Origin: Serpentinimonas barnesii
Lineage (GTDB): Bacteria; Pseudomonadota; Gammaproteobacteria; Burkholderiales; Burkholderiaceae_C
Length of the DNA: 64,000 nt
Reading direction: 5' to 3'
Assembly: GCF_000696225.1 (NCBI RefSeq)
Contig: NZ_BAWN01000003.1
Coordinates: 1-64,000 of the forward strand
The number at the start of each line of letters is the position of its first letter. The stretch's first letter is position 1. Below, one piece after another: positions 1-64,000 of this stretch. A model generated the notes under the pieces. The model was not told where the DNA came from. It worked only from the letters and a program-made list of their open reading frames with translations, and did not search any database. Position numbers and translations under genes: made by a program.

Positions 1-60
1 CATCCGCCACCTCATCCGCCACCTCATCCGCCACCTCATCCGCCACCTCATCCGCCACCT
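1..60. repeat. Five perfect tandem copies of a 12-bp unit
   Basis: Positions 1-60 are exactly five copies of CATCCGCCACCT. The array reaches the window edge, so more copies may lie upstream. The unit is a multiple of three, so copy-number changes would keep any reading frame that crosses it. All three forward frames stay open through it. Confidence 0.95.
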
Positions 61-164
61 CAACTGCGCCCGCATCTGGATCCGCATCAGCGCCCAAGTT
101 CGCCCCTGCTTGCCCCCAAGCGCCCCCGCCCGCAGCGGCACCCGCGCCACCGCGCCAGCCCTGA
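3..164 (+). CDS. C-terminal end of an upstream gene, possibly mnhE (partial)
   Basis: A reading frame enters from the left edge and stops at the TGA at 162-164, 22 bases before mnhF. It encodes a low-complexity tail: repeated SATS units from the 12-bp repeat, then an Ala/Pro-rich stretch. In Mrp/Mnh operons the gene before mnhF is usually mnhE, so this could be a disordered C-terminal extension of MnhE. The frame is uncertain. Frame 2 is also open (IRHL repeats) to a TAA at 170-172, and frame 1 runs without a stop into mnhF. No MnhE core sequence is visible. Confidence 0.35.
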   Translation, partial: SATSSATSSATSSATSSATSTAPASGSASAPKFAPACPQAPPPAAAPAPPRQP

Positions 165-186
165 CTTTTTAAGGCCCGCCACCGCC

Positions 187-471
187 ATGGAAACCCTGCC
201 CCCCACCCTGCCGCTCGCCCTGAGCCTGTTCGCCCTGCTGCTGGTGCTCAATCTGGCGCTCGGGCTGCTGCGCGTGCTGCGCGGCCCCGGCCTGACCGAC
301 CGCCTGTTGGCGGCGCAACTGCTGGGCAGCACCGGCGTGGCGCTGTTGCTCACGCTGGCGGCGCTGCAAGGCTGGCCTTCGCTGCGCGACGTGGCGCTGG
401 TGTTTGCCCTGCTCGGTTTGCTGGCCGCCGTGGCCTATGCGCGGCTGCGCCCGGAGCAGCACCGTGCTTGA
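187..471 (+). CDS. mnhF: Na+/H+ (Mrp-type) antiporter subunit F
   Basis: The 94-residue protein is almost entirely hydrophobic, with three predicted membrane helices (about residues 8-27, 36-55 and 60-85), the usual size and shape of MnhF/MrpF. The motif GLTDRLLAAQLLGST after helix 1 matches the family's conserved D-R-L-A region. In the Mrp complex this small membrane subunit is required for assembly and for cation/proton exchange. The stop codon overlaps the GTG start of mnhG, which indicates translational coupling. It is the first clearly recognisable gene of a seven-gene operon. Confidence 0.85.
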   Translation: METLPPTLPLALSLFALLLVLNLALGLLRVLRGPGLTDRLLAAQLLGSTGVALLLTLAALQGWPSLRDVALVFALLGLLAAVAYARLRPEQHRA

Positions 472-778
472 GGCCCTGACCTGGCTGCTGCTGGCGCTGG
501 CGGCGCTGTTTTTTAGCGCCGGCACGCTGGGCCTGCTGCGCCTGCCCGATACCTTGAGCCGCATCCACGCCCTGAGCAAGGCCGACAACCTCGGGCTTGG
601 GCTGGCCGCACTGGCGCTGCTGCTGCACGCCGAATCGTGGGCGGCGGCGGCCCAGATCGGGCTGATTTGGCTGCTGGCACTGGCCGCCAGCGCCACCTCG
701 GGCTACCTGATCGCGCGCCGCTGCCTGCTGGAATCCCAAAGCGCGCCCGCAACCGCCCTAGGGGCGCCACCGCCATGA
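464..778 (+). CDS. mnhG: Na+/H+ (Mrp-type) antiporter subunit G
   Basis: MnhG/MrpG small membrane subunit of 104 residues. I chose the GTG at 464, which overlaps the mnhF stop by eight bases, because the protein then begins directly with the first membrane helix (VLEALTWLLLALAALFFSAG), as in the family. An ATG farther upstream would add a non-family Cys/Trp-rich leader. The motif LLRLPDTLSRIHALSKADNL is the MnhG signature (G-x-x-R-x-P-D-x-x-x-R-x-H-A). The gene ends in an ATGA overlap with the next one. Confidence 0.88.
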   Translation: MLEALTWLLLALAALFFSAGTLGLLRLPDTLSRIHALSKADNLGLGLAALALLLHAESWAAAAQIGLIWLLALAASATSGYLIARRCLLESQSAPATALGAPPP

Positions 779-1701
779 ACGCCGCCGACTTGGTGCTGGC
801 GCTGGCCCTGCTGCTGCTGGCCGGTGCGGCCCTGCTGGCGCGCTCGGTGCAGATTGGTAGCGTGCTGTTCATCGCCTTTGGCCTGCTGCTGGCGCTGGTC
901 TGGGTGCGCCTGGGTGCGCCCGATGTGGCGCTGGCCGAGGCCGCCATCGGGGCCGGGGTGGCCGGGGCGCTGCTGCTGCTGGCGGCGAGCGAGTTCGAGT
1001 CGCGCCGCATCGGCAGCGCGCGCACCGCCGGGCCGCGCCTGCCTTGGCCGCGGCCGCAGTCGAAGCGGCCGCGCTGGACGCTGGGCGCGCTGGCGCTGGC
1101 CTGCGCGGCCGCGCTGCTGGGGGCGGTTTGGGCCATCGAACCGCTGGCCGGTGCCGCCTCCGAGGCGGTGGCGCGCAGCCTGCCCGAATCCGAAATCGCG
1201 CACCCGGTGACGGCGGTGCTGCTGGCCTTTCGCGCCTACGACACCTTGCTCGAAATCGCGGTGCTGCTGGTGGCGGCGCTGGCGGTGCAGGCGGCCCCAG
1301 CCCCGCCACACCGCCCGCTGCCGCACGACCCAGTGCTGGCGCGGGTGGCCGCACTCACGGTGCCGCTGGCGCTGCTGGTGGCGGTGTATCTGTTGTGGGC
1401 CGGATCGAGCCGCAGCGGCGGCGCCTTCCAGGCCGGGGCGGTGCTGGCCGGGGCGGTGCTGCTGGCGCGCTTTGCCGGGCTGCCGCTGGACCCGCAGTCG
1501 CGCCTGACCCGGCCACCGGTGCTGGTGCTGGGCTTGGCGGTCTTCATCTTGATCGGCCTGGGTGCCGGGGCGCTGGCCGGGGCGGCGCTGGGCTACCCCA
1601 CCGGTTGGGTCAAGCCGCTGGTGCTGGCCATCGAGGCCGCGCTGATGCTCTCGATCGCCGCCACGCTGGTGGCGCTGTTTGGCGGGGGCAAAACGGCATG
1701 A
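775..1701 (+). CDS. Fused MbhD-like (DUF4040) and MnhB subunit of an Mrp-type antiporter
   Basis: This 308-residue membrane protein combines two usually separate modules. Residues about 1-75 match the DUF4040/MbhD domain (VQIGSVLFIAFGLLLALVWV followed by APDVALAEAAIGAG), which in other systems is the C-terminal part of MnhA. Residues about 185-305 match MnhB, with the region YLLWAGSSRSGGAFQAGAVL. A linker with one extra helix (about 100-120) joins them. The ATG at 775 overlaps the mnhG stop. The fusion supplies parts normally found in long MnhA, which has no single counterpart in this operon. Confidence 0.82.
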   Translation: MNAADLVLALALLLLAGAALLARSVQIGSVLFIAFGLLLALVWVRLGAPDVALAEAAIGAGVAGALLLLAASEFESRRIGSARTAGPRLPWPRPQSKRPRWTLGALALACAAALLGAVWAIEPLAGAASEAVARSLPESEIAHPVTAVLLAFRAYDTLLEIAVLLVAALAVQAAPAPPHRPLPHDPVLARVAALTVPLALLVAVYLLWAGSSRSGGAFQAGAVLAGAVLLARFAGLPLDPQSRLTRPPVLVLGLAVFILIGLGAGALAGAALGYPTGWVKPLVLAIEAALMLSIAATLVALFGGGKTA

Positions 1702-2072
1702 GCGACATGAGCGGCCTGAACCTGCTGTGGAGCGAGGTGCTGGGTGGGGGGTTGGGCGCGGCCTCGATCTGGCTGCTGGCCGGCAGCGCCCTGACCCTGA
1801 TGGGCTTGCTCGGGATGCTGCTGCCGACCTCGATCCTGCGCAAGTTGCTGGCCTTCAACATCATGGGCAGCGGCATCTTTTTGCTGTTGCTGGCGCTGCG
1901 CCCACCCGGCCCCGACGGCGTGGCCGACCCGGTGGCGCAGGCGCTCATCCTCACGGGAATTGTGATCGCCATCGCCGCCACCGCGCTGGGCGTGCGGCTG
2001 GCGCGGCGCTTCTACCAGCTCAGCGGCCAGACCGAACTGCCCGAAGACCGGGCCGCTGCGCGCGATGACTGA
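1698..2072 (+). CDS. mnhC: Na+/H+ (Mrp-type) antiporter subunit C
   Basis: MnhC/NuoK-like protein of 124 residues with three membrane helices. LTLMGLLGMLLPTSILRKLL and the following FNIMGSGIFLLLLAL correspond to the conserved first and second helices. ALILTGIVIAIAATALGVRL matches the third, in which NuoK/MnhC members keep an A-L-x-L-T-x-I-V-I pattern. The start at 1698 overlaps the preceding stop (ATGA), and the end overlaps mnhD by eight bases, so the operon is tightly packed. The hydrophilic tail is short and acidic. Confidence 0.88.
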   Translation: MSDMSGLNLLWSEVLGGGLGAASIWLLAGSALTLMGLLGMLLPTSILRKLLAFNIMGSGIFLLLLALRPPGPDGVADPVAQALILTGIVIAIAATALGVRLARRFYQLSGQTELPEDRAAARDD

Positions 2073-3561
2073 GGCCTTGCTGCTGCCGCTGCTGGTGTTG
2101 TGGCCGCTGGCCGTGGGGCTGGGCGTGTACACGCTGCCAGAGCGCGCCAGCGCGGCGTTGCAAGTGCTGGGTGTCGTGGTGCTGGCGGGCCTGATTGCCG
2201 CCGTGTTCGCGGCTGCATCCGCGACCGACCTCGCCAGCCCCGAGCCGCTGCGCGCCGCCCTCGGTGGCTGGGCTGCGCCCTTGGGGATCGAGCTGGTGGC
2301 GGACCGGCTGGCCCAAGCCATGTTGCTGCTCACGCTGCTCGTCTATGCCGCGGTGCTGCTGTACGCGCAAGCCTATTTTGCACCCGGCTCCGAAACCGCG
2401 CAGCGCTTCTGGCCGCTGGCCTGGATGCTGTGGGCGGGCCTGAACGCCGGCTACCTGTCGGCCGATCTGTTCAACCTCTACGTGGCGCTGGAGCTGGTGG
2501 GGCTGGCCGCCGTGGGCCTGACCGCCCTCACCGGCCAGAGCACGGCGCTGGCGGCGGCGCTGCGCTACCTGCTGGCCGCCCTGCTGGCGTCCAACCTGTT
2601 TTTGCTCGCCGTGGTGCTGCTGTACGCGGCCACGGGCAGTTTGGCGCTGGATTCGGTGGGGGCGCACCTGGCCGCCGTGGGCAGCGCCCCGTGGTACGCC
2701 AAGCTGGCGCTGGCGCTGGCCTTGGTGGCGCTGGCGCTCAAAACCGCGCTGGCCCCGCTGCATTTCTGGCTGCCGGCGGCGCACGGCAATGCCGTTACGC
2801 CGGTGAGCGCGCTGCTGTCGGCGCTGGTGCTCAAGGTCTCGCTGCTGATTTTGCTGCGGCTGTGGCTGGAGTTTGCCCCGGCGCTGGACCTGGCCGCGCT
2901 TGGGCTGCTGCTGGCGCTGCTGGGCCTGCTGGCCAGCGTCTGGGGTTCGGTGCTGGCCTTGACGCAGCGCAAGCTCAAGATGCTGATCGCCTACTCCAGT
3001 GTGGCCCAAGTGGGTTACCTGTTTTTGCCTTTTGCGTGGCTGCTGCCGGGCGGCTTGGGGACGGCGCTGGCGCTGGAGGCCACGCTGTTGCACCTGCTGG
3101 CGCACGCGCTGGCCAAGGCCGCCCTGTTTTTGGCCGCCGGGGTGCTGGTGCTCTCGGCCGGGCGCGACGACCTGGTCAGCCTGCGCGGCGCCGTGGCGCG
3201 CGAGCCGCTGGCCTTTGCCGCGCTCACCCTGGCCGGTGTGAGCCTGATCGGGCTGCCGCCCAGCCTGGGGTTTGCCGCCAAGTGGCAGATGATGCAAGCC
3301 GCCCTGCTGGCCGACCAATGGCCCTGGCTGCTGTGGCTGCTGGGCGGCACCCTGCTCACCGCGGCCTACGTGTTTAGGATGTTGCGGCTGGCCTTTTTGC
3401 CCACTTCCGAGGCCTTCGAGGCGCGCGCGCCGCTGCCGCGGCAGCTCTCGCTGTGCGCACTGGCGCTGGCGCTGCTGGCGGCCTTGGGCGGCTTCGGCGC
3501 CGCCGCCCTGAGCGACTGGCTGGCCGCCGAGACCCTGCTCTGGCCCGGGAGCGGCGCATGA
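2065..3561 (+). CDS. mnhD: Mrp-type antiporter subunit D (proton-conducting, NuoM/N-like), first copy
   Basis: A 498-residue polytopic membrane protein of the proton-conducting transporter family (MrpD/NuoL/M/N). The core LALKTALAPLHFWLPAAHGN carries the conserved lysine and the P-L-H-x-W-L-P motif. It is followed by TPVSALLSALVLKVSLLILL with a second conserved lysine and by QRKLKMLIAYSSVAQVGYLF, the family's helix 8-10 region. These lysines form the proton path in characterised relatives. Length is normal for MnhD. The gene overlaps mnhC and the next gene by a few bases on each side. Confidence 0.88.
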   Translation: MTEALLLPLLVLWPLAVGLGVYTLPERASAALQVLGVVVLAGLIAAVFAAASATDLASPEPLRAALGGWAAPLGIELVADRLAQAMLLLTLLVYAAVLLYAQAYFAPGSETAQRFWPLAWMLWAGLNAGYLSADLFNLYVALELVGLAAVGLTALTGQSTALAAALRYLLAALLASNLFLLAVVLLYAATGSLALDSVGAHLAAVGSAPWYAKLALALALVALALKTALAPLHFWLPAAHGNAVTPVSALLSALVLKVSLLILLRLWLEFAPALDLAALGLLLALLGLLASVWGSVLALTQRKLKMLIAYSSVAQVGYLFLPFAWLLPGGLGTALALEATLLHLLAHALAKAALFLAAGVLVLSAGRDDLVSLRGAVAREPLAFAALTLAGVSLIGLPPSLGFAAKWQMMQAALLADQWPWLLWLLGGTLLTAAYVFRMLRLAFLPTSEAFEARAPLPRQLSLCALALALLAALGGFGAAALSDWLAAETLLWPGSGA

Positions 3562-5066
3562 ACGACTGGCTGCTGCCCCTGACTCTGGCCAGTTCGCTGC
3601 TGGCCGGCTTGGTCATCTTTTTTCTGCCCGAGCGCAGCGTGGGCTGGCGCAGTGCGCTCAACCTGGGCGCCGCCGTGCTCAAGCTGGCTTGCGTGGGCGC
3701 CATGCTGTGGGGCACGCAGCAGGGCATCAGCTACGAGCTGCGGCTGCCCTTTTTGCCCGGCCACGAGCTGCTGCTGCGCGCCGACCCGCTCGGGCTGCTG
3801 TTCGTCACCCTGTCGGCGGTGCTGTGGCTGCTGACCACCGTCTATGCCATCGGCTACCTGGAAGACTCACCCAACCGCAGCCGCTTTTTTGGTTTTTTCA
3901 GCCTGTGCGTGACCGCCACCGTGGGCATTGCGCTGTCGGGCAACCTGCTCACCTTCTTTTTGTTCTACGAGCTGCTCACGCTGGCCACCTACCCACTGGT
4001 GGTGCACCGCGGCACCCCGCAGGTGCTGCAAGCCGGGGCGCGCTACCTGGCCTACACCCTGGGCGGCGGCGTGGTGCTGCTGGCGGCCATCGTTTGGTTG
4101 CAGGCGCTGGTGGGGCCGGTGGAATTCCAAGCCGGGGGTGCCTTGGCGGCGCTGGATGCCCACGCCACCCCCGAGGCCTGGATGCTGGTGGGGATTTTTG
4201 CCCTGTTCATGGCTGGCTTAGGCGTGAAGGCGGCGCTGGCCCCGCTGCACGGCTGGCTGCCGCAAGCCATGGTGGCCCCGGCCCCGGTGTCGGCGCTGCT
4301 GCACGCGGTGGCGGTGGTCAAGGCCGGGGCTTTTGGCATCGTGCGCGTGGTCTACGAGGTGTTTGGCATCGAGTTTGCGCACAGCTTGGGCGTGCTGCTG
4401 CCGCTGGCCGTGGTGGCTTCGATCACCATCATTTTTGGCTCGCTGCGCGCCCTCACGCAAGACGACCTCAAGCGCCGCCTGGCCTACTCGACCGTGAGCC
4501 AGGTTTCGTACATCGCGCTCGGGGTGGCGCTGTTTGGCCCGGCCGGCACCATCGGCGGACTGGTGCATTTGGTGCATCAGGGCATCATGAAGATCACGCT
4601 GTTTTTCTGCGCCGGCAACTACGCCCAGACGCTGGGCGTGCACCGCGTCAGCCAAATGGCCGGCATCGGTCGGCGCATGCCCTGGACCACGGCCGCTTTC
4701 AGCATTGGGGCGCTGGGGATGATCGGAGTGCCGCCGGTGGCGGGCTTTGTCAGCAAGTGGTATCTGGGGCTGGGGGCGATCGAGTCGGGCCTAGGCTGGG
4801 TGCTGGCGGTGCTGCTGTTTTCCAGCCTGCTCAACGCGGCCTACTTTTTGCCGATTCTGCGCCTGGCCTGGTTCGAGCCTGCACCGGCGCACTGGCCGCA
4901 CGAGGCGCCCGACGAGCCGCCGCGCACGGGGGACGCCGCCCCCTTGCTGCTGCTGCCCACGCTCTGCGCCGCCGCGCTGGCGCTGCTGGCCGGGCTGGCC
5001 GCTGGGCTGCCGATGAGCCCGCTGGACTGGGTCAAGTTCATCACTGCAACCGAGTACCTGCCGTGA
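3558..5066 (+). CDS. Mrp-type antiporter subunit D-like (second proton-conducting subunit)
   Basis: The second large antiporter-like subunit (502 residues) has about 13-14 membrane helices. Family motifs include GVKAALAPLHGWLPQAMVAP and APVSALLHAVAVVKAGAFGI, plus DDLKRRLAYSTVSQVSYIAL. A conserved glutamate lies in LTFFLFYELLTLATYPLVVH. I placed the start at ATG 3558, which overlaps the previous stop; an upstream in-frame extension would duplicate coding in the earlier gene. The His-Ala-Val after P-V-S-A-L-L is closer to NuoL/MnhA-type subunits than to the first copy, so this may stand in for part of MnhA. Confidence 0.85.
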   Translation: MNDWLLPLTLASSLLAGLVIFFLPERSVGWRSALNLGAAVLKLACVGAMLWGTQQGISYELRLPFLPGHELLLRADPLGLLFVTLSAVLWLLTTVYAIGYLEDSPNRSRFFGFFSLCVTATVGIALSGNLLTFFLFYELLTLATYPLVVHRGTPQVLQAGARYLAYTLGGGVVLLAAIVWLQALVGPVEFQAGGALAALDAHATPEAWMLVGIFALFMAGLGVKAALAPLHGWLPQAMVAPAPVSALLHAVAVVKAGAFGIVRVVYEVFGIEFAHSLGVLLPLAVVASITIIFGSLRALTQDDLKRRLAYSTVSQVSYIALGVALFGPAGTIGGLVHLVHQGIMKITLFFCAGNYAQTLGVHRVSQMAGIGRRMPWTTAAFSIGALGMIGVPPVAGFVSKWYLGLGAIESGLGWVLAVLLFSSLLNAAYFLPILRLAWFEPAPAHWPHEAPDEPPRTGDAAPLLLLPTLCAAALALLAGLAAGLPMSPLDWVKFITATEYLP

Positions 5067-5076
5067 GGAATCCAAC

Positions 5077-5160
5077 CCCCACGCTCACTGCGCTCGCTGC
5101 CCCCCGAGGGGGCGCTGCCACAGCTTCGGGCGGCCGTGCGCCGCGGCAGGGCCACGCCTC
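5077..5160. repeat. REP-like palindromic intergenic element
   Basis: The spacer between the second and third antiporter subunits holds a GC-rich element with the hairpin GCCCCC-CGA-GGGGGC (5099-5113), preceded by ACGCTCACTGCGCTCGCT. From memory this resembles a repeat scattered through Comamonadaceae genomes (Acidovorax-like), but only one copy is in the window. It sits inside the operon, the only gap longer than a few bases between the antiporter genes, and could affect mRNA stability or expression of the last gene. Confidence 0.6.
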
Positions 5161-7059
5161 ATGACGCATCTGCCCAACATGGAAACCCTGCTGCCGCTGC
5201 TGGCGCTGTGGCCCTTGCTGCTCTTGGCGCTGCTGCTGTGGCGGCGCAGCCGCGCCTGGGCTGCCGCGCTGGCCCCTTGGGCGGCTGTGCCGGCGCTGCT
5301 GCTGGCCCTTTATGCGGTGCTGGGTGCTGCCCTGATGAGCCCTGCGGCAGCCTCCTTAAACCTCCAAACGGCCGCAGCGCCGCCCACGCTGGAGTGGCCG
5401 CATCTGCTGCTGGGCCTGCGCTTCGGGCTCGATGCCACGGGCAGCGTGTTTCTGCTGCTGGCCGGGCTGCTCTGGACCCTGGCTGGCTGGGCCGCGCACA
5501 TTTATCACCGCCACGACGCGCGGCGCCACGCCCTATGGGGTTTTTGGCTGGCGGCGCTGAGCGGCAACCTGTGGCTGATCGTGGCGCAGGACGCCATCGG
5601 CTTCTACGCCGGCTTTGCCCTGATGAGCTTTGCCGCCTACGGCCTGATCGTGCACGCCCGCAGCGCCGAAGCCTGGCGCGCTGGCCGCATCTATCTGATC
5701 ATGGCGGTGTTGGGCGAGGCGCTGCTGCTGTCGGGCTTGCTGCTGCGCGTGGCCGGCACCGACTCCATCGCGCTGCCGCTGGCGGCCAACGGCGGGGCAC
5801 ACGCGAACCTGGCCACGGTGCTGATTTTTTTGGGGTTTGGCGTCAAGGCCGGGGTGCTGGGACTACACCTGTGGCTGCCGCTGGCGCACCCGGTGGCCCC
5901 GACGCCGGCCAGCGCCGTGCTCTCGGGTGTGATGATCAAGGCCGGGCTGCTGGGCTGGATGCGTTTTTTGCCGCTGGGCGCAGAACCCTGGCCGCTGCTG
6001 GGCGCGGCGGCGCTGGGGCTGGGGCTGCTGGCGGCGCTGGTGGCGGTGGCGATCGGGCTCACCCAGCGCCAGCCCAAGGTGCTGCTGGCCTACTCCAGCA
6101 TCAGCCAGATGGGCTTGCTGACGCTGGGCATCGGCGCGGCGCTGCTGCACCCCAGCGCCTGGCCGGCGCTGGCGCTGGCGCTCACCCTCTACGCCTTGCA
6201 CCACGGGCTGGCCAAGGGCACCTTGTTCTTGGGCGTGGCGGTGCTGGCGCAAGCCACGGGCACGGCGCGGCGCTGGGCCCTAGCAGCCCAAGCCCTGCCC
6301 GCGCTGGCTTTGGCCGGTGTACCGCTGAGCAGCGGCTTTTGGGCCAAAGACGGGCTCAAGCAGGCCCTCTCTGGCCTGCCCGCGCCCTGGCCCGAGGCCT
6401 TGGCCTGGCTGTTGCCCGTGGCCGCGTTTGGCACCACGCTGCTGATGGCGCGCCTGCTGTGGTTGCAGGCCCAGCCAGCGGCCACCGCAGCCCAAGCAGC
6501 GGCTCCACAGCTGGCCACTTGCGATGCCCACGCCCCACCATTCCCAGCCGCCTCACATCCCACCCCAAGCCAGACAGTTGCCGCGAGTACGGCGGGTACC
6601 CCCGAGCACCCCAGCCCCAGTCTGCGCGCCCCTTGGCTGGCGCTGCTGCTGGCCTCGTGCGCCTTGGCGCTGCCGGGCCTGCTGGCCTGGCTGGGCCTGA
6701 TCGCCCCGCTGCCCCTGCTGCCCACGGCCGCCCCTGCGCTCGGCAGCTTGGCGCTGGCGCTGCTGCCACTGCTGCTGGGTGCCGCGCTGTCCACTGCCGC
6801 CCTGCACCACCCCTGGCGCGCCGTGCCCCAGATCAGCCCCGGCGATCTGCTGGGCCTGATCGATGCGCCACTGCAGCGCTTCTGGTTCGCCCTGCTGGCG
6901 CTTTCGGCGCGGCTGGACCGCTACCGTGGCCCCAGCCCCACCCCCGCGCACCGCTGGCCGCGCACCCTGTGGCTGGAGGAGCGCCAGTTGCGCCGCCTGC
7001 CCGTGGCCGGTATGGCGTTGCTGGCCTTGCTGTTGCTCAGCGCCCTCTTGAGTGGCTGA
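5161..7059 (+). CDS. Third NuoL/MnhD-like proton-conducting subunit of the antiporter operon
   Basis: A 632-residue polytopic protein of the proton-conducting transporter family. GFGVKAGVLGLHLWLPLAHP has the conserved lysine and L-H-x-W-L-P, and ASAVLSGVMIKAGLLGWMRF carries the second lysine. TQRQPKVLLAYSSISQMGLL is the usual following loop and helix. Residues about 440-480 form a low-complexity Ala/Pro-rich insert, and further membrane helices extend the C-terminus past normal MnhD length. ATG 5161 directly follows the REP-like spacer; ATG 5179 is an alternative start. It is the last gene of the operon and converges on lpdA. Confidence 0.8.
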   Translation: MTHLPNMETLLPLLALWPLLLLALLLWRRSRAWAAALAPWAAVPALLLALYAVLGAALMSPAAASLNLQTAAAPPTLEWPHLLLGLRFGLDATGSVFLLLAGLLWTLAGWAAHIYHRHDARRHALWGFWLAALSGNLWLIVAQDAIGFYAGFALMSFAAYGLIVHARSAEAWRAGRIYLIMAVLGEALLLSGLLLRVAGTDSIALPLAANGGAHANLATVLIFLGFGVKAGVLGLHLWLPLAHPVAPTPASAVLSGVMIKAGLLGWMRFLPLGAEPWPLLGAAALGLGLLAALVAVAIGLTQRQPKVLLAYSSISQMGLLTLGIGAALLHPSAWPALALALTLYALHHGLAKGTLFLGVAVLAQATGTARRWALAAQALPALALAGVPLSSGFWAKDGLKQALSGLPAPWPEALAWLLPVAAFGTTLLMARLLWLQAQPAATAAQAAAPQLATCDAHAPPFPAASHPTPSQTVAASTAGTPEHPSPSLRAPWLALLLASCALALPGLLAWLGLIAPLPLLPTAAPALGSLALALLPLLLGAALSTAALHHPWRAVPQISPGDLLGLIDAPLQRFWFALLALSARLDRYRGPSPTPAHRWPRTLWLEERQLRRLPVAGMALLALLLLSALLSG

Positions 7060-7143
7060 TCCAGCAAATGCAGCGCCTCCCCAGTCCGGCCCCCGATCCA
7101 CACGGGCTTAAACGGCAACCAGACTGGTGCAGCATGGCCGCCT

Positions 7144-8973
7144 CTAGCGCCGCTGCGGCGGCAGGTCGGTGCAGGAGCCATGCGCAGCCTCGGCCGCCAG
7201 GCCGATGGATTCGCCCAGGGTGGGGTGCGGGTGGATGGTTTTGCCGATGTCCACTGCGTCGGCCCCCATTTCGATGGCCAGCGCGACTTCGCCGATCAAA
7301 TCACCGGCATGGCGCCCAACGATGCCACCGCCCAGAATGCGGCCATGGCCGCCGGCTTCGGGCCGGTCGTCAAACAGCAGCTTGGTAAAGCCCTGCTCGC
7401 AGCCATTGGCCAGCGCGCGCCCGCTGGCGCTCCAGGGGAACAAGCCCTTGCGCACCGCGATGCCTTGCGCCTTGGCCTGCTCTTCGGTTAGGCCCACCCA
7501 AGCCAGTTCGGGGTCGGTGTAGGCCACGCTGGGAATCACGCGGGCATCAAAGGCGGCGGCGGCCAGGTCGGGGCGGCCCAGCAGCTCTCCTGCCACCACT
7601 TCGGCCGCCACGTGCGCCTCGTGCACCGCCTTGTGCGCCAACATGGGCTGGCCAACCACGTCGCCGATGGCAAAAATGTGCGGCACATTGCTGCGCATCT
7701 GCGCATCGACCGCGATGAAACCGCGCTCGCTCACGGCCACGCCGGCCTGCTCGGCGGCGATCTTGTGGCCGTTGGGCGTGCGGCCCACGGCTTGCAGCAC
7801 TAGGTCGTAAGTGCCTTCGCTTTGGGTGCCATCCAGCCCCTCGAACTGCACCCGGATGCCTTCGGCCGTGGCCGTGGCCGCCACGGTTTTGGTTTTCAGC
7901 AGGATGCGGTCGAAGCGGCCCTTGTTCATTTTTTCCCAGACCTTGACCAGATCGCGGTCGGCCCCCGGCATCAGGCCGTCTTGCATCTCGACCACGTCCA
8001 GCCGGGCGCCCAGCGCCGAATACACCGTGCCCATTTCCAGCCCGATGATGCCGCCGCCGATGATTAGCATGTTCTTGGGCACGCCCGGCAGCGCCAGCGC
8101 GCCGGTGGAATCGACCACGCGCGGGTCCTCGGGCAAAAAGGGCAGGCGCACCGCCTGCGAGCCCACGGCGATGATGCAGGCCTTGAAGGACACGACCTGC
8201 TTGCTGCCGGTTTGCTCCTGGCCGCTGCCGTGGGTGGCCTCAATCTGCACCTGGTGCGGGCCGACGAAGGCGCCGTAGCCGCGCAGCACCGTGACCTTGC
8301 GCATTTTGGCCATGGCGGCCAGGCCACCGGTGAGCTTGGCGATCACCTGGGTTTTGTGCGTGCGCAGCTTGCCTAAATCGAGCGTGGGCGGGCCGAACTC
8401 GACCCCCAGCGCGCCCAAGTGGCTGGCCTCTTCCAGCACCGCCGCCACGTGCAGCAAGGCCTTGGAGGGGATGCAGCCCACGTTGAGGCACACGCCGCCC
8501 AGTTCGGCATAGCGCTCGACCAGTGCGACCTTGAGGCCCAGATCGGCGGCGCGAAAGGCGGCGGAGTAACCGCCCGGCCCGGAGCCCAGCACCAGCAGGT
8601 CGAAGTCGAACGGGGTGCCGTCGGCTTGAGCAGACGCCACAGGGGCCTGTGCGGCCTTAGCGGGGGCAGGAGCCGTTGGGGCCGAAGGGGGGGCCGCTGT
8701 GGCAGGGGCGGGAGCCGTTGGGGTTGCTGCCGCCGCCTCGACCTCTAGGGCCAGCAGCACCGAGCCTTGTTTCACCTTGTCGCCCAGCTTGACCTTGAGG
8801 TCTTTGACCACGCCGGCGTGCGAGGAAGGGATTTCCATCGAAGCCTTGTCGGACTCGACCGTGATCAGGCTTTGCTCGGCCCGGACGGTATCCCCCGGCT
8901 TGACCAGCAGCTCGATCACCGCCACCTCGTCGAAGTCGCCAATGTCGGGCACCTTGATATCCATGATTGCCAT
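7144..8973 (-). CDS. lpdA: Dihydrolipoyl dehydrogenase (E3) with N-terminal lipoyl domain
   Basis: E3 of the pyruvate dehydrogenase complex (609 residues). It reoxidises dihydrolipoamide and passes electrons through FAD to NAD+. A lipoyl domain covers residues 1-80, with K43 in ESDKASMEI as the predicted lipoylation site. An Ala/Pro linker (about 81-120) follows, then the FAD motif GSGPGG (130-135) and the redox-active disulfide CLNVGC (C162, C167). The C-terminus keeps the H-P-H-P-T-L-x-E catalytic signature. I chose ATG 8973 for its AAGGAG ribosome site and its match to the AceF start. It is the last gene of aceE-aceF-lpdA. Confidence 0.95.
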
Positions 8974-8984
8974 GTTGGGGCTCC

Positions 8985-10361
8985 TTACAGCAGCACGCGG
9001 CGAAAATCGGCCAAGACTTGGCCCAAGTAGGCGTTGAAGCGCGCGGCCGCCGCGCCGTCGATCACGCGGTGGTCCCAAGTCAGGCTCAGGGGCAGCAGCA
9101 GGCGCGGCTCAAAGGCTTGGCCGTTCCAGACCGGGCTCATCTGGCTCTTGCACACACCCAAAATAGCCACTTCGGGCGCGTTGATGATGGGCGTAAAGTA
9201 GCGCCCGCCAATGCCGCCCAGGCTGGAGATGGTGAAGGTGGCACCGCTCATCTCGGTCGGGCTGAGCTTGCCGTCGCGGGCTTTTTTGGCCAGCTCGCTC
9301 ATTTCCTGGCTGATTTGCAGCAAGCCTTTTTGGTCGGCGTTTTTCAGCACCGGCACCATCAGGCCGTTGGGGGTGTCGGCGGCAAAGCCGATGTGCCAGT
9401 AGTTTTTGACGATCAGCGCATCGCCATCGAGGCTGCTGTTGAAGTCGGGGAATTTTTTCAGCGCCGCCACGCAGGCCTTGATCAAAAAGGCCAGCATGGT
9501 GACCTTGACGCCGGATTTTTCGTTTTCCTGGTTCAGGCGCAGCCGCAGCGCCTCGAGTTCGGTGATGTCGGCGTCGTCGTGGTTGGTAACGGCCGGGATC
9601 ATGACGGCGTTGCGCAGCAGGTTGGCGGCGCTGATTTTTTTGATCCGCCCCAGCTCCTTGCGCTCGATCGGGCCGAATTTGGCAAAGTCCACCTTGGGCC
9701 AGGGGATCAGGCCCAATTCACTGCCGGACCCACTACCCGCCCCGCCACCCGCGCCCGCGGCGGCCAAGGCCGCCCGGGCGGCTTGGGTGTGCTGCTGGCC
9801 GGCCATCACGGCGCGGCTAAAGGCTTGCACGTCGGCCAGCGTGATGCGCCCCTTGAGGCCGCTGCCGCTCACTTCGGCCAGCGGCACCCCGAGCTCGCGC
9901 GCAAACTTGCGCACCGAGGGGCTGGCGTGCGGCAGGCCGGGGGCACCTAGGGCGGGTGCAGGGGCCACGGCAGCACCCACGCCCACCACGCCTGTTCCCG
10001 CTCCCGCGCCATGTGCCAAAACCGCCGCAGCGGGCACCCCCGAAGGCGATGCAGCCGCCGTGGCAACTGGTGCCACCGAAGCCTCTGAGCCCCCAGCCTG
10101 GGCAGCAGCCGGAGCCGCAGCCCCCTCCACCTCCAAGTCCAGCAGCACCGAGCCGATGTTCACCTTGTCGCCCAAGGCCACCTTGAGCGCGCGCACCACA
10201 CCGGCGTGCGAGCAGGGAATCTCCATCGAGGCCTTGTCGGACTCGACCGTGATGAGCGACTGCTCTGGCGCCACGCGGTCGCCCACTTTGACCAGCAGCT
10301 CGATCACTGCCACGTCTTTGAAGTCGCCGATGTCGGGGACTTTTACTTCGATCACTGCCAT
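8985..10361 (-). CDS. aceF: Dihydrolipoamide acetyltransferase (E2) of pyruvate dehydrogenase
   Basis: E2 core enzyme of 458 residues that transfers acetyl groups from lipoamide to CoA. There is a single lipoyl domain at residues 1-80 (K43 in ESDKASMEI), then an Ala/Gly-rich linker, a peripheral subunit-binding domain ([20 protein letters not shown]) and the catalytic domain ending in [17 protein letters not shown] with the active-site His. Enterobacterial E2 usually has three lipoyl domains, so one is at the short end. Start ATG 10361 lies 20 bases after the aceE stop. The open frame upstream of it is out of frame with aceE and spurious. Confidence 0.95.
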
Positions 10362-10381
10362 GATGGGGCCTTTCGCTCGCC

Positions 10382-13099
10382 TCAGGCGTAGAGGGGGTTG
10401 ATCTTGTCGGCGTCGATGCCGTACTTGGCGATCGCTTCGGCCACTTTGGCCGCCGGCAGCGTGCCCTCCTCGGCCAGCGCCTTGAGGGCAGCTAGCACAA
10501 TGTAGTGGCGGTTGACCTCGAAGTGCTGGCGCAGCTTGCTGCGAAAATCGCTGCGGCCAAAGCCGTCGGTGCCCAACACCTTGTAGCTGCGCCCTTTGGG
10601 GATGAAGGCCCGAATCTGCTCGGCAAAGGCTTTCATGTAGTCGGTCGAGGCCACCACCGGCCCGGTGTGCGGGCTGAGTTGCTGCGTCACAAAAGCCTGG
10701 CGCGGCGCCTCGGTCGGGTGCAACAGGTTCCAGCGCTCGCAGTCCTGGCCCTCGCGCGCCAGCTCGTTGAAGCTCGGGCAGCTCCAGACGTTGGCCGCCA
10801 CGCCCCAGTCTTGCTCCAGCAGGCGCTGGGCCTGCAGGCTCTCGCGCAAAATGGCGCCGCTGCCCAGCAACTGCACCCGGGGCGTGAGCTTGGGGCCCTC
10901 TTGGCACAAATACATGCCCTTGAGGATTTGCGCCTCGGTGCCCGGTATCAGGCCCGGCATGGGGTAGTTTTCGTTCAGCAGCGTGAGGTAGTAGTACACA
11001 TTCTCCTGCTGCTCGACCATGCGCTTGAGGCCTTGGTGCAGGATGACGGCGACCTCGTGCGCAAAGCTCGGGTCGTAGCTGATGCAATTGGGGATGGTGG
11101 CCGCCAGCAACTGGCTGTGCCCGTCTTCGTGCTGCAGGCCCTCGCCGTTGAGCGTGGTGCGGCCGCTGGTGCCGCCGAGCAAAAAGCCACGCGCCTGCAT
11201 ATCGCCCGCCGCCCAGGCCAGGTCGCCAATGCGCTGAAAGCCAAACATCGAGTAGTAGATGTAGAACGGCACCATGATGCGGTTGTTGGTGCTGTAAGAC
11301 GTGGCCGCCGCGATCCAGCTCGCCATGCCGCCGGCTTCATTGATGCCCTCTTGCAAAATCTGGCCGGCCTTGTCTTCGCGGTAGTACATCACCTGGTCTT
11401 TGTCCACCGGGGTGTAGAGCTGGCCCTTGGGGTTGTAGATGCCGATCTGGCGAAACAGCCCCTCCATGCCGAAGGTGCGCGCTTCATCGACCAAAATCGG
11501 CACCACGCGCGGCCCCAGCGCGGCGTCGCGCAGCAGCTGCGTGAGAAAGCGCACATAGGCTTGGGTGGTGGAAATCTCGCGCCCCTCGGCGGTGGGCTCC
11601 AGCACCGCCTTGAAGGTTTCCAGCGCCGGCACGGTGAACTGCTCGCTGCTGCGCTCGCGCCGCTTGGGCAGGTAGCCGCCCAGCGCCTGGCGGCGCTCGT
11701 GCAGGTAGCGCATCTCGGGCGTGTCGTCGGCCGGTTTGTAAAAGGGGATTTGGGCCAGCTCGCTGTCGGGGATGGGGATGTTGAAGCGATCCCGGAAGGC
11801 GCGGATGTCTTCGTCGCTGAGCTTTTTGGTCTGGTGCGCGGTGTTTTTGCCCTCGCCGGACTTGCCCATGCCGTAGCCCTTGACGGTTTTCACCAGCAGC
11901 ACCGTCGGTTGGCCCTGGTGGTGCTGGGCGCGGTGAAAGGCGGCATAGACCTTGGAGGCGTCGTGGCCGCCGCGGCGCAGCGCCGCCACGTCGGCGTCGC
12001 TCATCTTGGACACCAGCTCCAGCGTGCGCGGGTCACGGCCAAAGAAGTTTTTGCGCACAAAGGCGCCGTCGTTGGCCTTGAAGGCCTGGTAGTCGCCGTC
12101 GAGCGTGTCCATCATGATGCGGCGCAGCGCGCCGTCTTTGTCGCGCGCCAGCAGCTCGTCCCACTGGCGGCCCCAGAGCAGCTTGATCACGTTCCAGCCC
12201 GAGCCGCGAAATTCGCCCTCCAGCTCTTGGATGATCTTGCCGTTGCCACGCACCGGGCCATCGAGGCGCTGCAGGTTGCAGTTGACGACGAAAATCAGGT
12301 TGTCCAGCCCTTCGCGCGCCGCCAGCCCGATCGCGCCCAGGCTTTCGGGCTCGTCCATTTCGCCGTCGCCGCAAAAGGCCCAGACCTTGCGCTGGGCCGT
12401 ATCGGCAATGCCGCGCGCGTGCAAATACTTGAGAAAGCGCGCCTGGTAGATCGCCATCAAGGGCCCCAGCCCCATGCTCACGGTCGGGAACTGCCAGAAA
12501 CTGGGCATCAGCTTGGGGTGCGGGTAGCTCGACAGGCCCTTGCCATCGACTTCCTGGCGGAAGTTGAGCAGTTGCTCCTCGCTGATGCGCCCTTCCATGT
12601 AGGCGCGCGCGTAGATGCCGGGCGCGCTGTGGCCCTGCATATAGAGCAGGTCGCCGCCGTGGCTGCCGCCGGAGTCGGTGTCGTCGGCATGCCAAAAGTG
12701 GTTAAAGCCCGCCGCCAGCATGTGCGCCATCGACTGAAAGGAGCTGATGTGGCCGCCCAAGTCGCCGCCGTCGGCCGGGTCGAGCCGGTTGGCTTTGACC
12801 ACCATCGCCATGGCGTTCCAGCGCATGTAGGCGCGCAGCCGCCCCTCCAGCGCCAGCTTGCCGGGGCTGGGGGCTTCTTCGCCCGGCTCGATGGTGTTGA
12901 CGTAGCCGGTGGTGGCTGAAAAGGGCAAGTCCACGCTGTGCTCGCGCGCTTCTTCGAGCAGTTGCTCAAGCAAAAAGTGGGCGCGCTGCGGGCCTTCGCG
13001 CTCAATCACCGCCGTCAGGGCGTCGAGCCATTCACGGGTTTCCTGGGCGTCGAGGTCGGGCGCGCTGAGCACGCTTTGGGGGAGTGGGATATCGGGCAT
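10382..13099 (-). CDS. aceE: Pyruvate dehydrogenase E1 component, homodimeric type
   Basis: Thiamine-diphosphate-dependent E1 (905 residues, normal for the AceE family) that decarboxylates pyruvate and acetylates the lipoyl group of E2. The ThDP-binding motif begins at GDG (244-246) in CGDGEMDEPESLG and ends at NCN (273-275). Conserved AceE blocks such as HFWHADDTDSGGSHGGDLLY and GKSGEGKNTAHQTKKL are present. It is the first gene of the operon and is divergent from a histidine kinase gene about 200 bases away, so the two-component system may respond to or control carbon flux at pyruvate. That link is inference. Confidence 0.97.
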   Translation of the reverse strand: MPDIPLPQSVLSAPDLDAQETREWLDALTAVIEREGPQRAHFLLEQLLEEAREHSVDLPFSATTGYVNTIEPGEEAPSPGKLALEGRLRAYMRWNAMAMVVKANRLDPADGGDLGGHISSFQSMAHMLAAGFNHFWHADDTDSGGSHGGDLLYMQGHSAPGIYARAYMEGRISEEQLLNFRQEVDGKGLSSYPHPKLMPSFWQFPTVSMGLGPLMAIYQARFLKYLHARGIADTAQRKVWAFCGDGEMDEPESLGAIGLAAREGLDNLIFVVNCNLQRLDGPVRGNGKIIQELEGEFRGSGWNVIKLLWGRQWDELLARDKDGALRRIMMDTLDGDYQAFKANDGAFVRKNFFGRDPRTLELVSKMSDADVAALRRGGHDASKVYAAFHRAQHHQGQPTVLLVKTVKGYGMGKSGEGKNTAHQTKKLSDEDIRAFRDRFNIPIPDSELAQIPFYKPADDTPEMRYLHERRQALGGYLPKRRERSSEQFTVPALETFKAVLEPTAEGREISTTQAYVRFLTQLLRDAALGPRVVPILVDEARTFGMEGLFRQIGIYNPKGQLYTPVDKDQVMYYREDKAGQILQEGINEAGGMASWIAAATSYSTNNRIMVPFYIYYSMFGFQRIGDLAWAAGDMQARGFLLGGTSGRTTLNGEGLQHEDGHSQLLAATIPNCISYDPSFAHEVAVILHQGLKRMVEQQENVYYYLTLLNENYPMPGLIPGTEAQILKGMYLCQEGPKLTPRVQLLGSGAILRESLQAQRLLEQDWGVAANVWSCPSFNELAREGQDCERWNLLHPTEAPRQAFVTQQLSPHTGPVVASTDYMKAFAEQIRAFIPKGRSYKVLGTDGFGRSDFRSKLRQHFEVNRHYIVLAALKALAEEGTLPAAKVAEAIAKYGIDADKINPLYA

Positions 13100-13307
13100 G
13101 GGCAGTCTCCTGGTTGTAGGGGGCGGCGGTGTGCTCCAAGCCTAGGCAGCACCACTGGATTCATGGTGGCACAAGATTTCACCACCGTGTTTGAAGTGTG
13201 GCACAGTTTTTTCCAATTTTCAAGATGCAAATTAACTTTTTGTATTATGAAATATCAATTGATTTTCGACTCAAAAAACACCGGGTTTTCCCATAGACTT
13301 GAAGCAA
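13100..13307. promoter_or_regulatory. Divergent AT-rich intergenic region between aceE and the histidine kinase gene
   Basis: The 208-base spacer is far more AT-rich than its surroundings, especially 13190-13300, and must hold promoters for both directions. TGGCACA occurs twice, near 13168 and 13201. TATTAT near 13243 could be a -10 box for the kinase gene, but I see no convincing -35 at proper spacing. No terminator is visible. Confidence 0.5.
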
Positions 13308-15821
13308 ATGTCCAAATTTCGCTCCCTACTCTCCTTGCGCCCGCAATGGCGTTGGCCGGTGCGGCGCTGGCAGCGCTGGTGGCAGGGCTTAACCCCGGTC
13401 CATCAAGACCGGCTGGTGAGCGTCGTGCCCCTGATCTCGGTGCTGTTGTTTTTGGCGGCCATTGCCTCGGCTTTCACCTACTTTACGCAGCTCGAAGCGC
13501 AGCGCGAGCAACAAGAGGTGACGCGCGATGTCGAGTACGCGCAGCAGCGCTTGCGGCTGCGTTTGCTGGAGCCGCACGAGCCTCTGCAGCGCATGGCGCA
13601 GCAAATCGTGAACCAAGAGCTCGACCCCTTTCAGTTCAGCGCCACGGCCGAACTGCTGGCCGGGCGTTTTCCCGAATTGCTGGCGGTGAGCTGGCTCGAC
13701 GCGCAAAACCGTGTGGTGGCCACCCACGCGGCGGCGCTGGCGCCGGCCCAGCTCAACCGCAGCCCCGGGCAGCCGGTTTTAGATGAGGAAACCGGGGGCG
13801 CCTTGGGCGTGGCGCGTGAAATCATGCAGCCGCATTTCAGCCGTCCCTTGGGCGGTCTGGGGCCCGACGCGCGCTTGCTGCTGCTGCTGCCCCTGACGCA
13901 ACAAGGCCGCTACCAGGGCACCTTGCTGGTTGAGTACTCGCTCGAGCTGCTGCTGCGGCTGGGCGTGCCGGGCGACGTGCGCACCCGCTACGCCGTGGCC
14001 TTGATCGATCTGAGCGGCAACGTCGTGGCCGGCAGCGTGCACCAGTTTGAACCCGACGGCATTGCATTGCTGCCCTGGACCGGACAGCCGCGCAGCCACC
14101 AAATGGCGGTCGCGCCGGTGGGCCCGCATTTGCAACTGCGCGCCACCGGCTACCGCATCAGCCGCGATGCCGCCGGTGAAGGCTTCTTTTGGGTGGTTGG
14201 CTCGCTCAGCCTGCTCACCATCTGGATGCTGCTGACCAACCTGCGCATCACCCGGCGCCGGCTGCAAGCGCAACGCGCCTTGCAGACCGAAACGCTGTTT
14301 CGGCGCGCCATGGAAAACTCCATGCTCACCGGCATGCGCGCGCTCGACCTCAACGGCCGCATCACCTACGTCAACCCGGCTTTTTGCTCCATGACCGGCT
14401 GGAGCGAGTCCGACCTCGTGGGGGCGCAAGCGCCCTTTCCCTATTGGCCCGCCGCCGATGTGGACAAGCTGCACATTCGCTTGGAAGACGAGCTCAGCGG
14501 CCGCACCAACGCCGGGGGCTTTGAGATGCCGGTGCAGCGCAAAAATGGCAGCACGTTTTTTGCCCGCATGTACGTCTCGCCCCTGATCGACTCCAAAGGC
14601 CAACAAACCGGCTGGATGACCTCGATGACCGACATCAGCGAGCCCAAGCGCGTCCGCGAGGAACTGGGCGCCTCCTACCGGCGCTTCACCACCGTGCTCG
14701 ATACGCTGGACCAGGCGGTGTCGGTGGCGCCCCTGAACAGCACCGAGTTGCTGTTTGCCAACCGCATGTACCAGACCTGGTTCGGCTCCACCGCTGGCGG
14801 GCATCGGCAACTGATCCAGTTGAGCCAGAGCAGCGGCACGCCCGCGAGCCGCCCCGACGGCGAAGACCCGCAATCGGATGGGCTGGCCGGGCTGCCCACC
14901 GACTCCCTGTTTGAGGCCCATGCCAACCACGCCGAACTGTTTATCGAAACCCTGAACCAGTGGCTGGAGGTGCGTTCGCGCTACCTGACCTGGGTCGATG
15001 GCCGGCTGGTGCAGATGGTGATTGCCTCCGACATCACGGCGCGCCGGCGTGCCGAGCAGCAAGCCGCCTTGCAGCAAGAGCGCGCCGAGGCCGCCAGCCG
15101 CCTGATCACCATGGGCGAGATGGCCTCCAGCGTGGCGCACGAGCTTAACCAGCCCCTGACCGCCATCAGCAACTACAGCAGCGGCATGATTGCGCGCCTG
15201 CAGCAGCAGCAGATCAGCGAGGCCGAGCTGCTTGAGGTGCTGCAAAAAACCGCCAAGCAGGCGCAGCGGGCCGGCCAGATCATCCAGCGCATTCGCGCCT
15301 TCGTCAAACGCAGCGAACCCACCCCCACCCCGTCGGACGCGGCGCAGATGGTGGGCAATGCGGTGGAGCTGGCCGAGATCGACCTGCGGCGCCACCTGGT
15401 GCGCCTCAATACCTACGTGGCGGCGCGGCTGCCGCAACTGCTGGTGGACCCGATCCTGATCGAGCAGGTGCTGATCAACCTGCTCAAAAACGCGGGCGAA
15501 GCCATCATCCAGGCGCAGCGCCCGGTCGGGCAGCGCCAGGTGGAGCTGTGCGTCACGCCGCGCCACATCGAGGGGCTGCCGGTGGTGGAGTTCAGCGTGC
15601 GCGACAACGGCCGCGGCATCCCGCCCGAGCAACTCGAGCGCATCTACGAGGCCTTCTACAGCACCAAGGCCGAGGGCATGGGGATCGGGCTCAAGCTGTG
15701 CCGCTCGATCGTCGAATCGCACCACGGGCGGCTGCAGGCGCGCAACCTCTACAATGGGCAGGAAATCATGGGTTGCGAGTTCAGCTTTTGGATTCCCACG
15801 CTGACGGCCCTCAACCCCTGA
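13308..15821 (+). CDS. Membrane sensor histidine kinase with PAS domains
   Basis: An 837-residue sensor kinase. A membrane helix at about 38-60 and a second at about 292-312 enclose a ~230-residue extracytoplasmic sensor region. One PAS domain follows (ALDLNGRITYVNPAFCSMTG), then a second PAS-like region (about 455-560). The HisKA box is SVAHELNQPLTAISNYSS with phosphoacceptor H611. The ATPase domain has NLLKNAGEAI, DNGRGIP and GMGIGLKLCRSIVE. Architecture resembles FixL/DctB/TodS-type kinases. The ATG at 13308 was preferred over the in-frame TTG at 13299. The response regulator follows after 60 bases. The stimulus is unknown. Confidence 0.9.
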   Translation: MSKFRSLLSLRPQWRWPVRRWQRWWQGLTPVHQDRLVSVVPLISVLLFLAAIASAFTYFTQLEAQREQQEVTRDVEYAQQRLRLRLLEPHEPLQRMAQQIVNQELDPFQFSATAELLAGRFPELLAVSWLDAQNRVVATHAAALAPAQLNRSPGQPVLDEETGGALGVAREIMQPHFSRPLGGLGPDARLLLLLPLTQQGRYQGTLLVEYSLELLLRLGVPGDVRTRYAVALIDLSGNVVAGSVHQFEPDGIALLPWTGQPRSHQMAVAPVGPHLQLRATGYRISRDAAGEGFFWVVGSLSLLTIWMLLTNLRITRRRLQAQRALQTETLFRRAMENSMLTGMRALDLNGRITYVNPAFCSMTGWSESDLVGAQAPFPYWPAADVDKLHIRLEDELSGRTNAGGFEMPVQRKNGSTFFARMYVSPLIDSKGQQTGWMTSMTDISEPKRVREELGASYRRFTTVLDTLDQAVSVAPLNSTELLFANRMYQTWFGSTAGGHRQLIQLSQSSGTPASRPDGEDPQSDGLAGLPTDSLFEAHANHAELFIETLNQWLEVRSRYLTWVDGRLVQMVIASDITARRRAEQQAALQQERAEAASRLITMGEMASSVAHELNQPLTAISNYSSGMIARLQQQQISEAELLEVLQKTAKQAQRAGQIIQRIRAFVKRSEPTPTPSDAAQMVGNAVELAEIDLRRHLVRLNTYVAARLPQLLVDPILIEQVLINLLKNAGEAIIQAQRPVGQRQVELCVTPRHIEGLPVVEFSVRDNGRGIPPEQLERIYEAFYSTKAEGMGIGLKLCRSIVESHHGRLQARNLYNGQEIMGCEFSFWIPTLTALNP

Positions 15822-15881
15822 TGCCCCCAAGCCAGCGCCCTGCACAGGGCCGGGCTCACCGAGAGACAGAGAAGGCGACAA

Positions 15882-16505
15882 ATGAGTGTGATGGCAAAGC
15901 GCGGTTTGGTTTATGTGGTCGATGACGACGAAGCGGTGCGCGACTCCTTGCAGTGGCTGCTCGAAGGCAAAGACTACCGGGTGCGCTGCTTCGAATCGGC
16001 CGAAGCCTTTCTGAGCCGCTACGACCCGCGCGAAGTGGCGTGCCTGTTGGCCGACATCCGCATGGGCGGCATGACCGGCATGGAGCTGCAAGACCGGCTG
16101 CTGGAGCGCCACTCGCCGCTGCCGATCGTCTTTATCACCGGCCATGGCGATGTGCCGATGGCGGTGCAGACGATGAAAAAAGGCGCGCTCGATTTCATCC
16201 AAAAGCCCTTCAACGAGCCCCAGCTCATGGCCTTGGTCGATCGCATGCTGGAGGCTGCGCGCATCGCCTTTGCTGGCCACCAGCAGGCCGCCAACCGAGA
16301 GGCCCTGATGGCCAGGCTCACCGGGCGCGAATCGCAGGTGCTCGAGCGCATCGTGGCCGGTCGGCTCAACAAGCAGATCGCCGACGATCTGAGCATCAGC
16401 ATCAAAACGGTGGAGGCGCACCGCGCCAACATCATGGAAAAGCTGGGCACCAACACGGTCGCCGATTTGCTCAAAATTGCCCTTGGCCCCAGCGCCAAAC
16501 CCTGA
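15882..16505 (+). CDS. FixJ-like response regulator (receiver plus LuxR-type HTH)
   Basis: A 207-residue FixJ/NarL-type transcription factor. The receiver domain (about 8-125) has the acidic pocket DDDE, predicted phosphoacceptor D58 in [10 protein letters not shown], the switch Thr in FITGHGD and the conserved Lys in IQKPF. The LuxR-type helix-turn-helix is about 145-200 ([38 protein letters not shown]). It is the cognate partner of the kinase immediately upstream. An in-frame ATG at 15891 is an alternative start. Targets are not visible; the divergent aceEF-lpdA operon is an obvious candidate. Confidence 0.92.
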
Positions 16506-16534
16506 ATCAGAATTTACCTCCCCGCTTTTTTGCC

Positions 16535-17392
16535 ATGACTGCTCAACTGATCGACGGCGTGGCGCTGTCGCGCCAACTGCGTGCCGAACTGACCCAGCGC
16601 GCCCGCACCCTCACCGCCCTAGGCCAGCAGCCCGGCTTGGCGGTGCTGCTGGTCGGCGACGACCCGGCCAGCCAGGTGTATGTGCGCAACAAGGTCAAGG
16701 CCTGCGCCGAGGTCGGCATCCACTCGCTGCTGGAGCGGCACCCGGCCAGCCTGAGCGAGGCCGAGTTGCTGGCGCGCATCAAGGCCCTCAACGCCGACCC
16801 GCGCATCCACGGCATCTTGGTGCAACTGCCGCTGCCGCCGCAGATCGATGCGCAGCGCGTGATCGAAGCCATCAGCCCAGCCAAAGATGTGGACGGTTTT
16901 CACATCGCCAGCGCCGGTGCGCTGCTGGTCGGCCAACCTGGTTTCTGGCCCTGCACGCCCTACGGCTGCATGAAAATGCTGGAGCACATCGGCTTTGATT
17001 TGCGCGGCAAGCACGCGGTGGTGATCGGGCGCAGCAACATCGTGGGCAAACCGATGGCGCTGCTGCTGCTGCAGCGCGACGCCACCGTCACCGTCTGCCA
17101 CTCGCGCACGCCCGACCTCAAAGCCCACACCCTGCAAGCCGATGTGATCGTCGCCGCCGTGGGCAAGGCCGGCCTGCTCACGCGCGACATGGTCAAGCCC
17201 GGTGCCGTGGTGCTCGACGTGGGCATGAACCGCGACGCCGCCGGCAAGCTGTGCGGTGATGTGGATTTTGCGGGCGTGCAAGAGGTAGCCGGCTACCTCA
17301 CGCCGGTGCCCGGCGGCGTTGGGCCCATGACCATCACCATGCTGCTGGCCAACACGGTGCAGGCGGCCGAGCGCGCCGCCGCCGGGGCTTGA
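16535..17392 (+). CDS. folD: Bifunctional methylenetetrahydrofolate dehydrogenase/cyclohydrolase
   Basis: FolD (285 residues, typical length) interconverts 5,10-methylene-THF, methenyl-THF and 10-formyl-THF in one-carbon metabolism. All signatures are present: [17 protein letters not shown] with the catalytic lysine, [18 protein letters not shown], the nucleotide-binding [15 protein letters not shown] and the C-terminal [14 protein letters not shown] placed the start at ATG 16535, 30 bases after the response-regulator stop. The long upstream open frame is a shadow of that gene. Cytoplasmic housekeeping enzyme. Confidence 0.97.
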
Positions 17393-17423
17393 GCAATGCG
17401 CGCTGCAAGCCTATACTTCGATC

Positions 17424-17651
17424 ATGGACGCACAACTTCTCTTGCAGGCGCGCCAGCTCAGCGTGGCTGAGCAGCTCGAACTCATGGATGCACTCTGGGC
17501 CGACATCAGCTCACGCCATGCCGCCCCAGGCCCGAACGAGGCTCAAATGGCCGAACTTGAACGGCGCCTGACCGAGCACGAGCTGAACCCCGAGGATGCC
17601 GTCCCGTGGATCGAGGTTAAGGCGGCAGCGCTGTCACAGATCGGGCGATGA
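17424..17651 (+). CDS. Antitoxin, addiction-module component family (PF09720-like)
   Basis: A 75-residue acidic protein whose N-terminal half, LSVAEQLELMDALWADI, is the signature of the unstable-antitoxin/addiction-module component family. The C-terminal part ELERRLTEHELNPEDAVPWI matches the family's toxin-binding tail (E-H-x-x-x-P-x-x-x-x-P-W). It overlaps the RelE/ParE-like toxin gene by four bases (ATGA), the usual antitoxin-first arrangement. Autoregulation with the toxin is expected from the family, but I see no clear operator in the 31-base gap after folD. Confidence 0.85.
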   Translation: MDAQLLLQARQLSVAEQLELMDALWADISSRHAAPGPNEAQMAELERRLTEHELNPEDAVPWIEVKAAALSQIGR

Positions 17652-17944
17652 GCCTGCCGGTTTCGTTTCGGCGTGCCGCCCAAACCGAGTTTGTTGAGGC
17701 AAGCGCTTGGTATGCACAACACCACCCCAAGCTAGGCGCCGATTTTGTTGCAGAGATTGAGCGCTGCGTTGCACAGGCGGCGCGGCATCCGCTGCTCTTT
17801 GCCGATCTGCACAAGGGCATTCGTCGCGTGCTTGCGGCGCGTTTTCCCTACAGTGTTTATTTTCGGCTGGAAGCGCGCCGCATCGTCGTTCTCGCCGTTT
17901 TCCACGCCAGCCGCAACCCCGCCATCTGGCACCAGCGCGCTTGA
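17648..17944 (+). CDS. RelE/ParE-superfamily toxin
   Basis: A 98-residue basic protein of the RelE/ParE plasmid-stabilisation toxin superfamily: FRRAAQTEFVEASAWYAQHH at the N-terminus, an internal FVAEIERCV helix, then the conserved strand pattern IRRVLAARFPYSVYFRLEAR and IVVLAVFHASRNPAIW at the C-terminus. The arginine-rich strand and the terminal A-x-R-x-P are typical. Whether it acts on mRNA at the ribosome (RelE) or on gyrase (ParE) cannot be read from the sequence. Its gene overlaps the antitoxin gene. Confidence 0.85.
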   Translation: MSLPVSFRRAAQTEFVEASAWYAQHHPKLGADFVAEIERCVAQAARHPLLFADLHKGIRRVLAARFPYSVYFRLEARRIVVLAVFHASRNPAIWHQRA

Positions 17945-17986
17945 GCAGGGTGCGGCAATGCACCGCTGGGTGCCCTCACGGCCTCC

Positions 17987-18463
17987 TCACTGGTAGCGCA
18001 CCGCCACGATCTCGTAGCGCTTGACGCCGCCCGGGGCTTGCACCTCGGCCACGTCGCCCTCTTCTTTGCCGATCAGGGCGCGGGCGATTGGGCTGGAGAT
18101 GTTGATCAGGCCCTGCTTGAGGTCGGCTTCGTCTTCGCCCACGATCTGGTACGTTACCGCCGCGCCGCTGCGCTCGTCTTCGAGCTCGACCGTGGCGCCA
18201 AACACCACCCGGCCACCGCCGTTGGTGGCTGCCGGGTCGATCACCTGCGCCATGGCCAGCTTGCTCTCGATTTCGGCGATGCGCCCTTCGATAAAGCCTT
18301 GGCGCTCTTTGGCGGCGTCGTAGTCGGCGTTTTCGCTCAGGTCGCCTTGCGCGCGCGCCTCGGCGATGGCGTTGATGACGGCCGGCCGGTCTTTGGTTTT
18401 TAGGCGCTGCAGCTCGGACTTGAGCAAATCGGCGCCGCGCTGGGTTACAGGAATGGTGGGCAT
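17987..18463 (-). CDS. greA: Transcription elongation factor GreA
   Basis: GreA of exactly 158 residues, the usual length. It rescues backtracked RNA polymerase by stimulating transcript cleavage. The coiled coil has the acidic tip region [20 protein letters not shown], with the conserved D and E at the tip. The C-terminal FKBP-like domain has the pattern [21 protein letters not shown] chose ATG 18463 to match the family N-terminus ([18 protein letters not shown]); the longer open frame upstream is not family-like. The gene lies downstream of tsaD in the same direction. Confidence 0.97.
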
Positions 18464-18483
18464 TGTTGCGTCTCCAAATGCGA

Positions 18484-18510
18484 ACCGCCGAGCCAGACAG
18501 ACTCGGCGGT
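18484..18510 (-). promoter_or_regulatory. Stem-loop in the greA leader
   Basis: A perfect 9-bp inverted repeat (ACCGCCGAG, 18484-18492, with CTCGGCGGT, 18502-18510) lies 21 bases upstream of the greA start, between tsaD and greA. No T-run follows on the minus strand, so it is not a standard terminator. It could be a leader structure or part of a weak terminator for tsaD. CATAAT just upstream on the minus strand might be a -10 box for greA. Confidence 0.6.
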
Positions 18511-18570
18511 AGATGTTCACGATATTATGCCCCAAGGCACCGGTGTTGCACGGCCTTGCGCATCGCTCCC

Positions 18571-19629
18571 CTATGCCGTTGCGGGGGTGTCGATTTGCGC
18601 CAGCGGCCAGCGCGGCCGCACCGCAAAGCTGTAGCCTTCGCCACGGGAACCCGCAGGCAGCAAACCCGCCTGCCAGCGCATGGCAGCGGCTAGGGCGATC
18701 ATGGCGCCGTTGTCGGTACACAGGTGCAGCTCGGGGTAATGCACGCGCAGCCCTAGGCGCTCGGCAGCGGCATTAAGCTGCTGGCGCAGCCGCCGGTTGG
18801 CCCCTACGCCGCCGGCCACCACCAGCCGCCGCAGCCCGGTTTGTTGCAAGGCGGCAAGCGATTTTTTCACCAGCACCTCGACGATGGCGGCCTCGGTGGC
18901 GGCGGCCAGATCGGCGCGGCGCGCCTCCAGCTCGGGGCCCAGCTTGCGCGCCTGCGTGAGCACGGCGGTTTTTAGGCCCGCAAAAGAAAAATCCAGGTCG
19001 CCACTGTGCAGCAGCGGGCGCGGCAGGGCAAAGGCCGTGGCCTGGCCCTGCTCAGCCAAGCGCGCCAGCGCCGGGCCGCCAGGGTAGCCCAGACCGAGCA
19101 GCTTGGCCGATTTGTCGAAGGCTTCGCCGGCAGCGTCGTCGATGGTCTCGCCCAGCAGGTGGTAGCGCCCCACCGCCTCGACCCGCATGAGCTGCGTGTG
19201 CCCACCCGAGACCAGCAGCGCCACAAATGGAAATTCGGGCGCATCGGCACTCAAGAAGGGCGAGAGCAAATGCCCTTCCAGGTGGTGCACGCCCAGCGTC
19301 GGTTTGCCCAGCGCCGCCGCCAAGCCGCAGGCCACCCCGGCCCCAACCAGCAAGGCACCGGCCAAACCGGGGCCACGCGTAAAAGCCACGCAATCGATCT
19401 GCTCCAGCGCACAGTCGGCTTGCTGCAGCACCTGCTGCATGAGCGGCAGCACGCGCCGGATGTGGTCGCGGCTGGCCAGCTCGGGCACCACGCCGCCATA
19501 CGCCTCGTGCATCTGCACCTGGCTGTGCAGGGCCTGCCCCAGCAGCCGTGGCGGGGCCGCACCCGCGTCGGCCTGCACCAAGGCCACCCCGGTTTCGTCG
19601 CAAGAGCTTTCAATTCCCAATATCCGCAT
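18571..19629 (-). CDS. tsaD: tRNA N6-adenosine threonylcarbamoyltransferase
   Basis: TsaD/Kae1/YgjD (352 residues) transfers threonylcarbamoyl to A37 of tRNAs that read ANN codons, working with TsaB, TsaC and TsaE, which are not in the window. Visible signatures are the N-terminal [14 protein letters not shown], the metal-binding [23 protein letters not shown], and [20 protein letters not shown] near the catalytic site. [13 protein letters not shown] with its metal-binding Asp is near the C-terminus. ATG 19629 was chosen because it starts precisely at the family's M-x-I-L-G-I-E. Confidence 0.96.
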
Positions 19630-19669
19630 GGGATGAGTGTAAGGGAGGGGGCGGCAAGTCGCCCAAGGC

Positions 19670-19695
19670 ATGAAACTTGCTAGCTGAAGTTTCAT
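19670..19695. repeat. Perfect 9-bp inverted repeat between tsaD and nasR
   Basis: ATGAAACTT (19670-19678) is separated from its complement AAGTTTCAT (19687-19695) by the 8-base GCTAGCTG. It sits in the 99-base spacer between two divergent genes, so it could be an operator or an RNA hairpin in the nasR leader. No T-run follows in either direction. Confidence 0.7.
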
Positions 19696-19728
19696 CCACC
19701 CCAAGCACCCTATGGCCACAACCCTTCG

Positions 19729-21018
19729 ATGAATTCCAGTCTTTGCTTCTTGTTGGCCGCTAAGCGCGCCGAGCTGACCGAATTGCAGCGGCTGGCGCAA
19801 AGCATTGCGCTGGCCCGCAGCACCGCCGCGCTGGTGCACGAATTGCAACGCGAACGCGGACTCTCCAACCTGAGCGTGCTCCAAGCCAGCCTGGGGCAGG
19901 CGCCCCTTGAAGCGCAGCTGCAACAGCAAACCCAAGGCACCGACCAGTGGGTGGAGCAATGGCTGCTGGAGTCCGCAGCCCTGATCAACGCCCCATCGCC
20001 GCACGCGGCACAGCTCCTGAGCCGGGTGGCCTATGCGTTGCAAGGGCTCGATGCGCTGGCGCTGCTGCGCTCGCGCGTCGCGGCCAAGGCACTAGGCACC
20101 CACAGCCTGTCAGCCGATTACGCGCGTCTGATCGCCAGCTTGCTGGCGGTGGTGTTCGAAGCCGCCGACCGCGCCAGCGCCCCCGAACTGCTGCGCCCCC
20201 TGGTGGCGCTGTTCAACCTTATGCAGGGCAAAGAGTGGGCCGGCCAAGAGCGCGCTGCGGGCGCCGCCCTGTTCGCCAGCGCGCAGGTGCAAGCGCACGA
20301 ACAGGCGCACCTGATCGATCTGATCGAGGCGCAGCAGCGTTGCCTGGAAGTGTTTGAGTCCTTTGCCAGCGCGGCGCTGCTGCAATTTTGGCAGGAGCGC
20401 CAGCGCCTGCAGCCTCTGGGCGAGCGCAGCCGCTTGCGCCGCTTGCTGCTGCAAGCACCGGCCGGTGGGGCGCTGGAGCCGACACAGAGCGGGGCCTGGT
20501 TTGCCTGCTGCAGCCAGTGCATGGATGAAATGCGCCCGGTTGAAGACCAGTTAACGCAATTTTTGGTGGATCAAGCCGGTGCCTGCATGGCATTGGTGGC
20601 GGCTGAAATCGAACAACTCGAACAGCGCCAGTCCGGCAACTGGGGTGCGGGTGGAGGCCTAGGCAGCGACACGCAGCGCGGCAGCGGCTTTTTCGACGCC
20701 GCATCCGCCGCACCCCCCACCCTCCAGTCCGCACCCACAGGGCTGGCGGGTGGGCTGGAAAAATCGGTGCTCGACCTGGTGCAAGAACAGGGCCAGCGGC
20801 TGCAAGCCGCTGCCGCCGAAATTGAGACGTTGCGCGCCAGCCTGAACGAGCGAAAACTCATCGAGCGCGCCAAGGGCTTGCTGATGGCGCACCAGCAGCT
20901 CGATGAGCCAGCCGCACACAAAACCCTGCGCGAGCTGGCCATGAACCAGAACAAGCGCATGGTCGATGTGGCCGAGGCGGTGCTCTCGATGAGCCACCTG
21001 CTTGCACCACGGCGGTGA
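19729..21018 (+). CDS. nasR: Nitrate/nitrite-responsive antiterminator (NIT domain plus ANTAR)
   Basis: A 429-residue protein with NasR architecture. The N-terminal all-helical NIT (nitrate/nitrite-sensing) domain, about 25-260, has the typical [17 protein letters not shown] segment. A linker follows, then a C-terminal coiled coil and ANTAR RNA-binding domain (about 355-425: [40 protein letters not shown]). In Klebsiella NasR, nitrate or nitrite binding lets ANTAR bind a two-hairpin leader RNA and prevent termination. Matching hairpins and a terminator lie just downstream (21140-21235), before the nrtA-nirB-nasA operon, which strongly supports this role. Confidence 0.92.
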
Positions 21019-21044
21019 CCGCCTTTGCCCGATTTTGGTGCACC
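21002..21044. promoter_or_regulatory. Possible NtrC-type activator sites upstream of the nas promoter
   Basis: Two GCACC/GGTGC-type palindromes precede the sigma-54 promoter. TTGCACCA...CGGTGACC at 21002-21020 has a good left half and an imperfect right half and overlaps the nasR stop. GGTGCACC at 21037-21044 is a short palindrome. They lie roughly 90-130 bases upstream of the predicted start, a normal distance for NtrC enhancers. Neither is a full match to the consensus. Confidence 0.4.
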
Positions 21045-21103
21045 GGGGCGGCAAATGGGCGCCAAGCCAGCGCCCGCCCCAGACGAACCCCCTAAAACCA
21101 AGC

Positions 21104-21120
21104 TTGGCACGAAAACTGCT
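21104..21120 (+). promoter_or_regulatory. Sigma-54 (-24/-12) promoter of the nas operon
   Basis: TTGGCACGAAAACTGCT has the invariant GG at -24 (21106-21107) and GC at -12 (21118-21119) with the required ten bases between them. It matches TGGCAC-N5-TTGC with one mismatch (CTGC). Transcription should begin near 21131, nine bases before the first leader hairpin. A sigma-54 promoter implies an activator such as NtrC and therefore nitrogen-limitation control. Confidence 0.82.
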
Positions 21121-21139
21121 TGAGTGATGACAAGGGTAA

Positions 21140-21192
21140 GTGCCAATGGCGGCACGAACCCGGCTCGCAGAGCAATACGGACAACGGCGTCC
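21140..21192 (+). promoter_or_regulatory. ANTAR-target leader RNA: two hexaloop hairpins (P1, P2)
   Basis: P1 is GTGCC-AATGGC-GGCAC (21140-21155), a 5-bp stem. P2 is GGAC-AACGGC-GTCC (21179-21192), a 4-bp stem. Each has a six-base loop with A at position 1 and G at position 4, the signature recognised by ANTAR proteins. The loop and 3' arm of P2 are also the 5' arm of the terminator at 21183-21235, so P2 and the terminator exclude each other. The NIT-ANTAR protein encoded upstream is the expected ligand. Confidence 0.85.
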
Positions 21193-21235
21193 CTCCCACC
21201 CCGCTTTCAAGGCGGACCTAGGAGGACGCCGTTTT
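21183..21235 (+). terminator. Conditional intrinsic terminator in the nas leader
   Basis: AACGGCGTCC (21183-21192) pairs perfectly with GGACGCCGTT (21224-21233). A further TCC/GGA extension is possible across one bulged C, and the 3' arm runs into TTTT. It lies 46 bases before the nrtA start, so default termination would block the whole operon. The 5' arm is shared with hairpin P2. Confidence 0.85.
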
Positions 21236-21280
21236 CCATTTGCTGCCGCGCTTCGATTGTTCATTGCTCTAGGAGTAGTC

Positions 21281-22666
21281 ATGCCCCCGTTCGACCTCAG
21301 CCAGACCGAATCCAGCACGGCTGGCACACCAACCCCTAGCGGCCACAGCCCGGCCGCCTGCCACGCGCCCACTGCCGCCGACGCCGCCGCAAGCGCCACC
21401 GCCAGCGCCGTCACCCAGCCCGGGCGCCGCAGCGCGCTGCGCCAGGGCGCCACGCTCGCCGGGGCAGCCCTGCTGGCCCATGCCGGCACCGGCCTGCTGC
21501 CCGGCCTGCGCTCCGTCGTCCATGCCCAAGGCTCCGACCGGCCCGAGATCGAGGAGGTGCGCATCGGCTTCATCCCGCTCACCGACAGCGCCTCCGTCAT
21601 CATGGCCTCGGTGCTGGAGCTGGACCGCAAGCATGGGGTGCGCATCGTCCTGTCCAAGGAAGCCAGTTGGGCCGGTCTGCGCGACAAGCTGCTCAACGGC
21701 GAACTGCACATGGCGCATTCGCTCTATGGACTGATCTACGGGCTGCAACTGGGGCTGGGCGGGCCGCGCACCGATATGTCGGTGCTGATGACGCTCAACC
21801 GCAACGGCCAGGGCATGACGCTGAGCCGCCAACTGGCCGAGCGCGGCGCGGTGGACGTGGGCACGCTGGCGCGGCTGATGGCGCGCGAGCGGCGCGACTA
21901 CACCTTTGCCCAGACCTTCCCGACCGGCACCCACGCCATGTGGCTGTACTACTGGCTGGCCAGCGCCGGCGTCAACGCGCTGCGCGACACCAAGGTCATC
22001 ACTGTGCCGCCGCCGCAGATGGTGGCCAATATGCGCGTCGGCAATATGGACGGATTCTGCGTTGGCGAACCGTGGAACCACCGCGCCATCGTGGACCGCA
22101 TCGGCATCACGGCCGCCAATACGCAGGACGTGTGGCCCGATCATCCCGAGAAAGTGCTGGGCGCGCGCACCGACTTCGTGCGCCGCCACCCCAACACCGC
22201 GCGCGCCGTCATGATGGCGGTGCTCGAAGCCAGCCGCTGGATCGACGCCGGGCTGCAAAACAAAATGCAGATGGCCGAAACCATCGCCGCGCGGCCCTTT
22301 GTTAACACCAGCGTCGATGTGATCCGCGACCGCATTCTGGGGCGCTACCAAAACGGCCTCGGGCGCACCTGGGACGACCCCAAGCACATGAAGTTTTTCG
22401 ACGGCGGCGCGGTGAACTTCCCCTACCTGTCGGACGGCATGTGGTTCCTGACCCAGTTCAAACGCTGGGGCCTGCTGCGCGAGCACCCCAACTACCTGCA
22501 AGTGGCGCAGCAGATCAACCAGATCGAGCTCTACCGCCAGGCCGCCACGCGGCTCAACATCAGCCTGCCGCGCGACCCCCTGCGCAGCAGCACCCTGATG
22601 GATGGCGTGGTCTGGAACGGCCGCGACCCGGCGCGCTACGCCGACAGCTTTGCCATCAAGGCCTAA
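21281..22666 (+). CDS. nrtA: ABC nitrate transporter, substrate-binding protein
   Basis: NrtA/NasF-type binding protein of 461 residues that captures nitrate (possibly nitrite) for the NrtB-NrtD transporter. After a long Ala/Ser/Thr-rich leader, GRRSALRQGATLAGAALLAHAG (split around residues 48-69) has the twin arginine and hydrophobic core of a Tat signal. The mature domain begins IEEVRIGFIPLTDSASVIMA, the standard NrtA/CmpA start, and contains FPTGTHAMWLYYWLASAGVN and GFCVGEPWNHRAI, conserved nitrate-binding segments. Start ATG 21281 follows AGGAG. First gene of the operon controlled by the leader. Confidence 0.92.
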   Translation: MPPFDLSQTESSTAGTPTPSGHSPAACHAPTAADAAASATASAVTQPGRRSALRQGATLAGAALLAHAGTGLLPGLRSVVHAQGSDRPEIEEVRIGFIPLTDSASVIMASVLELDRKHGVRIVLSKEASWAGLRDKLLNGELHMAHSLYGLIYGLQLGLGGPRTDMSVLMTLNRNGQGMTLSRQLAERGAVDVGTLARLMARERRDYTFAQTFPTGTHAMWLYYWLASAGVNALRDTKVITVPPPQMVANMRVGNMDGFCVGEPWNHRAIVDRIGITAANTQDVWPDHPEKVLGARTDFVRRHPNTARAVMMAVLEASRWIDAGLQNKMQMAETIAARPFVNTSVDVIRDRILGRYQNGLGRTWDDPKHMKFFDGGAVNFPYLSDGMWFLTQFKRWGLLREHPNYLQVAQQINQIELYRQAATRLNISLPRDPLRSSTLMDGVVWNGRDPARYADSFAIKA

Positions 22667-22678
22667 GGAGCACCCACC

Positions 22679-23626
22679 ATGGTCAGCGCCGTTTTTCACT
22701 CACCCCGCGACGGGCAGGGCCCCGCCACTCCCACAACGGGCGGCGCGGGCGCCCTACCGGCCCAACCCGCCCGGGCCCACGCCCCAGCCCACAGCAGCCC
22801 AGCGCGCAGCCACCCACCGCGCAGCCGCTCCGCGCGGCGCTTCGAAGCCAGCGAATGGCTGCAACAGGGGCTGCCACCGCTGTTTGGCTTGCTGCTGCTG
22901 ATCGGGCTGTGGCACCTGGCCGCGACCAGCGGCGAAGGCCAGTTCCCGACCCCGTCGGCCACCTGGAGCGCGGCGCTGGTGTTGTTTGCCGACCCCTTCT
23001 TCGTCAACGGCCCCAACGACGTCGGGATCGGCTGGCAGGTGCTCAACTCGCTTGAGCGCGTCGGGCTGGGCTTTGGGCTGGCGGCGCTGGTGGGCATTCC
23101 GCTGGGCTTTCTGATCGGCCGCTCGGTCTTTGCCGGGCGCATGTGCGCGCCGCTGATCAGCCTGTTCAAGCCGGTTTCGCCCTTGGCCTGGTTGCCGATC
23201 GGGCTGCTGGTGTTCCAGGGCACCGAACCGGCGGCGATCTGGACCATCTTCATCTGCTCGATCTGGCCCATGATCATCAACACCGCCGTCGGGGTGCAGC
23301 GGGTGCCGCAGGACTACCTCAACGTGGCGCGGGTGCTCAACCTGAGCGAGTGGACCATCCTGACCAAGATTTTGCTGCCCGCCGTGCTGCCCTACGTGCT
23401 CACCGGGGTGCGGCTGGCCGTGGGCACCGCCTGGCTGGTGATCGTGGCGGCCGAAATGCTCACCGGCGGCGTGGGCATCGGTTTCTGGATCTGGGACGAG
23501 TGGAACAACCTCAACATCACGCACATCATCGTGGCGATTTTCGTCATCGGCCTGGTCGGGCTGCTGCTGGAGTGGGCCCTGGTGCGCATCGCCCGCGCCT
23601 TTACTTTCGAGGAAGTCAAATCATGA
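22679..23626 (+). CDS. nrtB: ABC nitrate transporter, permease
   Basis: NrtB-type permease, 315 residues, of the BPD transporter family. A Pro/Ala-rich N-terminal extension of about 50 residues precedes the first membrane helix (PPLFGLLLLIGLWHLA). The signature NSLERVGLGFGLAALVGIPL and the EAA-like loop LNLSEWTILTKILLPAVLPY, the contact site for the ATPase, are both clear. LAVGTAWLVIVAAEMLTGGV is typical of nitrate/taurine permeases. It starts 12 bases after nrtA and overlaps nrtD by four bases. Inner membrane. Confidence 0.92.
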   Translation: MVSAVFHSPRDGQGPATPTTGGAGALPAQPARAHAPAHSSPARSHPPRSRSARRFEASEWLQQGLPPLFGLLLLIGLWHLAATSGEGQFPTPSATWSAALVLFADPFFVNGPNDVGIGWQVLNSLERVGLGFGLAALVGIPLGFLIGRSVFAGRMCAPLISLFKPVSPLAWLPIGLLVFQGTEPAAIWTIFICSIWPMIINTAVGVQRVPQDYLNVARVLNLSEWTILTKILLPAVLPYVLTGVRLAVGTAWLVIVAAEMLTGGVGIGFWIWDEWNNLNITHIIVAIFVIGLVGLLLEWALVRIARAFTFEEVKS

Positions 23627-24453
23627 ACGAGAGCCACTACATCCAGATCGAAGGCGTGGTGCAGCGCTTTAAAACCCGGCAAGGCGAGTTTGAGGCGCTG
23701 CGCCAGATCGACCTGCGCATCGCCAAAGGCGAGTTCGTGGCCCTGATCGGGCACTCGGGTTGCGGCAAATCCACCCTGCTCAACCTGATCGCCGGCCTGA
23801 GCTCCCCCACCGAAGGCCTGCTGCTGTGCGCCGGGCGCGAGATCGCCGGCCCGGGGCCAGAGCGTGCCGTGGTGTTTCAGAACCACTCCTTGCTGCCGTG
23901 GCTAACCTGCTTTGAGAACGTACACCTCGGCGTCGAGCGCGTTTTCGGCTCGGGCTCGCGCAGCGCCGGGGCCAAGTCGGAGCGCAAAGCCGAACTGGCG
24001 GCGCGCACCCATGCCGCGCTGGAACTGGTGGGCCTGAGCCACGCCGCCCACAAGCGCCCGGGCGAAATCAGCGGTGGCATGAAGCAGCGCGTGGGCATTG
24101 CGCGCGCGCTGGCGATGGAGCCCAAGGTGCTGCTGCTCGACGAGCCCTTCGGCGCGCTCGACGCCCTGACCCGCGCCAAGCTGCAAGACGAACTGCTCGA
24201 CATCGTGGCGCGCACCCACAGCACCGTGGTGATGGTGACGCACGATGTCGATGAGGCGGTGCTGCTGGCCGACCGCATCGTGATGCTCACCAACGGCCCC
24301 TCGGCCACCATCGGCGAGGTGCTGGCGGTGCCGCTGGCGCGCCCACGGCGGCGCGTGGAACTGTCGGAAAACCCGGCTTACCTGCAATGCCGCAAGGCGG
24401 TGATGGACTTTTTGTACACCCGCCAGGCACACGTGGAAAAAGAGGCCGCATGA
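23623..24453 (+). CDS. nrtD: ABC nitrate transporter, ATP-binding protein
   Basis: ABC ATPase of 276 residues, NrtD/NasD type, energising nitrate uptake. Walker A is GHSGCGKST, the Q-loop is VVFQNHSLLPWL, the signature is ISGGMKQRVGIARAL (SGG in place of SGGQ, as in many nitrate/sulfonate ATPases), Walker B is VLLLDEPFGALD, and the switch His is in VMVTHDVDEAV. I placed the start at ATG 23623, which overlaps the nrtB stop; the longer upstream open frame is a shadow of nrtB. It overlaps the nirB start. Confidence 0.93.
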   Translation: MNESHYIQIEGVVQRFKTRQGEFEALRQIDLRIAKGEFVALIGHSGCGKSTLLNLIAGLSSPTEGLLLCAGREIAGPGPERAVVFQNHSLLPWLTCFENVHLGVERVFGSGSRSAGAKSERKAELAARTHAALELVGLSHAAHKRPGEISGGMKQRVGIARALAMEPKVLLLDEPFGALDALTRAKLQDELLDIVARTHSTVVMVTHDVDEAVLLADRIVMLTNGPSATIGEVLAVPLARPRRRVELSENPAYLQCRKAVMDFLYTRQAHVEKEAA

Positions 24454-27014
24454 TGCAACACACTGCCCCGCCCGGCTCAGAGTCCGCCCGCAACGCCCCT
24501 GCCGCCATCCCCCAAACAGCCAGCCAACGGCAAAAGCTGGTGCTGGTGGGCAACGGCATGGCCGGGGTGCGCACGCTCGAAGAGCTGCTCAAGCTCGCGC
24601 CCGATCTGTACGACATCACCGTCTTTGGCACCGAGCCGCACCCCAACTACAACCGCATCCTGCTCTCGCCGGTGCTGGCCGGCGAGCAGACGCCGGACCA
24701 AATCGTCCTGAACGACTGGGACTGGTACCGCCAGCATGGCATCACGCTGCACGCCGGCTGGAGCGTGACCGAGGTGGACCGCACCCGGCGCCTGGTCCAT
24801 GCCAGCGGGCCTGACGGGGCCACGCAGTCGGCCCCCTACGACCGGCTGATTCTGGCCACCGGCTCCAACGCCTTCATGCTGCCCATTCCCGGCCGGGAGC
24901 TGCCCGGTGTGCTCGCCTACCGCGACCTGGCCGACACCCAGGCCATGATCGCGGCCGCCACGCAATACCCGCAAGCGGTGGTGATTGGCGGCGGGCTGCT
25001 GGGGCTGGAAGCGGCCAACGGGCTGATGAAGCGCGGCATGGACGTGACCGTGGTGCACGTGGCCCCGTGGCTGATGGAGCGCCAGCTCGACCAGCGCGCC
25101 GCCGAGCTGTTGCAGCGCTCGCTGCAAGCGCGCGGCCTCAAATTCCTGCTCGGGGCCCAGACCGAGGCCCTGCTGGCCGGTGCCGATGGCCGCGTGGCCG
25201 CCGTGCGCTTCAAGGCCGGCAGCGCGCCCGAGCCGGAAATCCCGGCCCAGCTCGTGGTGATGGCGGTGGGCATCCGCCCCAACACCGCGCTGGCCGAGCG
25301 CATGCGGCTGCACGTGCAGCGCGGCATCGTGGTCTCGGACACGCTGCAAACCGTGACCGACCCGCGCATCTACGCCGTGGGCGAATGCGCCGCGCACCGG
25401 GGCGTGGCCTACGGTCTGGTGGCCCCGCTGTTCGAGCAGGGCAAGGTGCTGGCCAACCACCTGGCGCAGCACGGCATCGCCCGCTACAGCGGCAGCGTGA
25501 CCTCGACCAAGCTCAAGGTCACGGGCATCGACCTGTTCAGCGCCGGCAACTACCTGGGCGGCCCCGGCTGCGAGGAAATCGTGCTCAGCGACCCGACCGC
25601 CCCCAGCGGCGGCGTCTATAAAAAACTGGTGCTGCAAGACGACAAACTGGTCGGCGCCTGCCTCTATGGCGACACGGTCGATGGCAGTTGGTATTTCAAG
25701 CTGCTGCGCGCGGGCCGCCCGGTGGCCGACATCCGCGACAAGCTCATGTTTGGCGAGAGCAATCTGGGCGATGCCGGGCACCAGGGGCACCAAAAGGCGG
25801 CCCAAATGGCCGACAGCGACGAGGTTTGCGGCTGCAACGGCGTCAGCAAAGGGGCCATCTGCAAGGCCATCAAGCGCCAGGGCCTGTTCACCCTCGACGA
25901 AGTGCGCAAACACACCAAGGCCAGCGCCAGTTGCGGCAGTTGCACCGGCCTGGTGGAGCAAATCCTGATGTTCAGCGCCGGTGGCGACTACTCGGCCACG
26001 CCCCAGAAAAAAGCCCTGTGCGGCTGCACCGAGCACAGCCACCAGCAGGTGCGCGACGCCATCCGCGAGCGCAAGCTGCTGCGCATTGCTGACGTGTTCC
26101 AGGCGCTGGACTGGCGCAACCCGAGCGGCTGCGCCACCTGCCGCCCGGCCCTCAACTACTACCTCATCAGCACCTGGCCCAAAGAGGCCCGCGACGACCC
26201 GCAAAGCCGCTTCATCAACGAGCGCAGCCACGCCAACATCCAGAAAGACGGCACCTATTCGGTGATCCCGCGCATGTGGGGCGGCGAGACCACGGCCGAC
26301 GAGCTGCGCCGCATCGCCAACGCGGTGGACAAGTACCAAATCCCCACCGTCAAGGTCACCGGCGGCCAGCGCATCGACTTGCTGGGCGTAAAAAAAGAGG
26401 ACCTGATCAGCGTCTGGAAAGACATCGGCATGCCCAGCGGCCACGCCTACGCCAAGGCGCTGCGCACGGTCAAAACCTGCGTCGGCTCCGAGTGGTGCCG
26501 CATGGGTACGCAAGACAGCACCCAGATGGGCAAAGACCTGGAGCGCGCCTTCTTTGGCATGTACGCGCCGCACAAGGTCAAGTTTGCCGTCAGCGGCTGC
26601 CCGCGCAACTGCGCCGAGGCCGGCATCAAGGACGTGGGCATCATCGGCGTCGAGAGCGGCTGGGAGATGCACATCGCTGGCAATGGTGGCATCAAGACCG
26701 AAGTGGCGCACTTTTTTTGCAAGCTCAAAAGCGCTGCCGAGGTGCTGGAAACCACCGGCGCCTTCATGCAGCTCTACCGGCTCGAAGGCTGGTATCTGGA
26801 GCGCACGGTGCACTTCGTGAGCCGGGTCGGGCTGGACTACGTGAAGCAGCGCATCCTCGACGACCCGGCCGGCCGCCAGGCGCTGTGGCAGCAGTTGCAG
26901 TTTGCGCTCGACGGCGAGCCCGACCCTTGGTTTGAACACGAGCGGGCGCAAGTCGATCTGCGCCAGTTTCAGGCCCTGAACGCAGAGATGGCCCCAAGCC
27001 GGGTGCCGGCCTGA
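24450..27014 (+). CDS. nirB: Assimilatory nitrite reductase [NAD(P)H], large subunit
   Basis: NirB/NasB (854 residues) reduces nitrite to ammonium with NAD(P)H. The order is an FAD/NAD(P)H-binding N-terminal half (LVLVGNGMAGVRTLEELL; VVIGGGLLGLEAANGLMKRG), two BFD-like [2Fe-2S] regions with CGCN...CGSC and CGC...CATC cysteines, and a C-terminal nitrite/sulfite reductase domain. The siroheme-[4Fe-4S] ligands are C677 and C683 (CX5C) plus C717 and C721 (CX3C in GCPRNC). ATG 24450 overlaps nrtD; ATG 24453 is equally possible. The operon also supplies the siroheme precursor enzyme (cobA). Confidence 0.95.
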   Translation: MMQHTAPPGSESARNAPAAIPQTASQRQKLVLVGNGMAGVRTLEELLKLAPDLYDITVFGTEPHPNYNRILLSPVLAGEQTPDQIVLNDWDWYRQHGITLHAGWSVTEVDRTRRLVHASGPDGATQSAPYDRLILATGSNAFMLPIPGRELPGVLAYRDLADTQAMIAAATQYPQAVVIGGGLLGLEAANGLMKRGMDVTVVHVAPWLMERQLDQRAAELLQRSLQARGLKFLLGAQTEALLAGADGRVAAVRFKAGSAPEPEIPAQLVVMAVGIRPNTALAERMRLHVQRGIVVSDTLQTVTDPRIYAVGECAAHRGVAYGLVAPLFEQGKVLANHLAQHGIARYSGSVTSTKLKVTGIDLFSAGNYLGGPGCEEIVLSDPTAPSGGVYKKLVLQDDKLVGACLYGDTVDGSWYFKLLRAGRPVADIRDKLMFGESNLGDAGHQGHQKAAQMADSDEVCGCNGVSKGAICKAIKRQGLFTLDEVRKHTKASASCGSCTGLVEQILMFSAGGDYSATPQKKALCGCTEHSHQQVRDAIRERKLLRIADVFQALDWRNPSGCATCRPALNYYLISTWPKEARDDPQSRFINERSHANIQKDGTYSVIPRMWGGETTADELRRIANAVDKYQIPTVKVTGGQRIDLLGVKKEDLISVWKDIGMPSGHAYAKALRTVKTCVGSEWCRMGTQDSTQMGKDLERAFFGMYAPHKVKFAVSGCPRNCAEAGIKDVGIIGVESGWEMHIAGNGGIKTEVAHFFCKLKSAAEVLETTGAFMQLYRLEGWYLERTVHFVSRVGLDYVKQRILDDPAGRQALWQQLQFALDGEPDPWFEHERAQVDLRQFQALNAEMAPSRVPA

Positions 27015-27058
27015 TCGCGCACCGGCTTCAAGCACCACCCCTTTACCCCGGAGGCCCC

Positions 27059-27487
27059 ATGACCCACTGGATACCCGTTTGCACCGTAGAAGACATCCCC
27101 GCCTTGGGTGCGCGCCGCGTGGCGCGCGAGCACGGGCTGGACGTGGCCGTGTTCAAGGCCGCCGACCAGCGGCTCTTTGCCCTGCTCGACCGCTGCCCGC
27201 ACAAGGGCGGGCCGCTGAGCCAGGGCATCGTGTTTGGGCACAGCGTGGCGTGCCCGCTGCACAACTGGAACATCGCCCTCGACAGCGGCCAGGCCGCCGC
27301 ACCCGACCAAGGTCAGACCCCGCGCTTCGCCCTCAAGGTTGAGCACGGACTGGTGTACCTGGACGCCCACGAGCTCGACACGCTGGCTACCGAGGCCAAG
27401 CGGCCCCTGGCCGGCCCGGCGGCCCGTCTCGATTGCTCTGGGCCGGCCCGCCGTGCTTGCCCCGGCGCGGCCAGCGGTGCCTGCTAA
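27059..27487 (+). CDS. nirD: Nitrite reductase small subunit (Rieske-type)
   Basis: NirD/NasE (142 residues), the Rieske-like small subunit of NADH nitrite reductase. Cluster ligand motifs are CPHKGG and CPLHNW, so unlike the E. coli NirD fold, which has lost its cluster, this one probably holds a [2Fe-2S] centre. WIPVCTVEDIPALGAR is the family N-terminus. The C-terminal ~35 residues (about 108-142) form an Ala/Cys-rich tail beyond the usual domain. It is preceded by a GGAGG ribosome site and lies between nirB and nasA. Confidence 0.9.
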   Translation: MTHWIPVCTVEDIPALGARRVAREHGLDVAVFKAADQRLFALLDRCPHKGGPLSQGIVFGHSVACPLHNWNIALDSGQAAAPDQGQTPRFALKVEHGLVYLDAHELDTLATEAKRPLAGPAARLDCSGPARRACPGAASGAC

Positions 27488-27497
27488 GCGCAAGCCC

Positions 27498-30416
27498 ATG
27501 GCCACCACCCGTTCCACCTGCCCCTATTGCGGCGTCGGCTGCGGCGTGCTGATCGAGCACGAGGGCGGCCAGATCACCGGCGTGCGCGGCGACCCCGAGC
27601 ACCCGGCCAATTTCGGGCGCTTGTGCAGCAAAGGCTCGACCCTGCACCTGAGCGCCCGCCCCGCCTTGGCGCAAGCCACCCGGCTGCTGCATCCGCAGTG
27701 GCGCAGCGCGCGCGGCGGCCCCACCCAGGCGCTGGACTGGAAGCAGGCGCTCGATCTGGCGGCCAGCCGCATCGCCCAAACCGTGCAGCAGCACGGCCCC
27801 GACGCCGTGGGCGTGTACGTCAGCGGCCAGTTGCTGACCGAGGACTACTACGTCTTCAACAAGCTGGTCAAAGGGGTGCTGGGCAGCAACCAGATCGACT
27901 CCAATTCGCGCCTGTGCATGAGCAGCGCCGTGGCCGGCTACAAACTCACCCTGGGGGCCGACGCGCCGCCGCCCTGCTACGAGGACCTGGGGCTGGCGCA
28001 AACGCTGTTCATCATCGGCAGCAACACGGCCTGGGCGCACCCGGTGCTGTTCAGGCGCATCGAAGACGCGCGCGCGGCGCGGCCGGATCTGCGCCTGATC
28101 GTCGCCGACCCGCGCCGCACCGACACCGCCGCCAGCGCCGACCTGCACCTACCGCTGCAACCCGGCACCGACGTGGCGCTGCTGCACGGCCTGCTGCACA
28201 TCATGCTCTGGGAGGGCTGGCTCGACCCGGCTTACATCGCCGCCCACACCAGCGGCTTCGAGGCCCTGAAGGCGATCTTGCGCGAGCACACCCCCGCCCA
28301 CACCGCGCACCTGTGTGGCCTGCAACAGGCCGACCTCTACACCGCGGCGCGCTGGATCGCCGGCCTCGACAGCCCCGCCCAAGATGGGCCCCCGGCCCCG
28401 ACTGCCCCGCTTTTTAGCGGGCGCGATGGCCGGCTGCGCCGCCCCACCCTGAGCCTGTACTGCCAGGGTCTGAACCAGAGCAGCAACGGCAGCGCCAACA
28501 ACGCGGCCCTGATCCACCTGCACCTGGCCACCGGGCAGATTGGCCACCCCGGTGCCGGCCCCCTGAGCCTGACCGGCCAGCCCAACGCCATGGGCGGGCG
28601 CGAAGTGGGCGCCATGGCCAACCTGCTCAGCGCCCACCGCGATCTGGCCAACCCCACGCACCGGGCCGAAGTGGCGCAACTGTGGGGGGTGCCCAGCGTA
28701 CCCGGGCAGCCGGGGCGCAGCGCGGTCCAGATGTTCCAGGCGGCGGCCGAGGGCGAAGTCAAGCTGCTGTGGATCGCCTGCACCAACCCGGCCCAAAGCC
28801 TGCCCGACCAGAGCACGGTGCGGCGGGCGCTGGAGCGGGCCGAATTCGTCATCGTGCAAGAGGCTTTTGCCCACACCGCCAGCACCGCCTACGCCGACCT
28901 GCTGCTGCCCGCCACCACCTGGGGCGAAAAGGAAGGCACCGTCAGCAACAGCGAGCGGTGCATCAGCCGCGTGCGCCGCGCCGTGCCGGCCCCGCTGCAC
29001 CCCGACCATGCGCTCGACGGCCCCCGGCCCGACTGGGTCATCGCGCGCGATGTGGCCCAGCGCCTAGAGGCCCTGCTGCACCCGCAGCCCGATGCACCGC
29101 GGCGCATCCACTTCGACTACCCCACGCCCGAGGCGGTGTGGAACGAACACCGCCAGAGCACCCAGGGCCGCGACCTCGACATCAGCGGCCTCAGCTATGC
29201 CCTGCTCGACACCGCCGGGCCGCAGCAGTGGCCCATGCCCGAGGGCCAAAGCCGGGGCCTGGCGCGCCTGTACGCCGACGGCCGTTTTCCCACTTCCGAC
29301 GGCAAGGCGCGTTTTGTGGCCCTGCCCTACCGGGCGCCAGCCGAGGCACGCGACGCCAGCTACCCGCTGGCCTTGAACACCGGCCGGCTGCGCGACCAGT
29401 GGCACGGCATGAGCCGCACCGGCCTGCTGGGCCGCCTGTTTGGCCATGCACCGGAGCCGGTGCTGCACATGCACCCGCAGGACATGGCGCGGCGCCGGCT
29501 GCGCGAAGGGGAGCTGGTCAGCGTGCAAAGCGCGCGCGGGCGCATCGTGCTGCCGCTGCAAGCCGCGCCCGATCTGGGGCTGGGGCAGGTGTATTTGCCC
29601 ATGCACTGGGGTTCGGATTGTTTAAGCGGGCGCAGCCCCGAAGGCTTGGCGCTGCTGGGCGTCAATGCCCTGACCACACCGGCCTGCTGCCCCACATCCC
29701 AGCAACCCGAACTCAAACACGCCGCCGTGCGGGTCGAACCGGCGCACCTGCCTTGGACGCTCATCGCCATGGCCTGGTTGCCCGAAGGCGAAGCGGCGCA
29801 AACCCGGGCCTGGCTGTCGGGGCAACTGAGCCAGTTCGACTTTGCCACCTGCGTGCCCTTTGGCCGCCACGAGGAACAAGGGCGCACAGGCGTGCTGCTG
29901 CGCGCCGCCTGCCTGCAAGCCCCCGACCCCGCACTGCTCGACGCCGTGGCCGCGCGCCTAGGCCTGAACACCCCCAACACCCTGTGCTACCGCGACCCCC
30001 GGCGCGGCCAGATGCGGGCGCTGCGCCTGCTGCGCCGCAGCCCCGAGTCCGAGGCCCAACTCGATGCCCTGCTGCTGGCCAGCGACGTGCGCTCGGCCGC
30101 CTGGCTTGAGGTGCTGCTGCAGGAAGAGCGCCCCACCTCGGCCAGCGGACAACAACTGCTGCTGCCCAGCGCGGCCGCGCCCACGGCCAGCGGGCCATCC
30201 AGCCGCAGCCCCCAAGTCTGCGCCTGCCTCGATGTGAGCGAGCAGGCCATCACCCTGCACCTAGCCCGCAGCCCGGGCAGCCCCAGCCAGCGGCTGGCGC
30301 AGCTGCAAAGCACGCTGCAATGCGGCACCCAGTGCGGCTCCTGCATCCCGCAGCTCAAGCGCCTGTTACAAAGCGTGGCCGCGCCCGCGATGGCTGCCAA
30401 CACGCAAATCGCTTAA
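27498..30416 (+). CDS. nasA: Assimilatory nitrate reductase catalytic subunit with C-terminal BFD domain
   Basis: Molybdopterin enzyme (972 residues) that reduces nitrate to nitrite. The N-terminal [4Fe-4S] ligands are C8, C11, C15 and C43 (CPYCGVGC...LCSKG), followed by the MopB domain (SNSRLCMSSAVAGYK; YCQGLNQSSNGSANNAALIH; ATTWGEKEGTVSNSERCISR). A molybdopterin-dinucleotide-binding domain follows (LNTGRLRDQWHGMSRTG). The C-terminus carries a BFD-like [2Fe-2S] module (VCACLDVS...CGTQCGSC), as in Klebsiella NasA. Start ATG 27498 lies just after the nirD stop; the upstream open frame is a nirD shadow. Confidence 0.95.
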   Translation: MATTRSTCPYCGVGCGVLIEHEGGQITGVRGDPEHPANFGRLCSKGSTLHLSARPALAQATRLLHPQWRSARGGPTQALDWKQALDLAASRIAQTVQQHGPDAVGVYVSGQLLTEDYYVFNKLVKGVLGSNQIDSNSRLCMSSAVAGYKLTLGADAPPPCYEDLGLAQTLFIIGSNTAWAHPVLFRRIEDARAARPDLRLIVADPRRTDTAASADLHLPLQPGTDVALLHGLLHIMLWEGWLDPAYIAAHTSGFEALKAILREHTPAHTAHLCGLQQADLYTAARWIAGLDSPAQDGPPAPTAPLFSGRDGRLRRPTLSLYCQGLNQSSNGSANNAALIHLHLATGQIGHPGAGPLSLTGQPNAMGGREVGAMANLLSAHRDLANPTHRAEVAQLWGVPSVPGQPGRSAVQMFQAAAEGEVKLLWIACTNPAQSLPDQSTVRRALERAEFVIVQEAFAHTASTAYADLLLPATTWGEKEGTVSNSERCISRVRRAVPAPLHPDHALDGPRPDWVIARDVAQRLEALLHPQPDAPRRIHFDYPTPEAVWNEHRQSTQGRDLDISGLSYALLDTAGPQQWPMPEGQSRGLARLYADGRFPTSDGKARFVALPYRAPAEARDASYPLALNTGRLRDQWHGMSRTGLLGRLFGHAPEPVLHMHPQDMARRRLREGELVSVQSARGRIVLPLQAAPDLGLGQVYLPMHWGSDCLSGRSPEGLALLGVNALTTPACCPTSQQPELKHAAVRVEPAHLPWTLIAMAWLPEGEAAQTRAWLSGQLSQFDFATCVPFGRHEEQGRTGVLLRAACLQAPDPALLDAVAARLGLNTPNTLCYRDPRRGQMRALRLLRRSPESEAQLDALLLASDVRSAAWLEVLLQEERPTSASGQQLLLPSAAAPTASGPSSRSPQVCACLDVSEQAITLHLARSPGSPSQRLAQLQSTLQCGTQCGSCIPQLKRLLQSVAAPAMAANTQIA

Positions 30417-30454
30417 TAGCGAAAAGTCATGACTACGCTGGCACAATCGACCAA

Positions 30455-31405
30455 ATGAGCATCAAAGAGCACCTAAAAAAGATAGGACGCGGCAAAGACG
30501 GAGCCCGCGCCCTTAGCCGTGCGCAGGCCGCCGACCTGCTCGGGCAGGTGCTCGATGGGGCCGTGAGCGATCTCGAAATCGGCGCCTTCTGCATCGCCAT
30601 GCGCGTAAAAGGCGAGACCGCCGAAGAAATGGCCGGCTTCCTCGACGCGCTGGAGCCGCGCCTTCAGCGCTGGAGCGCTCCCGCCCACAGCCCCTTGCCC
30701 AGCGTGGTGCTGCCCAGCTACAACGGCGCACGCAAGCTGCCGGTGCTCACCCCGTTGCTGGCGGGTTTGCTGGCACAAACGGGCCTCGCGGTGCTCTGGC
30801 ACGGCTGCGCCACCGAAGACGCGCGCGCCCACCCCGAGGCCATCCTGCCCGCGCTCGATGCGGCCGGCTTGCTCAGCCCCGAGCTGCAGCCCGGCCGCGT
30901 CTGCTGGGTGCCCACACATCGCCTGCAGCCGGGACTGCAACGCCTGCTGGACGTGCGCCGCAGCGTGGGCTTGCGCAACAGCGCGCACAGCCTTGTCAAG
31001 CTCATGAACCCGGTCGCTGGGCCGGCCCTGTTGCTGAGCAGCTACACCCACAGCGAATACCTGCACAGCATGAGCGCCACGCTGGCGCTGACCGGAGCCA
31101 ACGCCCTGCTGCTGCGCGGCACCGAAGGCGAGCCCGTGGCCGACGCGCGGCGCTGCCCGGCCATGGACGCCTTTGTCGCCGGGCACAGTTGGCGCATCCA
31201 GGAAGCCCCGAGCGGCCCACTGGCCCCTGTGGCCGATTTGCCCACGCCCGATGCCGAGGCCACCCGGAACTGGACCGCCGCCGCCTTGCAGGGCCAGCGC
31301 GCCATTCCCGAGCCGATCGCAACCCAAGTGCGCCACACGCTGGAACTGGCGCGCCGGATCGCCTCCGGCCAAATCCCCCCACCGCCCCATCCGAGCACCC
31401 CATGA
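30455..31405 (+). CDS. ybiB: YbiB-like protein (TrpD2 / anthranilate phosphoribosyltransferase-like fold)
   Basis: A 316-residue member of the nucleoside-phosphorylase/TrpD-like family (YbiB). The N-terminal helical domain GRGKDGARALSRAQAADLLG and VSDLEIGAFCIAMRVKGETA is diagnostic, and the C-terminal domain has LPSYNGARKLPVLTPLLAGL and GLRNSAHSLVKLMNP. E. coli YbiB is reported to bind nucleic acid and lacks clear transferase activity, so its role here is unknown. Its place between nasA and cobA, with ATGA overlap to cobA, suggests a link to nitrate assimilation. ATG 30455 starts the family sequence. Confidence 0.85.
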   Translation: MSIKEHLKKIGRGKDGARALSRAQAADLLGQVLDGAVSDLEIGAFCIAMRVKGETAEEMAGFLDALEPRLQRWSAPAHSPLPSVVLPSYNGARKLPVLTPLLAGLLAQTGLAVLWHGCATEDARAHPEAILPALDAAGLLSPELQPGRVCWVPTHRLQPGLQRLLDVRRSVGLRNSAHSLVKLMNPVAGPALLLSSYTHSEYLHSMSATLALTGANALLLRGTEGEPVADARRCPAMDAFVAGHSWRIQEAPSGPLAPVADLPTPDAEATRNWTAAALQGQRAIPEPIATQVRHTLELARRIASGQIPPPPHPSTP

Positions 31406-32226
31406 ACACCCTGCCCTCCCCAGCCCGCACCTTGAGCCGCGCATCTGGCGCGGCCCCTAGCCCGATCGTGGGCCGCTGCACCTTGGTCGGAGCCGGACCG
31501 GGCGACCCGGAACTGCTCACCCTCAAGGCGGCCCGCGCCATCGCCCGCGCCACGCTGCTGCTGGTCGATGACCTGGTGAGCGACGACATCGTGGCGCTGG
31601 CGGCACCCAGCGCGCGCGTGATCCACGTGGGCAAACGCGGCGGCTGCCGCTCCACGCCACAGTCCTTCATCGAAAAACTGATGATCCAGGCCGTGCGCGA
31701 GGGCGAGCAGGTGGTGCGCCTCAAGGGCGGCGACCCCTTTGTGTTTGGCCGTGGCGGCGAGGAAGTGGAGCACCTGCGTGCCGCCGGCATCGAGGTCGAA
31801 GTGATCAACGGCATCACCGCTGGCCTGGCGGCGGTGACGGCGCTCGGGGCACCGCTGACGCACCGCGACCACGCGCACGGGGTGGTGTTCATCACCGGCC
31901 ACGCCAAACCCGGCAGCGGCGGCCCAGACTGGCGTGCGTTGGCCCACACCTGCCACGCCGCGCGCCTGACGCTGGTGATCTACATGGGCGTGCAGGCGGC
32001 GGCGCAAATCCAGGCCGAGCTGCTCAGCGGCTTGCCGGCCAGCACCCCGGTGGCGCTGGTGCAGCACGCCACCCTGGCGCAGCAGCGCCACGCGCTGTGC
32101 GAATTGCAGCACCTGCACCGCACGCTGGAGCGCGAAGGGCTGGGCAGCCCGGCGGTGATCGTGGTGGGCGAGGTGCTGCAAGGTTTGCTAGCGCTTGCGC
32201 AAACGGCACAGAGCCGGGCGGCCTGA
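31402..32226 (+). CDS. cobA: Uroporphyrinogen-III C-methyltransferase
   Basis: SUMT (274 residues) adds two methyl groups from SAM to uroporphyrinogen III to give precorrin-2, the siroheme precursor that NirB needs. Motifs are CTLVGAGPGDPELLTLKAAR, DDLVSDDIVAL, VIHVGKRGG, VVRLKGGDPFVFGRGGEEVE and GITAGLAAVTALGAPLTHRD. There is no CysG dehydrogenase/chelatase domain, so the later steps must be encoded elsewhere. It is the last gene of the nas operon and overlaps ybiB by four bases. The N-terminal ~25 residues are not family-conserved, so a later start is possible. Confidence 0.93.
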   Translation: MNTLPSPARTLSRASGAAPSPIVGRCTLVGAGPGDPELLTLKAARAIARATLLLVDDLVSDDIVALAAPSARVIHVGKRGGCRSTPQSFIEKLMIQAVREGEQVVRLKGGDPFVFGRGGEEVEHLRAAGIEVEVINGITAGLAAVTALGAPLTHRDHAHGVVFITGHAKPGSGGPDWRALAHTCHAARLTLVIYMGVQAAAQIQAELLSGLPASTPVALVQHATLAQQRHALCELQHLHRTLEREGLGSPAVIVVGEVLQGLLALAQTAQSRAA

Positions 32227-32456
32227 GGGGTCGGACCACCAAAAAACGCAAGATTCAGTCACCATCGCTGAACAGCATTACCGCGTGCGCCCGCTCGACC
32301 TGCGGCGTCTAGACCATGAAGACATCGAGGCGTGGATACTGGAGCAGGCCACCCCAGCCAGGGCGGCAACCTTGACCTAGGTGCGCTTTGACGCCGCTGC
32401 CGTGGCTAGTGGGCTGCGCGTGGTGGCGTGACCTGTAAAGCACAGATGTTCACGTT

Positions 32457-32718
32457 ATGATACTCACCATGCGCCACAAAGGGCTGGAGCAGTTTTTCCG
32501 CACGGGCAGCCTGGCAGGCCAAGCGGCTGCGCGAGTTGCTGACCGCACTCAACGTAGCCCAAGGCCCGCAAGACCTGAACCGGCCATCGTGGCGCTTGCA
32601 CGGCCTGAGCGGCGACCGCGCCGGTTTCCATGCCCTGACCGTGCAGGCCAATTGGCGCTTGACCTTTCGCTTCGTCGGCACCGACGTAGAACTGCTGGAC
32701 TATCTGGACTATCGCTGA
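32457..32718 (+). pseudogene. higB: Frameshifted HigB-type toxin
   Basis: The N-terminal part of HigB (MRHKGLEQFFRTGSLAG) is read in the frame of ATG 32457. The rest (AKRLRELLTALNVAQGPQDL to LTFRFVGTDVELLDYLDYR) continues in the +1 frame to the TGA at 32716. Compared with intact HigB, about five residues are missing between SLAG and AKRLR, so a small deletion of about 17 bases probably caused the shift. The downstream higA is intact. A sequencing error alone would not explain the missing residues. The product would be inactive unless translation shifts frame. Confidence 0.78.
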
Positions 32719-32731
32719 AGGAGCCGCCACC

Positions 32732-33049
32732 ATGGACATGAACAACCCGGCCACACCCGGCGAACTGCTGGCGGGCTGGCTGAGCGACCTAGGCGTGAGC
32801 GTGACCGACTTTGCTGCCCATGTGGGCATTAGCCGCATCATGCTTTCGCGGCTGCTGCACGGGCACGCCGGTTTCAGTGCCGATATGGATCTGCGCTTGG
32901 CCGAAGCGCTGGGCACCTCACCCGGTTTCTGGCTGGCCCTGCAAGCGCAGCGCGATCTGTGGGCCGCTGCAGAGCGCGCCAAGCAGCGCAAGCGCATTGA
33001 GCGCATGGAGCAGGATGCCGAGGCTGCCGCTACAGCAGTGGGGCAGTGA
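32732..33049 (+). CDS. higA: HigA-family antitoxin (XRE helix-turn-helix)
   Basis: A 105-residue XRE-family antitoxin of the HigA/VapI type: PATPGELLAGWLSDLGVSVT at the N-terminus, the helix-turn-helix TDFAAHVGISRIMLSRLLHG, then DMDLRLAEALGTSPGFWLAL, the family signature. The basic C-terminal helix (AERAKQRKRIERM) is variable. It lies 13 bases after a frameshifted higB, so here it may act alone as a repressor. An in-frame ATG at 32738 is an alternative start. Confidence 0.88.
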   Translation: MDMNNPATPGELLAGWLSDLGVSVTDFAAHVGISRIMLSRLLHGHAGFSADMDLRLAEALGTSPGFWLALQAQRDLWAAAERAKQRKRIERMEQDAEAAATAVGQ

Positions 33050-33053
33050 CCCC

Positions 33054-33152
33054 ATGAAGCCGCTGCACGCCCTCAAAGCCAAACTGCTGGCAAACCCGGC
33101 AGTGCGCGCCGAATATGATGCCATGGCCGCCGCTGCTGACTTGGTGGCTTAG
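33054..33152 (+). pseudogene. N-terminal stub of a second HTH antitoxin
   Basis: MKPLHALKAKLLANPAVRAE opens a 32-codon frame that resembles the N-terminus of XRE-type antitoxins paired with RelE-like toxins, in which the helix-turn-helix should follow. Here the frame stops at TAG 33150. It starts four bases after higA ends. Likely a truncated remnant; too short for certainty. Confidence 0.55.
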
Positions 33153-33189
33153 GCTGCCCGGTCAAAAGCCCTAGAATCCTGCGGGAGGC

Positions 33190-33320
33190 GGTTGTTTCCA
33201 ATGGGAATGGTTAGCGGAGTAATCGGCCCGCCCGCGCCGCAAATCGTCCCGAAGAAACAACCTTTCTTCATAACCGGAAGTTTTTATCTACGCGCCTCTT
33301 AAGGGTGTTTCTTGAGAGGC
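33190..33320. repeat. Two inverted repeats in a low-GC spacer
   Basis: GGTTGTTTC (33190-33198) is the exact complement of GAAACAACC (33254-33262). Farther on, GCCTCTTAAG (33294-33303) pairs with CTTGAGAGGC (33311-33320) with one G-T pair. The segment is less GC-rich than its surroundings and contains a 33-codon open frame (33201-33302) that I do not recognise. The two repeats may mark the boundary of a past insertion. No transposase or flanking duplication is seen. Confidence 0.6.
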
Positions 33321-33336
33321 AATGCGCAAGCTGACC

Positions 33337-33474
33337 CTACACAACTGGGCGCTGGGCATGCTTGCGGATCAGGCCGCTGACGTGTTGACAGTAGTGGGCG
33401 TATTCGGTGGCAGAATCGCCCCACATCGGCCACAACCAAGCCAAGTCTGTGTACAGATGGCAAGTGTCTTTCAT
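33337..33474 (-). pseudogene. N-terminal stub of a SAM-dependent methyltransferase
   Basis: Starting at ATG 33474 on the minus strand, about 45 codons (MKDTCHLYTDLAWLWPMWGD and EYAHYCQHVSGLIRKHAQRP) resemble the N-terminus of class I SAM-dependent methyltransferases of the Y-T-D-L-A-x-L-W-P type. The glycine-rich SAM-binding motif that should follow is absent; the frame stops at 33337. Interpreted as a 3'-truncated gene. Confidence 0.6.
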
Positions 33475-33594
33475 GGCTCTAGTCATGCTCACTAGAGACT
33501 TTAGCAGGCGGGCTGGGGGCCTTAGGGTACTTCGGGGTATATAACCCCGCTGCCCAAACGAGATCGCAGGGCTGGACGAAGGCCCGCAAGTCTG

Positions 33595-33820
33595 GTGGAA
33601 CTGCGAACCCTCGCCTATGGCCCCGTCAATCCGGTCGGCCAACTCGGGTGCCTGCAGCGGGTAAATGTCCACTTCCATGGAAACGTTGAACACGTCTTCG
33701 GGGCGGGGCACAGGGCCCAGCATAGACTGGCTGCCGACGATCACAAACTCGTCCTGATTCGTGATGTCGCCGCTGGCGTGCGCTGGCACGAATGATGTGT
33801 TCAAGTTCTTCCTGCGTCAT
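33595..33820 (-). pseudogene. Truncated, frameshifted DUF6036-type (nucleotidyltransferase-like) gene
   Basis: On the minus strand MTQEELEHIIRASA starts at ATG 33820, then the homologous sequence continues in another frame: DITNQDEFVIVGSQSMLGPV, SMEVDIYPLQAPELADRIDG and AIGEGSQFHQT. This is the N-terminal half of a family often paired with a small upstream partner, as in AbiE-like systems. The sequence then runs into unrelated codons near 33600. Both the frameshift and the truncation indicate a dead gene. Confidence 0.65.
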
Positions 33821-33957
33821 GGCTTTTCCTGCACGCTGCCCTCATCGCCAGGGTTGCTCAGGGCGCCGCCCATCACGACACCAGCCTTGAGGTCTCTCAC
33901 TTGTTGCAGGATACGCTGGCGCACCTCTTCAGGCACAACCGTCACGAGCGGGGAGGC
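33817..33957 (-). pseudogene. C-terminal fragment of the partner gene upstream of the DUF6036-type remnant
   Basis: A minus-strand frame ends EEVRQRILQQVRDLKAGVVM and NPGDEGSVQEKP, with its TGA (33817-33819) overlapping the ATG at 33820, the spacing of a coupled gene pair. Beyond about 33957 the sequence becomes P-type ATPase-like on the other strand, so the 5' part is lost. I do not recognise the family firmly. Confidence 0.5.
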
Positions 33958-33971
33958 TTGTCGCAGCTGCG

Positions 33972-34190
33972 CGCATGCCGTGGCCATCGACGGCCGCCTC
34001 GCGGCGATGGTCGCGGACGCCGACCGGCTCACAATCCCGGTTCGGTCGAAGCCGTGCGGGCGCTGCACGCGCTGGGCCTGCTGCTGTCGCCGATGTTCGC
34101 AGCGGCTGCGATGGCGCTGTCGAGCATCTTCATGCTCGGCAACGCGCTGCGCCTGCGCCGCTTCGGCGCCGCCGCCCAACGGTGCGCAGC
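33972..34190 (+). pseudogene. Internally deleted copper-type P1B ATPase remnant
   Basis: AVAIDGRLAAMVADAD (frame 2) corresponds to the segment before the hinge of copper-translocating P-type ATPases. In frame 1, EAVRALHALGLLLSPMFAAA followed by AMALSSIFMLGNALRLRRF corresponds to the region just after it joined directly to the last membrane helix. About 200 codons with the P-domain hinge are missing, and a frameshift separates the two parts. The join falls within a repeated Leu-Gly-Leu-like string, consistent with deletion between short repeats. Confidence 0.7.
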
Positions 34191-34352
34191 GGGCTGTTGC
34201 CGGACCCGGCGCGGTTCAGCGGGCACACCAATACCGAGCGGTTTCCAATAAAGACCACACCGTCGCAAGCAAATGCTGAACAGTTCATCATTGCAATGTG
34301 CAAAACGAACCATACGGCGCACTACCGCAAACGCAAGCCCTGCAATGCGGCT

Positions 34353-34502
34353 GTGAACCCGACCACCGTCCAGGGTGGCCGGCTGACCGTGGCCACCGGC
34401 GGTGGCAATGTGACCGTCAACGGCGCGCGCGTCACCGCCACCGACATCGCCGCGAGCAACGGTGTCATCCACGTCATCGACACCGTCGTCATGCCGCGCT
34501 GA
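34353..34502 (+). pseudogene. C-terminal fragment of a fasciclin (FAS1) domain gene
   Basis: The last ~50 codons before TGA 34500, GGRLTVATGGGNVTVNGARV and TDIAASNGVIHVIDTVVMP, match the C-terminal H2-type segment of FAS1 domains (S-N-G-V-I-H-V-I-D-x-V). No FAS1 start or first half is present upstream, where the sequence is the ATPase remnant and unrecognised DNA. Confidence 0.72.
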
Positions 34503-34569
34503 GCCGCTGCGTCGCGAGGCTCCCCTGAGGCTCGGCTTGCTCCTGCCAGCAGCGATGCGTTGCGGCGCC

Positions 34570-35286
34570 ATGTCTGCGCGGGCCTCGGTTGCTTGGGTTT
34601 TGGCGCTGGTGGTGCTGCTGCTGGCAGGCGGCTGCTCGGCCGCTCCGCCCGGTCCGGCGCCAGCCGCTGCGGCGCACCAGCAGACCCCCGAGGCACCGAC
34701 GCTGCGCCTGCTGATCGTCGGCGACAGCACCGCTGTCGGCACTGGCGCCAGCAGTCCTGCCCAGAGCCTGGCCGGGCATATCGGGCGCGAGCACCCGCGG
34801 CTGCTGATCGAGAACCGCGGACGCACCGGCGCACGCTTTGCCGACGTGCTCGCGCAGCTTGCCCCTGCCGGCCGCTTCGACGTCGTGCTGATCCTCGCTG
34901 GCGGCAACGACGTCATCCGCCGCACACCGCACGATGAACTCGCCCGCGCGATTGACGCCACGCTGGCGCAGGCCGCCACGCTGGCGCCTGCCGTGATCGT
35001 GATGCCGGCCGGCAACGTCGGCAACGCCCGCCTGCTCTTTGCGCCCCTCTCTGGCTGGATGACGCAGCGATCGCGCGAGCTGCAGGCGCTGGTGCGCGCG
35101 GCCGCCCTGCGCCACGGCGCCGCGCAGGTCGACCTGTTTCGCGAGCGCGATCGAGACCCCTTCGTCCTCCAACCCGAGCTGACCGCAGGCGACGGCCTGC
35201 ACCCGAGCGACGCCGGCTACCGGCTCTGGCACGCGGAACTGCTGGCCCAAACCGACTTGGGCCGCCTGCTGGCGCCGGCCCGCTGA
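34570..35286 (+). CDS. SGNH/GDSL-family hydrolase, probable lipoprotein
   Basis: A 238-residue exported hydrolase of the SGNH superfamily (esterase, lipase or acyltransferase-like; substrate unknown). A signal peptide with hydrophobic core VAWVLALVVLLLAGGC ends in a possible, imperfect lipobox. Block I is LLIVGDSTAVGTGA with the catalytic Ser, block III is LILAGGNDVI, and block V is DGLHPSDAGY with the catalytic Asp-His. ATG 34570 was preferred to ATG 34555 because it gives a more typical signal peptide. It is an intact gene inside a region of decayed ones. Confidence 0.85.
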   Translation: MSARASVAWVLALVVLLLAGGCSAAPPGPAPAAAAHQQTPEAPTLRLLIVGDSTAVGTGASSPAQSLAGHIGREHPRLLIENRGRTGARFADVLAQLAPAGRFDVVLILAGGNDVIRRTPHDELARAIDATLAQAATLAPAVIVMPAGNVGNARLLFAPLSGWMTQRSRELQALVRAAALRHGAAQVDLFRERDRDPFVLQPELTAGDGLHPSDAGYRLWHAELLAQTDLGRLLAPAR

Positions 35287-35392
35287 GCCACGACCGGCCA
35301 CACCGCCGAGCCCCACTCCGCCAAGGACGCGTCAGGCCCCGGCGCGCACACCGGCCCGCGGGTCGCGCCGGCTGGCGGTCTTGTCAGCACGC

Positions 35393-36667
35393 TCACGGCA
35401 AGCGGGCGGGAGGTGCGGCCGCACCGGCCGGCGCCTCGAAGCAAAACCTCAGCCCGGCGTGCGCCTCGAGCCGGCGCACGAGCGCGAGGCCGAGCGCGGC
35501 GCCCGGGGTCCACACGCCCCCGGGCGTGGCGTCGCGACCCACGTCGTGCAGCAGGGCGAGCGCGGCTTCGGTGACCATCCGGCTCGTCGAGCCATAGCCC
35601 GGGTCGCGGTCGCCGCTGACGATCACGCTGGCGCGCTCGCCGGCGGGCGTCTGGCCGGTGAAGCTGAGCTCGAAGCACCCGGCCTCGCGGGCCGCGCGGC
35701 TGGGTCCCTGACCCGGCTGCGGCAGCAGCCAGCGGCCGACCAGCGCGCGCGCCGGCGCGCAGCGCAACACGGCCTCGAACAGCCGCGCGCGCTGCGCCTG
35801 CGCGAGCGCGCGCCCCCGCCCCAGCCCGCCGCTGCCGGCGATTTGGCGCTCGTCGTAGCGGAAGTCCGCACCCCAGGGGTGACCGCGCAGCGCATGCGTG
35901 CGGTGCACGTTCTTGGTGTTGATCGGCGCCATCACGAACGGGCCGCACCAGGCGCCGGCCCAGTCGTCCCAGCCGGCCCCCAGCGCGGGCTGCGGCGGCC
36001 CAATGAAGCCCGGCGTCAGCGCGAACGGGTCGGCCATCACCGCGGCCAGCGCCGGCTCGCGCGCGATGGCCTCGACGGTGGCCAGCGCGCTGGCCACGGT
36101 ACCGCCCGAGAACGTGCCTTTCATCACCCGCACGCGGGCACGCACCTCGCGCGCCGTCGCCCCGCTGTGCTGCTGCAAGCCTTGCTGCAGCACCAAGACC
36201 CCGAGGTCGAACGGGACCGAGTCGAAACCGCACGAGAACACGATGCGCGCGCCGCTGCGCACGGCCAACGGCTGCAGCCGCCTGATCATGCGCGCCATCC
36301 ACAGCGGCTCGCCGCAGAGGTCGACGTAGTCGGTGCCGGCCTCGGCGCAGGCGGTGACCAGGGCTTCGCCGTGGCGTTGGTAAGGCCCGACCGTCGTGAT
36401 CACGACGCGGGCGCGTCGCACCAGGCTCGCCAGCGCCGCCGCGTCGTGCGCGTCGGCGCCCAGCAGCGGCAGCGCCGGCCCGGCACCGATCGCGTCGCGC
36501 ACGGCGGCCAGCCGCGCGGGCTGCCGGCCGGCCAGCGCCCAGCGCAGCCCGGGCTCGCGCGCGCCCTGTCCTTGGGTCGCGGCCTGCAAGACCTCGGCCA
36601 CCAGCCGGCCGGTGTAGCCGCTCGCGCCAAAGAGCACGAGGTCGTAGGGGCGTTCGTCGACAGTCAT
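35393..36667 (-). CDS. Saccharopine dehydrogenase-like NAD(P)-binding protein
   Basis: A 424-residue protein of the saccharopine dehydrogenase / trans-acting enoyl reductase family. The N-terminal Rossmann motif is VLFGASGYTGRLVAEVL, followed by VVITTVGPYQRHGEALVTAC and GTDYVDLCGEPLWMARMI, characteristic of the family. CGFDSVPFDLGVLVL and MKGTFSGGTVASALATVEAI are also diagnostic. In fungi and mycobacteria relatives act on lipids or polyketides; the substrate here is unknown. ATG 36667 begins MTVDERPYDLV; the longer frame upstream is not family-like. Confidence 0.85.
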   Translation of the reverse strand: MTVDERPYDLVLFGASGYTGRLVAEVLQAATQGQGAREPGLRWALAGRQPARLAAVRDAIGAGPALPLLGADAHDAAALASLVRRARVVITTVGPYQRHGEALVTACAEAGTDYVDLCGEPLWMARMIRRLQPLAVRSGARIVFSCGFDSVPFDLGVLVLQQGLQQHSGATAREVRARVRVMKGTFSGGTVASALATVEAIAREPALAAVMADPFALTPGFIGPPQPALGAGWDDWAGAWCGPFVMAPINTKNVHRTHALRGHPWGADFRYDERQIAGSGGLGRGRALAQAQRARLFEAVLRCAPARALVGRWLLPQPGQGPSRAAREAGCFELSFTGQTPAGERASVIVSGDRDPGYGSTSRMVTEAALALLHDVGRDATPGGVWTPGAALGLALVRRLEAHAGLRFCFEAPAGAAAPPARLP

Positions 36668-36744
36668 GGTGGCTGGGGCTGTGGCGCGGCGCCGCGCCGG
36701 ACCAGGTGCGCAGGGGCGACGGTACGCGCAGGGTCGCCGCGGCG

Positions 36745-36885
36745 AAGACCCGGCAACGTGTCGAGCCCCACCAGGCGCACCACCGAACCCTCGCGGCAAC
36801 CGCGGGCCACCGTGATTGGCTTGCGGCGCGAGGGCGCGGCGCAGAAATCCACGCCGAGCAGGGGCACGCAGGCGCTGCTTTTCAT
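36745..36885 (-). pseudogene. N-terminal stub of a DUF429 gene
   Basis: From ATG 36885 on the minus strand, VPLLGVDFCAAPSRRKPITV and VVRLVGLDTLPGL match the N-terminus of DUF429 proteins (L-L-G-V-D-F-x-S-A-P-x-x-R-K-P-I). After about 47 codons the frame loses similarity and stops at 36664, next to the start of the saccharopine dehydrogenase-like gene. A full gene would be five to six times longer. Confidence 0.65.
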
Positions 36886-37193
36886 TGGCCAAGATTCTAG
36901 CGGCCAGGGCGAGCGTGCTCTGGCTGGCCGGGCAAAGAGACACGCGGAAACCCAACCAGTTCCGGATTCCCAGCGATGTGGCTCTTAGTCAAGATCGATT
37001 CCTGAGTACCCCAAGGTGCCCATTTCTGGCCCCTTCGATGCTGGTTGCTCTGCCGCGCGGCTTCGGCTTCGAGGCCGGCCTGCCCGAACTTCGTAGAACG
37101 AAGCAGGCGCCTCAAGCTTGCTTTCCTGCACGGCCCCGGCCATAATCTTTGGTAATGCCGCAGCGCTCCAAGGCCCCAGCACCCTGCTCCACA
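36886..37193. other. Non-coding stretch before the cassette-like element
   Basis: I see no gene here. It contains a perfect short hairpin CTTCGT-AGA-ACGAAG (37089-37103). The open frames are short and unlike any family I know. GC content is slightly lower than in the flanking genes. Confidence 0.5.
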
Positions 37194-37256
37194 GCGCCTA
37201 AGCTGCGGCTCAACTCGGTCAAGCCTTGCAGCCGCTTTTTTACCTCAAAGTTAAGC
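37194..37256. repeat. attC-like element 1 (upstream of tspO)
   Basis: GCGCCTAAGC...GCGGCTCAAC...AGCCTTGCAGCC...TTACCTCAAAG, ending in GTTAAGC, fits attC architecture (R'', L'', variable centre, L', R'). The terminal GTTAAGC matches the core-site consensus GTTRRRY. tspO starts 13 bases after it, as expected of a cassette gene. It is closely similar to a second copy at 37811-37876. The R'' box (GCCTAAG) deviates from the consensus, so the site may be decayed. Confidence 0.55.
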
Positions 37257-37269
37257 CCCAAGGCCACAA

Positions 37270-37767
37270 ATGTCACAATCCTCTGCAGCAAGACAAGGCC
37301 TCGGCCTCGCGGCTTGGCTCTTGGCCAGTTTCGTCGCTGCTGCAGTCGGGGGCTTGGCCTCAATCAATGCGGCCGGGTTCTATGGGCAGTTGCTTCAGCC
37401 CGCATGGGCGCCTCCGGCGTGGCTGTTCGGACCTGTATGGTCCGTCTTGTTCGTGCTCATGGGCACGTCAGCTTGGCTCGTTTGGCGCAGGAAGGGTTTC
37501 AGCGGTGCGGGCACAGCCCTAAAGCTATACCTCGCACAGCTTGTCGCCAACGCCCTTTGGTCATGGCTCTTCTTCGCTTGGCATCAGGGTGGCTTGGCAC
37601 TTGCCGGGATTGCGCTGCTGTGGCTGCTGATCGCGGGAACAATCGCCGCGTTCTGGCGGCATCACCAAGCTGCGGCGCTGCTGCTGCTGCCGTACTTGGC
37701 TTGGGTGAGCTTTGCCGCTGCGTTGAACTATTCGCTATGGCAGATGAATCCAGCCGTTCTGGGTTGA
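37270..37767 (+). CDS. tspO: TspO/MBR family protein
   Basis: A 165-residue TspO/MBR (tryptophan-rich sensory protein / translocator) homologue with five predicted membrane helices. FYGQLLQPAWAPPAWLFGPV and WSVLFVLMGTSAWLVW are family signatures. ALKLYLAQLVANALWSWLFF and LPYLAWVSFAAALNYSLWQM supply the conserved Trp- and Asn-rich segments at the C-terminus. Bacterial TspO binds porphyrins and cholesterol-like ligands and affects photosynthesis or stress genes in some species. Flanked on both sides by attC-like elements, it has the position of a gene cassette. Confidence 0.9.
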   Translation: MSQSSAARQGLGLAAWLLASFVAAAVGGLASINAAGFYGQLLQPAWAPPAWLFGPVWSVLFVLMGTSAWLVWRRKGFSGAGTALKLYLAQLVANALWSWLFFAWHQGGLALAGIALLWLLIAGTIAAFWRHHQAAALLLLPYLAWVSFAAALNYSLWQMNPAVLG

Positions 37768-37810
37768 GCCTGCCGCAAGTGGCGTCTAAAGCAGCATCCT
37801 TATCTACCGC

Positions 37811-37876
37811 GCGCCTAAGCAGCGGTTCAACCAAGGCGAGCCTTGCAGCCCGCCGGTTAACCTCAACGCCAGGCGC
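37811..37876. repeat. attC-like element 2 (downstream of tspO)
   Basis: GCGCCTAAGC...GCGGTTCAACC...AGCCTTGCAGCC...GGTTAACC...AGGCGC aligns with element 1, sharing the first ten bases and the central AGCCTTGCAGCC. It folds with GCGCCT (37811-37816) against AGGCGC (37871-37876). GGTTCAACC pairs with GGTTAACC leaving a single unpaired C, the asymmetry typical of attC L''/L' boxes. The expected GTT of the R' core is GCC here, so it is probably non-functional. Confidence 0.55.
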
Positions 37877-37900
37877 CTCACGTAAAACCGCCCCCCGCCC

Positions 37901-38026
37901 ATGCACATCGCCCTCCTCACGCTCTAGGGTTTCAAGGAACTGGATTCACTCATTGCCTTGGGCGCACTCAAGCGAGTCAAGACGTCCGGCCGGCGGGTGA
38001 TGCGCCGGCCTGCGGCTCAGCCCGCT
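37901..38026 (+). pseudogene. Broken DJ-1/PfpI-family gene fragment
   Basis: MHIALLTL, a TAG stop at codon 9 (37925-37927), then GFKELDSLIALGALKRVKTS in the same frame match the N-terminus of DJ-1/PfpI proteins (I-A-L-L-T-L-E-G-F-N-E-L-D-S). Homology ends near 37990, where a perfect 8-bp hairpin (37988-38010) begins. It starts 25 bases after attC-like element 2, again a cassette-like position. Confidence 0.65.
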
Positions 38027-38725
38027 TTAACGCAAACCCCCAAACACGCGTTGCAGGATTTGGCTCCCCGTACCCACTGGGTCTTGGCGTATTTTGCGCT
38101 CTTCTTCGCCTATCGTGAGATAAATGCCGTCTAGCGCCCGGTCGGTCACGTATTGCTGCAGATTCGCATCTTGTGGCCTGACCAGACCAAAGCGCGCGGC
38201 ACGGCCTGCGACGTCGTTGTATCGCTGCGCCAGTTCGACCCGTTCCGTGGCGCGCGTCACAATCGGCAGGAACCGGGTGCTCAGGGGCGCGCGGGTGCGC
38301 TCGGAGAAAAAATTCGTGGCGGCGGTATCACCGCCTGTCAGAATCCGTCTCGCGTCGTCGATGGTCATCGTGCGTATGGCCTGCAGCAAAAGATTGCGCG
38401 CTTCCGGCGTCGCTTGCTCAGCCGCCCGGTTCATCGCCGTTTCAAGTGCGTCCACACGGCCGCCCTGCCCCATGCGCCGCAGCAGATCAGCAAGGTCGTT
38501 CAGCGCCCCCGGAAGGGGTATCCGAACCTTCGGATTGCCCAGAAAGCCATCGGGCCGACCCAGCAAACGCACCGCCGACTCGGCGCCACGCTCCAGCGCT
38601 GCGCGCAGACCCGCGCTGGCATCTGCTGCAGACAGCCGCTGCCCCTGCGCCTGGAGGTTTGATAGGGGCACCAAAGACAGCAACAGCACGATCTGCCGTC
38701 GATTCAGGATCGGATTGTTGGGCAT
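38027..38725 (-). CDS. DUF4197 family protein
   Basis: A 232-residue exported protein of the DUF4197 family: a signal-like N-terminus (IVLLLSLVPLSNLQAQ), then the repeated family pattern AGLRAALERGAESAVRLLGR, DGFLGNPKVRIPLP and DDARRILTGGDTAATNFFSE. YVTDRALDGIYLTIGEEERK and the C-terminal IRQDPVGTGSQILQRVFG are also characteristic. The function of the family is unknown. It is probably periplasmic and transcribed alone; the PfpI relic and its hairpin lie just downstream. Confidence 0.88.
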   Translation of the reverse strand: MPNNPILNRRQIVLLLSLVPLSNLQAQGQRLSAADASAGLRAALERGAESAVRLLGRPDGFLGNPKVRIPLPGALNDLADLLRRMGQGGRVDALETAMNRAAEQATPEARNLLLQAIRTMTIDDARRILTGGDTAATNFFSERTRAPLSTRFLPIVTRATERVELAQRYNDVAGRAARFGLVRPQDANLQQYVTDRALDGIYLTIGEEERKIRQDPVGTGSQILQRVFGGLR

Positions 38726-38944
38726 GGACGTTCCTCTTGTCGCGTCAGGGGGGCTGTGGGACGGTTGCCCGGGGGGGCTTGCTTGCCACCGGCGCCTCCA
38801 ACCCGCGCCCTGCTTGCTGCGTTGATGGTAGCGGCAACCCAGCGCATGTCAAGACCTTGCAAAAACACCCTCTAAAATCGTGCAAATCTGTAAAATTTCA
38901 CACAATTGCCGCACCCCGGACAAGCGCCGTCAAAGGAACACCAC

Positions 38945-39634
38945 ATGAGGCATGCCGAGAGACACAGGACGGGGCGGATCGGCTGGCTTCGGGCGGCGGT
39001 GCTTGGCGCCAATGACGGCATCGTCTCGACCGCCAGCCTGGTCTTGGGCGTGGCTGCTGCGGGGGCTGATTCACGGGCCATCATGCTCACGGGCGTTGCG
39101 GGCCTCGTCGCTGGGGCCTTGTCGATGGCTGCCGGTGAGTACGTTTCGGTCAGTTCACAGGCCGATACCGAACGCGCGGAACTGGCCCGCGAGAGCCGAG
39201 AATTGGCTGCCGGCCCCGAACAAGAACAAGCGGAGCTGGCGGCGATTTACGTCAAGCGCGGGCTAGACCCGGCACTGGCCACCACCGTGGCCAGTCAGTT
39301 GATGCGGCATGATGCGCTGGGTGCGCACGCGCGCGATGAGTTGGGCATCACCGCCACCATGGCGGCGCGTCCGATTCAGGCCGCGCTGGCTAGCGTCGGC
39401 GCATTTTCGGCAGGCGCGGCCCTACCACTGCTGATCGTCATGCTGTTTCCGACTGCGGCGCTGATGTGGGCTGTTGCGGGCGCTTCGTTGGTGTTTCTTG
39501 CTCTGTTGGGTTCGCTGTCCGCCAAGGCAGGCGGTGCCCCGGTGCTGGTTGCCGCCTCTCGCGTCACGTTTTGGGGCGCCTTGGCCATGGCCTTGACCGC
39601 TGGGGTGGGCGCGCTTTTTGGGTTGGCGGTTTGA
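38945..39634 (+). CDS. VIT1/CCC1-family membrane transporter
   Basis: A 229-residue VIT/CCC1-type protein. Relatives move iron or manganese across membranes by proton exchange. GRIGWLRAAVLGANDGIVST and LSMAAGEYVSVSSQADTERA are strongly conserved family segments. The first two helices surround them, a hydrophilic Glu-rich metal-binding-type domain (about 85-140) follows, and three more helices end the protein. ATG 38945 is the family start. Transcription ends at the hairpin at 39684-39715, shared with the opposing tRNA cluster. Confidence 0.88.
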   Translation: MRHAERHRTGRIGWLRAAVLGANDGIVSTASLVLGVAAAGADSRAIMLTGVAGLVAGALSMAAGEYVSVSSQADTERAELARESRELAAGPEQEQAELAAIYVKRGLDPALATTVASQLMRHDALGAHARDELGITATMAARPIQAALASVGAFSAGAALPLLIVMLFPTAALMWAVAGASLVFLALLGSLSAKAGGAPVLVAASRVTFWGALAMALTAGVGALFGLAV

Positions 39635-39683
39635 TTGTCTGGTTGCGCTGGCGCCGACCGGCGCTGATCAGGCGCAAAAAACA

Positions 39684-39715
39684 AAAAACCGCAAGCTAAA
39701 CGCATTGCGGTTTTT
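39684..39715. terminator. Bidirectional intrinsic terminator
   Basis: AAAAACCGCAA (39684-39694) pairs perfectly with TTGCGGTTTTT (39705-39715) around a 10-base loop, giving a T-run in both directions. It separates the VIT-family gene (+) from the tRNA-Ala-Glu-Asp transcript (-) and can end both. Confidence 0.92.
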
Positions 39716-39730
39716 GAATATTTACGATAC

Positions 39731-39807
39731 TGGCGGAGCGGACGGGGCTCGAACCCGCGACCCCCGGCGTGACAGGCCGGTATTCTAACCAACTGAACTA
39801 CCGCTCC
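39731..39807 (-). tRNA. tRNA-Asp (GTC)
   Basis: A 77-base cloverleaf with acceptor stem GGAGCGG/CCGCTCC, discriminator G and encoded CCA. The anticodon loop CCTGTCACG carries GTC and the T loop is GGTTCGAGCC. Last of three tRNAs on the minus strand. Confidence 0.97.
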
Positions 39808-39814
39808 GTGCGGT

Positions 39815-39890
39815 TGGCGACCCTACGGGGATTCGAACCCCGGTACTCACCGTGAAAGGGTGATGTCCTAGGCCTCTAGACGATAGGGTC
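39815..39890 (-). tRNA. tRNA-Glu (TTC)
   Basis: A 76-base cloverleaf with acceptor GACCCTA paired to TAGGGTC, encoded CCA and anticodon TTC in CCTTTCACG. The D arm CGTCTAGAGGCCTAGGACA is typical of bacterial tRNA-Glu. It lies in the transcript downstream of gltX, whose product charges it. Confidence 0.97.
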
Positions 39891-39935
39891 AAACCTAGAA
39901 AACTTCTGCTTGCACTTGCCTGTTGCAGCTCGCCT

Positions 39936-40011
<76 letters not shown>

Positions 40012-40085
40012 ATGTGGAGAAACTGCAACCGCTGCACACCGAACTTCGCTTATCGCTCTTCCCGATGTGCATCAGCAAGACTCGA

Positions 40086-40115
40086 ATTATAGACAGGTTT
40101 TTAGGCCTTTTGCAA
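40086..40115 (-). promoter_or_regulatory. Sigma-70 promoter for the tRNA-Ala-Glu-Asp cluster
   Basis: On the minus strand TTGCAA (40115-40110) and a perfect TATAAT (40091-40086) are 18 bases apart. The -35 box lies inside the last codons of gltX. Transcription would start near 40079, about 68 bases before tRNA-Ala. Confidence 0.8.
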
Positions 40116-41585
40116 GGCGCGCAAAACTTTTTCGCGCAGCTGCAATGCCAGCACGGCGTCGAGCGAGGGCGTGTTGGGGGTGCCCATGAGCAGCACGCGC
40201 ACGGGTATGGCCAGTTGCGGCATTTTGATGCCCTGTGCCGCCAGCACGCTTTTAAGCGCGGCCGCGATGCCGGTGCGGCTCCACTCGCACTGCGCCAGCG
40301 CCTCGGCCAAGGCCGCCAGCGCCGGCCGCTGCGCCGCCACGCCGTGCTCGGTCAGGGCGTCGGCCGGCACGTCGGCGTCGCGGTAAAACAGGGCGGCCCA
40401 GTCGGCCAGCGCCACGGTGGTGTCGCAGCGGTCTTTGAACAGGGCGCAGATGGCGGGCAGGCGCTCGTCGGCCTGCAAGCCGCGCCGCCCCAGTTGCTCG
40501 GCCACCAGCGGGGCTAGGTCGGAGTCGGGCAGTGCCTTGAGGTGCTGGGCGTTGACCCAACGCAGCTTGGCTTCGTCGAACTGCGCCGCGCTGCGCCCGA
40601 GGTGGTCGAGGTCGAACCACTGCAAAAACTGCTGGCGGCTAAAGATTTCGTCGTCGCCGTGGCTCCAGCCCAGCCGCGCCAGGTAGTTGAGCAGGGCATC
40701 GGGCAGGTAGCCTTCGTCGCGGTACTGCGTCACCGGCTTGGCGCCGTTGCGCTTGCTCATCTTCTCGCCCTGCTCGTTGAGCACGGTGGGCAGGTGCGCA
40801 TAGACCGGTGGCTCGTGCCCGAGGGCGCGCAGGATGTTGATCTGGCGCGGGGTGTTGTTGATGTGGTCGTCGCCGCGTATCACGTGCGTGATGCGCATGT
40901 CGATGTCATCGACGACCACGCAAAAGTTGTAGGTCGGCACGCCAATGCGCCCGCTGGCCGCCTCACCCGCCTGACCCGCTGCGCCCTCCTCACCTGCCGA
41001 AATGGCCGGGGCCGGGCGGGCAATCACGAGGTCGTCGAGTTCGGCGTTGGCGATCTCGATGCGGCCCTTGACCTTGTCGTCCCAGGCCACCACGCCGCCT
41101 TGCGGGTTTTTGAAGCGCAGCACCGGCTGCACGCCCTCGGGAATGGGCGGCAAAGCCTTGCCGGGCTCGGGCCGCCAGGTGCCGTCGTAGCGCGGTTTTT
41201 CTTTGTTGGCCTGCTGGCGCTCGCGCAACGCGTCGAGCTCGGCCACGCTCATATAGCAGGGGTAGGCCAAGCCGCGCTCCAGCATCTGGGCCAGCACCGC
41301 TTGGTAGCGCGCCATGCGCTGCATCTGGTAGTAGGGGCCTTCGTCGAAGTCCAGCCCCAGCCAGTCCATGCCTTGCAAGATCACATCAACCGCCGCTTGG
41401 GTAGAGCGCTCCTGGTCGGTGTCTTCGATGCGCAGGATGAAATCGCCGCCGTGGGCACGGGCAAAGGCCCAAGGGTAGATCGCGGAGCGGATGTTACCCA
41501 GGTGGATGAAGCCGGTGGGTGATGGGGCAAAGCGGGTGCGGATGCGGGGCGAGGTGCCGCGCTGCTCGGTGTCGGTGGTCGTCAT
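40101..41585 (-). CDS. gltX: Glutamyl-tRNA synthetase
   Basis: Class I synthetase, 494 residues, that attaches glutamate to tRNA-Glu. The HIGH-type motif is [20 protein letters not shown] and the KMSKR motif is [32 protein letters not shown] is also conserved. A Gly/Ala/Glu-rich insertion (about residues 193-210) before the conserved [12 protein letters not shown] is unusual but occurs in related genera. The tRNA-Glu gene lies about 200 bases downstream on the same strand. Probably the last protein gene of the folC-dedD-cvpA-purF-metZ-gltX block (38 bases after metZ). Confidence 0.96.
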
Positions 41586-41624
41586 GGGGTCAGCGGCTGG
41601 GGGTGTCAGGGGGTGTGAACGGCA

Positions 41625-42869
41625 TCAGAGGACATCGAGAGTGTCGAGGCCGCGCAACAAATCGGCCTGGATGTCGGGCAGGTGCTCCAGGCCCACGGCA
41701 ACACGGATCAGCCCTTGGCCTATGCCAGCGGCCTGGCGCTGCGCTTCGCTGAGCTTGCCGTGCGAGGTGCTGGCCGGGTGCGCGCACAGGGTTTTGGTGT
41801 CGCCCAGGTTGGTGCACAGCGAGAGCACTTGCAAGCTGTCGAGCACGTGAAAGGCGCGCGCACGCGCCTGCTCGGCGCTGCCAGCGTGCAGCTCGAATGA
41901 GAGCACCGCGCCGCCGCAGCCGTCCATCTGGCGCATGGCCAAGGCGTGCTGTGGGTGCGTGGGCAAGCCGGGGTAATGCACCCGCGCCACGGCGGGGTGC
42001 GCTTGCAGCCATTGCGCCAGCGCCAGCGCTTGCGCGCTTTGTGCCCGCAGGCGCAGACTCAGGGTTTCCAGGCCCTTGAGCACCACCCAGGCGTTGAAGG
42101 GCGAGAGCACCATGCCAGTGTTTTTTTGCACCGGCAGCAGGCGCTGGTGGATCAGATCGGCGCTGGCGCAGACCGCACCGGCCATGACGCGGCCTTGGCC
42201 GTCGAGGTATTTGGTGCCCGAGTGCAGCACGATGTCGGCCCCGAATTCGAGCGGGCGCTGCAGCGCCGGGGTGGCCAGGCAATTGTCCACCGCCAGCCAG
42301 GCCCCGGCCTGGTGCGCCAGATCGGCCAGGGCGGCGATGTCGCACACCTCGGTGAGCGGGTTGGTGGGGGTTTCGGCCAGCAGCAAGCGGGTTTCGGGCC
42401 GCATGGCGTGGCGCCAGGCCGCCAGATCGGTTTGCGGCACGCAGGTGGAGGACACGCCAAAGCGCGCAAACTCGGCCCCGATCAGCTTGAGGGTGGAGCC
42501 AAACATGGACTGCGAATAGACCACGTGGTCGCCCGCCTTGAGCAAGGCAAAGCAGACCAGCGTGAAGGCCGCCATGCCGGAAGCAGTGGCCAGCGCCGCT
42601 TGGCTGCCTTCGAGCGCGGCCAGGCGCTGCTCGAAGCTGGTCACGGTCGGGTTGCCCGTGCGGCCGTAGGTGTAGCCCTCCTCTTCGCCGGCAAAGCGGC
42701 GCGCGGCGGCGGCGGCGCTGGGCTGCACGAAGCCGCTGCTCAAATACAGCGCTTCCGAGTGCTCGCCGTGCTGGCTGCGCTCGACCGCCATGCGCAGCGC
42801 CAGCGTGTCGCGGTGCAGCGCAGCGGGTGGGGATGGGTCGGTCGTGGGTCGGCTCATGGGGCGGCTCAC
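41625..42869 (-). CDS. metZ: O-succinylhomoserine sulfhydrylase
   Basis: A PLP-dependent Cys/Met-metabolism enzyme (414 residues) that makes homocysteine from O-succinylhomoserine and sulfide. The PLP lysine is K220 in LHSGTKYLDGQGR. YTYGRTGNPTVTSFEQRLAA and SQSMFGSTLKLIGAEFARFG are family segments, and the latter is typical of MetZ rather than MetB. Its position directly after purF (15 bases) is the usual betaproteobacterial arrangement and supports MetZ over cystathionine gamma-synthase. The first ~12 residues are poorly conserved; ATG 42857 is an alternative start. Confidence 0.92.
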   Translation of the reverse strand: MSRPMSRPTTDPSPPAALHRDTLALRMAVERSQHGEHSEALYLSSGFVQPSAAAAARRFAGEEEGYTYGRTGNPTVTSFEQRLAALEGSQAALATASGMAAFTLVCFALLKAGDHVVYSQSMFGSTLKLIGAEFARFGVSSTCVPQTDLAAWRHAMRPETRLLLAETPTNPLTEVCDIAALADLAHQAGAWLAVDNCLATPALQRPLEFGADIVLHSGTKYLDGQGRVMAGAVCASADLIHQRLLPVQKNTGMVLSPFNAWVVLKGLETLSLRLRAQSAQALALAQWLQAHPAVARVHYPGLPTHPQHALAMRQMDGCGGAVLSFELHAGSAEQARARAFHVLDSLQVLSLCTNLGDTKTLCAHPASTSHGKLSEAQRQAAGIGQGLIRVAVGLEHLPDIQADLLRGLDTLDVL

Positions 42870-42884
42870 TGGGCGTTTCGGCTT

Positions 42885-44390
42885 TTAGGCGTCGGTGGAA
42901 TTGGGCAGCGCCAGCCGCGAGCTGCAGGCATCGTCTTCTTCGGCGCCGTTGCGCTGGGCGTGCAGGCGCCCGACGTCTTCGCTGCTGATGTCGCCCGTCA
43001 CGTACACGCCGTCGAAGCAGGAGGCCTCAAAGCCATCGAGCGCCGGGTTGAGCGAACCGACGGCGCGCTTCATGTCCTCCACACTTTGGTAGATCAGGGC
43101 GTCGCAGCCGATGCTCTGGCGCACTTCTTCGAGCGTGCGCCCGCAGGCCACCAGCTCGTCGCGCGTGGGCATGTCGATGCCGTACACATTGGGGAACATC
43201 ACCGGCGGCGCGGCGCTGGCCATATAGACCTTGGTGGCCCCGGCTTCGCGCGCCATCTGCACGATTTCGCGGCTGGTGGTGCCGCGCACGATCGAGTCAT
43301 CGACCAGCAGCACGCGCCGGCCCTTGAACTCGCTGCCGATCACGTTGAGCTTTTGCCGCACCGATTTTTTGCGCACCGCCTGCCCCGGCATGATGAAGGT
43401 GCGCCCCACGTAGCGGTTCTTCACAAAGCCTTCGCGGTAGGGTTTGCCCAGCAACTGCGCCAACTGGGTAGCGGCCGGTCGGCTCGATTCGGGGATCGGG
43501 ATCACCACATCGATTTCGTCCAGCGGCACCTGCAGCCGCAGGCGATCGGCCAGCGTCTGCCCCATGTTGAGCCGGGCCTGATAGACCGAGATGCCGTCGA
43601 GCGTGGAGTCGGGCCGGGCCAGATAGACGTACTCGAACACGCAGGGGTAGTGGCGCGGCTGGGCGGCGCACTGGCGCGACTGGATCTGGCCATCGGTACC
43701 GATGAACACCGCCTCGCCGGGCGCGATGTCGCGCAAAAAATCGTGTCCGGTGCCTTCGAGCGCCACCGACTCGCTGGCCACCATCACAGTGCCGTCTTTG
43801 CCGCGCCCGATGCACAGCGGCCGGATGCCGTAGGGGTCGCGAAAGGCCAGCAGGCCGTGCCCGGCAATGAGCGCGACCACCGCGTACGAGCCCTGCAGGC
43901 GCAAATGCGTGGCGGCCACCGCTGCGAACAGGGCCTCGGTGCTCCAGGCGCCGTGCTGGCCGGCGCGGCCAATCTCGTGCGCCAGCACGTTGAGCAACAC
44001 CTCGGAGTCGCTGTCGGTGTTGATGTGGCGGTGGTTGCGCTCCACCATGTCGCGCCGCAAGGCCTGCGCGTTGGTCAGGTTGCCGTTGTGCGCCATCACG
44101 ATGCCAAAGGGCGCGTTGACGTAAAAGGGCTGCGCCTCTTCCTCGCTATAGGCATTGCCCGCCGTGGGGTAGCGCACCTGCCCCAGGCCGTGGTTGCCCG
44201 GCAGGGCGCGCATATTGCGCGTGCGAAACACGTCGCGCACCATGCCCTTGGCCTTGTGCATGAAGAACTTGCGCTCTTGCTCGGTGACGATGCCGGCCGC
44301 GTCCTGGCCACGGTGCTGCAGCAGCAGCAAGGCGTCATAGAGCAACTGATTGACCGGTGCCGTGCTGGCAACGCCTACGATTCCACACAT
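42885..44390 (-). CDS. purF: Amidophosphoribosyltransferase
   Basis: The first committed enzyme of purine synthesis (501 residues), converting PRPP and glutamine to phosphoribosylamine. The N-terminal nucleophile Cys2 is in MCGIVGVA, so the initiator Met must be removed and no propeptide is present. The glutaminase domain has LLQHRGQDAAGIVT and MAHNGNLTNA. The PRPP-binding motif is RVLLVDDSIVRGTTSREIV. It follows cvpA by 19 bases, as in E. coli and betaproteobacteria. Confidence 0.97.
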   Translation of the reverse strand: MCGIVGVASTAPVNQLLYDALLLLQHRGQDAAGIVTEQERKFFMHKAKGMVRDVFRTRNMRALPGNHGLGQVRYPTAGNAYSEEEAQPFYVNAPFGIVMAHNGNLTNAQALRRDMVERNHRHINTDSDSEVLLNVLAHEIGRAGQHGAWSTEALFAAVAATHLRLQGSYAVVALIAGHGLLAFRDPYGIRPLCIGRGKDGTVMVASESVALEGTGHDFLRDIAPGEAVFIGTDGQIQSRQCAAQPRHYPCVFEYVYLARPDSTLDGISVYQARLNMGQTLADRLRLQVPLDEIDVVIPIPESSRPAATQLAQLLGKPYREGFVKNRYVGRTFIMPGQAVRKKSVRQKLNVIGSEFKGRRVLLVDDSIVRGTTSREIVQMAREAGATKVYMASAAPPVMFPNVYGIDMPTRDELVACGRTLEEVRQSIGCDALIYQSVEDMKRAVGSLNPALDGFEASCFDGVYVTGDISSEDVGRLHAQRNGAEEDDACSSRLALPNSTDA

Positions 44391-44409
44391 ACGACGAGTC
44401 CTGTTTTTA

Positions 44410-44895
44410 TCAAGGGAAATGGGCCGCCAGCCACGCCGGCATCAGGCCTTCGAGGGCAGCCAAGCCAGAGTAAAGCCAAGCGGCCCCGACCGACTGCTGC
44501 CACGCCGGGTGCTGGTGCAGCGGAGTCAGGTGCAGCAAAAGGGTGAGCGCCAACAAAATAACCAGGCCGCGCAGCAGCCCAAAGCCGGCCCCGAGGGTGC
44601 GATCGACCGGGCGCAAGCCCACCTGCTCGACGCCTTTTTTGATCAGCCAAGCCAGAAATCCGCCGACAAACACGGTGGCGATAAACACCAGCGCAAATCC
44701 GATCGCAAAGGGCAAGGGCGGATCGAGCTCGGCCAGCGGCAACCAGGCGGCGGCTTCGTCGGCCCACCACTGCGCCAGAAAAAAGGCCGCCACCCAAGCC
44801 GAGAGCGACAACACCTCGTACACCAGCCCACGCCAAGCCCCGATCAGCATCGAAGCCAGCAGCAGCAGCAGCAAAAAAATATCGACTGCGGCCAT
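44410..44895 (-). CDS. cvpA: CvpA family membrane protein
   Basis: A 161-residue membrane protein with four helices. The family start VDIFLLLLLLASMLIGAWRG and LVYEVLSLSAWVAAFFLAQW are clear, followed by FVGGFLAWLIKKGVEQVGLR and RTLGAGFGLLRGLVILLALT. CvpA is linked to colicin V production and envelope stress tolerance in enterobacteria; its exact role is unknown. It is placed between the SPOR-domain gene and purF, as in many proteobacteria. Confidence 0.95.
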   Translation of the reverse strand: MAAVDIFLLLLLLASMLIGAWRGLVYEVLSLSAWVAAFFLAQWWADEAAAWLPLAELDPPLPFAIGFALVFIATVFVGGFLAWLIKKGVEQVGLRPVDRTLGAGFGLLRGLVILLALTLLLHLTPLHQHPAWQQSVGAAWLYSGLAALEGLMPAWLAAHFP

Positions 44896-44898
44896 CGC

Positions 44899-45645
44899 TC
44901 ATAGCGTGAGGATGGAGGCCTGCAAGCCAAGCTGGCGCACCCGTTCGGCGGCGCGCTCGGCTGCGGCGCGGCTGTCGAAGGGCCCCAGCCGCACGCGGGT
45001 GCGCGGGCCGTCGGAAGTTTGGGCCACTTGGGTGTAGGTGACCAAACCGGCGCGCTCCAGGCGCTGGCGCACCTCGCGCACCCGGGCCGGGTCTTCGAAG
45101 GCCCCCACTTGCACCACCAAGCGCTGCGCTGCCGCAGGGGCGCGCCCTTCTAAGATGGCTTGGGCGCGGGAGGCATCGGTGGGCGCTGCGGGTGCGGGAG
45201 GGACAGCCGGTGTGGCAGGGGTAGCGGGAGCGGCTGGACGGACCGGGGCCACGGGTGCAGGCGCCGCCGCTGGCATGGCCGGACTGCTGGGTGTCGCCGG
45301 TGCGCTGGCCGCAACGGGGGCACTGGCAGGGGCACTGGCTAGGGGTGCCGCTGGCGTGGCGGCGGCCGCAGGGGGTTGAGCGGGTTCGACGGCGGGAGCC
45401 GGAGCGGGCGCAGGCGGCTGCACAGGCAAGGGCTCCCCCATCTGCCGATCCGGTATTTCGATGGCGATGTCCACCGGCACCGGGCGCGGCTGGGTGTCAA
45501 ACAGCAGGGGCAGCCCGATGACGCCGGCCAGCACCAGCACACTGGCCCCAATCAGGCGCTGGCGCGAGCGCCGGCGCAAGGTCTCGATGGTGGTCGGCGG
45601 GGTCGGGGCGCTGGCTCCGCTGCCGCCTGAACGCAGTTTGAACAT
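44899..45645 (-). CDS. dedD: SPOR-domain protein (DedD-like)
   Basis: A 248-residue cell-division-type protein: a short cytoplasmic N-terminus, one membrane helix (about 31-48, LIGASVLVLAGVIGLPLLF), a long Pro/Ala-rich periplasmic linker (about 65-165), and a C-terminal SPOR domain (about 170-248; QRLVVQVGAFEDPARVREVR and RTRVRLGPFDSRAAAERAAE). SPOR domains bind denuded septal peptidoglycan. The name rests on order folC-dedD-cvpA-purF and architecture. It is three bases from cvpA. Confidence 0.88.
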   Translation of the reverse strand: MFKLRSGGSGASAPTPPTTIETLRRRSRQRLIGASVLVLAGVIGLPLLFDTQPRPVPVDIAIEIPDRQMGEPLPVQPPAPAPAPAVEPAQPPAAAATPAAPLASAPASAPVAASAPATPSSPAMPAAAPAPVAPVRPAAPATPATPAVPPAPAAPTDASRAQAILEGRAPAAAQRLVVQVGAFEDPARVREVRQRLERAGLVTYTQVAQTSDGPRTRVRLGPFDSRAAAERAAERVRQLGLQASILTL

Positions 45646-45725
45646 GGGCCGCTGTTACACCGTGGGTTGCAAAAAATCGGGTTCCATCGCGCCCAGCCGG
45701 CCCGAAGAAATGGCTGGTCTACCGT

Positions 45726-47081
45726 TCAAGTCGGCAGGTGCGGGGCCGCCAAACGCGGCACACCGTGCTCCAGCACCGCCCCCACCGTCAGGAAAGACCC
45801 GAAGATCACGATTCTATCAGCCGGGTCGGCTCCAGCGTGCGCCGCCGCCAGCGCCGCCAGCGCGTCGGGGTAGGCGCTGGCACTCTGGCCCGGGCGCTGC
45901 GGCAGCGCCTGCCACTGCGCCAGCAAATCGGCCGCCTTGGCGGCGCGCGTGCCGGGCAAGTCGGTGAAATACCAGCAGTCCACCAGCGCGCCGGCGCGCT
46001 CCAGCATCGGGGCCAGGTCTTTGTCGGCCATGGCCCCAAACACCGCGTGGGTGCGCGGGAAGTAGCCTTGGGCGTCGAGGTTTTGCACCAGCGCCGCCAC
46101 CGAATGCGGGTTGTGCGCCACATCCAGCACCAGCGTGGGCTGCCCCGGCACGATCTGGAAGCGCCCCGGCCACTGCACCAGCGCCAGCCCGTTGCGCACC
46201 GCCTGCGCCGTGACCGGCAGGCGCGGGTGCAGGGCCTCGATGGCCGCCAGCGCCCCGGCTGCGTTTTGCAACTGGTTGGCCCCACGCAGCGCCGGATAGG
46301 CCAGGCCGCTGTAGCGCTTGCTGCGCCCGCTCCAGTTCCACTGCTGGCGGTCGCCGCTGAACTGAAAATCCACCCCAATCCGGCACGGCTCGGCGCCAAT
46401 TTCGTGCGCCCGCGCCAGCACACTCTGCGGCGGCAGCGGGTCGCTCACCACCACCGGGCGGCCGCTGCGCATCACGCCGGCTTTTTCGATCCCGATGGCT
46501 TCGCGGTTGGGCCCCAGAAACTCCATGTGGTCGAGGTCGATGCTGGTGATGATGGCGCAGTCGGCATCCCACAGATTGACCGCATCCAGCCGCCCACCCA
46601 TGCCGATTTCGAGCACCAGCACCTCGGGCTGCGCCGCCACCAGCGCCTGCACAATGGCCAGCGTGCTGAACTCGAAGTAGGTAAGGGTTAGCTCGGGCTG
46701 CCCGCCGCGCCCCAAGCGCGCGCGCTCGACTTCGGCAAACGCCGCCGCCAGCACCGCGGCTTGCACCGGCTCGCCGCGCACCTGGGCGCGTTCCTCGAAG
46801 CGCACCAGGTGCGGCGAGGTGTAGAGCCCGGTGCGGTAGCCGGCGTGGCGGTAGATCGACTCCAGCATGGCGCAGGTCGAGCCCTTGCCGTTGGTGCCCG
46901 CCACCGTGATGAGCGGGCACGGCAGCACGATGCCGCGCCCGCCGTTCATGCGCTGCAGCACGGCGCGCACGCGCTCCAGGCCCATGTCGATGCCTTTGGG
47001 GTGCAGGCGCTCGCAGTGGGCCAACCAGCCTTCAAGGGTTGCGGGCTGCGGGATGGGGGGGCTGAGTTGGGAGTCGGTCAT
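45726..47081 (-). CDS. folC: Bifunctional folylpolyglutamate/dihydrofolate synthase
   Basis: A Mur-ligase-type ATP enzyme (451 residues) that adds glutamate to dihydropteroate and folates. ERVRAVLQRMNGGRG is close to the N-terminus. The P-loop is ITVAGTNGKGSTCAMLESIY, followed by TSPHLVRFEERAQVRG and the metal-binding EIGMGGRLDAVNLWDADCAI. LVLDVAHNPHSVAALVQNL lies in the C-terminal domain. First gene of the minus-strand block that continues with dedD. It pairs functionally with folD elsewhere in the window. Confidence 0.95.
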   Translation of the reverse strand: MTDSQLSPPIPQPATLEGWLAHCERLHPKGIDMGLERVRAVLQRMNGGRGIVLPCPLITVAGTNGKGSTCAMLESIYRHAGYRTGLYTSPHLVRFEERAQVRGEPVQAAVLAAAFAEVERARLGRGGQPELTLTYFEFSTLAIVQALVAAQPEVLVLEIGMGGRLDAVNLWDADCAIITSIDLDHMEFLGPNREAIGIEKAGVMRSGRPVVVSDPLPPQSVLARAHEIGAEPCRIGVDFQFSGDRQQWNWSGRSKRYSGLAYPALRGANQLQNAAGALAAIEALHPRLPVTAQAVRNGLALVQWPGRFQIVPGQPTLVLDVAHNPHSVAALVQNLDAQGYFPRTHAVFGAMADKDLAPMLERAGALVDCWYFTDLPGTRAAKAADLLAQWQALPQRPGQSASAYPDALAALAAAHAGADPADRIVIFGSFLTVGAVLEHGVPRLAAPHLPT

Positions 47082-47309
47082 GGGTGGCGTTTGGGCAAAG
47101 GATCGAGGGGCGTGGCGCTGGGGCTAAGGCCACACGATGGATGGGATTGTCGCGCAAGGCTGGTGCAGCCACGCACAAGACCCAGCGCCTGACGCCTAGC
47201 GCCTGCCCTTGCTCCACTAGAATCAAGCACACGCGCAGAGGTTCCAGCAGCCCCTTCGGATCGATCCGCGCTCTGGCAACCCCCAACAGCCCAACCACCC
47301 TGCACCCCC

Positions 47310-47630
47310 ATGAGCACCACCCAACTCGACGGCGTGACCGTCAAAACCCAGGCCAACGTTTATTTTGACGGCAAGTGCATCAGCCACAGCCTCACCCTGC
47401 CCGATGGCAGCAAAAAATCGATCGGCGTGATCCTGCCCGCCACCCTCACCTTCAACACCGGCGCGGCCGAAGTCATGGAGTGCGTGGGCGGTGCCTGCGA
47501 ATACCTGCTCGCGGGCAGCAACACCTGGTTGCCGTCCCAAGCCGGGGAGCGCTTCGCGGTGCCGGCGCAATCGAGCTTCCAGATTCGCGTCAGCGGCCAG
47601 CCCTACCACTACATCTGCCACTTTGCCTGA
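47310..47630 (+). CDS. ppnP: Pyrimidine/purine nucleoside phosphorylase
   Basis: A 106-residue single-domain cupin of the PpnP (YaiE, DUF1255) family, which phosphorolyses several nucleosides. VKTQANVYFDGKCISHSLTL is the family N-terminus. KKSIGVILPATLTFNTGAAE and GSNTWLPSQAGERFAVPAQS are conserved, as is the C-terminal SGQPYHYICHF. Full length for the family (about 95-106 residues). It lies 45 bases upstream of argG in the same direction, possibly co-transcribed, although the functions are unrelated. Confidence 0.93.
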   Translation: MSTTQLDGVTVKTQANVYFDGKCISHSLTLPDGSKKSIGVILPATLTFNTGAAEVMECVGGACEYLLAGSNTWLPSQAGERFAVPAQSSFQIRVSGQPYHYICHFA

Positions 47631-49004
<1,374 letters not shown>

Positions 49005-49015
49005 AGGCACACTCG

Positions 49016-49054
49016 TAGCGGCTGCCCCGACTGTTCACGGTGGAGCAGCCGCTA
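49016..49054. terminator. Stem-loop between convergent argG and the thiolase gene
   Basis: TAGCGGCTGC (49016-49025) pairs perfectly with GCAGCCGCTA (49045-49054). It lies between two convergent genes and can form on either strand. No strong T-run follows on the plus side, so termination may depend on other factors. Confidence 0.65.
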
Positions 49055-49061
49055 TCAGGCT

Positions 49062-50264
49062 TCAAACGCGCTCCAGCACCAGCGCAATGCCTTGTCCGAC
49101 ACCGATGCACATGGTGCACAGCGCGTAGCGGCCGCCGCTGTGGTGCAGGCGGTTGATGGCGGTGGTGGCCAAGCGGGCACCGCTGGCGCCCAGCGGGTGG
49201 CCCAAGGCAATCGCGCCGCCCCAGGCGTTGACGCGGGCATCGTCGTCGTTTAGTCCGAGCAGGCGCAGCACGGCCAGGCCTTGGGCGGCAAACGCCTCGT
49301 TCAACTCGATCACGTCCATCTGCGCCAGCGCCAGGCCGGTTTGGGCCAGCACCTTTTGCGTGGCGGGCACCGGGCCGATGCCCATGATGCGCGGCGCCAC
49401 GCCGGCCGTGGCCATGCCGACTACGCGGGCCTTGGGGATGAGACCGTTTTTGGCGGCGCTGGCCTCGTCGGCCAGAAGCAGCGCACAAGCGCCGTCGTTA
49501 ACGCCCGAGGCGTTGCCAGCGGTCACGCAGCCGTCGGGCCGCACCACGCCCTTGAGCTGGGCCAGCGCTTCCAGGCTGGTCTTGCGCGGGTGTTCGTCGG
49601 CGCTGACCCGCACCGGATCGCCCTTCTTTTGCGGCAGGGTGACGGGGCAGATTTCGCGCGCCAAATAGCCGGCCTCAATGGCGGCCACGGCGCGCATCTG
49701 GCTGTTGAGGGCCATGAGGTCCTGCGCTTGGCGCTCGATCTTGAAATCGGTGGCCACGTTTTCAGCCGTTTCGGGCATGGAATCGACGCCGTACTGCGCT
49801 TTCATGAGCGGGTTGATGAAGCGCCAGCCGATGGTGGTGTCGTACACCGCGTGGTTGCGGCTGAAGGCCGACTCGGCCTTTGGCATGACGAAAGGCGCGC
49901 GGCTCATGCTCTCGACCCCGCCCGCGATCATCAGGCCCGCTTCACCGGCCTTGATGGCGCGCGCGGCGGTGCCGATGGCGTCCAAGCCCGAGCCACACAG
50001 GCGGTTGACGGTGACACCGGGCACTTGCAGCGGCAGGCCAGCCAGCAGGCTGCTCATGTGGGCCACGTTGCGGTTGTCTTCACCGGCTTGGTTGGCGCAG
50101 CCGTAAATCACGTCGGCCACGGCGGCCCAGTCCACTTGCGGGTTGCGCGCCATCAGCGCCTTCAAGGGAATGGCGCCAAGGTCGTCGGTGCGCACGCTGG
50201 ACAGCGCACCGCCGTAGCGGCCAAAGGGGGTGCGGATGGCGTCGCAGATAAAGGCTGGGTTCAT
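49062..50264 (-). CDS. pcaF: Acetyl-CoA acyltransferase (3-oxoadipyl-CoA thiolase-like)
   Basis: A 400-residue thiolase, the usual length. The acyl-enzyme cysteine is C90 in VTVNRLCGSGLDAIGTAARA. The C-terminal active site has GGAIALGHPLGASGARLATT and ALCTMCIGVGQGIALVLER. CDAIRTPFGRYGGALSSVRT and LPQKKGDPVRVSADEHPR are characteristic of the PcaF/PaaJ-type 3-oxoadipyl-CoA thiolases. No other beta-ketoadipate genes are nearby, so a general beta-oxidation role cannot be excluded. The gene stands alone between argG and the UMF1 transporter. Confidence 0.85.
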   Translation of the reverse strand: MNPAFICDAIRTPFGRYGGALSSVRTDDLGAIPLKALMARNPQVDWAAVADVIYGCANQAGEDNRNVAHMSSLLAGLPLQVPGVTVNRLCGSGLDAIGTAARAIKAGEAGLMIAGGVESMSRAPFVMPKAESAFSRNHAVYDTTIGWRFINPLMKAQYGVDSMPETAENVATDFKIERQAQDLMALNSQMRAVAAIEAGYLAREICPVTLPQKKGDPVRVSADEHPRKTSLEALAQLKGVVRPDGCVTAGNASGVNDGACALLLADEASAAKNGLIPKARVVGMATAGVAPRIMGIGPVPATQKVLAQTGLALAQMDVIELNEAFAAQGLAVLRLLGLNDDDARVNAWGGAIALGHPLGASGARLATTAINRLHHSGGRYALCTMCIGVGQGIALVLERV

Positions 50265-50442
50265 GGGGGGCTCCGGGTGGGGGGAACAGTTAACGGGGCC
50301 AGCGCGGCGAGGGCACCGGCTTTGGGCAAGGGCTGATGTCGCATTGTCTGATCGAATTCAGGCACCGGCACCCAAGCATCGGCCTAGAGCTGCAAGGGCA
50401 GCTATAAGCTTGTGCAGCCCATCGCCATCAAAACACGGCCCC

Positions 50443-51783
50443 TCAGAGCACCGCCTGCGCCGCCCGGTAGCCGCGCTCGGCGTTTACCCCGCGCAGCAAC
50501 AGCAGCCCCAGCACGAAATACAGGCCGGTCACCAGCATGGCGCTGCGGTGGTCGCCACCGGTGAGCCAAGTCACCAGCCCGTAGGTGAGCGGGCCGACGA
50601 TGGAGGCCAGCATCACCGCCAGCCCCCAGAGCCCAAAAAACTCGGCGCGCTGGGCATCGGGTGCCAAGTAGCCCACCAGCGCGCGCCCGGCCGACTGGCT
50701 CGCCCCCAAGCACAGCCCGGCCAGATTGGCCGCAAGCCAAAAGCTGGCCGCGCTCTCGCTCGACCAGGCCACCAGCACCATGGCGATCCAGCCCAGCAGC
50801 GTGAGCGCAATGCCGCGCACCGGCCCGATGCGGTCTTGCAGGTAGCCAAAACCCAGCGCCCCGATGGCGGCGGTGATGTTGACGACAAAAATCATCATCA
50901 CCGTTTGCGCGGTGTCAAAACCCATCACCTCTTGGGCGTAGATGGCGGCCAGGGCGATCACGGTCATGATGCCGGCCTGGTAAAAAACGATGCAGATGAG
51001 GAAGCGGCGCATGTCTTGGAAGCGGGCCGCTTCGCGCCAGGTTTTGGCCACCTGCGCCCAGGCCGAAACCGCTGACTTGGGTTGCGGCAGCGCGCGCTCG
51101 CGCACCCAGAAGAAAAACGGCAGCGCGGTGAGCGCAAACAGCGCCGCCGTGATGAGCAGCGTGACCGGCACAAACTCAGAGGCCGTGTGCCCGCGCGCCT
51201 GCGCCCAATGGATGTAGGCCAGACACAGCGCCAGGCACAGCAAGCCCCCCACATAACCCAGCCCCCAGCCCCAGCCCGACAGCGTGCCCAAGCGCTGCGG
51301 CCGCGCCAGTTCGGGCAAAAAGGCCGCCACCAGATTGCCGCCGGTGCTAAAAAACGCATTCGACAGCACCAGCAGCGCCAAGGCCAGCACCACGCTGCCC
51401 GGCCCGATCCAGCCCAGCGCCGCGGTGGTGAGCACGCAACCCACCGTGGTCAGGGCCGCCAGCCGCTTCTTGCCCGCGTGCACATCCGCCCAAGCGCCCA
51501 GCACCGGGGCGCTCAGCAGCACCAGCAGGTTGGAAAAGGCCAGGGCTGCGGTCCAAGCCAGCGTGGCCCAGGTGGTGCCGCCGGCGACGACCGCGACGAA
51601 ATAAGCCCCGTAGATGGCCGTGATCACCACCGTGGTGTAGCCCGAATTGGCGAAGTCGAACATTGCCCAGCCCAGGGCCTCGCGGCGGCGCACGCCGGGG
51701 CGCAGCACCGGGCCCAATCCGAGCGGTGCTGCGGGGGGCGGCTGAAGGGGTTCGGGTGGCAGACTGGAATTCATCTTTGCCAT
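50443..51783 (-). CDS. UMF1-type MFS transporter
   Basis: A 446-residue membrane protein of the UMF1/Atg22-like branch of the major facilitator superfamily, with about 12 helices. EALGWAMFDFANSGYTTVVI is the diagnostic N-terminal motif of this branch. LVVLSNAFFSTGGNLVAAFLP-like and LGASQSAGRALVGYLAPDAQ segments are also conserved, the latter before the last helix pair. The substrate is unknown. I chose ATG 51783 (MAKMNSSL); an upstream in-frame ATG at 51807 is less likely. Preceded by murB on the same strand. Confidence 0.86.
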   Translation of the reverse strand: MAKMNSSLPPEPLQPPPAAPLGLGPVLRPGVRRREALGWAMFDFANSGYTTVVITAIYGAYFVAVVAGGTTWATLAWTAALAFSNLLVLLSAPVLGAWADVHAGKKRLAALTTVGCVLTTAALGWIGPGSVVLALALLVLSNAFFSTGGNLVAAFLPELARPQRLGTLSGWGWGLGYVGGLLCLALCLAYIHWAQARGHTASEFVPVTLLITAALFALTALPFFFWVRERALPQPKSAVSAWAQVAKTWREAARFQDMRRFLICIVFYQAGIMTVIALAAIYAQEVMGFDTAQTVMMIFVVNITAAIGALGFGYLQDRIGPVRGIALTLLGWIAMVLVAWSSESAASFWLAANLAGLCLGASQSAGRALVGYLAPDAQRAEFFGLWGLAVMLASIVGPLTYGLVTWLTGGDHRSAMLVTGLYFVLGLLLLRGVNAERGYRAAQAVL

Positions 51784-51840
51784 GTTAACCGGCGCCCATG
51801 AAACCACGCAGACAGCGTCACGAACGGCCCCAGCCGGCCC

Positions 51841-52893
51841 CTACCACAGCACGGGCTCGATTTCCAGCCGAATGCCAAAGCGCTCATAGACGCTGGTTTG
51901 AATGGCTGCGGCCAGCGTCATCACCTCGGCGCCGCTGCACGGGTGCTGGGCGTCGCTGCGGTTGACCAACACCAGCGCCTGCTTTTCATACACCCCCGCA
52001 TGGCCCATGGTTTTGCCCTTCCAGCCGCAGGCCTCGATCAGCCAACCCGCTGCGAGCTTGATGCGCCCATCGGGCAGCGGGTAGTGCACCAGGGTCGGGT
52101 CGCGCGCGATGATGTCGGCGCACTGCTCGGGGCTGACCAGCGGATTTTTGAAAAAACTGCCGGCGTTGCCGATTTCGGCCGGATCGGGCAGCTTGGCGCG
52201 GCGGATTTGGCACACCCAATCAAAAATCTGCCGCGCCGTGGGCTGCGCCAAGCCCGCCTCGGCCGCTTTGCGCTCCAAATCCGCGTAGCCCAGCACCGGC
52301 TGCCAGCGCCGGGGCAGCCAAAAGCGCACGCGCGTGATCAGCGCCCGCCCGGCCAGCCCATAGCCCTGCTCCCCGGCGCGCTGGTGTTTGAACACCGAGT
52401 CGCGGTAGCCAAAGCCGCACTGCGCCGCATCGAGGCTGAACACCTGCCCGCTGTGCAGATCGACCGCATCGAGCGAATGAAAGCGGTCTTGCAGCTCCAG
52501 CCCGTAGGCGCCGATGTTTTGTACTGGCGATGCGCCCACGCTGCCGGGAATCAGCGCCAGGTTTTCCAGCCCCGGCCAGCCGCGGTCCAGCGTCCAAGCC
52601 ACAAAATCGTGCCAGTCCTCGCCCGCTTCGGCCTCCACCAGATAGCCGGCCTCGGTTTCGCGCAGCAAGCGCCGCCCCTGCATTTCGACCTTGAGCACCA
52701 GGCGTTCGACGTCGCCCGTGAGCACGATGTTGCTGCCGCCCCCGAGCACGCGCACCTGATCGGGGCGCCAGCCGGGCTGGCCGATCAGGTCGGGTAGCAA
52801 GTCGGCCTTGCGCACGCGCAGCAGGCGCTGCGCCCGCGCTGCGATGCCAAATGTGTTGTAGGGCTGCAAGGCCACGCTTTTCTCGACTAACAT
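51841..52893 (-). CDS. murB: UDP-N-acetylenolpyruvoylglucosamine reductase
   Basis: MurB type I (350 residues), an FAD enzyme that makes UDP-MurNAc for peptidoglycan. [15 protein letters not shown] is near the N-terminus. The FAD-binding domain has [20 protein letters not shown] and [20 protein letters not shown]. The catalytic Ser is in [17 protein letters not shown] and the catalytic Glu is in the C-terminal [10 protein letters not shown] chose ATG 52893 over ATG 52917 because it begins the family sequence [15 protein letters not shown]. Divergent from yajQ with only 38 bases between starts, so the promoters overlap. Confidence 0.95.
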
Positions 52894-52931
52894 GCGGGGA
52901 TTGTCGCACTCCCGCACTGAAAACCTCGCCC

Positions 52932-53417
52932 ATGCCCTCCTTCGACACCGTCCTCGAACCCAATCTGGTTGAAATCAAAAACGCGCTCGAGCAAACCAGC
53001 AAAGAAATCGGCACCCGCTTTGACTTCAAGGGCAGCGCCGCCGCCGTCGAGCTCAAAGACAAGGAAATTTTCCTGACCGCCGACAGCGATTTCCAGATCG
53101 GCCAAGTCGACGACATCCTGCGCGCCAAGCTGAGCAAGCGCAGCGTCGATGTGCGCTTCCTCGATGCCGGTAAAATCGAAAAAACCGGGGGTGACAAGGT
53201 GCGCCAAGTCCTCAAGGTGCGCGAAGGCATTGCCAGCGAAGACGGCAAAAAAATCCAGCAAGCCATCAAGGGCAGCAAGCTCAAACTGCAGGCTGCCATC
53301 CAGGGCGAGGCGGTGCGCGTCAGCGGCGCCAAGCGCGACGACTTGCAGGCTGGCATGGCCCTGATCCGCCAAGCGCTGCCCGATTTGCCCTTGTCGTTTA
53401 ATAATTTTCGCGACTGA
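52932..53417 (+). CDS. yajQ: YajQ family nucleotide-binding protein
   Basis: A 161-residue YajQ/DUF520 protein, the standard length. [40 protein letters not shown] and [20 protein letters not shown] are near-invariant in the family, and it ends [12 protein letters not shown]. YajQ proteins bind nucleotides; members in Xanthomonas and Pseudomonas bind cyclic di-GMP and modulate gene expression. The adjacent gene encodes a degenerate HD-GYP-like protein, which may be more than coincidence, but no functional link is shown by sequence. Confidence 0.95.
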
Positions 53418-53433
53418 ACGCGGTTTCAGCCCC

Positions 53434-54381
53434 ATGACCTTTGCCGCTGCGCCCGACCCCGCCTACGCCCTGATGCGCGATTGGACGCAGCGCTGGTCCG
53501 ACCTCGAAACCGATCTGGCGCGCCTGCTGCTGCACCCACACGCCGACAGCAATTTTTGCGCCCGCTTGCAGACGCTGCAAAAGCAGGCCCACAGCCTGTT
53601 GCAGCTCGACCCCGATGCCAGCCTGTACTGGCTGCTGCAACTCGCTGCCAGCACCAGCATCGGCTACAGCAGCTCGCACGCGCTGGTGTGCTGGGCCTTG
53701 TCGCGCTTGGTGGCTCCGGTGCTCGATTGCCCGCCCGCACAGCAGCTCAGCCTGGCACACGCCGCCCTGACCATGAACATCGCCATGACGCAGCTGCAAA
53801 ACACCTTGGCCGAGCAGCCCCGCGAACCCAGCGCCGAGCAGCGCGCCGCCATCGAGACCCACGCCGCCCGCAGCGCCCAGTGGTTGCGCGAGCTCGGCGT
53901 CACCGATGCCGACTGGTTGCACACGGTGGAGCTGCACCACGAACTCCAAGACGATCTCGACACCCCAACCCGCTTGCTGCAAGCGGTGGACCGCTACGCG
54001 GCGCAGATCAGCCCGCGCGAAACCCGTGCCGGGCGCTGCGTCACCGACTCGGGTCGGCAGGCCGTGGTCGCCCATGCTTCGGGGGCGGTCAACGCCATCG
54101 GTCACGCCCTGCTGCGCACAGTCGGCATTTGCCCGCCCGGCAGCTTTGTGCGCCTCGAAGACGAATCCACCGCCGTGGTGCTGCGCCGCACCGATCGGCC
54201 GGATGCGCCCTGGGTGGCGGGTGTGCTCGATGCCAGCGGGGCCGCGCTGGCCGACCCCACGCTCATCGACACCCGCCTTGATGGCTGCGGCATTGCCGCC
54301 GCTTTGGTGGCGCAAACGGTGCGGGTGCGGCTCAACCACGCCAGGCTGCTGCACCTGTCTCGCATCGCGCTGGCGCACTAG
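53434..54381 (+). CDS. Degenerate HD-GYP-like domain protein
   Basis: A 315-residue cytoplasmic protein with no membrane segment. Residues about 75-190 align with the HD-GYP pattern (YSSSHALVCWALSRL, then AALTMNIAMTQLQNTLAEQP, EQRAAIETHAARSAQWLREL and WLHTVELHHELQDDLDTP). The metal-binding His-Asp pair is replaced by Met-Asn, and no GYP motif follows HHE. It should therefore lack phosphodiesterase activity and may bind a nucleotide or protein. The C-terminal 110 residues are unrecognised. It starts 16 bases after yajQ, probably the same transcript. Confidence 0.65.
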   Translation: MTFAAAPDPAYALMRDWTQRWSDLETDLARLLLHPHADSNFCARLQTLQKQAHSLLQLDPDASLYWLLQLAASTSIGYSSSHALVCWALSRLVAPVLDCPPAQQLSLAHAALTMNIAMTQLQNTLAEQPREPSAEQRAAIETHAARSAQWLRELGVTDADWLHTVELHHELQDDLDTPTRLLQAVDRYAAQISPRETRAGRCVTDSGRQAVVAHASGAVNAIGHALLRTVGICPPGSFVRLEDESTAVVLRRTDRPDAPWVAGVLDASGAALADPTLIDTRLDGCGIAAALVAQTVRVRLNHARLLHLSRIALAH

Positions 54382-54413
54382 GCGGGGGCGGCAGCCGGGT
54401 GGGCTGCGCGGGC

Positions 54414-55046
54414 CTAGCTTTTTTTGCTGCCCACTTTGCTCTCTTGCCCCGCCAACAGGCGCTGGATGTTGCCCGAGTGGCGCCACAGCAGCAGCGCGCT
54501 CATGGCGGTGATGGCAATGCCCACCGCCGGTTGCACCTGCCACAAGGTGGTGCCCCCCAGCCAGTACAGCAGCGGCGCCGTCAACGCCGCCACAATGGCT
54601 GCCAAGGACGAGTAACGCAGGCCCACCAGCGTGAGCACCCACGCCCCCAGCACCGCCACACCCAGCCATGGCTCGAAGGCCAGCAGCACGCCAGCGGCGG
54701 TGGCCACGCCCTTGCCCCCCTGAAAACGCAGAAAAACCGGGTACAAGTGCCCAAGAAAAGCCGCCAAACCCACCAGCGCCACGGTGTTCCAGCCCAAGCC
54801 GAGCTGCGGCCCCCACTGCAGCACCAGCCACACCGGCAACCAGCCCTTGAAGGCGTCGAGCAACAGCGTCAGGGCTGCAGCCACCTTGTTGCCCGAGCGC
54901 AGCACGTTGGTGGCGCCCGGGTTTTGGCTGCCGTAGGTGCGTGGGTCGCTCAGGCCCATAAGCCGGCTCACGAGCACGGCAAAAGACAAAGAGCCCATCA
55001 AATAGGCCAGCACGAGCGCTGGCAACCAGAGCCAATCGGTCATCAT
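54414..55046 (-). CDS. plsY: Acyl-phosphate:glycerol-3-phosphate acyltransferase
   Basis: PlsY of 210 residues with five membrane helices. It uses acyl-phosphate to acylate glycerol 3-phosphate, the first step of phospholipid synthesis in most bacteria. The three conserved loops are visible: [20 protein letters not shown] followed by [33 protein letters not shown], and [20 protein letters not shown]. It converges on the HD-GYP-like gene and lies downstream of the aldo-keto reductase gene on the same strand, 19 bases after it. Confidence 0.95.
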
Positions 55047-55065
55047 CGGGTGTTCCTGTCGCGCA

Positions 55066-56136
55066 TTACTGCGCCGGGTCGCGCATCTGCAGGCGAACGG
55101 CGTCGATCGCCGCCAGCAACGGGGCTGGCAACTGCGTGCCCCAGGCGTTTAGGCAGGCATCGAGCTGCGCCACCGACGTAACCCCGATCAAGGTGCTGGC
55201 CACCTGCCACTTGGTGTAGCAAAAGGCCAGCGCCATTTGGCTTGGGTCGAGGCCGTGTTCGCGCGCCAAGGCGTTGTAGCGCCGCGCCGCCTCCAGCGCG
55301 GCGGCACGGCCCCAGCGCTGCTGGCGCATGCTGGCAAAGCGCGCCATGCGACCCACCGAAGGGTCGACACCCTCAAAGCCGCTGGCGTCGTACTTGCCGG
55401 TGAGCAGGCCAAAACCCAGCGGCGAATACGCCAGCAAGCCCACCCCGAGCCGGTGCAGGGTTTCGTCGAGCCCATTTTCCACGCTGCGGTTGATCAGGCA
55501 ATAGGGGTTTTGCACGCTCGCCACGCGCGGCAGGCCGTGCTGCTCGGCTAGGCGCACGAACTCGTGCACACCGTAGGGGGTTTCGTTGGACAAGCCAATG
55601 GCGCGCACCTTGCCTTGCTGCACCAGTTGCGCCAGCGCCTGCAACTGCTCCAAGATCGAGGGGCAGGGCCGATCCCGGGCTGGCTCGTAGTAGAGCGTGC
55701 CAAACATCGGCACGTTGCGCGCCGGCCAGTGGATCTGATACAGGTCGATGACATCGGTACCCAGGCGGCGCAGGCTGTCTTCGCAAGCAGCCACGATCTC
55801 GGGCGCCGTCAGTCCGGTGTGCTCGCCCCGAATCCAGCTCATGCCGCGCGCAGGCCCGGCCACTTTGGTGGCCAGCAGCAGGCGCTGGCGCACCCCGGGG
55901 CGCGCCGCCAGCCATTGGCCGATGATGCGCTCGGTGGCGCCAAAGGTTTCGGCGCGCGGGGGCACCGAATACATTTCGGCGGTGTCAAAGAAGTTGACGC
56001 CGCGCTCAAGCGACCGGTCCATGATGGCAAAGGCTTCGGCCGGACCAACTTGCTCGCCAAAGGTCATGGTGCCCAGGCCAATCGCGGGCACGTGTAGGCC
56101 GCTTTGGCCGAGGGGGACAATTTTTATGGCTGACAT
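55066..56136 (-). CDS. Aldo/keto reductase (Tas-like)
   Basis: A 356-residue NADPH-dependent aldo-keto reductase. The catalytic tetrad is visible as D and Y in [20 protein letters not shown] in [20 protein letters not shown], and H in [40 protein letters not shown] is the usual substrate-loop region. The spacing and the long loops resemble E. coli Tas, but the substrate is not predictable. ATG 56136 starts a normal family N-terminus ([20 protein letters not shown]); the longer open frame crosses the tRNA-Leu gene and is wrong. Confidence 0.9.
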
Positions 56137-56165
56137 GCAAACTCCATGAACTGCCCACACCGATG

Positions 56166-56258
56166 TGGTGCCCCGAGCCGGAATCGAACCGGCACGCCGC
56201 TTATGCAGCAAGCGGCGGATTTTAAGTCCGCTGTGTCTACCTGTTTCACCATCGGGGC
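56166..56258 (-). tRNA. tRNA-Leu (TAA)
   Basis: A 93-base class II tRNA with acceptor GCCCCGA/TCGGGGC, encoded CCA and anticodon TAA in GACTTAAAATC. The long variable arm forms a 7-bp stem (CGCCGCTTGCTGCATAAGCG region), a little longer than in E. coli tRNA-Leu(UAA). It lies 30 bases upstream of the aldo-keto reductase start. Confidence 0.96.
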
Positions 56259-56314
56259 GCAAGCGAACGATTCTAGCGCCCGGCAAGGCGACCCGGCAGG
56301 AGGCATCCGAGTCT

Positions 56315-56929
56315 TCAAGCCGCGCGCGGACTCCCCTTGACCAGCGCCAGATAGGCGTGCCGGGTCGCGGGGGCGATGGCATCGAGCACCTGCTCGTAGG
56401 CGGTGCGGTGGCGCGCCAGCAGGCGGATCGAGGCCACGGTGCGCGACTTGCAAAACCAGTGGCAGGTGTGCTGAAACAGCATCAGCTCGGCCAGCAGGGT
56501 GTGGGCGCGCACCTTGGCGCTGCGCTGCCCGTGGTTGGCCACGGCGGCTTGCATGGCGTCGGCGTGCACGCGCAAGACGGCGCGCAAATCGAGCGTAGAC
56601 TGGGGCAGCCAGCGCTCGATCATGGGCAAACTAAAGCGACAAAGGCGGGTTTGCTCGGGCGGCAAGCGGCTCATGTCGGCGGCAAAGTCGCTCAACTGCT
56701 GCGCCAGTTGCGCCTCGGCCTCGCCCAACGCGGCCCACATCGGGGCGCGGCGCTCGGCCTCGGGTTCACCCAGGGCGCGCAAGTAGCCGTGGTTGAGTTG
56801 CTCCATCAGCTTTTCGATCTGGTAGCGGCGCAAGTGGCTGCCCAGCAAGGCGATGCGCGCGCGCTCGCTGCGGCCTTTGAGCGTGAAGTAGCCCAGTCCC
56901 AACAAGAAAGCAATCAGAAAAGCGTCCAT
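56315..56929 (-). CDS. Conserved hypothetical membrane-anchored protein
   Basis: A 204-residue protein that I do not recognise. The N-terminal 16 residues (MDAFLIAFLLGLGYFT) form a membrane anchor or uncleaved signal. The rest is helical and rich in Ala, Arg and Glu: RRYQIEKLMEQLNHGYLRAL, EAQLAQQLSDFAADMSRLPP, RAHTLLAELMLFQHTCHWFC. No enzyme motif is visible. It follows the permuted GTPase gene by seven bases, so it is probably in the same operon. ATG 56929 was chosen because the membrane segment begins there. Confidence 0.7.
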   Translation of the reverse strand: MDAFLIAFLLGLGYFTLKGRSERARIALLGSHLRRYQIEKLMEQLNHGYLRALGEPEAERRAPMWAALGEAEAQLAQQLSDFAADMSRLPPEQTRLCRFSLPMIERWLPQSTLDLRAVLRVHADAMQAAVANHGQRSAKVRAHTLLAELMLFQHTCHWFCKSRTVASIRLLARHRTAYEQVLDAIAPATRHAYLALVKGSPRAA

Positions 56930-56936
56930 GGGGGGC

Positions 56937-57887
56937 TCAGTCGTGGGTGGCGCGGACCAATGGGGGTTTGGCCAAGCGGGCCGCAGCGCGTTCGGCGGCG
57001 CGCTCGGCCTCAACTTGCTGGGCCGCGTGCAGCCACTGGGCAAATTGCTGCGGCGATTCGAGCGTGATGGGCCCCAAGGCGGCGCTGCGAAAATCGCTCA
57101 ACAGCACCTCGGCGGCTTTTTGGGTGTTCAGGCGCCCGCCGGGAAGCAGGCAGCCCCGGCGCTGGCCGATGGCTTGCAGCAGCGCGTCTTCGGGCAAGGC
57201 GGCAATCTGCTGCACCGACAGCGGCAGTTGGTAGCGCGCCTGCAGCAACGCGGCGTAGGGCTGGCGCAGCCGCAGCAGCAGTTCCAACGCCACGCTTTCT
57301 TCGTCGTAGGCGTTGCGCCCCACCGCCCCGCTGGCGGCCAACAGATAGCCGCTTTCGGGCACGATGATCTTGGGCCACAGCACGCCCGGGGTGTCGTAGA
57401 GGTAAAAATCGTCGGCCAGCAAAATGCGCTGCTCCGCCCGCGTAACCCCAGCTTCGTCGGCAACACGGGTGGCGCGCTTGCCCACCAAGGTGTTGATGAG
57501 GGTCGATTTGCCCACATTGGGGATGCCGCCGATGAGCACCCGCATGGGCTTGGCTAGCCCGCCGCGCCTGGGTGCCAGCTCGTGGCAAGCGCCGATCAGG
57601 GCGCGCGCCGGCCCGGCCATGCCGGCATCGAGGCCAATGGCGCGCGTGCGTGGCTGGGCGTTGTAATGTTCCAACCAAGCTTGCGTCAGGGCTGGGTCGG
57701 CCAAGTCCTGCTTGTTGAGAATTTTCAGCGTCGGCTTGGGGCCAATCAGGCGCGCCAGCATTGGGTTGGCGCTTGAGCCCGGCAACCGCGCATCGAGCAG
57801 CTCGATCACCACGTCGATGGACTTGAGGCGCTCGGCGATCGCTTTTTGCGTCGCGTGCATGTGCCCGGGAAACCATTGCACCGCCAT
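56937..57887 (-). CDS. ylqF: Circularly permuted ribosome-biogenesis GTPase (YlqF/RbgA family)
   Basis: A 316-residue YlqF/RbgA-type GTPase. Motif order is permuted: G4 (KILNKQDLAD) precedes G1 (IGGIPNVGKSTLINTL) and G3 (LYDTPGVLWPK), and the family start WFPGHMHATQKAIAERLKSI with DVVIELLDARLPGSS is intact. RbgA assists late 50S assembly in Bacillus; in proteobacteria the role is less clear. The Ala/Glu-rich C-terminus is long. The upstream gene (HAD phosphatase) is 28 bases away... on the opposite side of its start, same strand. Confidence 0.93.
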   Translation of the reverse strand: MAVQWFPGHMHATQKAIAERLKSIDVVIELLDARLPGSSANPMLARLIGPKPTLKILNKQDLADPALTQAWLEHYNAQPRTRAIGLDAGMAGPARALIGACHELAPRRGGLAKPMRVLIGGIPNVGKSTLINTLVGKRATRVADEAGVTRAEQRILLADDFYLYDTPGVLWPKIIVPESGYLLAASGAVGRNAYDEESVALELLLRLRQPYAALLQARYQLPLSVQQIAALPEDALLQAIGQRRGCLLPGGRLNTQKAAEVLLSDFRSAALGPITLESPQQFAQWLHAAQQVEAERAAERAAARLAKPPLVRATHD

Positions 57888-57914
57888 ATCGTGTTCTTTC
57901 TGGTGCGCGAAGGT

Positions 57915-58574
57915 TTAGGCGTGCGCGGCCAACCAAGCGCGCAGCTCGGCCACCGAATGCGCCACGTGCAGGGGCTGCAGGGCCTCGAAATGCGCATGGT
58001 CGTGGGCGCCGTAGCTCACGCCCACACTGGCGCAGCCGGCGTTGCGCGCCATTTGCAAATCGTGCGTGGTGTCGCCGATCATGAGCGTGCGCTCGGGGGC
58101 GGTGTCAAAAGTTTGCATGAGCTCGTGCAGCATCAGGGGGTGCGGCTTGCCGGCGGTTTCGTCGGCGGTGCGCGAGCCATCGAACACCCCTTGCAACTGC
58201 ACCGATTGCAACGCTTCGTCGAGGCCACGGCGGCTTTTTCCCGTGGCCACCACCAGCAGGTGCTGGCGCTGGCGCAATTCGGCCAGCAGCGCCAGCACCC
58301 CATCAAACAAGGTCAGCTCGTGCTGCTGCGCCAGGTAATGCTGCTGGTAGCGCTGGCCCAACAGGGGGTAGCGCTCGGGAGGCACATCGGGCGCGACATG
58401 CGCCAGCGCCTGCATCAGGCCCATGCCGATCACCCAAGCGGCCTGCTCGTCGCTGGGCACCCGGCCGCCGACGTCGCTCACCGCAGCCTGGATCGCGCGC
58501 ACGATCTGCGCGGTGGAATCGAACAGGGTGCCGTCCCAGTCGAAGGCGATGAGGTCGAATTGACGCGGGCGCAT
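57915..58574 (-). CDS. gph: HAD-family phosphatase (phosphoglycolate phosphatase-like)
   Basis: A 219-residue HAD hydrolase of the Gph type. Motif I is IAFDWDGTLFDSTAQIVRAI with both catalytic Asp residues, motif II is LLVVATGKSRRGLDEAL, and motif III/IV is GKPHPLMLHELM followed by TLMIGDTTHDLQMARNAGC. The helical cap domain (about 20-90) is present. Phosphoglycolate is a likely but unproven substrate; in Burkholderiales this gene is often near rluC and rne, as here. ATG 58574 was selected because the upstream open frame is low-complexity. Confidence 0.85.
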   Translation of the reverse strand: MRPRQFDLIAFDWDGTLFDSTAQIVRAIQAAVSDVGGRVPSDEQAAWVIGMGLMQALAHVAPDVPPERYPLLGQRYQQHYLAQQHELTLFDGVLALLAELRQRQHLLVVATGKSRRGLDEALQSVQLQGVFDGSRTADETAGKPHPLMLHELMQTFDTAPERTLMIGDTTHDLQMARNAGCASVGVSYGAHDHAHFEALQPLHVAHSVAELRAWLAAHA

Positions 58575-58749
58575 GGGACGGAAAAGAAAAAAGGGGCGGG
58601 CAAACCGGAGGGGCGCGACTGCAAACGGCGCCGCAACGACAAAGGGCGCAGCGCGCGCCCTTTGAATCGGCAGCGCGCAGCGCGCCCGAAGGCAAGCTGC
58701 GGCACGCCGCGCATTATCGCAGAACGGCTGCGCCAGCGCAGCCGCGCGC

Positions 58750-59046
58750 TCAAATGCGGTAGTTTTCGATGTTTTTGCCCTCGGCTTGCAGGGCCCGCAC
58801 CCACTCGGGCTTGCGCCCCGGCCCGCCAGACCAGGTTTCGCCGTTGGGGCCTTTGAATTTGGCCGGGGCTTTGGCGCGCGCACCGGCTTTGCGCACGGCA
58901 GCGCCCAAGTCTTCGAGCGTAATGCCGTGCTCTTTCATGGTGGCCTTGATGCCCACAATAACATTGGCCAATTCCTGCTTGCGCACCTGTTCGGCTTGCA
59001 GCAGCAGGGCTTCGGCTTGGGCTTTGAGTTCGGCGTAGGTTGCCAT
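58750..59046 (-). CDS. H-NS-like nucleoid protein
   Basis: A 98-residue H-NS histone-family protein (shorter than the 137-residue enterobacterial form). An N-terminal coiled coil for oligomerisation (about 1-45: YAELKAQAEALLLQAEQVRK) is followed by a basic linker and the C-terminal DNA-binding domain KFKGPNGETWSGGPGRKPEW, with the G-G-R-G-R-like minor-groove hook as GGPGRKP. It probably silences AT-rich acquired DNA. It stands between the gph-like gene and rluC with its own spacer; there are few operons for this gene in relatives. Confidence 0.92.
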   Translation of the reverse strand: MATYAELKAQAEALLLQAEQVRKQELANVIVGIKATMKEHGITLEDLGAAVRKAGARAKAPAKFKGPNGETWSGGPGRKPEWVRALQAEGKNIENYRI

Positions 59047-59091
59047 ATCGGGGTTCCTTTAACGGAAAGTTAACAAGAGCCTCGATTGTAA

Positions 59092-60096
59092 TCACAAAAA
59101 GCGCTGGCAATCGGTCCAATCCAACAAATCGCGTGGCAAAGCCGCTTGCAGTTGCAACTCCTGCCCGTGCAAAGGGTGCGCGAAACGCAATTGCCAGGCG
59201 TGCAAAAACATGCGCTTGCCACCGAGTTTTTGCAAGGCGCGGTTCCAGCCAAAGTCACCGTATTTGTCATCGCCCGCGATCGGGTGCCCGGCGTGCGACA
59301 AATGGACCCGAATCTGGTGCGTGCGCCCGGTTTTAATCGTCACGGCCAGCAGCGTCGCCATTTGCGCCGCGCCCGTGTCATCGGTGTCGCCCAAAGCCAA
59401 CTGCCCGAGCACGCGCACCAAGCTGATCGAGCGCATGCCCTGCGGGTCGTGCTCGTCGGTGACGCGCACCCGGCGCTCGCCATCGGGCAGCAAATACTTG
59501 TGCAAGGGCCAGTCGAGCACCTTGAGCCGGTCCGGCCAGACCCCCTTGACCAGGGCCAAATAGGTTTTGCCCATGCTGCGTTGGCGCAATTGGTCTTGCA
59601 ACGTGCGCAGCACACTGCGTTTTTTGGCCACCAGCAAAATGCCGCTGGTGTCGCGGTCCAGCCGGTGCACCAACTCCAGCAGCGGCGCCTGGGGCCGGGC
59701 CCGGCGCAACTGCTCGATCACGCCAAACGAAACCCCGCTGCCACCGTGCACCGCCACCCCGGCGGGCTTGTCGATGGCCAACAGGGCGTCGTCCTCGAAG
59801 AGCACGGGGAACTCGCGCGGCGGCGCGGCGCTTGGCCCGTCGGCCTGCGCGCCGGCGCTCACGGGCAAGCGCAGCGGCGGTATGCGCAGCACGTCGCCCG
59901 TCGCAACCCGGCTGTCGGCCTGCACCCGGCCCTTGTTGCGCCGCACCTCACCAGAGCGTATGACGCGGTAGATCAGGCTTTTGGGCGCGCCTTTGAGCTC
60001 GCGCAGCAGGTAGTTGTCGAGCCGCTGGCCGTCGGATTCGGCATCGACCACAAGCTGGCGCACGCCAGCACTGGAATTGTTTATAATGGTTGTCAC
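59092..60096 (-). CDS. rluC: 23S rRNA pseudouridine synthase (RluC-like)
   Basis: A 334-residue RluA-family pseudouridine synthase. An N-terminal S4 domain (about 17-75; DGQRLDNYLLRELKGAPKSL, RVIRSGEVRRNKGR) precedes the catalytic domain with the Asp in LVHRLDRDTSGILLVAKKRS. HPIAGDDKYGDFGWNRAL and KRMFLHAWQLRFAHPL are conserved in RluC, which modifies U955, U2504 and U2580 of 23S rRNA in E. coli. It is divergent from rne, as in E. coli, which supports the RluC assignment over RluD. Confidence 0.93.
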   Translation of the reverse strand: MTTIINNSSAGVRQLVVDAESDGQRLDNYLLRELKGAPKSLIYRVIRSGEVRRNKGRVQADSRVATGDVLRIPPLRLPVSAGAQADGPSAAPPREFPVLFEDDALLAIDKPAGVAVHGGSGVSFGVIEQLRRARPQAPLLELVHRLDRDTSGILLVAKKRSVLRTLQDQLRQRSMGKTYLALVKGVWPDRLKVLDWPLHKYLLPDGERRVRVTDEHDPQGMRSISLVRVLGQLALGDTDDTGAAQMATLLAVTIKTGRTHQIRVHLSHAGHPIAGDDKYGDFGWNRALQKLGGKRMFLHAWQLRFAHPLHGQELQLQAALPRDLLDWTDCQRFL

Positions 60097-60592
60097 CAGA
60101 GTCGATGGTTTGGTGTTTGAGCAGCCTTGGAATCAGCTTACGATTTTAAGGGCACGCGCCGCCGCCCCCGACTCGGTAACAAGTTGCCAGCCCTGCCCTT
60201 TCGTGCCGCCCCGCCTTGGCAGCAGCGAAGCCGCCCACAGCGGCCGCACGAACCGCAGGACCAGTCGACGTCGTCGAAACGAACCCGATACGGAATACCC
60301 CAAACGTCCAGCCCGCGCACACTGCGCCGGGCTGGACGCGGACCAAAGTGAAACCAAAGCCCCACTGGCAGACGCTGTGACAGCCCCCCACTGGCCCCCT
60401 TTGATCACCGCCCTCCACGCGCCCATGCCTTGGCAGGTTTGAGGCTGCGCGGTCGCGCCCAAGCAGCCGACCGCTCAGCCCATCTTGCGCCCAGGCTCTC
60501 CGGCAATTCCTCCTCGTTCGCACGCCGCACGTTGGCCGCTGGCCGTGCGCCCCACTTGGGGCATGTTGTGCATCACACCGAGGAATGTTTTT
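60097..60592. promoter_or_regulatory. Long divergent rluC-rne intergenic region and rne leader
   Basis: This 496-base region separates rluC from rne and holds no gene that I can support. E. coli rne likewise has a long 5' untranslated region that mediates autoregulation by RNase E, so a similar leader is likely. A TATAAT at 60082-60087 lies just inside the rluC start, but no -35 match is at normal spacing. The region is GC-rich, with structured-looking stretches around 60150-60260 and 60300-60420. Confidence 0.6.
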
Positions 60593-63500
60593 ATGAAACG
60601 CATGTTGATCAACGCCACCCAAGCCGAAGAACGGCGGTTGGCAATCGTAGACGGGCAAAAGCTGCTCGACTACGAAATCGAAATCGAAGGGCGCGAACAG
60701 CGCAAAGGCAATATCTACAAGGCCGTGGTGACGCGCGTCGAGCCCTCGCTAGAGGCCTGTTTCGTGGATTACGGCGAAGACCGCCAGGGCTTTTTGCCCT
60801 TCAAGGAAATCGGGCGCCAATATTTCCAGGGCAATGCCTCGCCCTCCCAGGCGCGCATCCAGGACGTGATCAAAGAAGGCCAGGAACTGCTGGTTCAGAT
60901 CGAAAAAGAAGAGCGCGGCAACAAAGGTGCGGCGCTCACCACCTTCGTCAGCCTGGCCGGGCGCTACGTGGTGCTGATGCCCAACAACCCGCGCGGCGGC
61001 GGCGTAAGCCGGCGCATCGAAGGCGACGAACGGGCCGAACTCAAGGCGGTGCTGGACCAGCTCGACTACCCGGGCGGCATGAGCATCATCGCGCGCACCG
61101 CTGGCATCGGCCGCGAAGCGGGTGAATTGCAATGGGATTTGAACTACCTGCTCAAGCTCTGGAACGCCATCGACGGCGCCGCCAAAGCCGGCAAGGGCGC
61201 GTTCCTGATTTACCAGGAATCGAGCCTGGTGATCCGCGCCATTCGCGACTATTTCAACAGCCAGATCGGTGAAATCCTGATCGACACCGACGACATCTAC
61301 GAGCAGGCGCACCAGTTCATGAGCCACGTGATGCCCGAACATGGGCATCGGGTGAAGCGCTACCGCGACGACGCGCCGCTGTTTTCGCGTTTCCAGATCG
61401 AACACCAGATTGAAACCGCCTACAGCCGCACGGTGCAACTGCCCAGCGGCGGCGCGATCGTGATCGACCAGACCGAAGCGCTGGTGGCGGTGGACGTGAA
61501 CTCGGCGCGCTCCATCAAGGGCGGCGACATCGAGGAAACCGCGCTGCGCACCAACCTCGAGGCCGCCGACGAAGTGGCGCGCCAAGCCCGGCTGCGCGAT
61601 TTGGGCGGCCTGCTGGTGATCGACTTCATCGACATGGAAGAATCGCGCAACCGGCGCGATGTAGAAAACCGCCTGCGCGATGCGCTGCGCCAAGACCGCG
61701 CCCGGGTGCAGTTCAGCGCCATCAGCAAGTTTGGCCTGCTGGAAATGAGCCGCCAGCGCCTGCGCCCGACCCTGGCCGAAGGGGCCTCCATCCCCTGCCC
61801 GCGCTGCGGCGGCTCGGGCCATATCCGCGACACCGAGAGCTCGGCGCTGCAGATTTTGCGCGTGATCCAAGAAGAATCGCTCAAAGACGGCACCGCCGCC
61901 GTGTTCGTGCAGGTGCCGGTTGAAGTGGCGAGCTTTTTGCTCAACGAAAAACGCACCGAGATCACCAAGATCGAGCTGCGCCAACGCATCAACGTGCTGC
62001 TGGTGCCCAACAAATCGCTCGACACCCCGCACTACAAGCTCGAACGACTCAAGCACGACGACCCGCGCCTGGACAAACTCGACGCCAGCTACCGGCTGGC
62101 CGAAGAAATCGACGACGTGGCCACCGTGACCCGGCGCAGCCACGAGCGCGCCAACAAGCAAGAGCCGCTGATCAAGGGCGTGCTGCCCGATGGCCCGGCG
62201 CCGCAATCTGCGGCCAAGGCCAGCCCGGCCGAAGCCCCAGTTGCGCCTGTGGCTCCTGTGGCGGCTGCCGCTGCGGGCGCAACCCATGCCGCCACGCCGC
62301 GCGCTGGCGCCGCCCATGCGGCTGTGCCTGCTGCAGCGCCGAGTGGTTTCATGGCCTGGTTCAAGCGCTTGCTGGGCCTGGAGTCGAGCGCAGCGCCTGC
62401 TGCGGGCAGCGTGGCACCGGCCACCCCGGCCAGCCCCACACCCGCCACTTCATCTGCCCGTGCCGAACTTGGGCGTGGCGGACGTGGGGGCGCAGGGCGC
62501 GGCCGCAATGGTGAGCGCGGTGAACGCGGTGATCGGGGTCCGCGGCCTGAAGGCGCTAGCGAGGCCGCAGTCCGTGGTGGCGAACGCGGCAGCCGCGGGG
62601 AGCGCAGCGAGCGGGGCGAACGCCCTGGCCGTACTGAGGGCCGCATTGAAGGGCGTGCCGATTCCGCCACCGAGGGCCGCGAGCCCCGCGCCGAGCGTGG
62701 CAGCGCCCGCGCCGAAGCCGGCGAGCGCACCGAACGCAGCGAGGCACGCCGCCCTGCGCGCTCGGATCGCCCGGAGCGCGAAGGCCGCAGCGAACGCGAG
62801 GGCCGTGAGCCACGCGAACCCCGCGAAGGCCGGCGTGAGGGCAGCGAGGCCCAAGCCAGCAGCGCCCCTGCAAACCCAGACGGTGACATGAGCCCTGCCA
62901 GCACAGGCACAGGCACCGGCAGCGAGACCCCACGGCGCGAGCGCGGTGGGCGTGGCCGCGGTGGCGAAGGCCGACGCGGCGCCAGCGCCAGCAACGAGGT
63001 CAATGCCTCGGCTGCTGCCGCCGACACCAGCGCCGAACTCCCCTTGACCGACGCTGCGCCAGCCGATGAGTCGGGTACTCAGCAGCCGCCCAGCGAGCGC
63101 GAGGCCGAAGGCACCGGCAGCCGCCGCCGCAGCCGCGACCGCTACGGGCGTGACCGGCGCGAGCGCGCCGCTGGTGCAGAGGCCAGCGACAGCGCCGACC
63201 AGACCGATGCAAGCGCATCCAGCAAGGCCAGCGCAAGCGATGACACATCGGCTGCCGCTGCCCCTGCCACCGAAGCCGGCCAAGATGCCCAAGAGCAACC
63301 GCGCTCCTACTTCAGCCGACCCAGCAGCCAGGCCGCAGACGCTGCGCCTGTGGCAGCCGATGCACCCGTGGCCCCCAGCAGCGCCGCCGCGCCCGCACCC
63401 CGCCCCAGCGCGGTGACCGATGCGGCAAGCGCTGAGCTGCCCGCAGCGGCCCCTGCGCCAGCGCCCGCCGCTGCGGCGGCCGCTTTGGCCACCGCGCCCA

Positions 63501-63727
63501 GCACCCCCTATGCGCTGCCGCTGACCGAGCTCGAAGCGCTGGCCAGCCAAGTGGGCTTGCAATGGGTGCAGTCCGACGCCGCCCGCGTCGAGCAAGCCCG
63601 CGCTGCCAGCGCCGCACTAGCGCCTGCGCCGCATGTGCCGCGCCAGCCCAAGCCGGTTCAAATGCCCGACGACGGCCCGCTGGTGCTGGTCGAAACCCGC
63701 CGCGACCTGCGCCAACTGAACTTTTAA
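60593..63727 (+). CDS. rne: Ribonuclease E
   Basis: A 1044-residue endoribonuclease of the degradosome. The catalytic half (about 1-530) has the N-terminal [20 protein letters not shown], an S1 domain, the DNase I-like subdomain with [20 protein letters not shown] and [20 protein letters not shown] (the two Mg-binding Asp), and the zinc link [12 protein letters not shown]. The C-terminal half is low-complexity and rich in Arg, Gly, Glu and Ala, as expected of the RNA- and partner-binding scaffold. It ends with a conserved-looking [17 protein letters not shown] 60593 begins the family sequence. Confidence 0.97.
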
Positions 63728-63797
63728 CCGCCTGCTGCACTCAGGCTTTGATGCGAATCAAGGCCTGCGTCAGCGGCCACCGCTATTCTGTTGCGCC

Positions 63798-64000
63798 ATG
63801 AACACCGCCACCCCAGAAACCACCGCAGCCGCAGCCGCCAACCCCCCAGTGCGTGAATTTCCGCCTGTGCCCGACTTGGTTTGGTCCGAGGCGCTGCACA
63901 CGGGCGATGCGCGCATGGACGCCACGCACCAAGAAATGGTCGAGTTGCTGGCGCGCCTGCGCGCCCTGCCGCCCGAGCAGCAACTGGCCCCCTACCACGA
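63798..64000 (+). CDS. Hemerythrin-like protein (5' part only)
   Basis: The gene starts at ATG 63798 and runs off the window edge after 67 codons. After an Ala/Thr-rich leader, LVWSEALHTGDARMDATHQE followed by MVELLARLRA is the N-terminal helix region of bacteriohemerythrins (W-x-x-x-L-x-T-G-x-x-x-M-D-x-x-H-x-x-M), with the first iron-ligand His. The remaining ligands would lie outside the window. Such proteins bind oxygen at a di-iron site. It follows rne after 70 bases on the same strand. Confidence 0.82.
   Translation, partial: MNTATPETTAAAAANPPVREFPPVPDLVWSEALHTGDARMDATHQEMVELLARLRALPPEQQLAPYH

Follow-up and report, generated by a model that had tools for sequence, protein, structure and literature searches.

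A complete NasR-type antitermination leader, predicted by sequence analysis, precedes a betaproteobacterial nitrate-use operon

In Klebsiella oxytoca, the nitrate assimilation operon is regulated by NasR, a protein of the NIT-ANTAR type (PMC3369931). The nasF leader contains two hairpins whose six-base loops carry A at position 1 and G at position 4 (A1/G4) and are closed by a C:G pair (PMC7496416), and the second hairpin overlaps a terminator (PMC3369931, PMC7496416). The same dual A1/G4 hexaloop antiterminator logic has been described for EutV and the eut leaders of Enterococcus faecalis, where signal and type of regulator are different and the linker between the two hairpins, P1 and P2, measures 5–12 nt (PMC3369931). 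In Pseudomonas, NalA combines a sigma-54 promoter, NtrC and ANTAR antitermination ahead of nirBD; the regulator named there is NasT together with NasS, and not a NIT-ANTAR protein (PMC12830290). ANTAR RNAs ahead of nitrate/nitrite transporters and in Burkholderia have been reported (PMC3369931), sigma-54 promoters have been predicted for genes of ANTAR proteins, mainly in beta- and gammaproteobacteria (PMC12316311), and the control of nitrate assimilation has been attributed to NtrBC plus NasR and extended to Azoarcus olearius (PMC8467165). For betaproteobacteria, control by ANTAR proteins or NasR has therefore already been stated or predicted in print.

A locus of this kind was analysed in a stretch of 64 kb from Serpentinimonas barnesii (hereafter the window). 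Positions 21104–21235, in front of a betaproteobacterial nitrate-use operon, add one more complete member to a type of switch that is already known; they do not represent a new kind. With K. oxytoca it shares the NIT-ANTAR regulator, the two C:G-closed A1/G4 hexaloops and the overlap of the second hairpin with a terminator, and with the eut leaders the dual-hexaloop logic. With NalA it shares a predicted sigma-54 promoter, putative NtrC sites and an ANTAR-type leader ahead of nirBD; in contrast to NalA, the adjacent regulator is a NIT-ANTAR protein.

The nasR-like gene (19729–21018, plus strand), identified by Pfam, PDB and genome scan, codes for 429 amino acids. As the preliminary description had stated, it lies immediately upstream: its stop at 21018 is followed by a spacer of 85 nt and then by the promoter element. 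The Pfam domains NIT (nitrate/nitrite sensing, 4.4e-43) and ANTAR (RNA binding, 4.7e-20) both occur in this one protein, and its best match among solved structures is NasR (PDB 4akk, 1.4e-39), extending over both domains. The kinship to K. oxytoca NasR includes the residues E175/R176 and K341, whose roles were taken from PMC7496416; given an inferred offset of 27 residues in the solved chain, E174/R175 and the lysine of the motif ERKLIERAK align with them. The genome, which is rated 100% complete and consists of 94 contigs, contains no second ANTAR match, so that the partner of the leader can be assigned without a choice between candidates. At E 1e-20, relatives of the protein were found in 18 of the 399 sampled genomes of the order, the own genome counted, and they also exist in Tepidimonas, Comamonas and enteric genera. 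In both other members of the genus that were examined, NIT matches lie in frames of 448 and 690 amino acids.

The gene content places the NIT-ANTAR gene at a nitrate assimilation operon, the first six genes of which lie on the plus strand. The first one (21281–22666, ATG at 21281) codes for an ABC transporter binding protein (Pfam NMT1_2, 6e-91), which is of the NrtA/NasF type by context. It is followed by a nitrate ABC transporter permease (22679–23626; TIGR01183, 4.5e-73), the corresponding ATPase (23599–24453; TIGR01184, 1.8e-99), and the large and small subunits of nitrite reductase, nirB (24450–27014; TIGR02374, 1.4e-266) and nirD (27059–27487; TIGR02378, 1e-23), each of these four matches being above its cut-off. 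Next comes a molybdopterin oxidoreductase with a C-terminal Fer2_BFD domain (27504–30416; Pfam). The NCBIfam models Fdh, NasA and NasC all match this product below their cut-offs; it is probably the assimilatory nitrate reductase. A gene for a YbiB-like protein (30395–31405; NF006005, 1.7e-101) sits between it and a gene for a cobA-type methyltransferase. Elsewhere in the window, at 13299–16505, a PAS histidine kinase is followed by a LuxR-type response regulator.

The promoter element TTGGCACGAAAACTGCT (21104–21120, plus strand) has the exact GG-N10-GC spacing that had been described previously, with GG at 21106–21107 and GC at 21118–21119. It agrees with the -24/-12 (sigma-54) consensus in 12 of 13 positions and is conserved across the aligned leaders; the transcript would be expected to start near 21131. 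Within the 64 kb, this element is the sole match without mismatch to the pattern TTGGCACG-N5-TGCT. No match has one mismatch, and with two mismatches the number is at chance level (16 in all versus 12.9 expected). The genome has one match to Sigma54_DBD (RpoN). It further contains an NtrC-like activator preceded by the frame of an NtrB-like kinase, and this pair shares contig and strand with a glnA-like start (names by reading, for the pair of its domains).

Two putative NtrC sites on the plus strand, which like the linker hairpin treated below were absent from the preliminary description, lie ahead of the promoter. The first, TGCACC-N5-GGTGAC (21003–21019), overlaps the end of nasR and has two mismatches to TGCACC-N5-GGTGCA; the second, TGCCCG-N5-GGTGCA (21026–21042), was found by the same pattern search. 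Their centres lie about 120 and 97 bases ahead of the expected start. NtrC-like sites within the window are at chance level (9 found, 9.35 expected). Their enrichment upstream of leaders was determined with TGCAC-N7-GTGCA, which we take to be the pattern of such sites, and at most two mismatches in 24 of 27 leaders, the near copies L024, L025 and L038 having been dropped. A total of 31 sites was observed versus 4.8 expected, with a maximum of 11 in 200 shuffles. Of the 24 leaders, 21 carry sites in the 200 nt that precede the -24 element; none was found in this interval for L006, which belongs to the same genus, L042 and L052. By their sequence features, the GG-N10-GC element and the upstream activator sites thus correspond to a sigma-54/NtrC promoter.

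The RNA downstream of the expected start was predicted to form three hairpins and, alternatively to the last of them, a terminator, all on the plus strand. P1 (21134–21161), which is seen in the fold and in covariation, consists of the core GUGCC-AAUGGC-GGCAC (21140–21155) and a lower stem GGGU/ACCC. In the interval between P1 and P2, the fold contains the linker hairpin GCUC-GCA-GAGC (21163–21173). P2, the putative antiterminator element, is GGAC-AACGGC-GUCC (21179–21192). P1 and P2 thus both have a stem of 3 bp or more below an A1/G4 hexaloop, as is characteristic of ANTAR dual-hexaloop RNAs, and both loops had been recognized earlier. The intrinsic terminator (21183–21235), which excludes P2, pairs 21183–21192 with 21224–21233, is lengthened by UCC/GGA across a bulged C, and encloses an inner hairpin of 6 bp; four U (21232–21235) form its U tract. 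Its arm occupies the loop and the 3' arm of P2, exactly as had been proposed, but the stem comprises 13 bp in the fold and not the 10 bp given before.

The terminator (21183–21240, -29.0 kcal/mol) is far stronger than P2, which has -4.0 kcal/mol alone. Folds of the truncated leader contain P2 at 21194, whereas at 21230 it has been displaced. The fold of 21131–21240 has an energy of -54.9 kcal/mol (z -6.3), and none of 200 shuffles was as good. A simple terminator scan, which admitted loops of 3–8 nt and required 5 T in 8, reported nothing here. Pairs of C:G-closed A1/G4 hexaloop hairpins are at chance level when considered alone (one in the window versus a mean of 1.37 in 60 shuffles). The combination of such a pair with an overlapping terminator arm was found once in the window, both strands included, and not in the 60 shuffles. 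From the four base pairs of P2, it had been concluded that the switch may depend strongly on protein binding. Their number was confirmed; however, 26 of 29 aligned leaders have all four pairs and the other three have three, so that a weak P2 is typical of the class and not a special weakness of this switch.

Among the 17 other NIT-ANTAR genes sampled in the order, 11 have the leader directly downstream (L050–L053, L055, L056, L060, L061, L063, L065, L066). No leader was found directly downstream of five (L054, L057, L058, L062, L064), and in L059 a P2-like hairpin whose loop starts with G is present but P1 is not evident. The leader also occurs behind nasR in enterics, and is thus conserved behind nasR-like genes in beta- and gammaproteobacteria. 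In L059 and L061, the NIT-ANTAR gene stands, by reading, ahead of an apparent formate/nitrite transporter gene and not of an ABC transporter. Three Comamonas loci contain a second sigma-54-like element with dual hairpin and terminator arm (L023, ~8885–9015; L024, ~8894–9025; L025, ~8870–9000), which lies ~3.4 kb downstream of the nasR leader.

Not all leaders entered the alignment. L048, L070, L071, L075, L079 and L081 were dropped (three because of misalignment, two because of a displaced promoter end, and one because of a long gap), and the long-linker leaders L060, L061, L063 and L066 and the near copy L024 were left out of the models. At most 12 of the 27 loci with relatives from Tepidimonas, Comamonas and enterics were used, the rest being mostly near copies or partial matches. 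L031 and L051, for whose promoter and P2, respectively, the leader-finder patterns were too strict, were included from separate reading. In the resulting 29 leaders, A1 and G4 are invariant in both loops, patterns asking for such loops having helped to pick the leaders. The covariation of P1 and P2 together in these 29 is 0.490, compared to 0.161 in shuffled alignments (0/500 reached it). A separate analysis of P1, which was chosen in each leader partly by stem length, gave 0.709 compared to 0.241 (0/500); two-sided changes affect seven of its eight pairs, a count that 43 of 500 shuffles matched. For P2, such changes occur in three of four pairs, in one or two leaders each, and 25–27 of the 29 leaders keep the commonest pair.

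A covariance model built from 26 leaders of other genera, that is, excluding the own genus, scored the site with 59 bits; the next match in the window had 11. In a search of the own genome with a leader model, the best three of the further matches were read, ahead of five weaker ones. A second match (C75:80277–80341, L115, 31.2 bits) comprises a -24/-12 element and one A1/G4 hairpin just before a start codon; it has neither P2 nor terminator and is therefore not counted as a second switch. Of the two matches with 20.6 bits each, C82 is a sigma-54-like element that precedes a gene resembling glnA (name by reading), and C80 is situated inside a long open frame.

The homology to NasR, the operon content, the conservation of the leader, its covariation and the leave-genus-out model support the earlier view that the locus follows the logic of Klebsiella nasF, as far as sequence comparison can tell. 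We are confident that the site serves an assimilatory nitrate operon as its leader, with a sigma-54/NtrC start and a terminator that would be relieved under nitrate/nitrite by NasR from the adjacent gene. Under nitrogen limitation, NtrC bound to the upstream sites would activate the sigma-54 polymerase, which would start near 21131. The nascent RNA is computed to fold P1, then the linker hairpin and then P2. If nitrate and nitrite are missing, the terminator would displace the weak P2 according to the computed folds, and transcription would presumably stop near 21235. If either is present, NasR would bind the A1/G4 hexaloops via its ANTAR domain and keep P2 closed. By analogy with K. oxytoca NasR and E. 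faecalis EutV, the polymerase would then continue into nrtABC, nirBD and the gene for the nitrate reductase. The points that we count against this nitrate switch are the tract of only four U, the silence of the terminator scan, the 23-nt spacing of P1 and P2, the chance level of NtrC-like sites within the window, and the six of 17 NIT-ANTAR genes without a proper leader directly downstream.

It is very unlikely that the terminator serves only to end transcription of nasR, with control of the operon residing solely in the promoter. Its position 3' of nasR and the short U tract would fit such a role, but the terminator is located downstream of the nas promoter element, so that nas transcripts would be cut too, and the conserved and covarying loops and stems of P1 and P2 in 29 leaders would be superfluous for a plain terminator.

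The leader type is found behind genes for two kinds of regulator. At E≤1e-5, a cut-off of our own choice, leaders were found in 33 of 60 genomes, the own one included; 32 of the 33 have an ANTAR match compared to 6 of the 27 genomes without leader, counts that are not independent because the genomes are related. At E 0.01, the number of genomes with leader rose to 36; among the additional ones, G010 has an ANTAR match, whereas G003 and G040 have none. The neighbours of 30 of the 50 leader matches were surveyed: eight leaders follow a NIT-ANTAR gene, 17 an ANTAR frame lacking similarity to the NIT domain of the window, and five have no adjacent ANTAR. The 17 non-NIT frames, which comprise 208–295 amino acids and in one case 470, are taken as putative NasT type. 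Such a neighbour lies upstream in 17 of the 25 cases in which an ANTAR gene adjoins the leader, and the leader type is therefore compatible with a non-NIT partner. Control of the present leader by a NasT/NasS-type response-regulator ANTAR instead of the adjacent NIT-ANTAR protein is nevertheless highly improbable, the latter being the sole ANTAR match in a genome of 94 contigs that is rated 100% complete.

The two groups differ in the loop of P2. It reads AACGGC in all eight leaders with NIT upstream, which include three species of one genus, and in none of the 17 with non-NIT upstream. As a strict code for the partner, position 3 of this loop fails: the NIT leaders L053, L060, L061, L063, L065 and L066 and the seven enteric ones have AAAGGC. 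Furthermore, G429 and G026 have leaders with AACGGC and no adjacent ANTAR, and the sole ANTAR match of G026 is in a frame of 208 amino acids, too short for a NIT-ANTAR protein. The mark may simply reflect leaders travelling with their regulators. In four leaders with non-NIT ANTAR upstream (L128 in G006, L131 in G037, L138 in G014, L146 in G030), an extra 5' hairpin with A1/G4 loop brings the number of hexaloops to three; in the case of G030, folding favours a longer stem with a smaller loop for this hairpin.

Two Rfam families aligned with the site over their full length. P11 (RF00625), which presumably is NalA, reached 32.8 bits (gathering cut-off 70), and narK RNA (RF03032) reached 22.6 bits (cut-off 43.2). 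That the element is a small RNA of the P11 type acting in trans is hardly conceivable in spite of the sub-threshold match, as it lies directly ahead of the nitrate operon and the NalA leader of the nirBD operon is described as a NasT-controlled cis leader (PMC12830290). The consensus of narK RNA, which is named after another gene, consists by reading of a -24/-12 promoter, P1 and P2, like the nitrate-operon leader studied here. Its model gave 17 matches in related genomes (L067–L083), none over the family cut-off, which are sigma-54 plus ANTAR-type leaders; ten of them (L067–L069, L071–L074, L076, L077, L080) are followed by a frame that resembles by eye a nitrate-transport binding protein. 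This suggests that narK RNA combines a sigma-54 promoter with an ANTAR leader. In the literature collection that was searched, no paper on this RNA was found; it reportedly came from a motif survey of 2017.

The linker comprises 23 nt from the P1 core, compared to the 5–12 nt of eut leaders; in the constrained fold, 6 of these nt remain unpaired outside the helices. For EutV, induction dropped drastically when the linker was changed to 3 or 14 nt (PMC3369931), and addition of 20 nt abolished antitermination (PMC8934654). Counted from the P1 core, the linkers of 20 beta leaders range from 9 to 133 nt; 12 of them measure 21–29 nt, and a separate linker hairpin was predicted in most of the tested beta leaders with linkers of this length. 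In contrast, the seven enteric leaders have an extended P1 ending 0–3 nt before P2. In this comparison with the enteric relatives, P1 is shorter here and a separate hairpin is added. No simple rule covers L060, L063 and L066: their linkers measure 133, 63 and 49 nt, and the constrained fold leaves 19–37 nt unpaired.

The effective linker length was rejected as a statistic: shuffled linkers of beta leaders also leave few nucleotides unpaired (means 1.8 to 7.4 nt), and only the folding energy discriminates. Its mean z is -1.88 in 18 beta leaders, three of them from one genus, based on base shuffles and with the P1 extension included. Isolated linker segments gave p<0.05 in 7 of 12 cases (Fisher 4e-8), values that are biased because the segment ends were picked from predicted folds. 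For the own site p was 0.058, for L005 0.085 and for L052 0.086; the segments of L023 and L065 gave no support for a hairpin in isolated folding. The hairpin of the own site recurs in other genera. In such a folding model, a folded linker may be one way to reconcile the 23-nt spacing with the EutV results. We tentatively propose, as a generalization that is rather unlikely to hold in full, that betaproteobacterial NasR leaders form a three-helix variant: a separate hairpin within a linker of ~21–29 nt would keep P1 and P2 spatially close, the same sigma-54 leader would be served by NIT-ANTAR or non-NIT ANTAR proteins in related genera, and base 3 of the P2 loop (C versus A, G or T) would partly mark the partner within this leader family.

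The locus thus appears to be an ordinary, complete switch, whose function we infer, with a mildly interesting variant in spacing. All components of the Klebsiella nas logic are recognizable in it, here in a lineage of betaproteobacteria. If the three-helix reading is true, ANTAR antitermination would need spatial rather than nucleotide spacing. The leaders with longer, folded linkers offer natural variants on which the spacing rule in current models of ANTAR antitermination (PMC8934654) can be tested.
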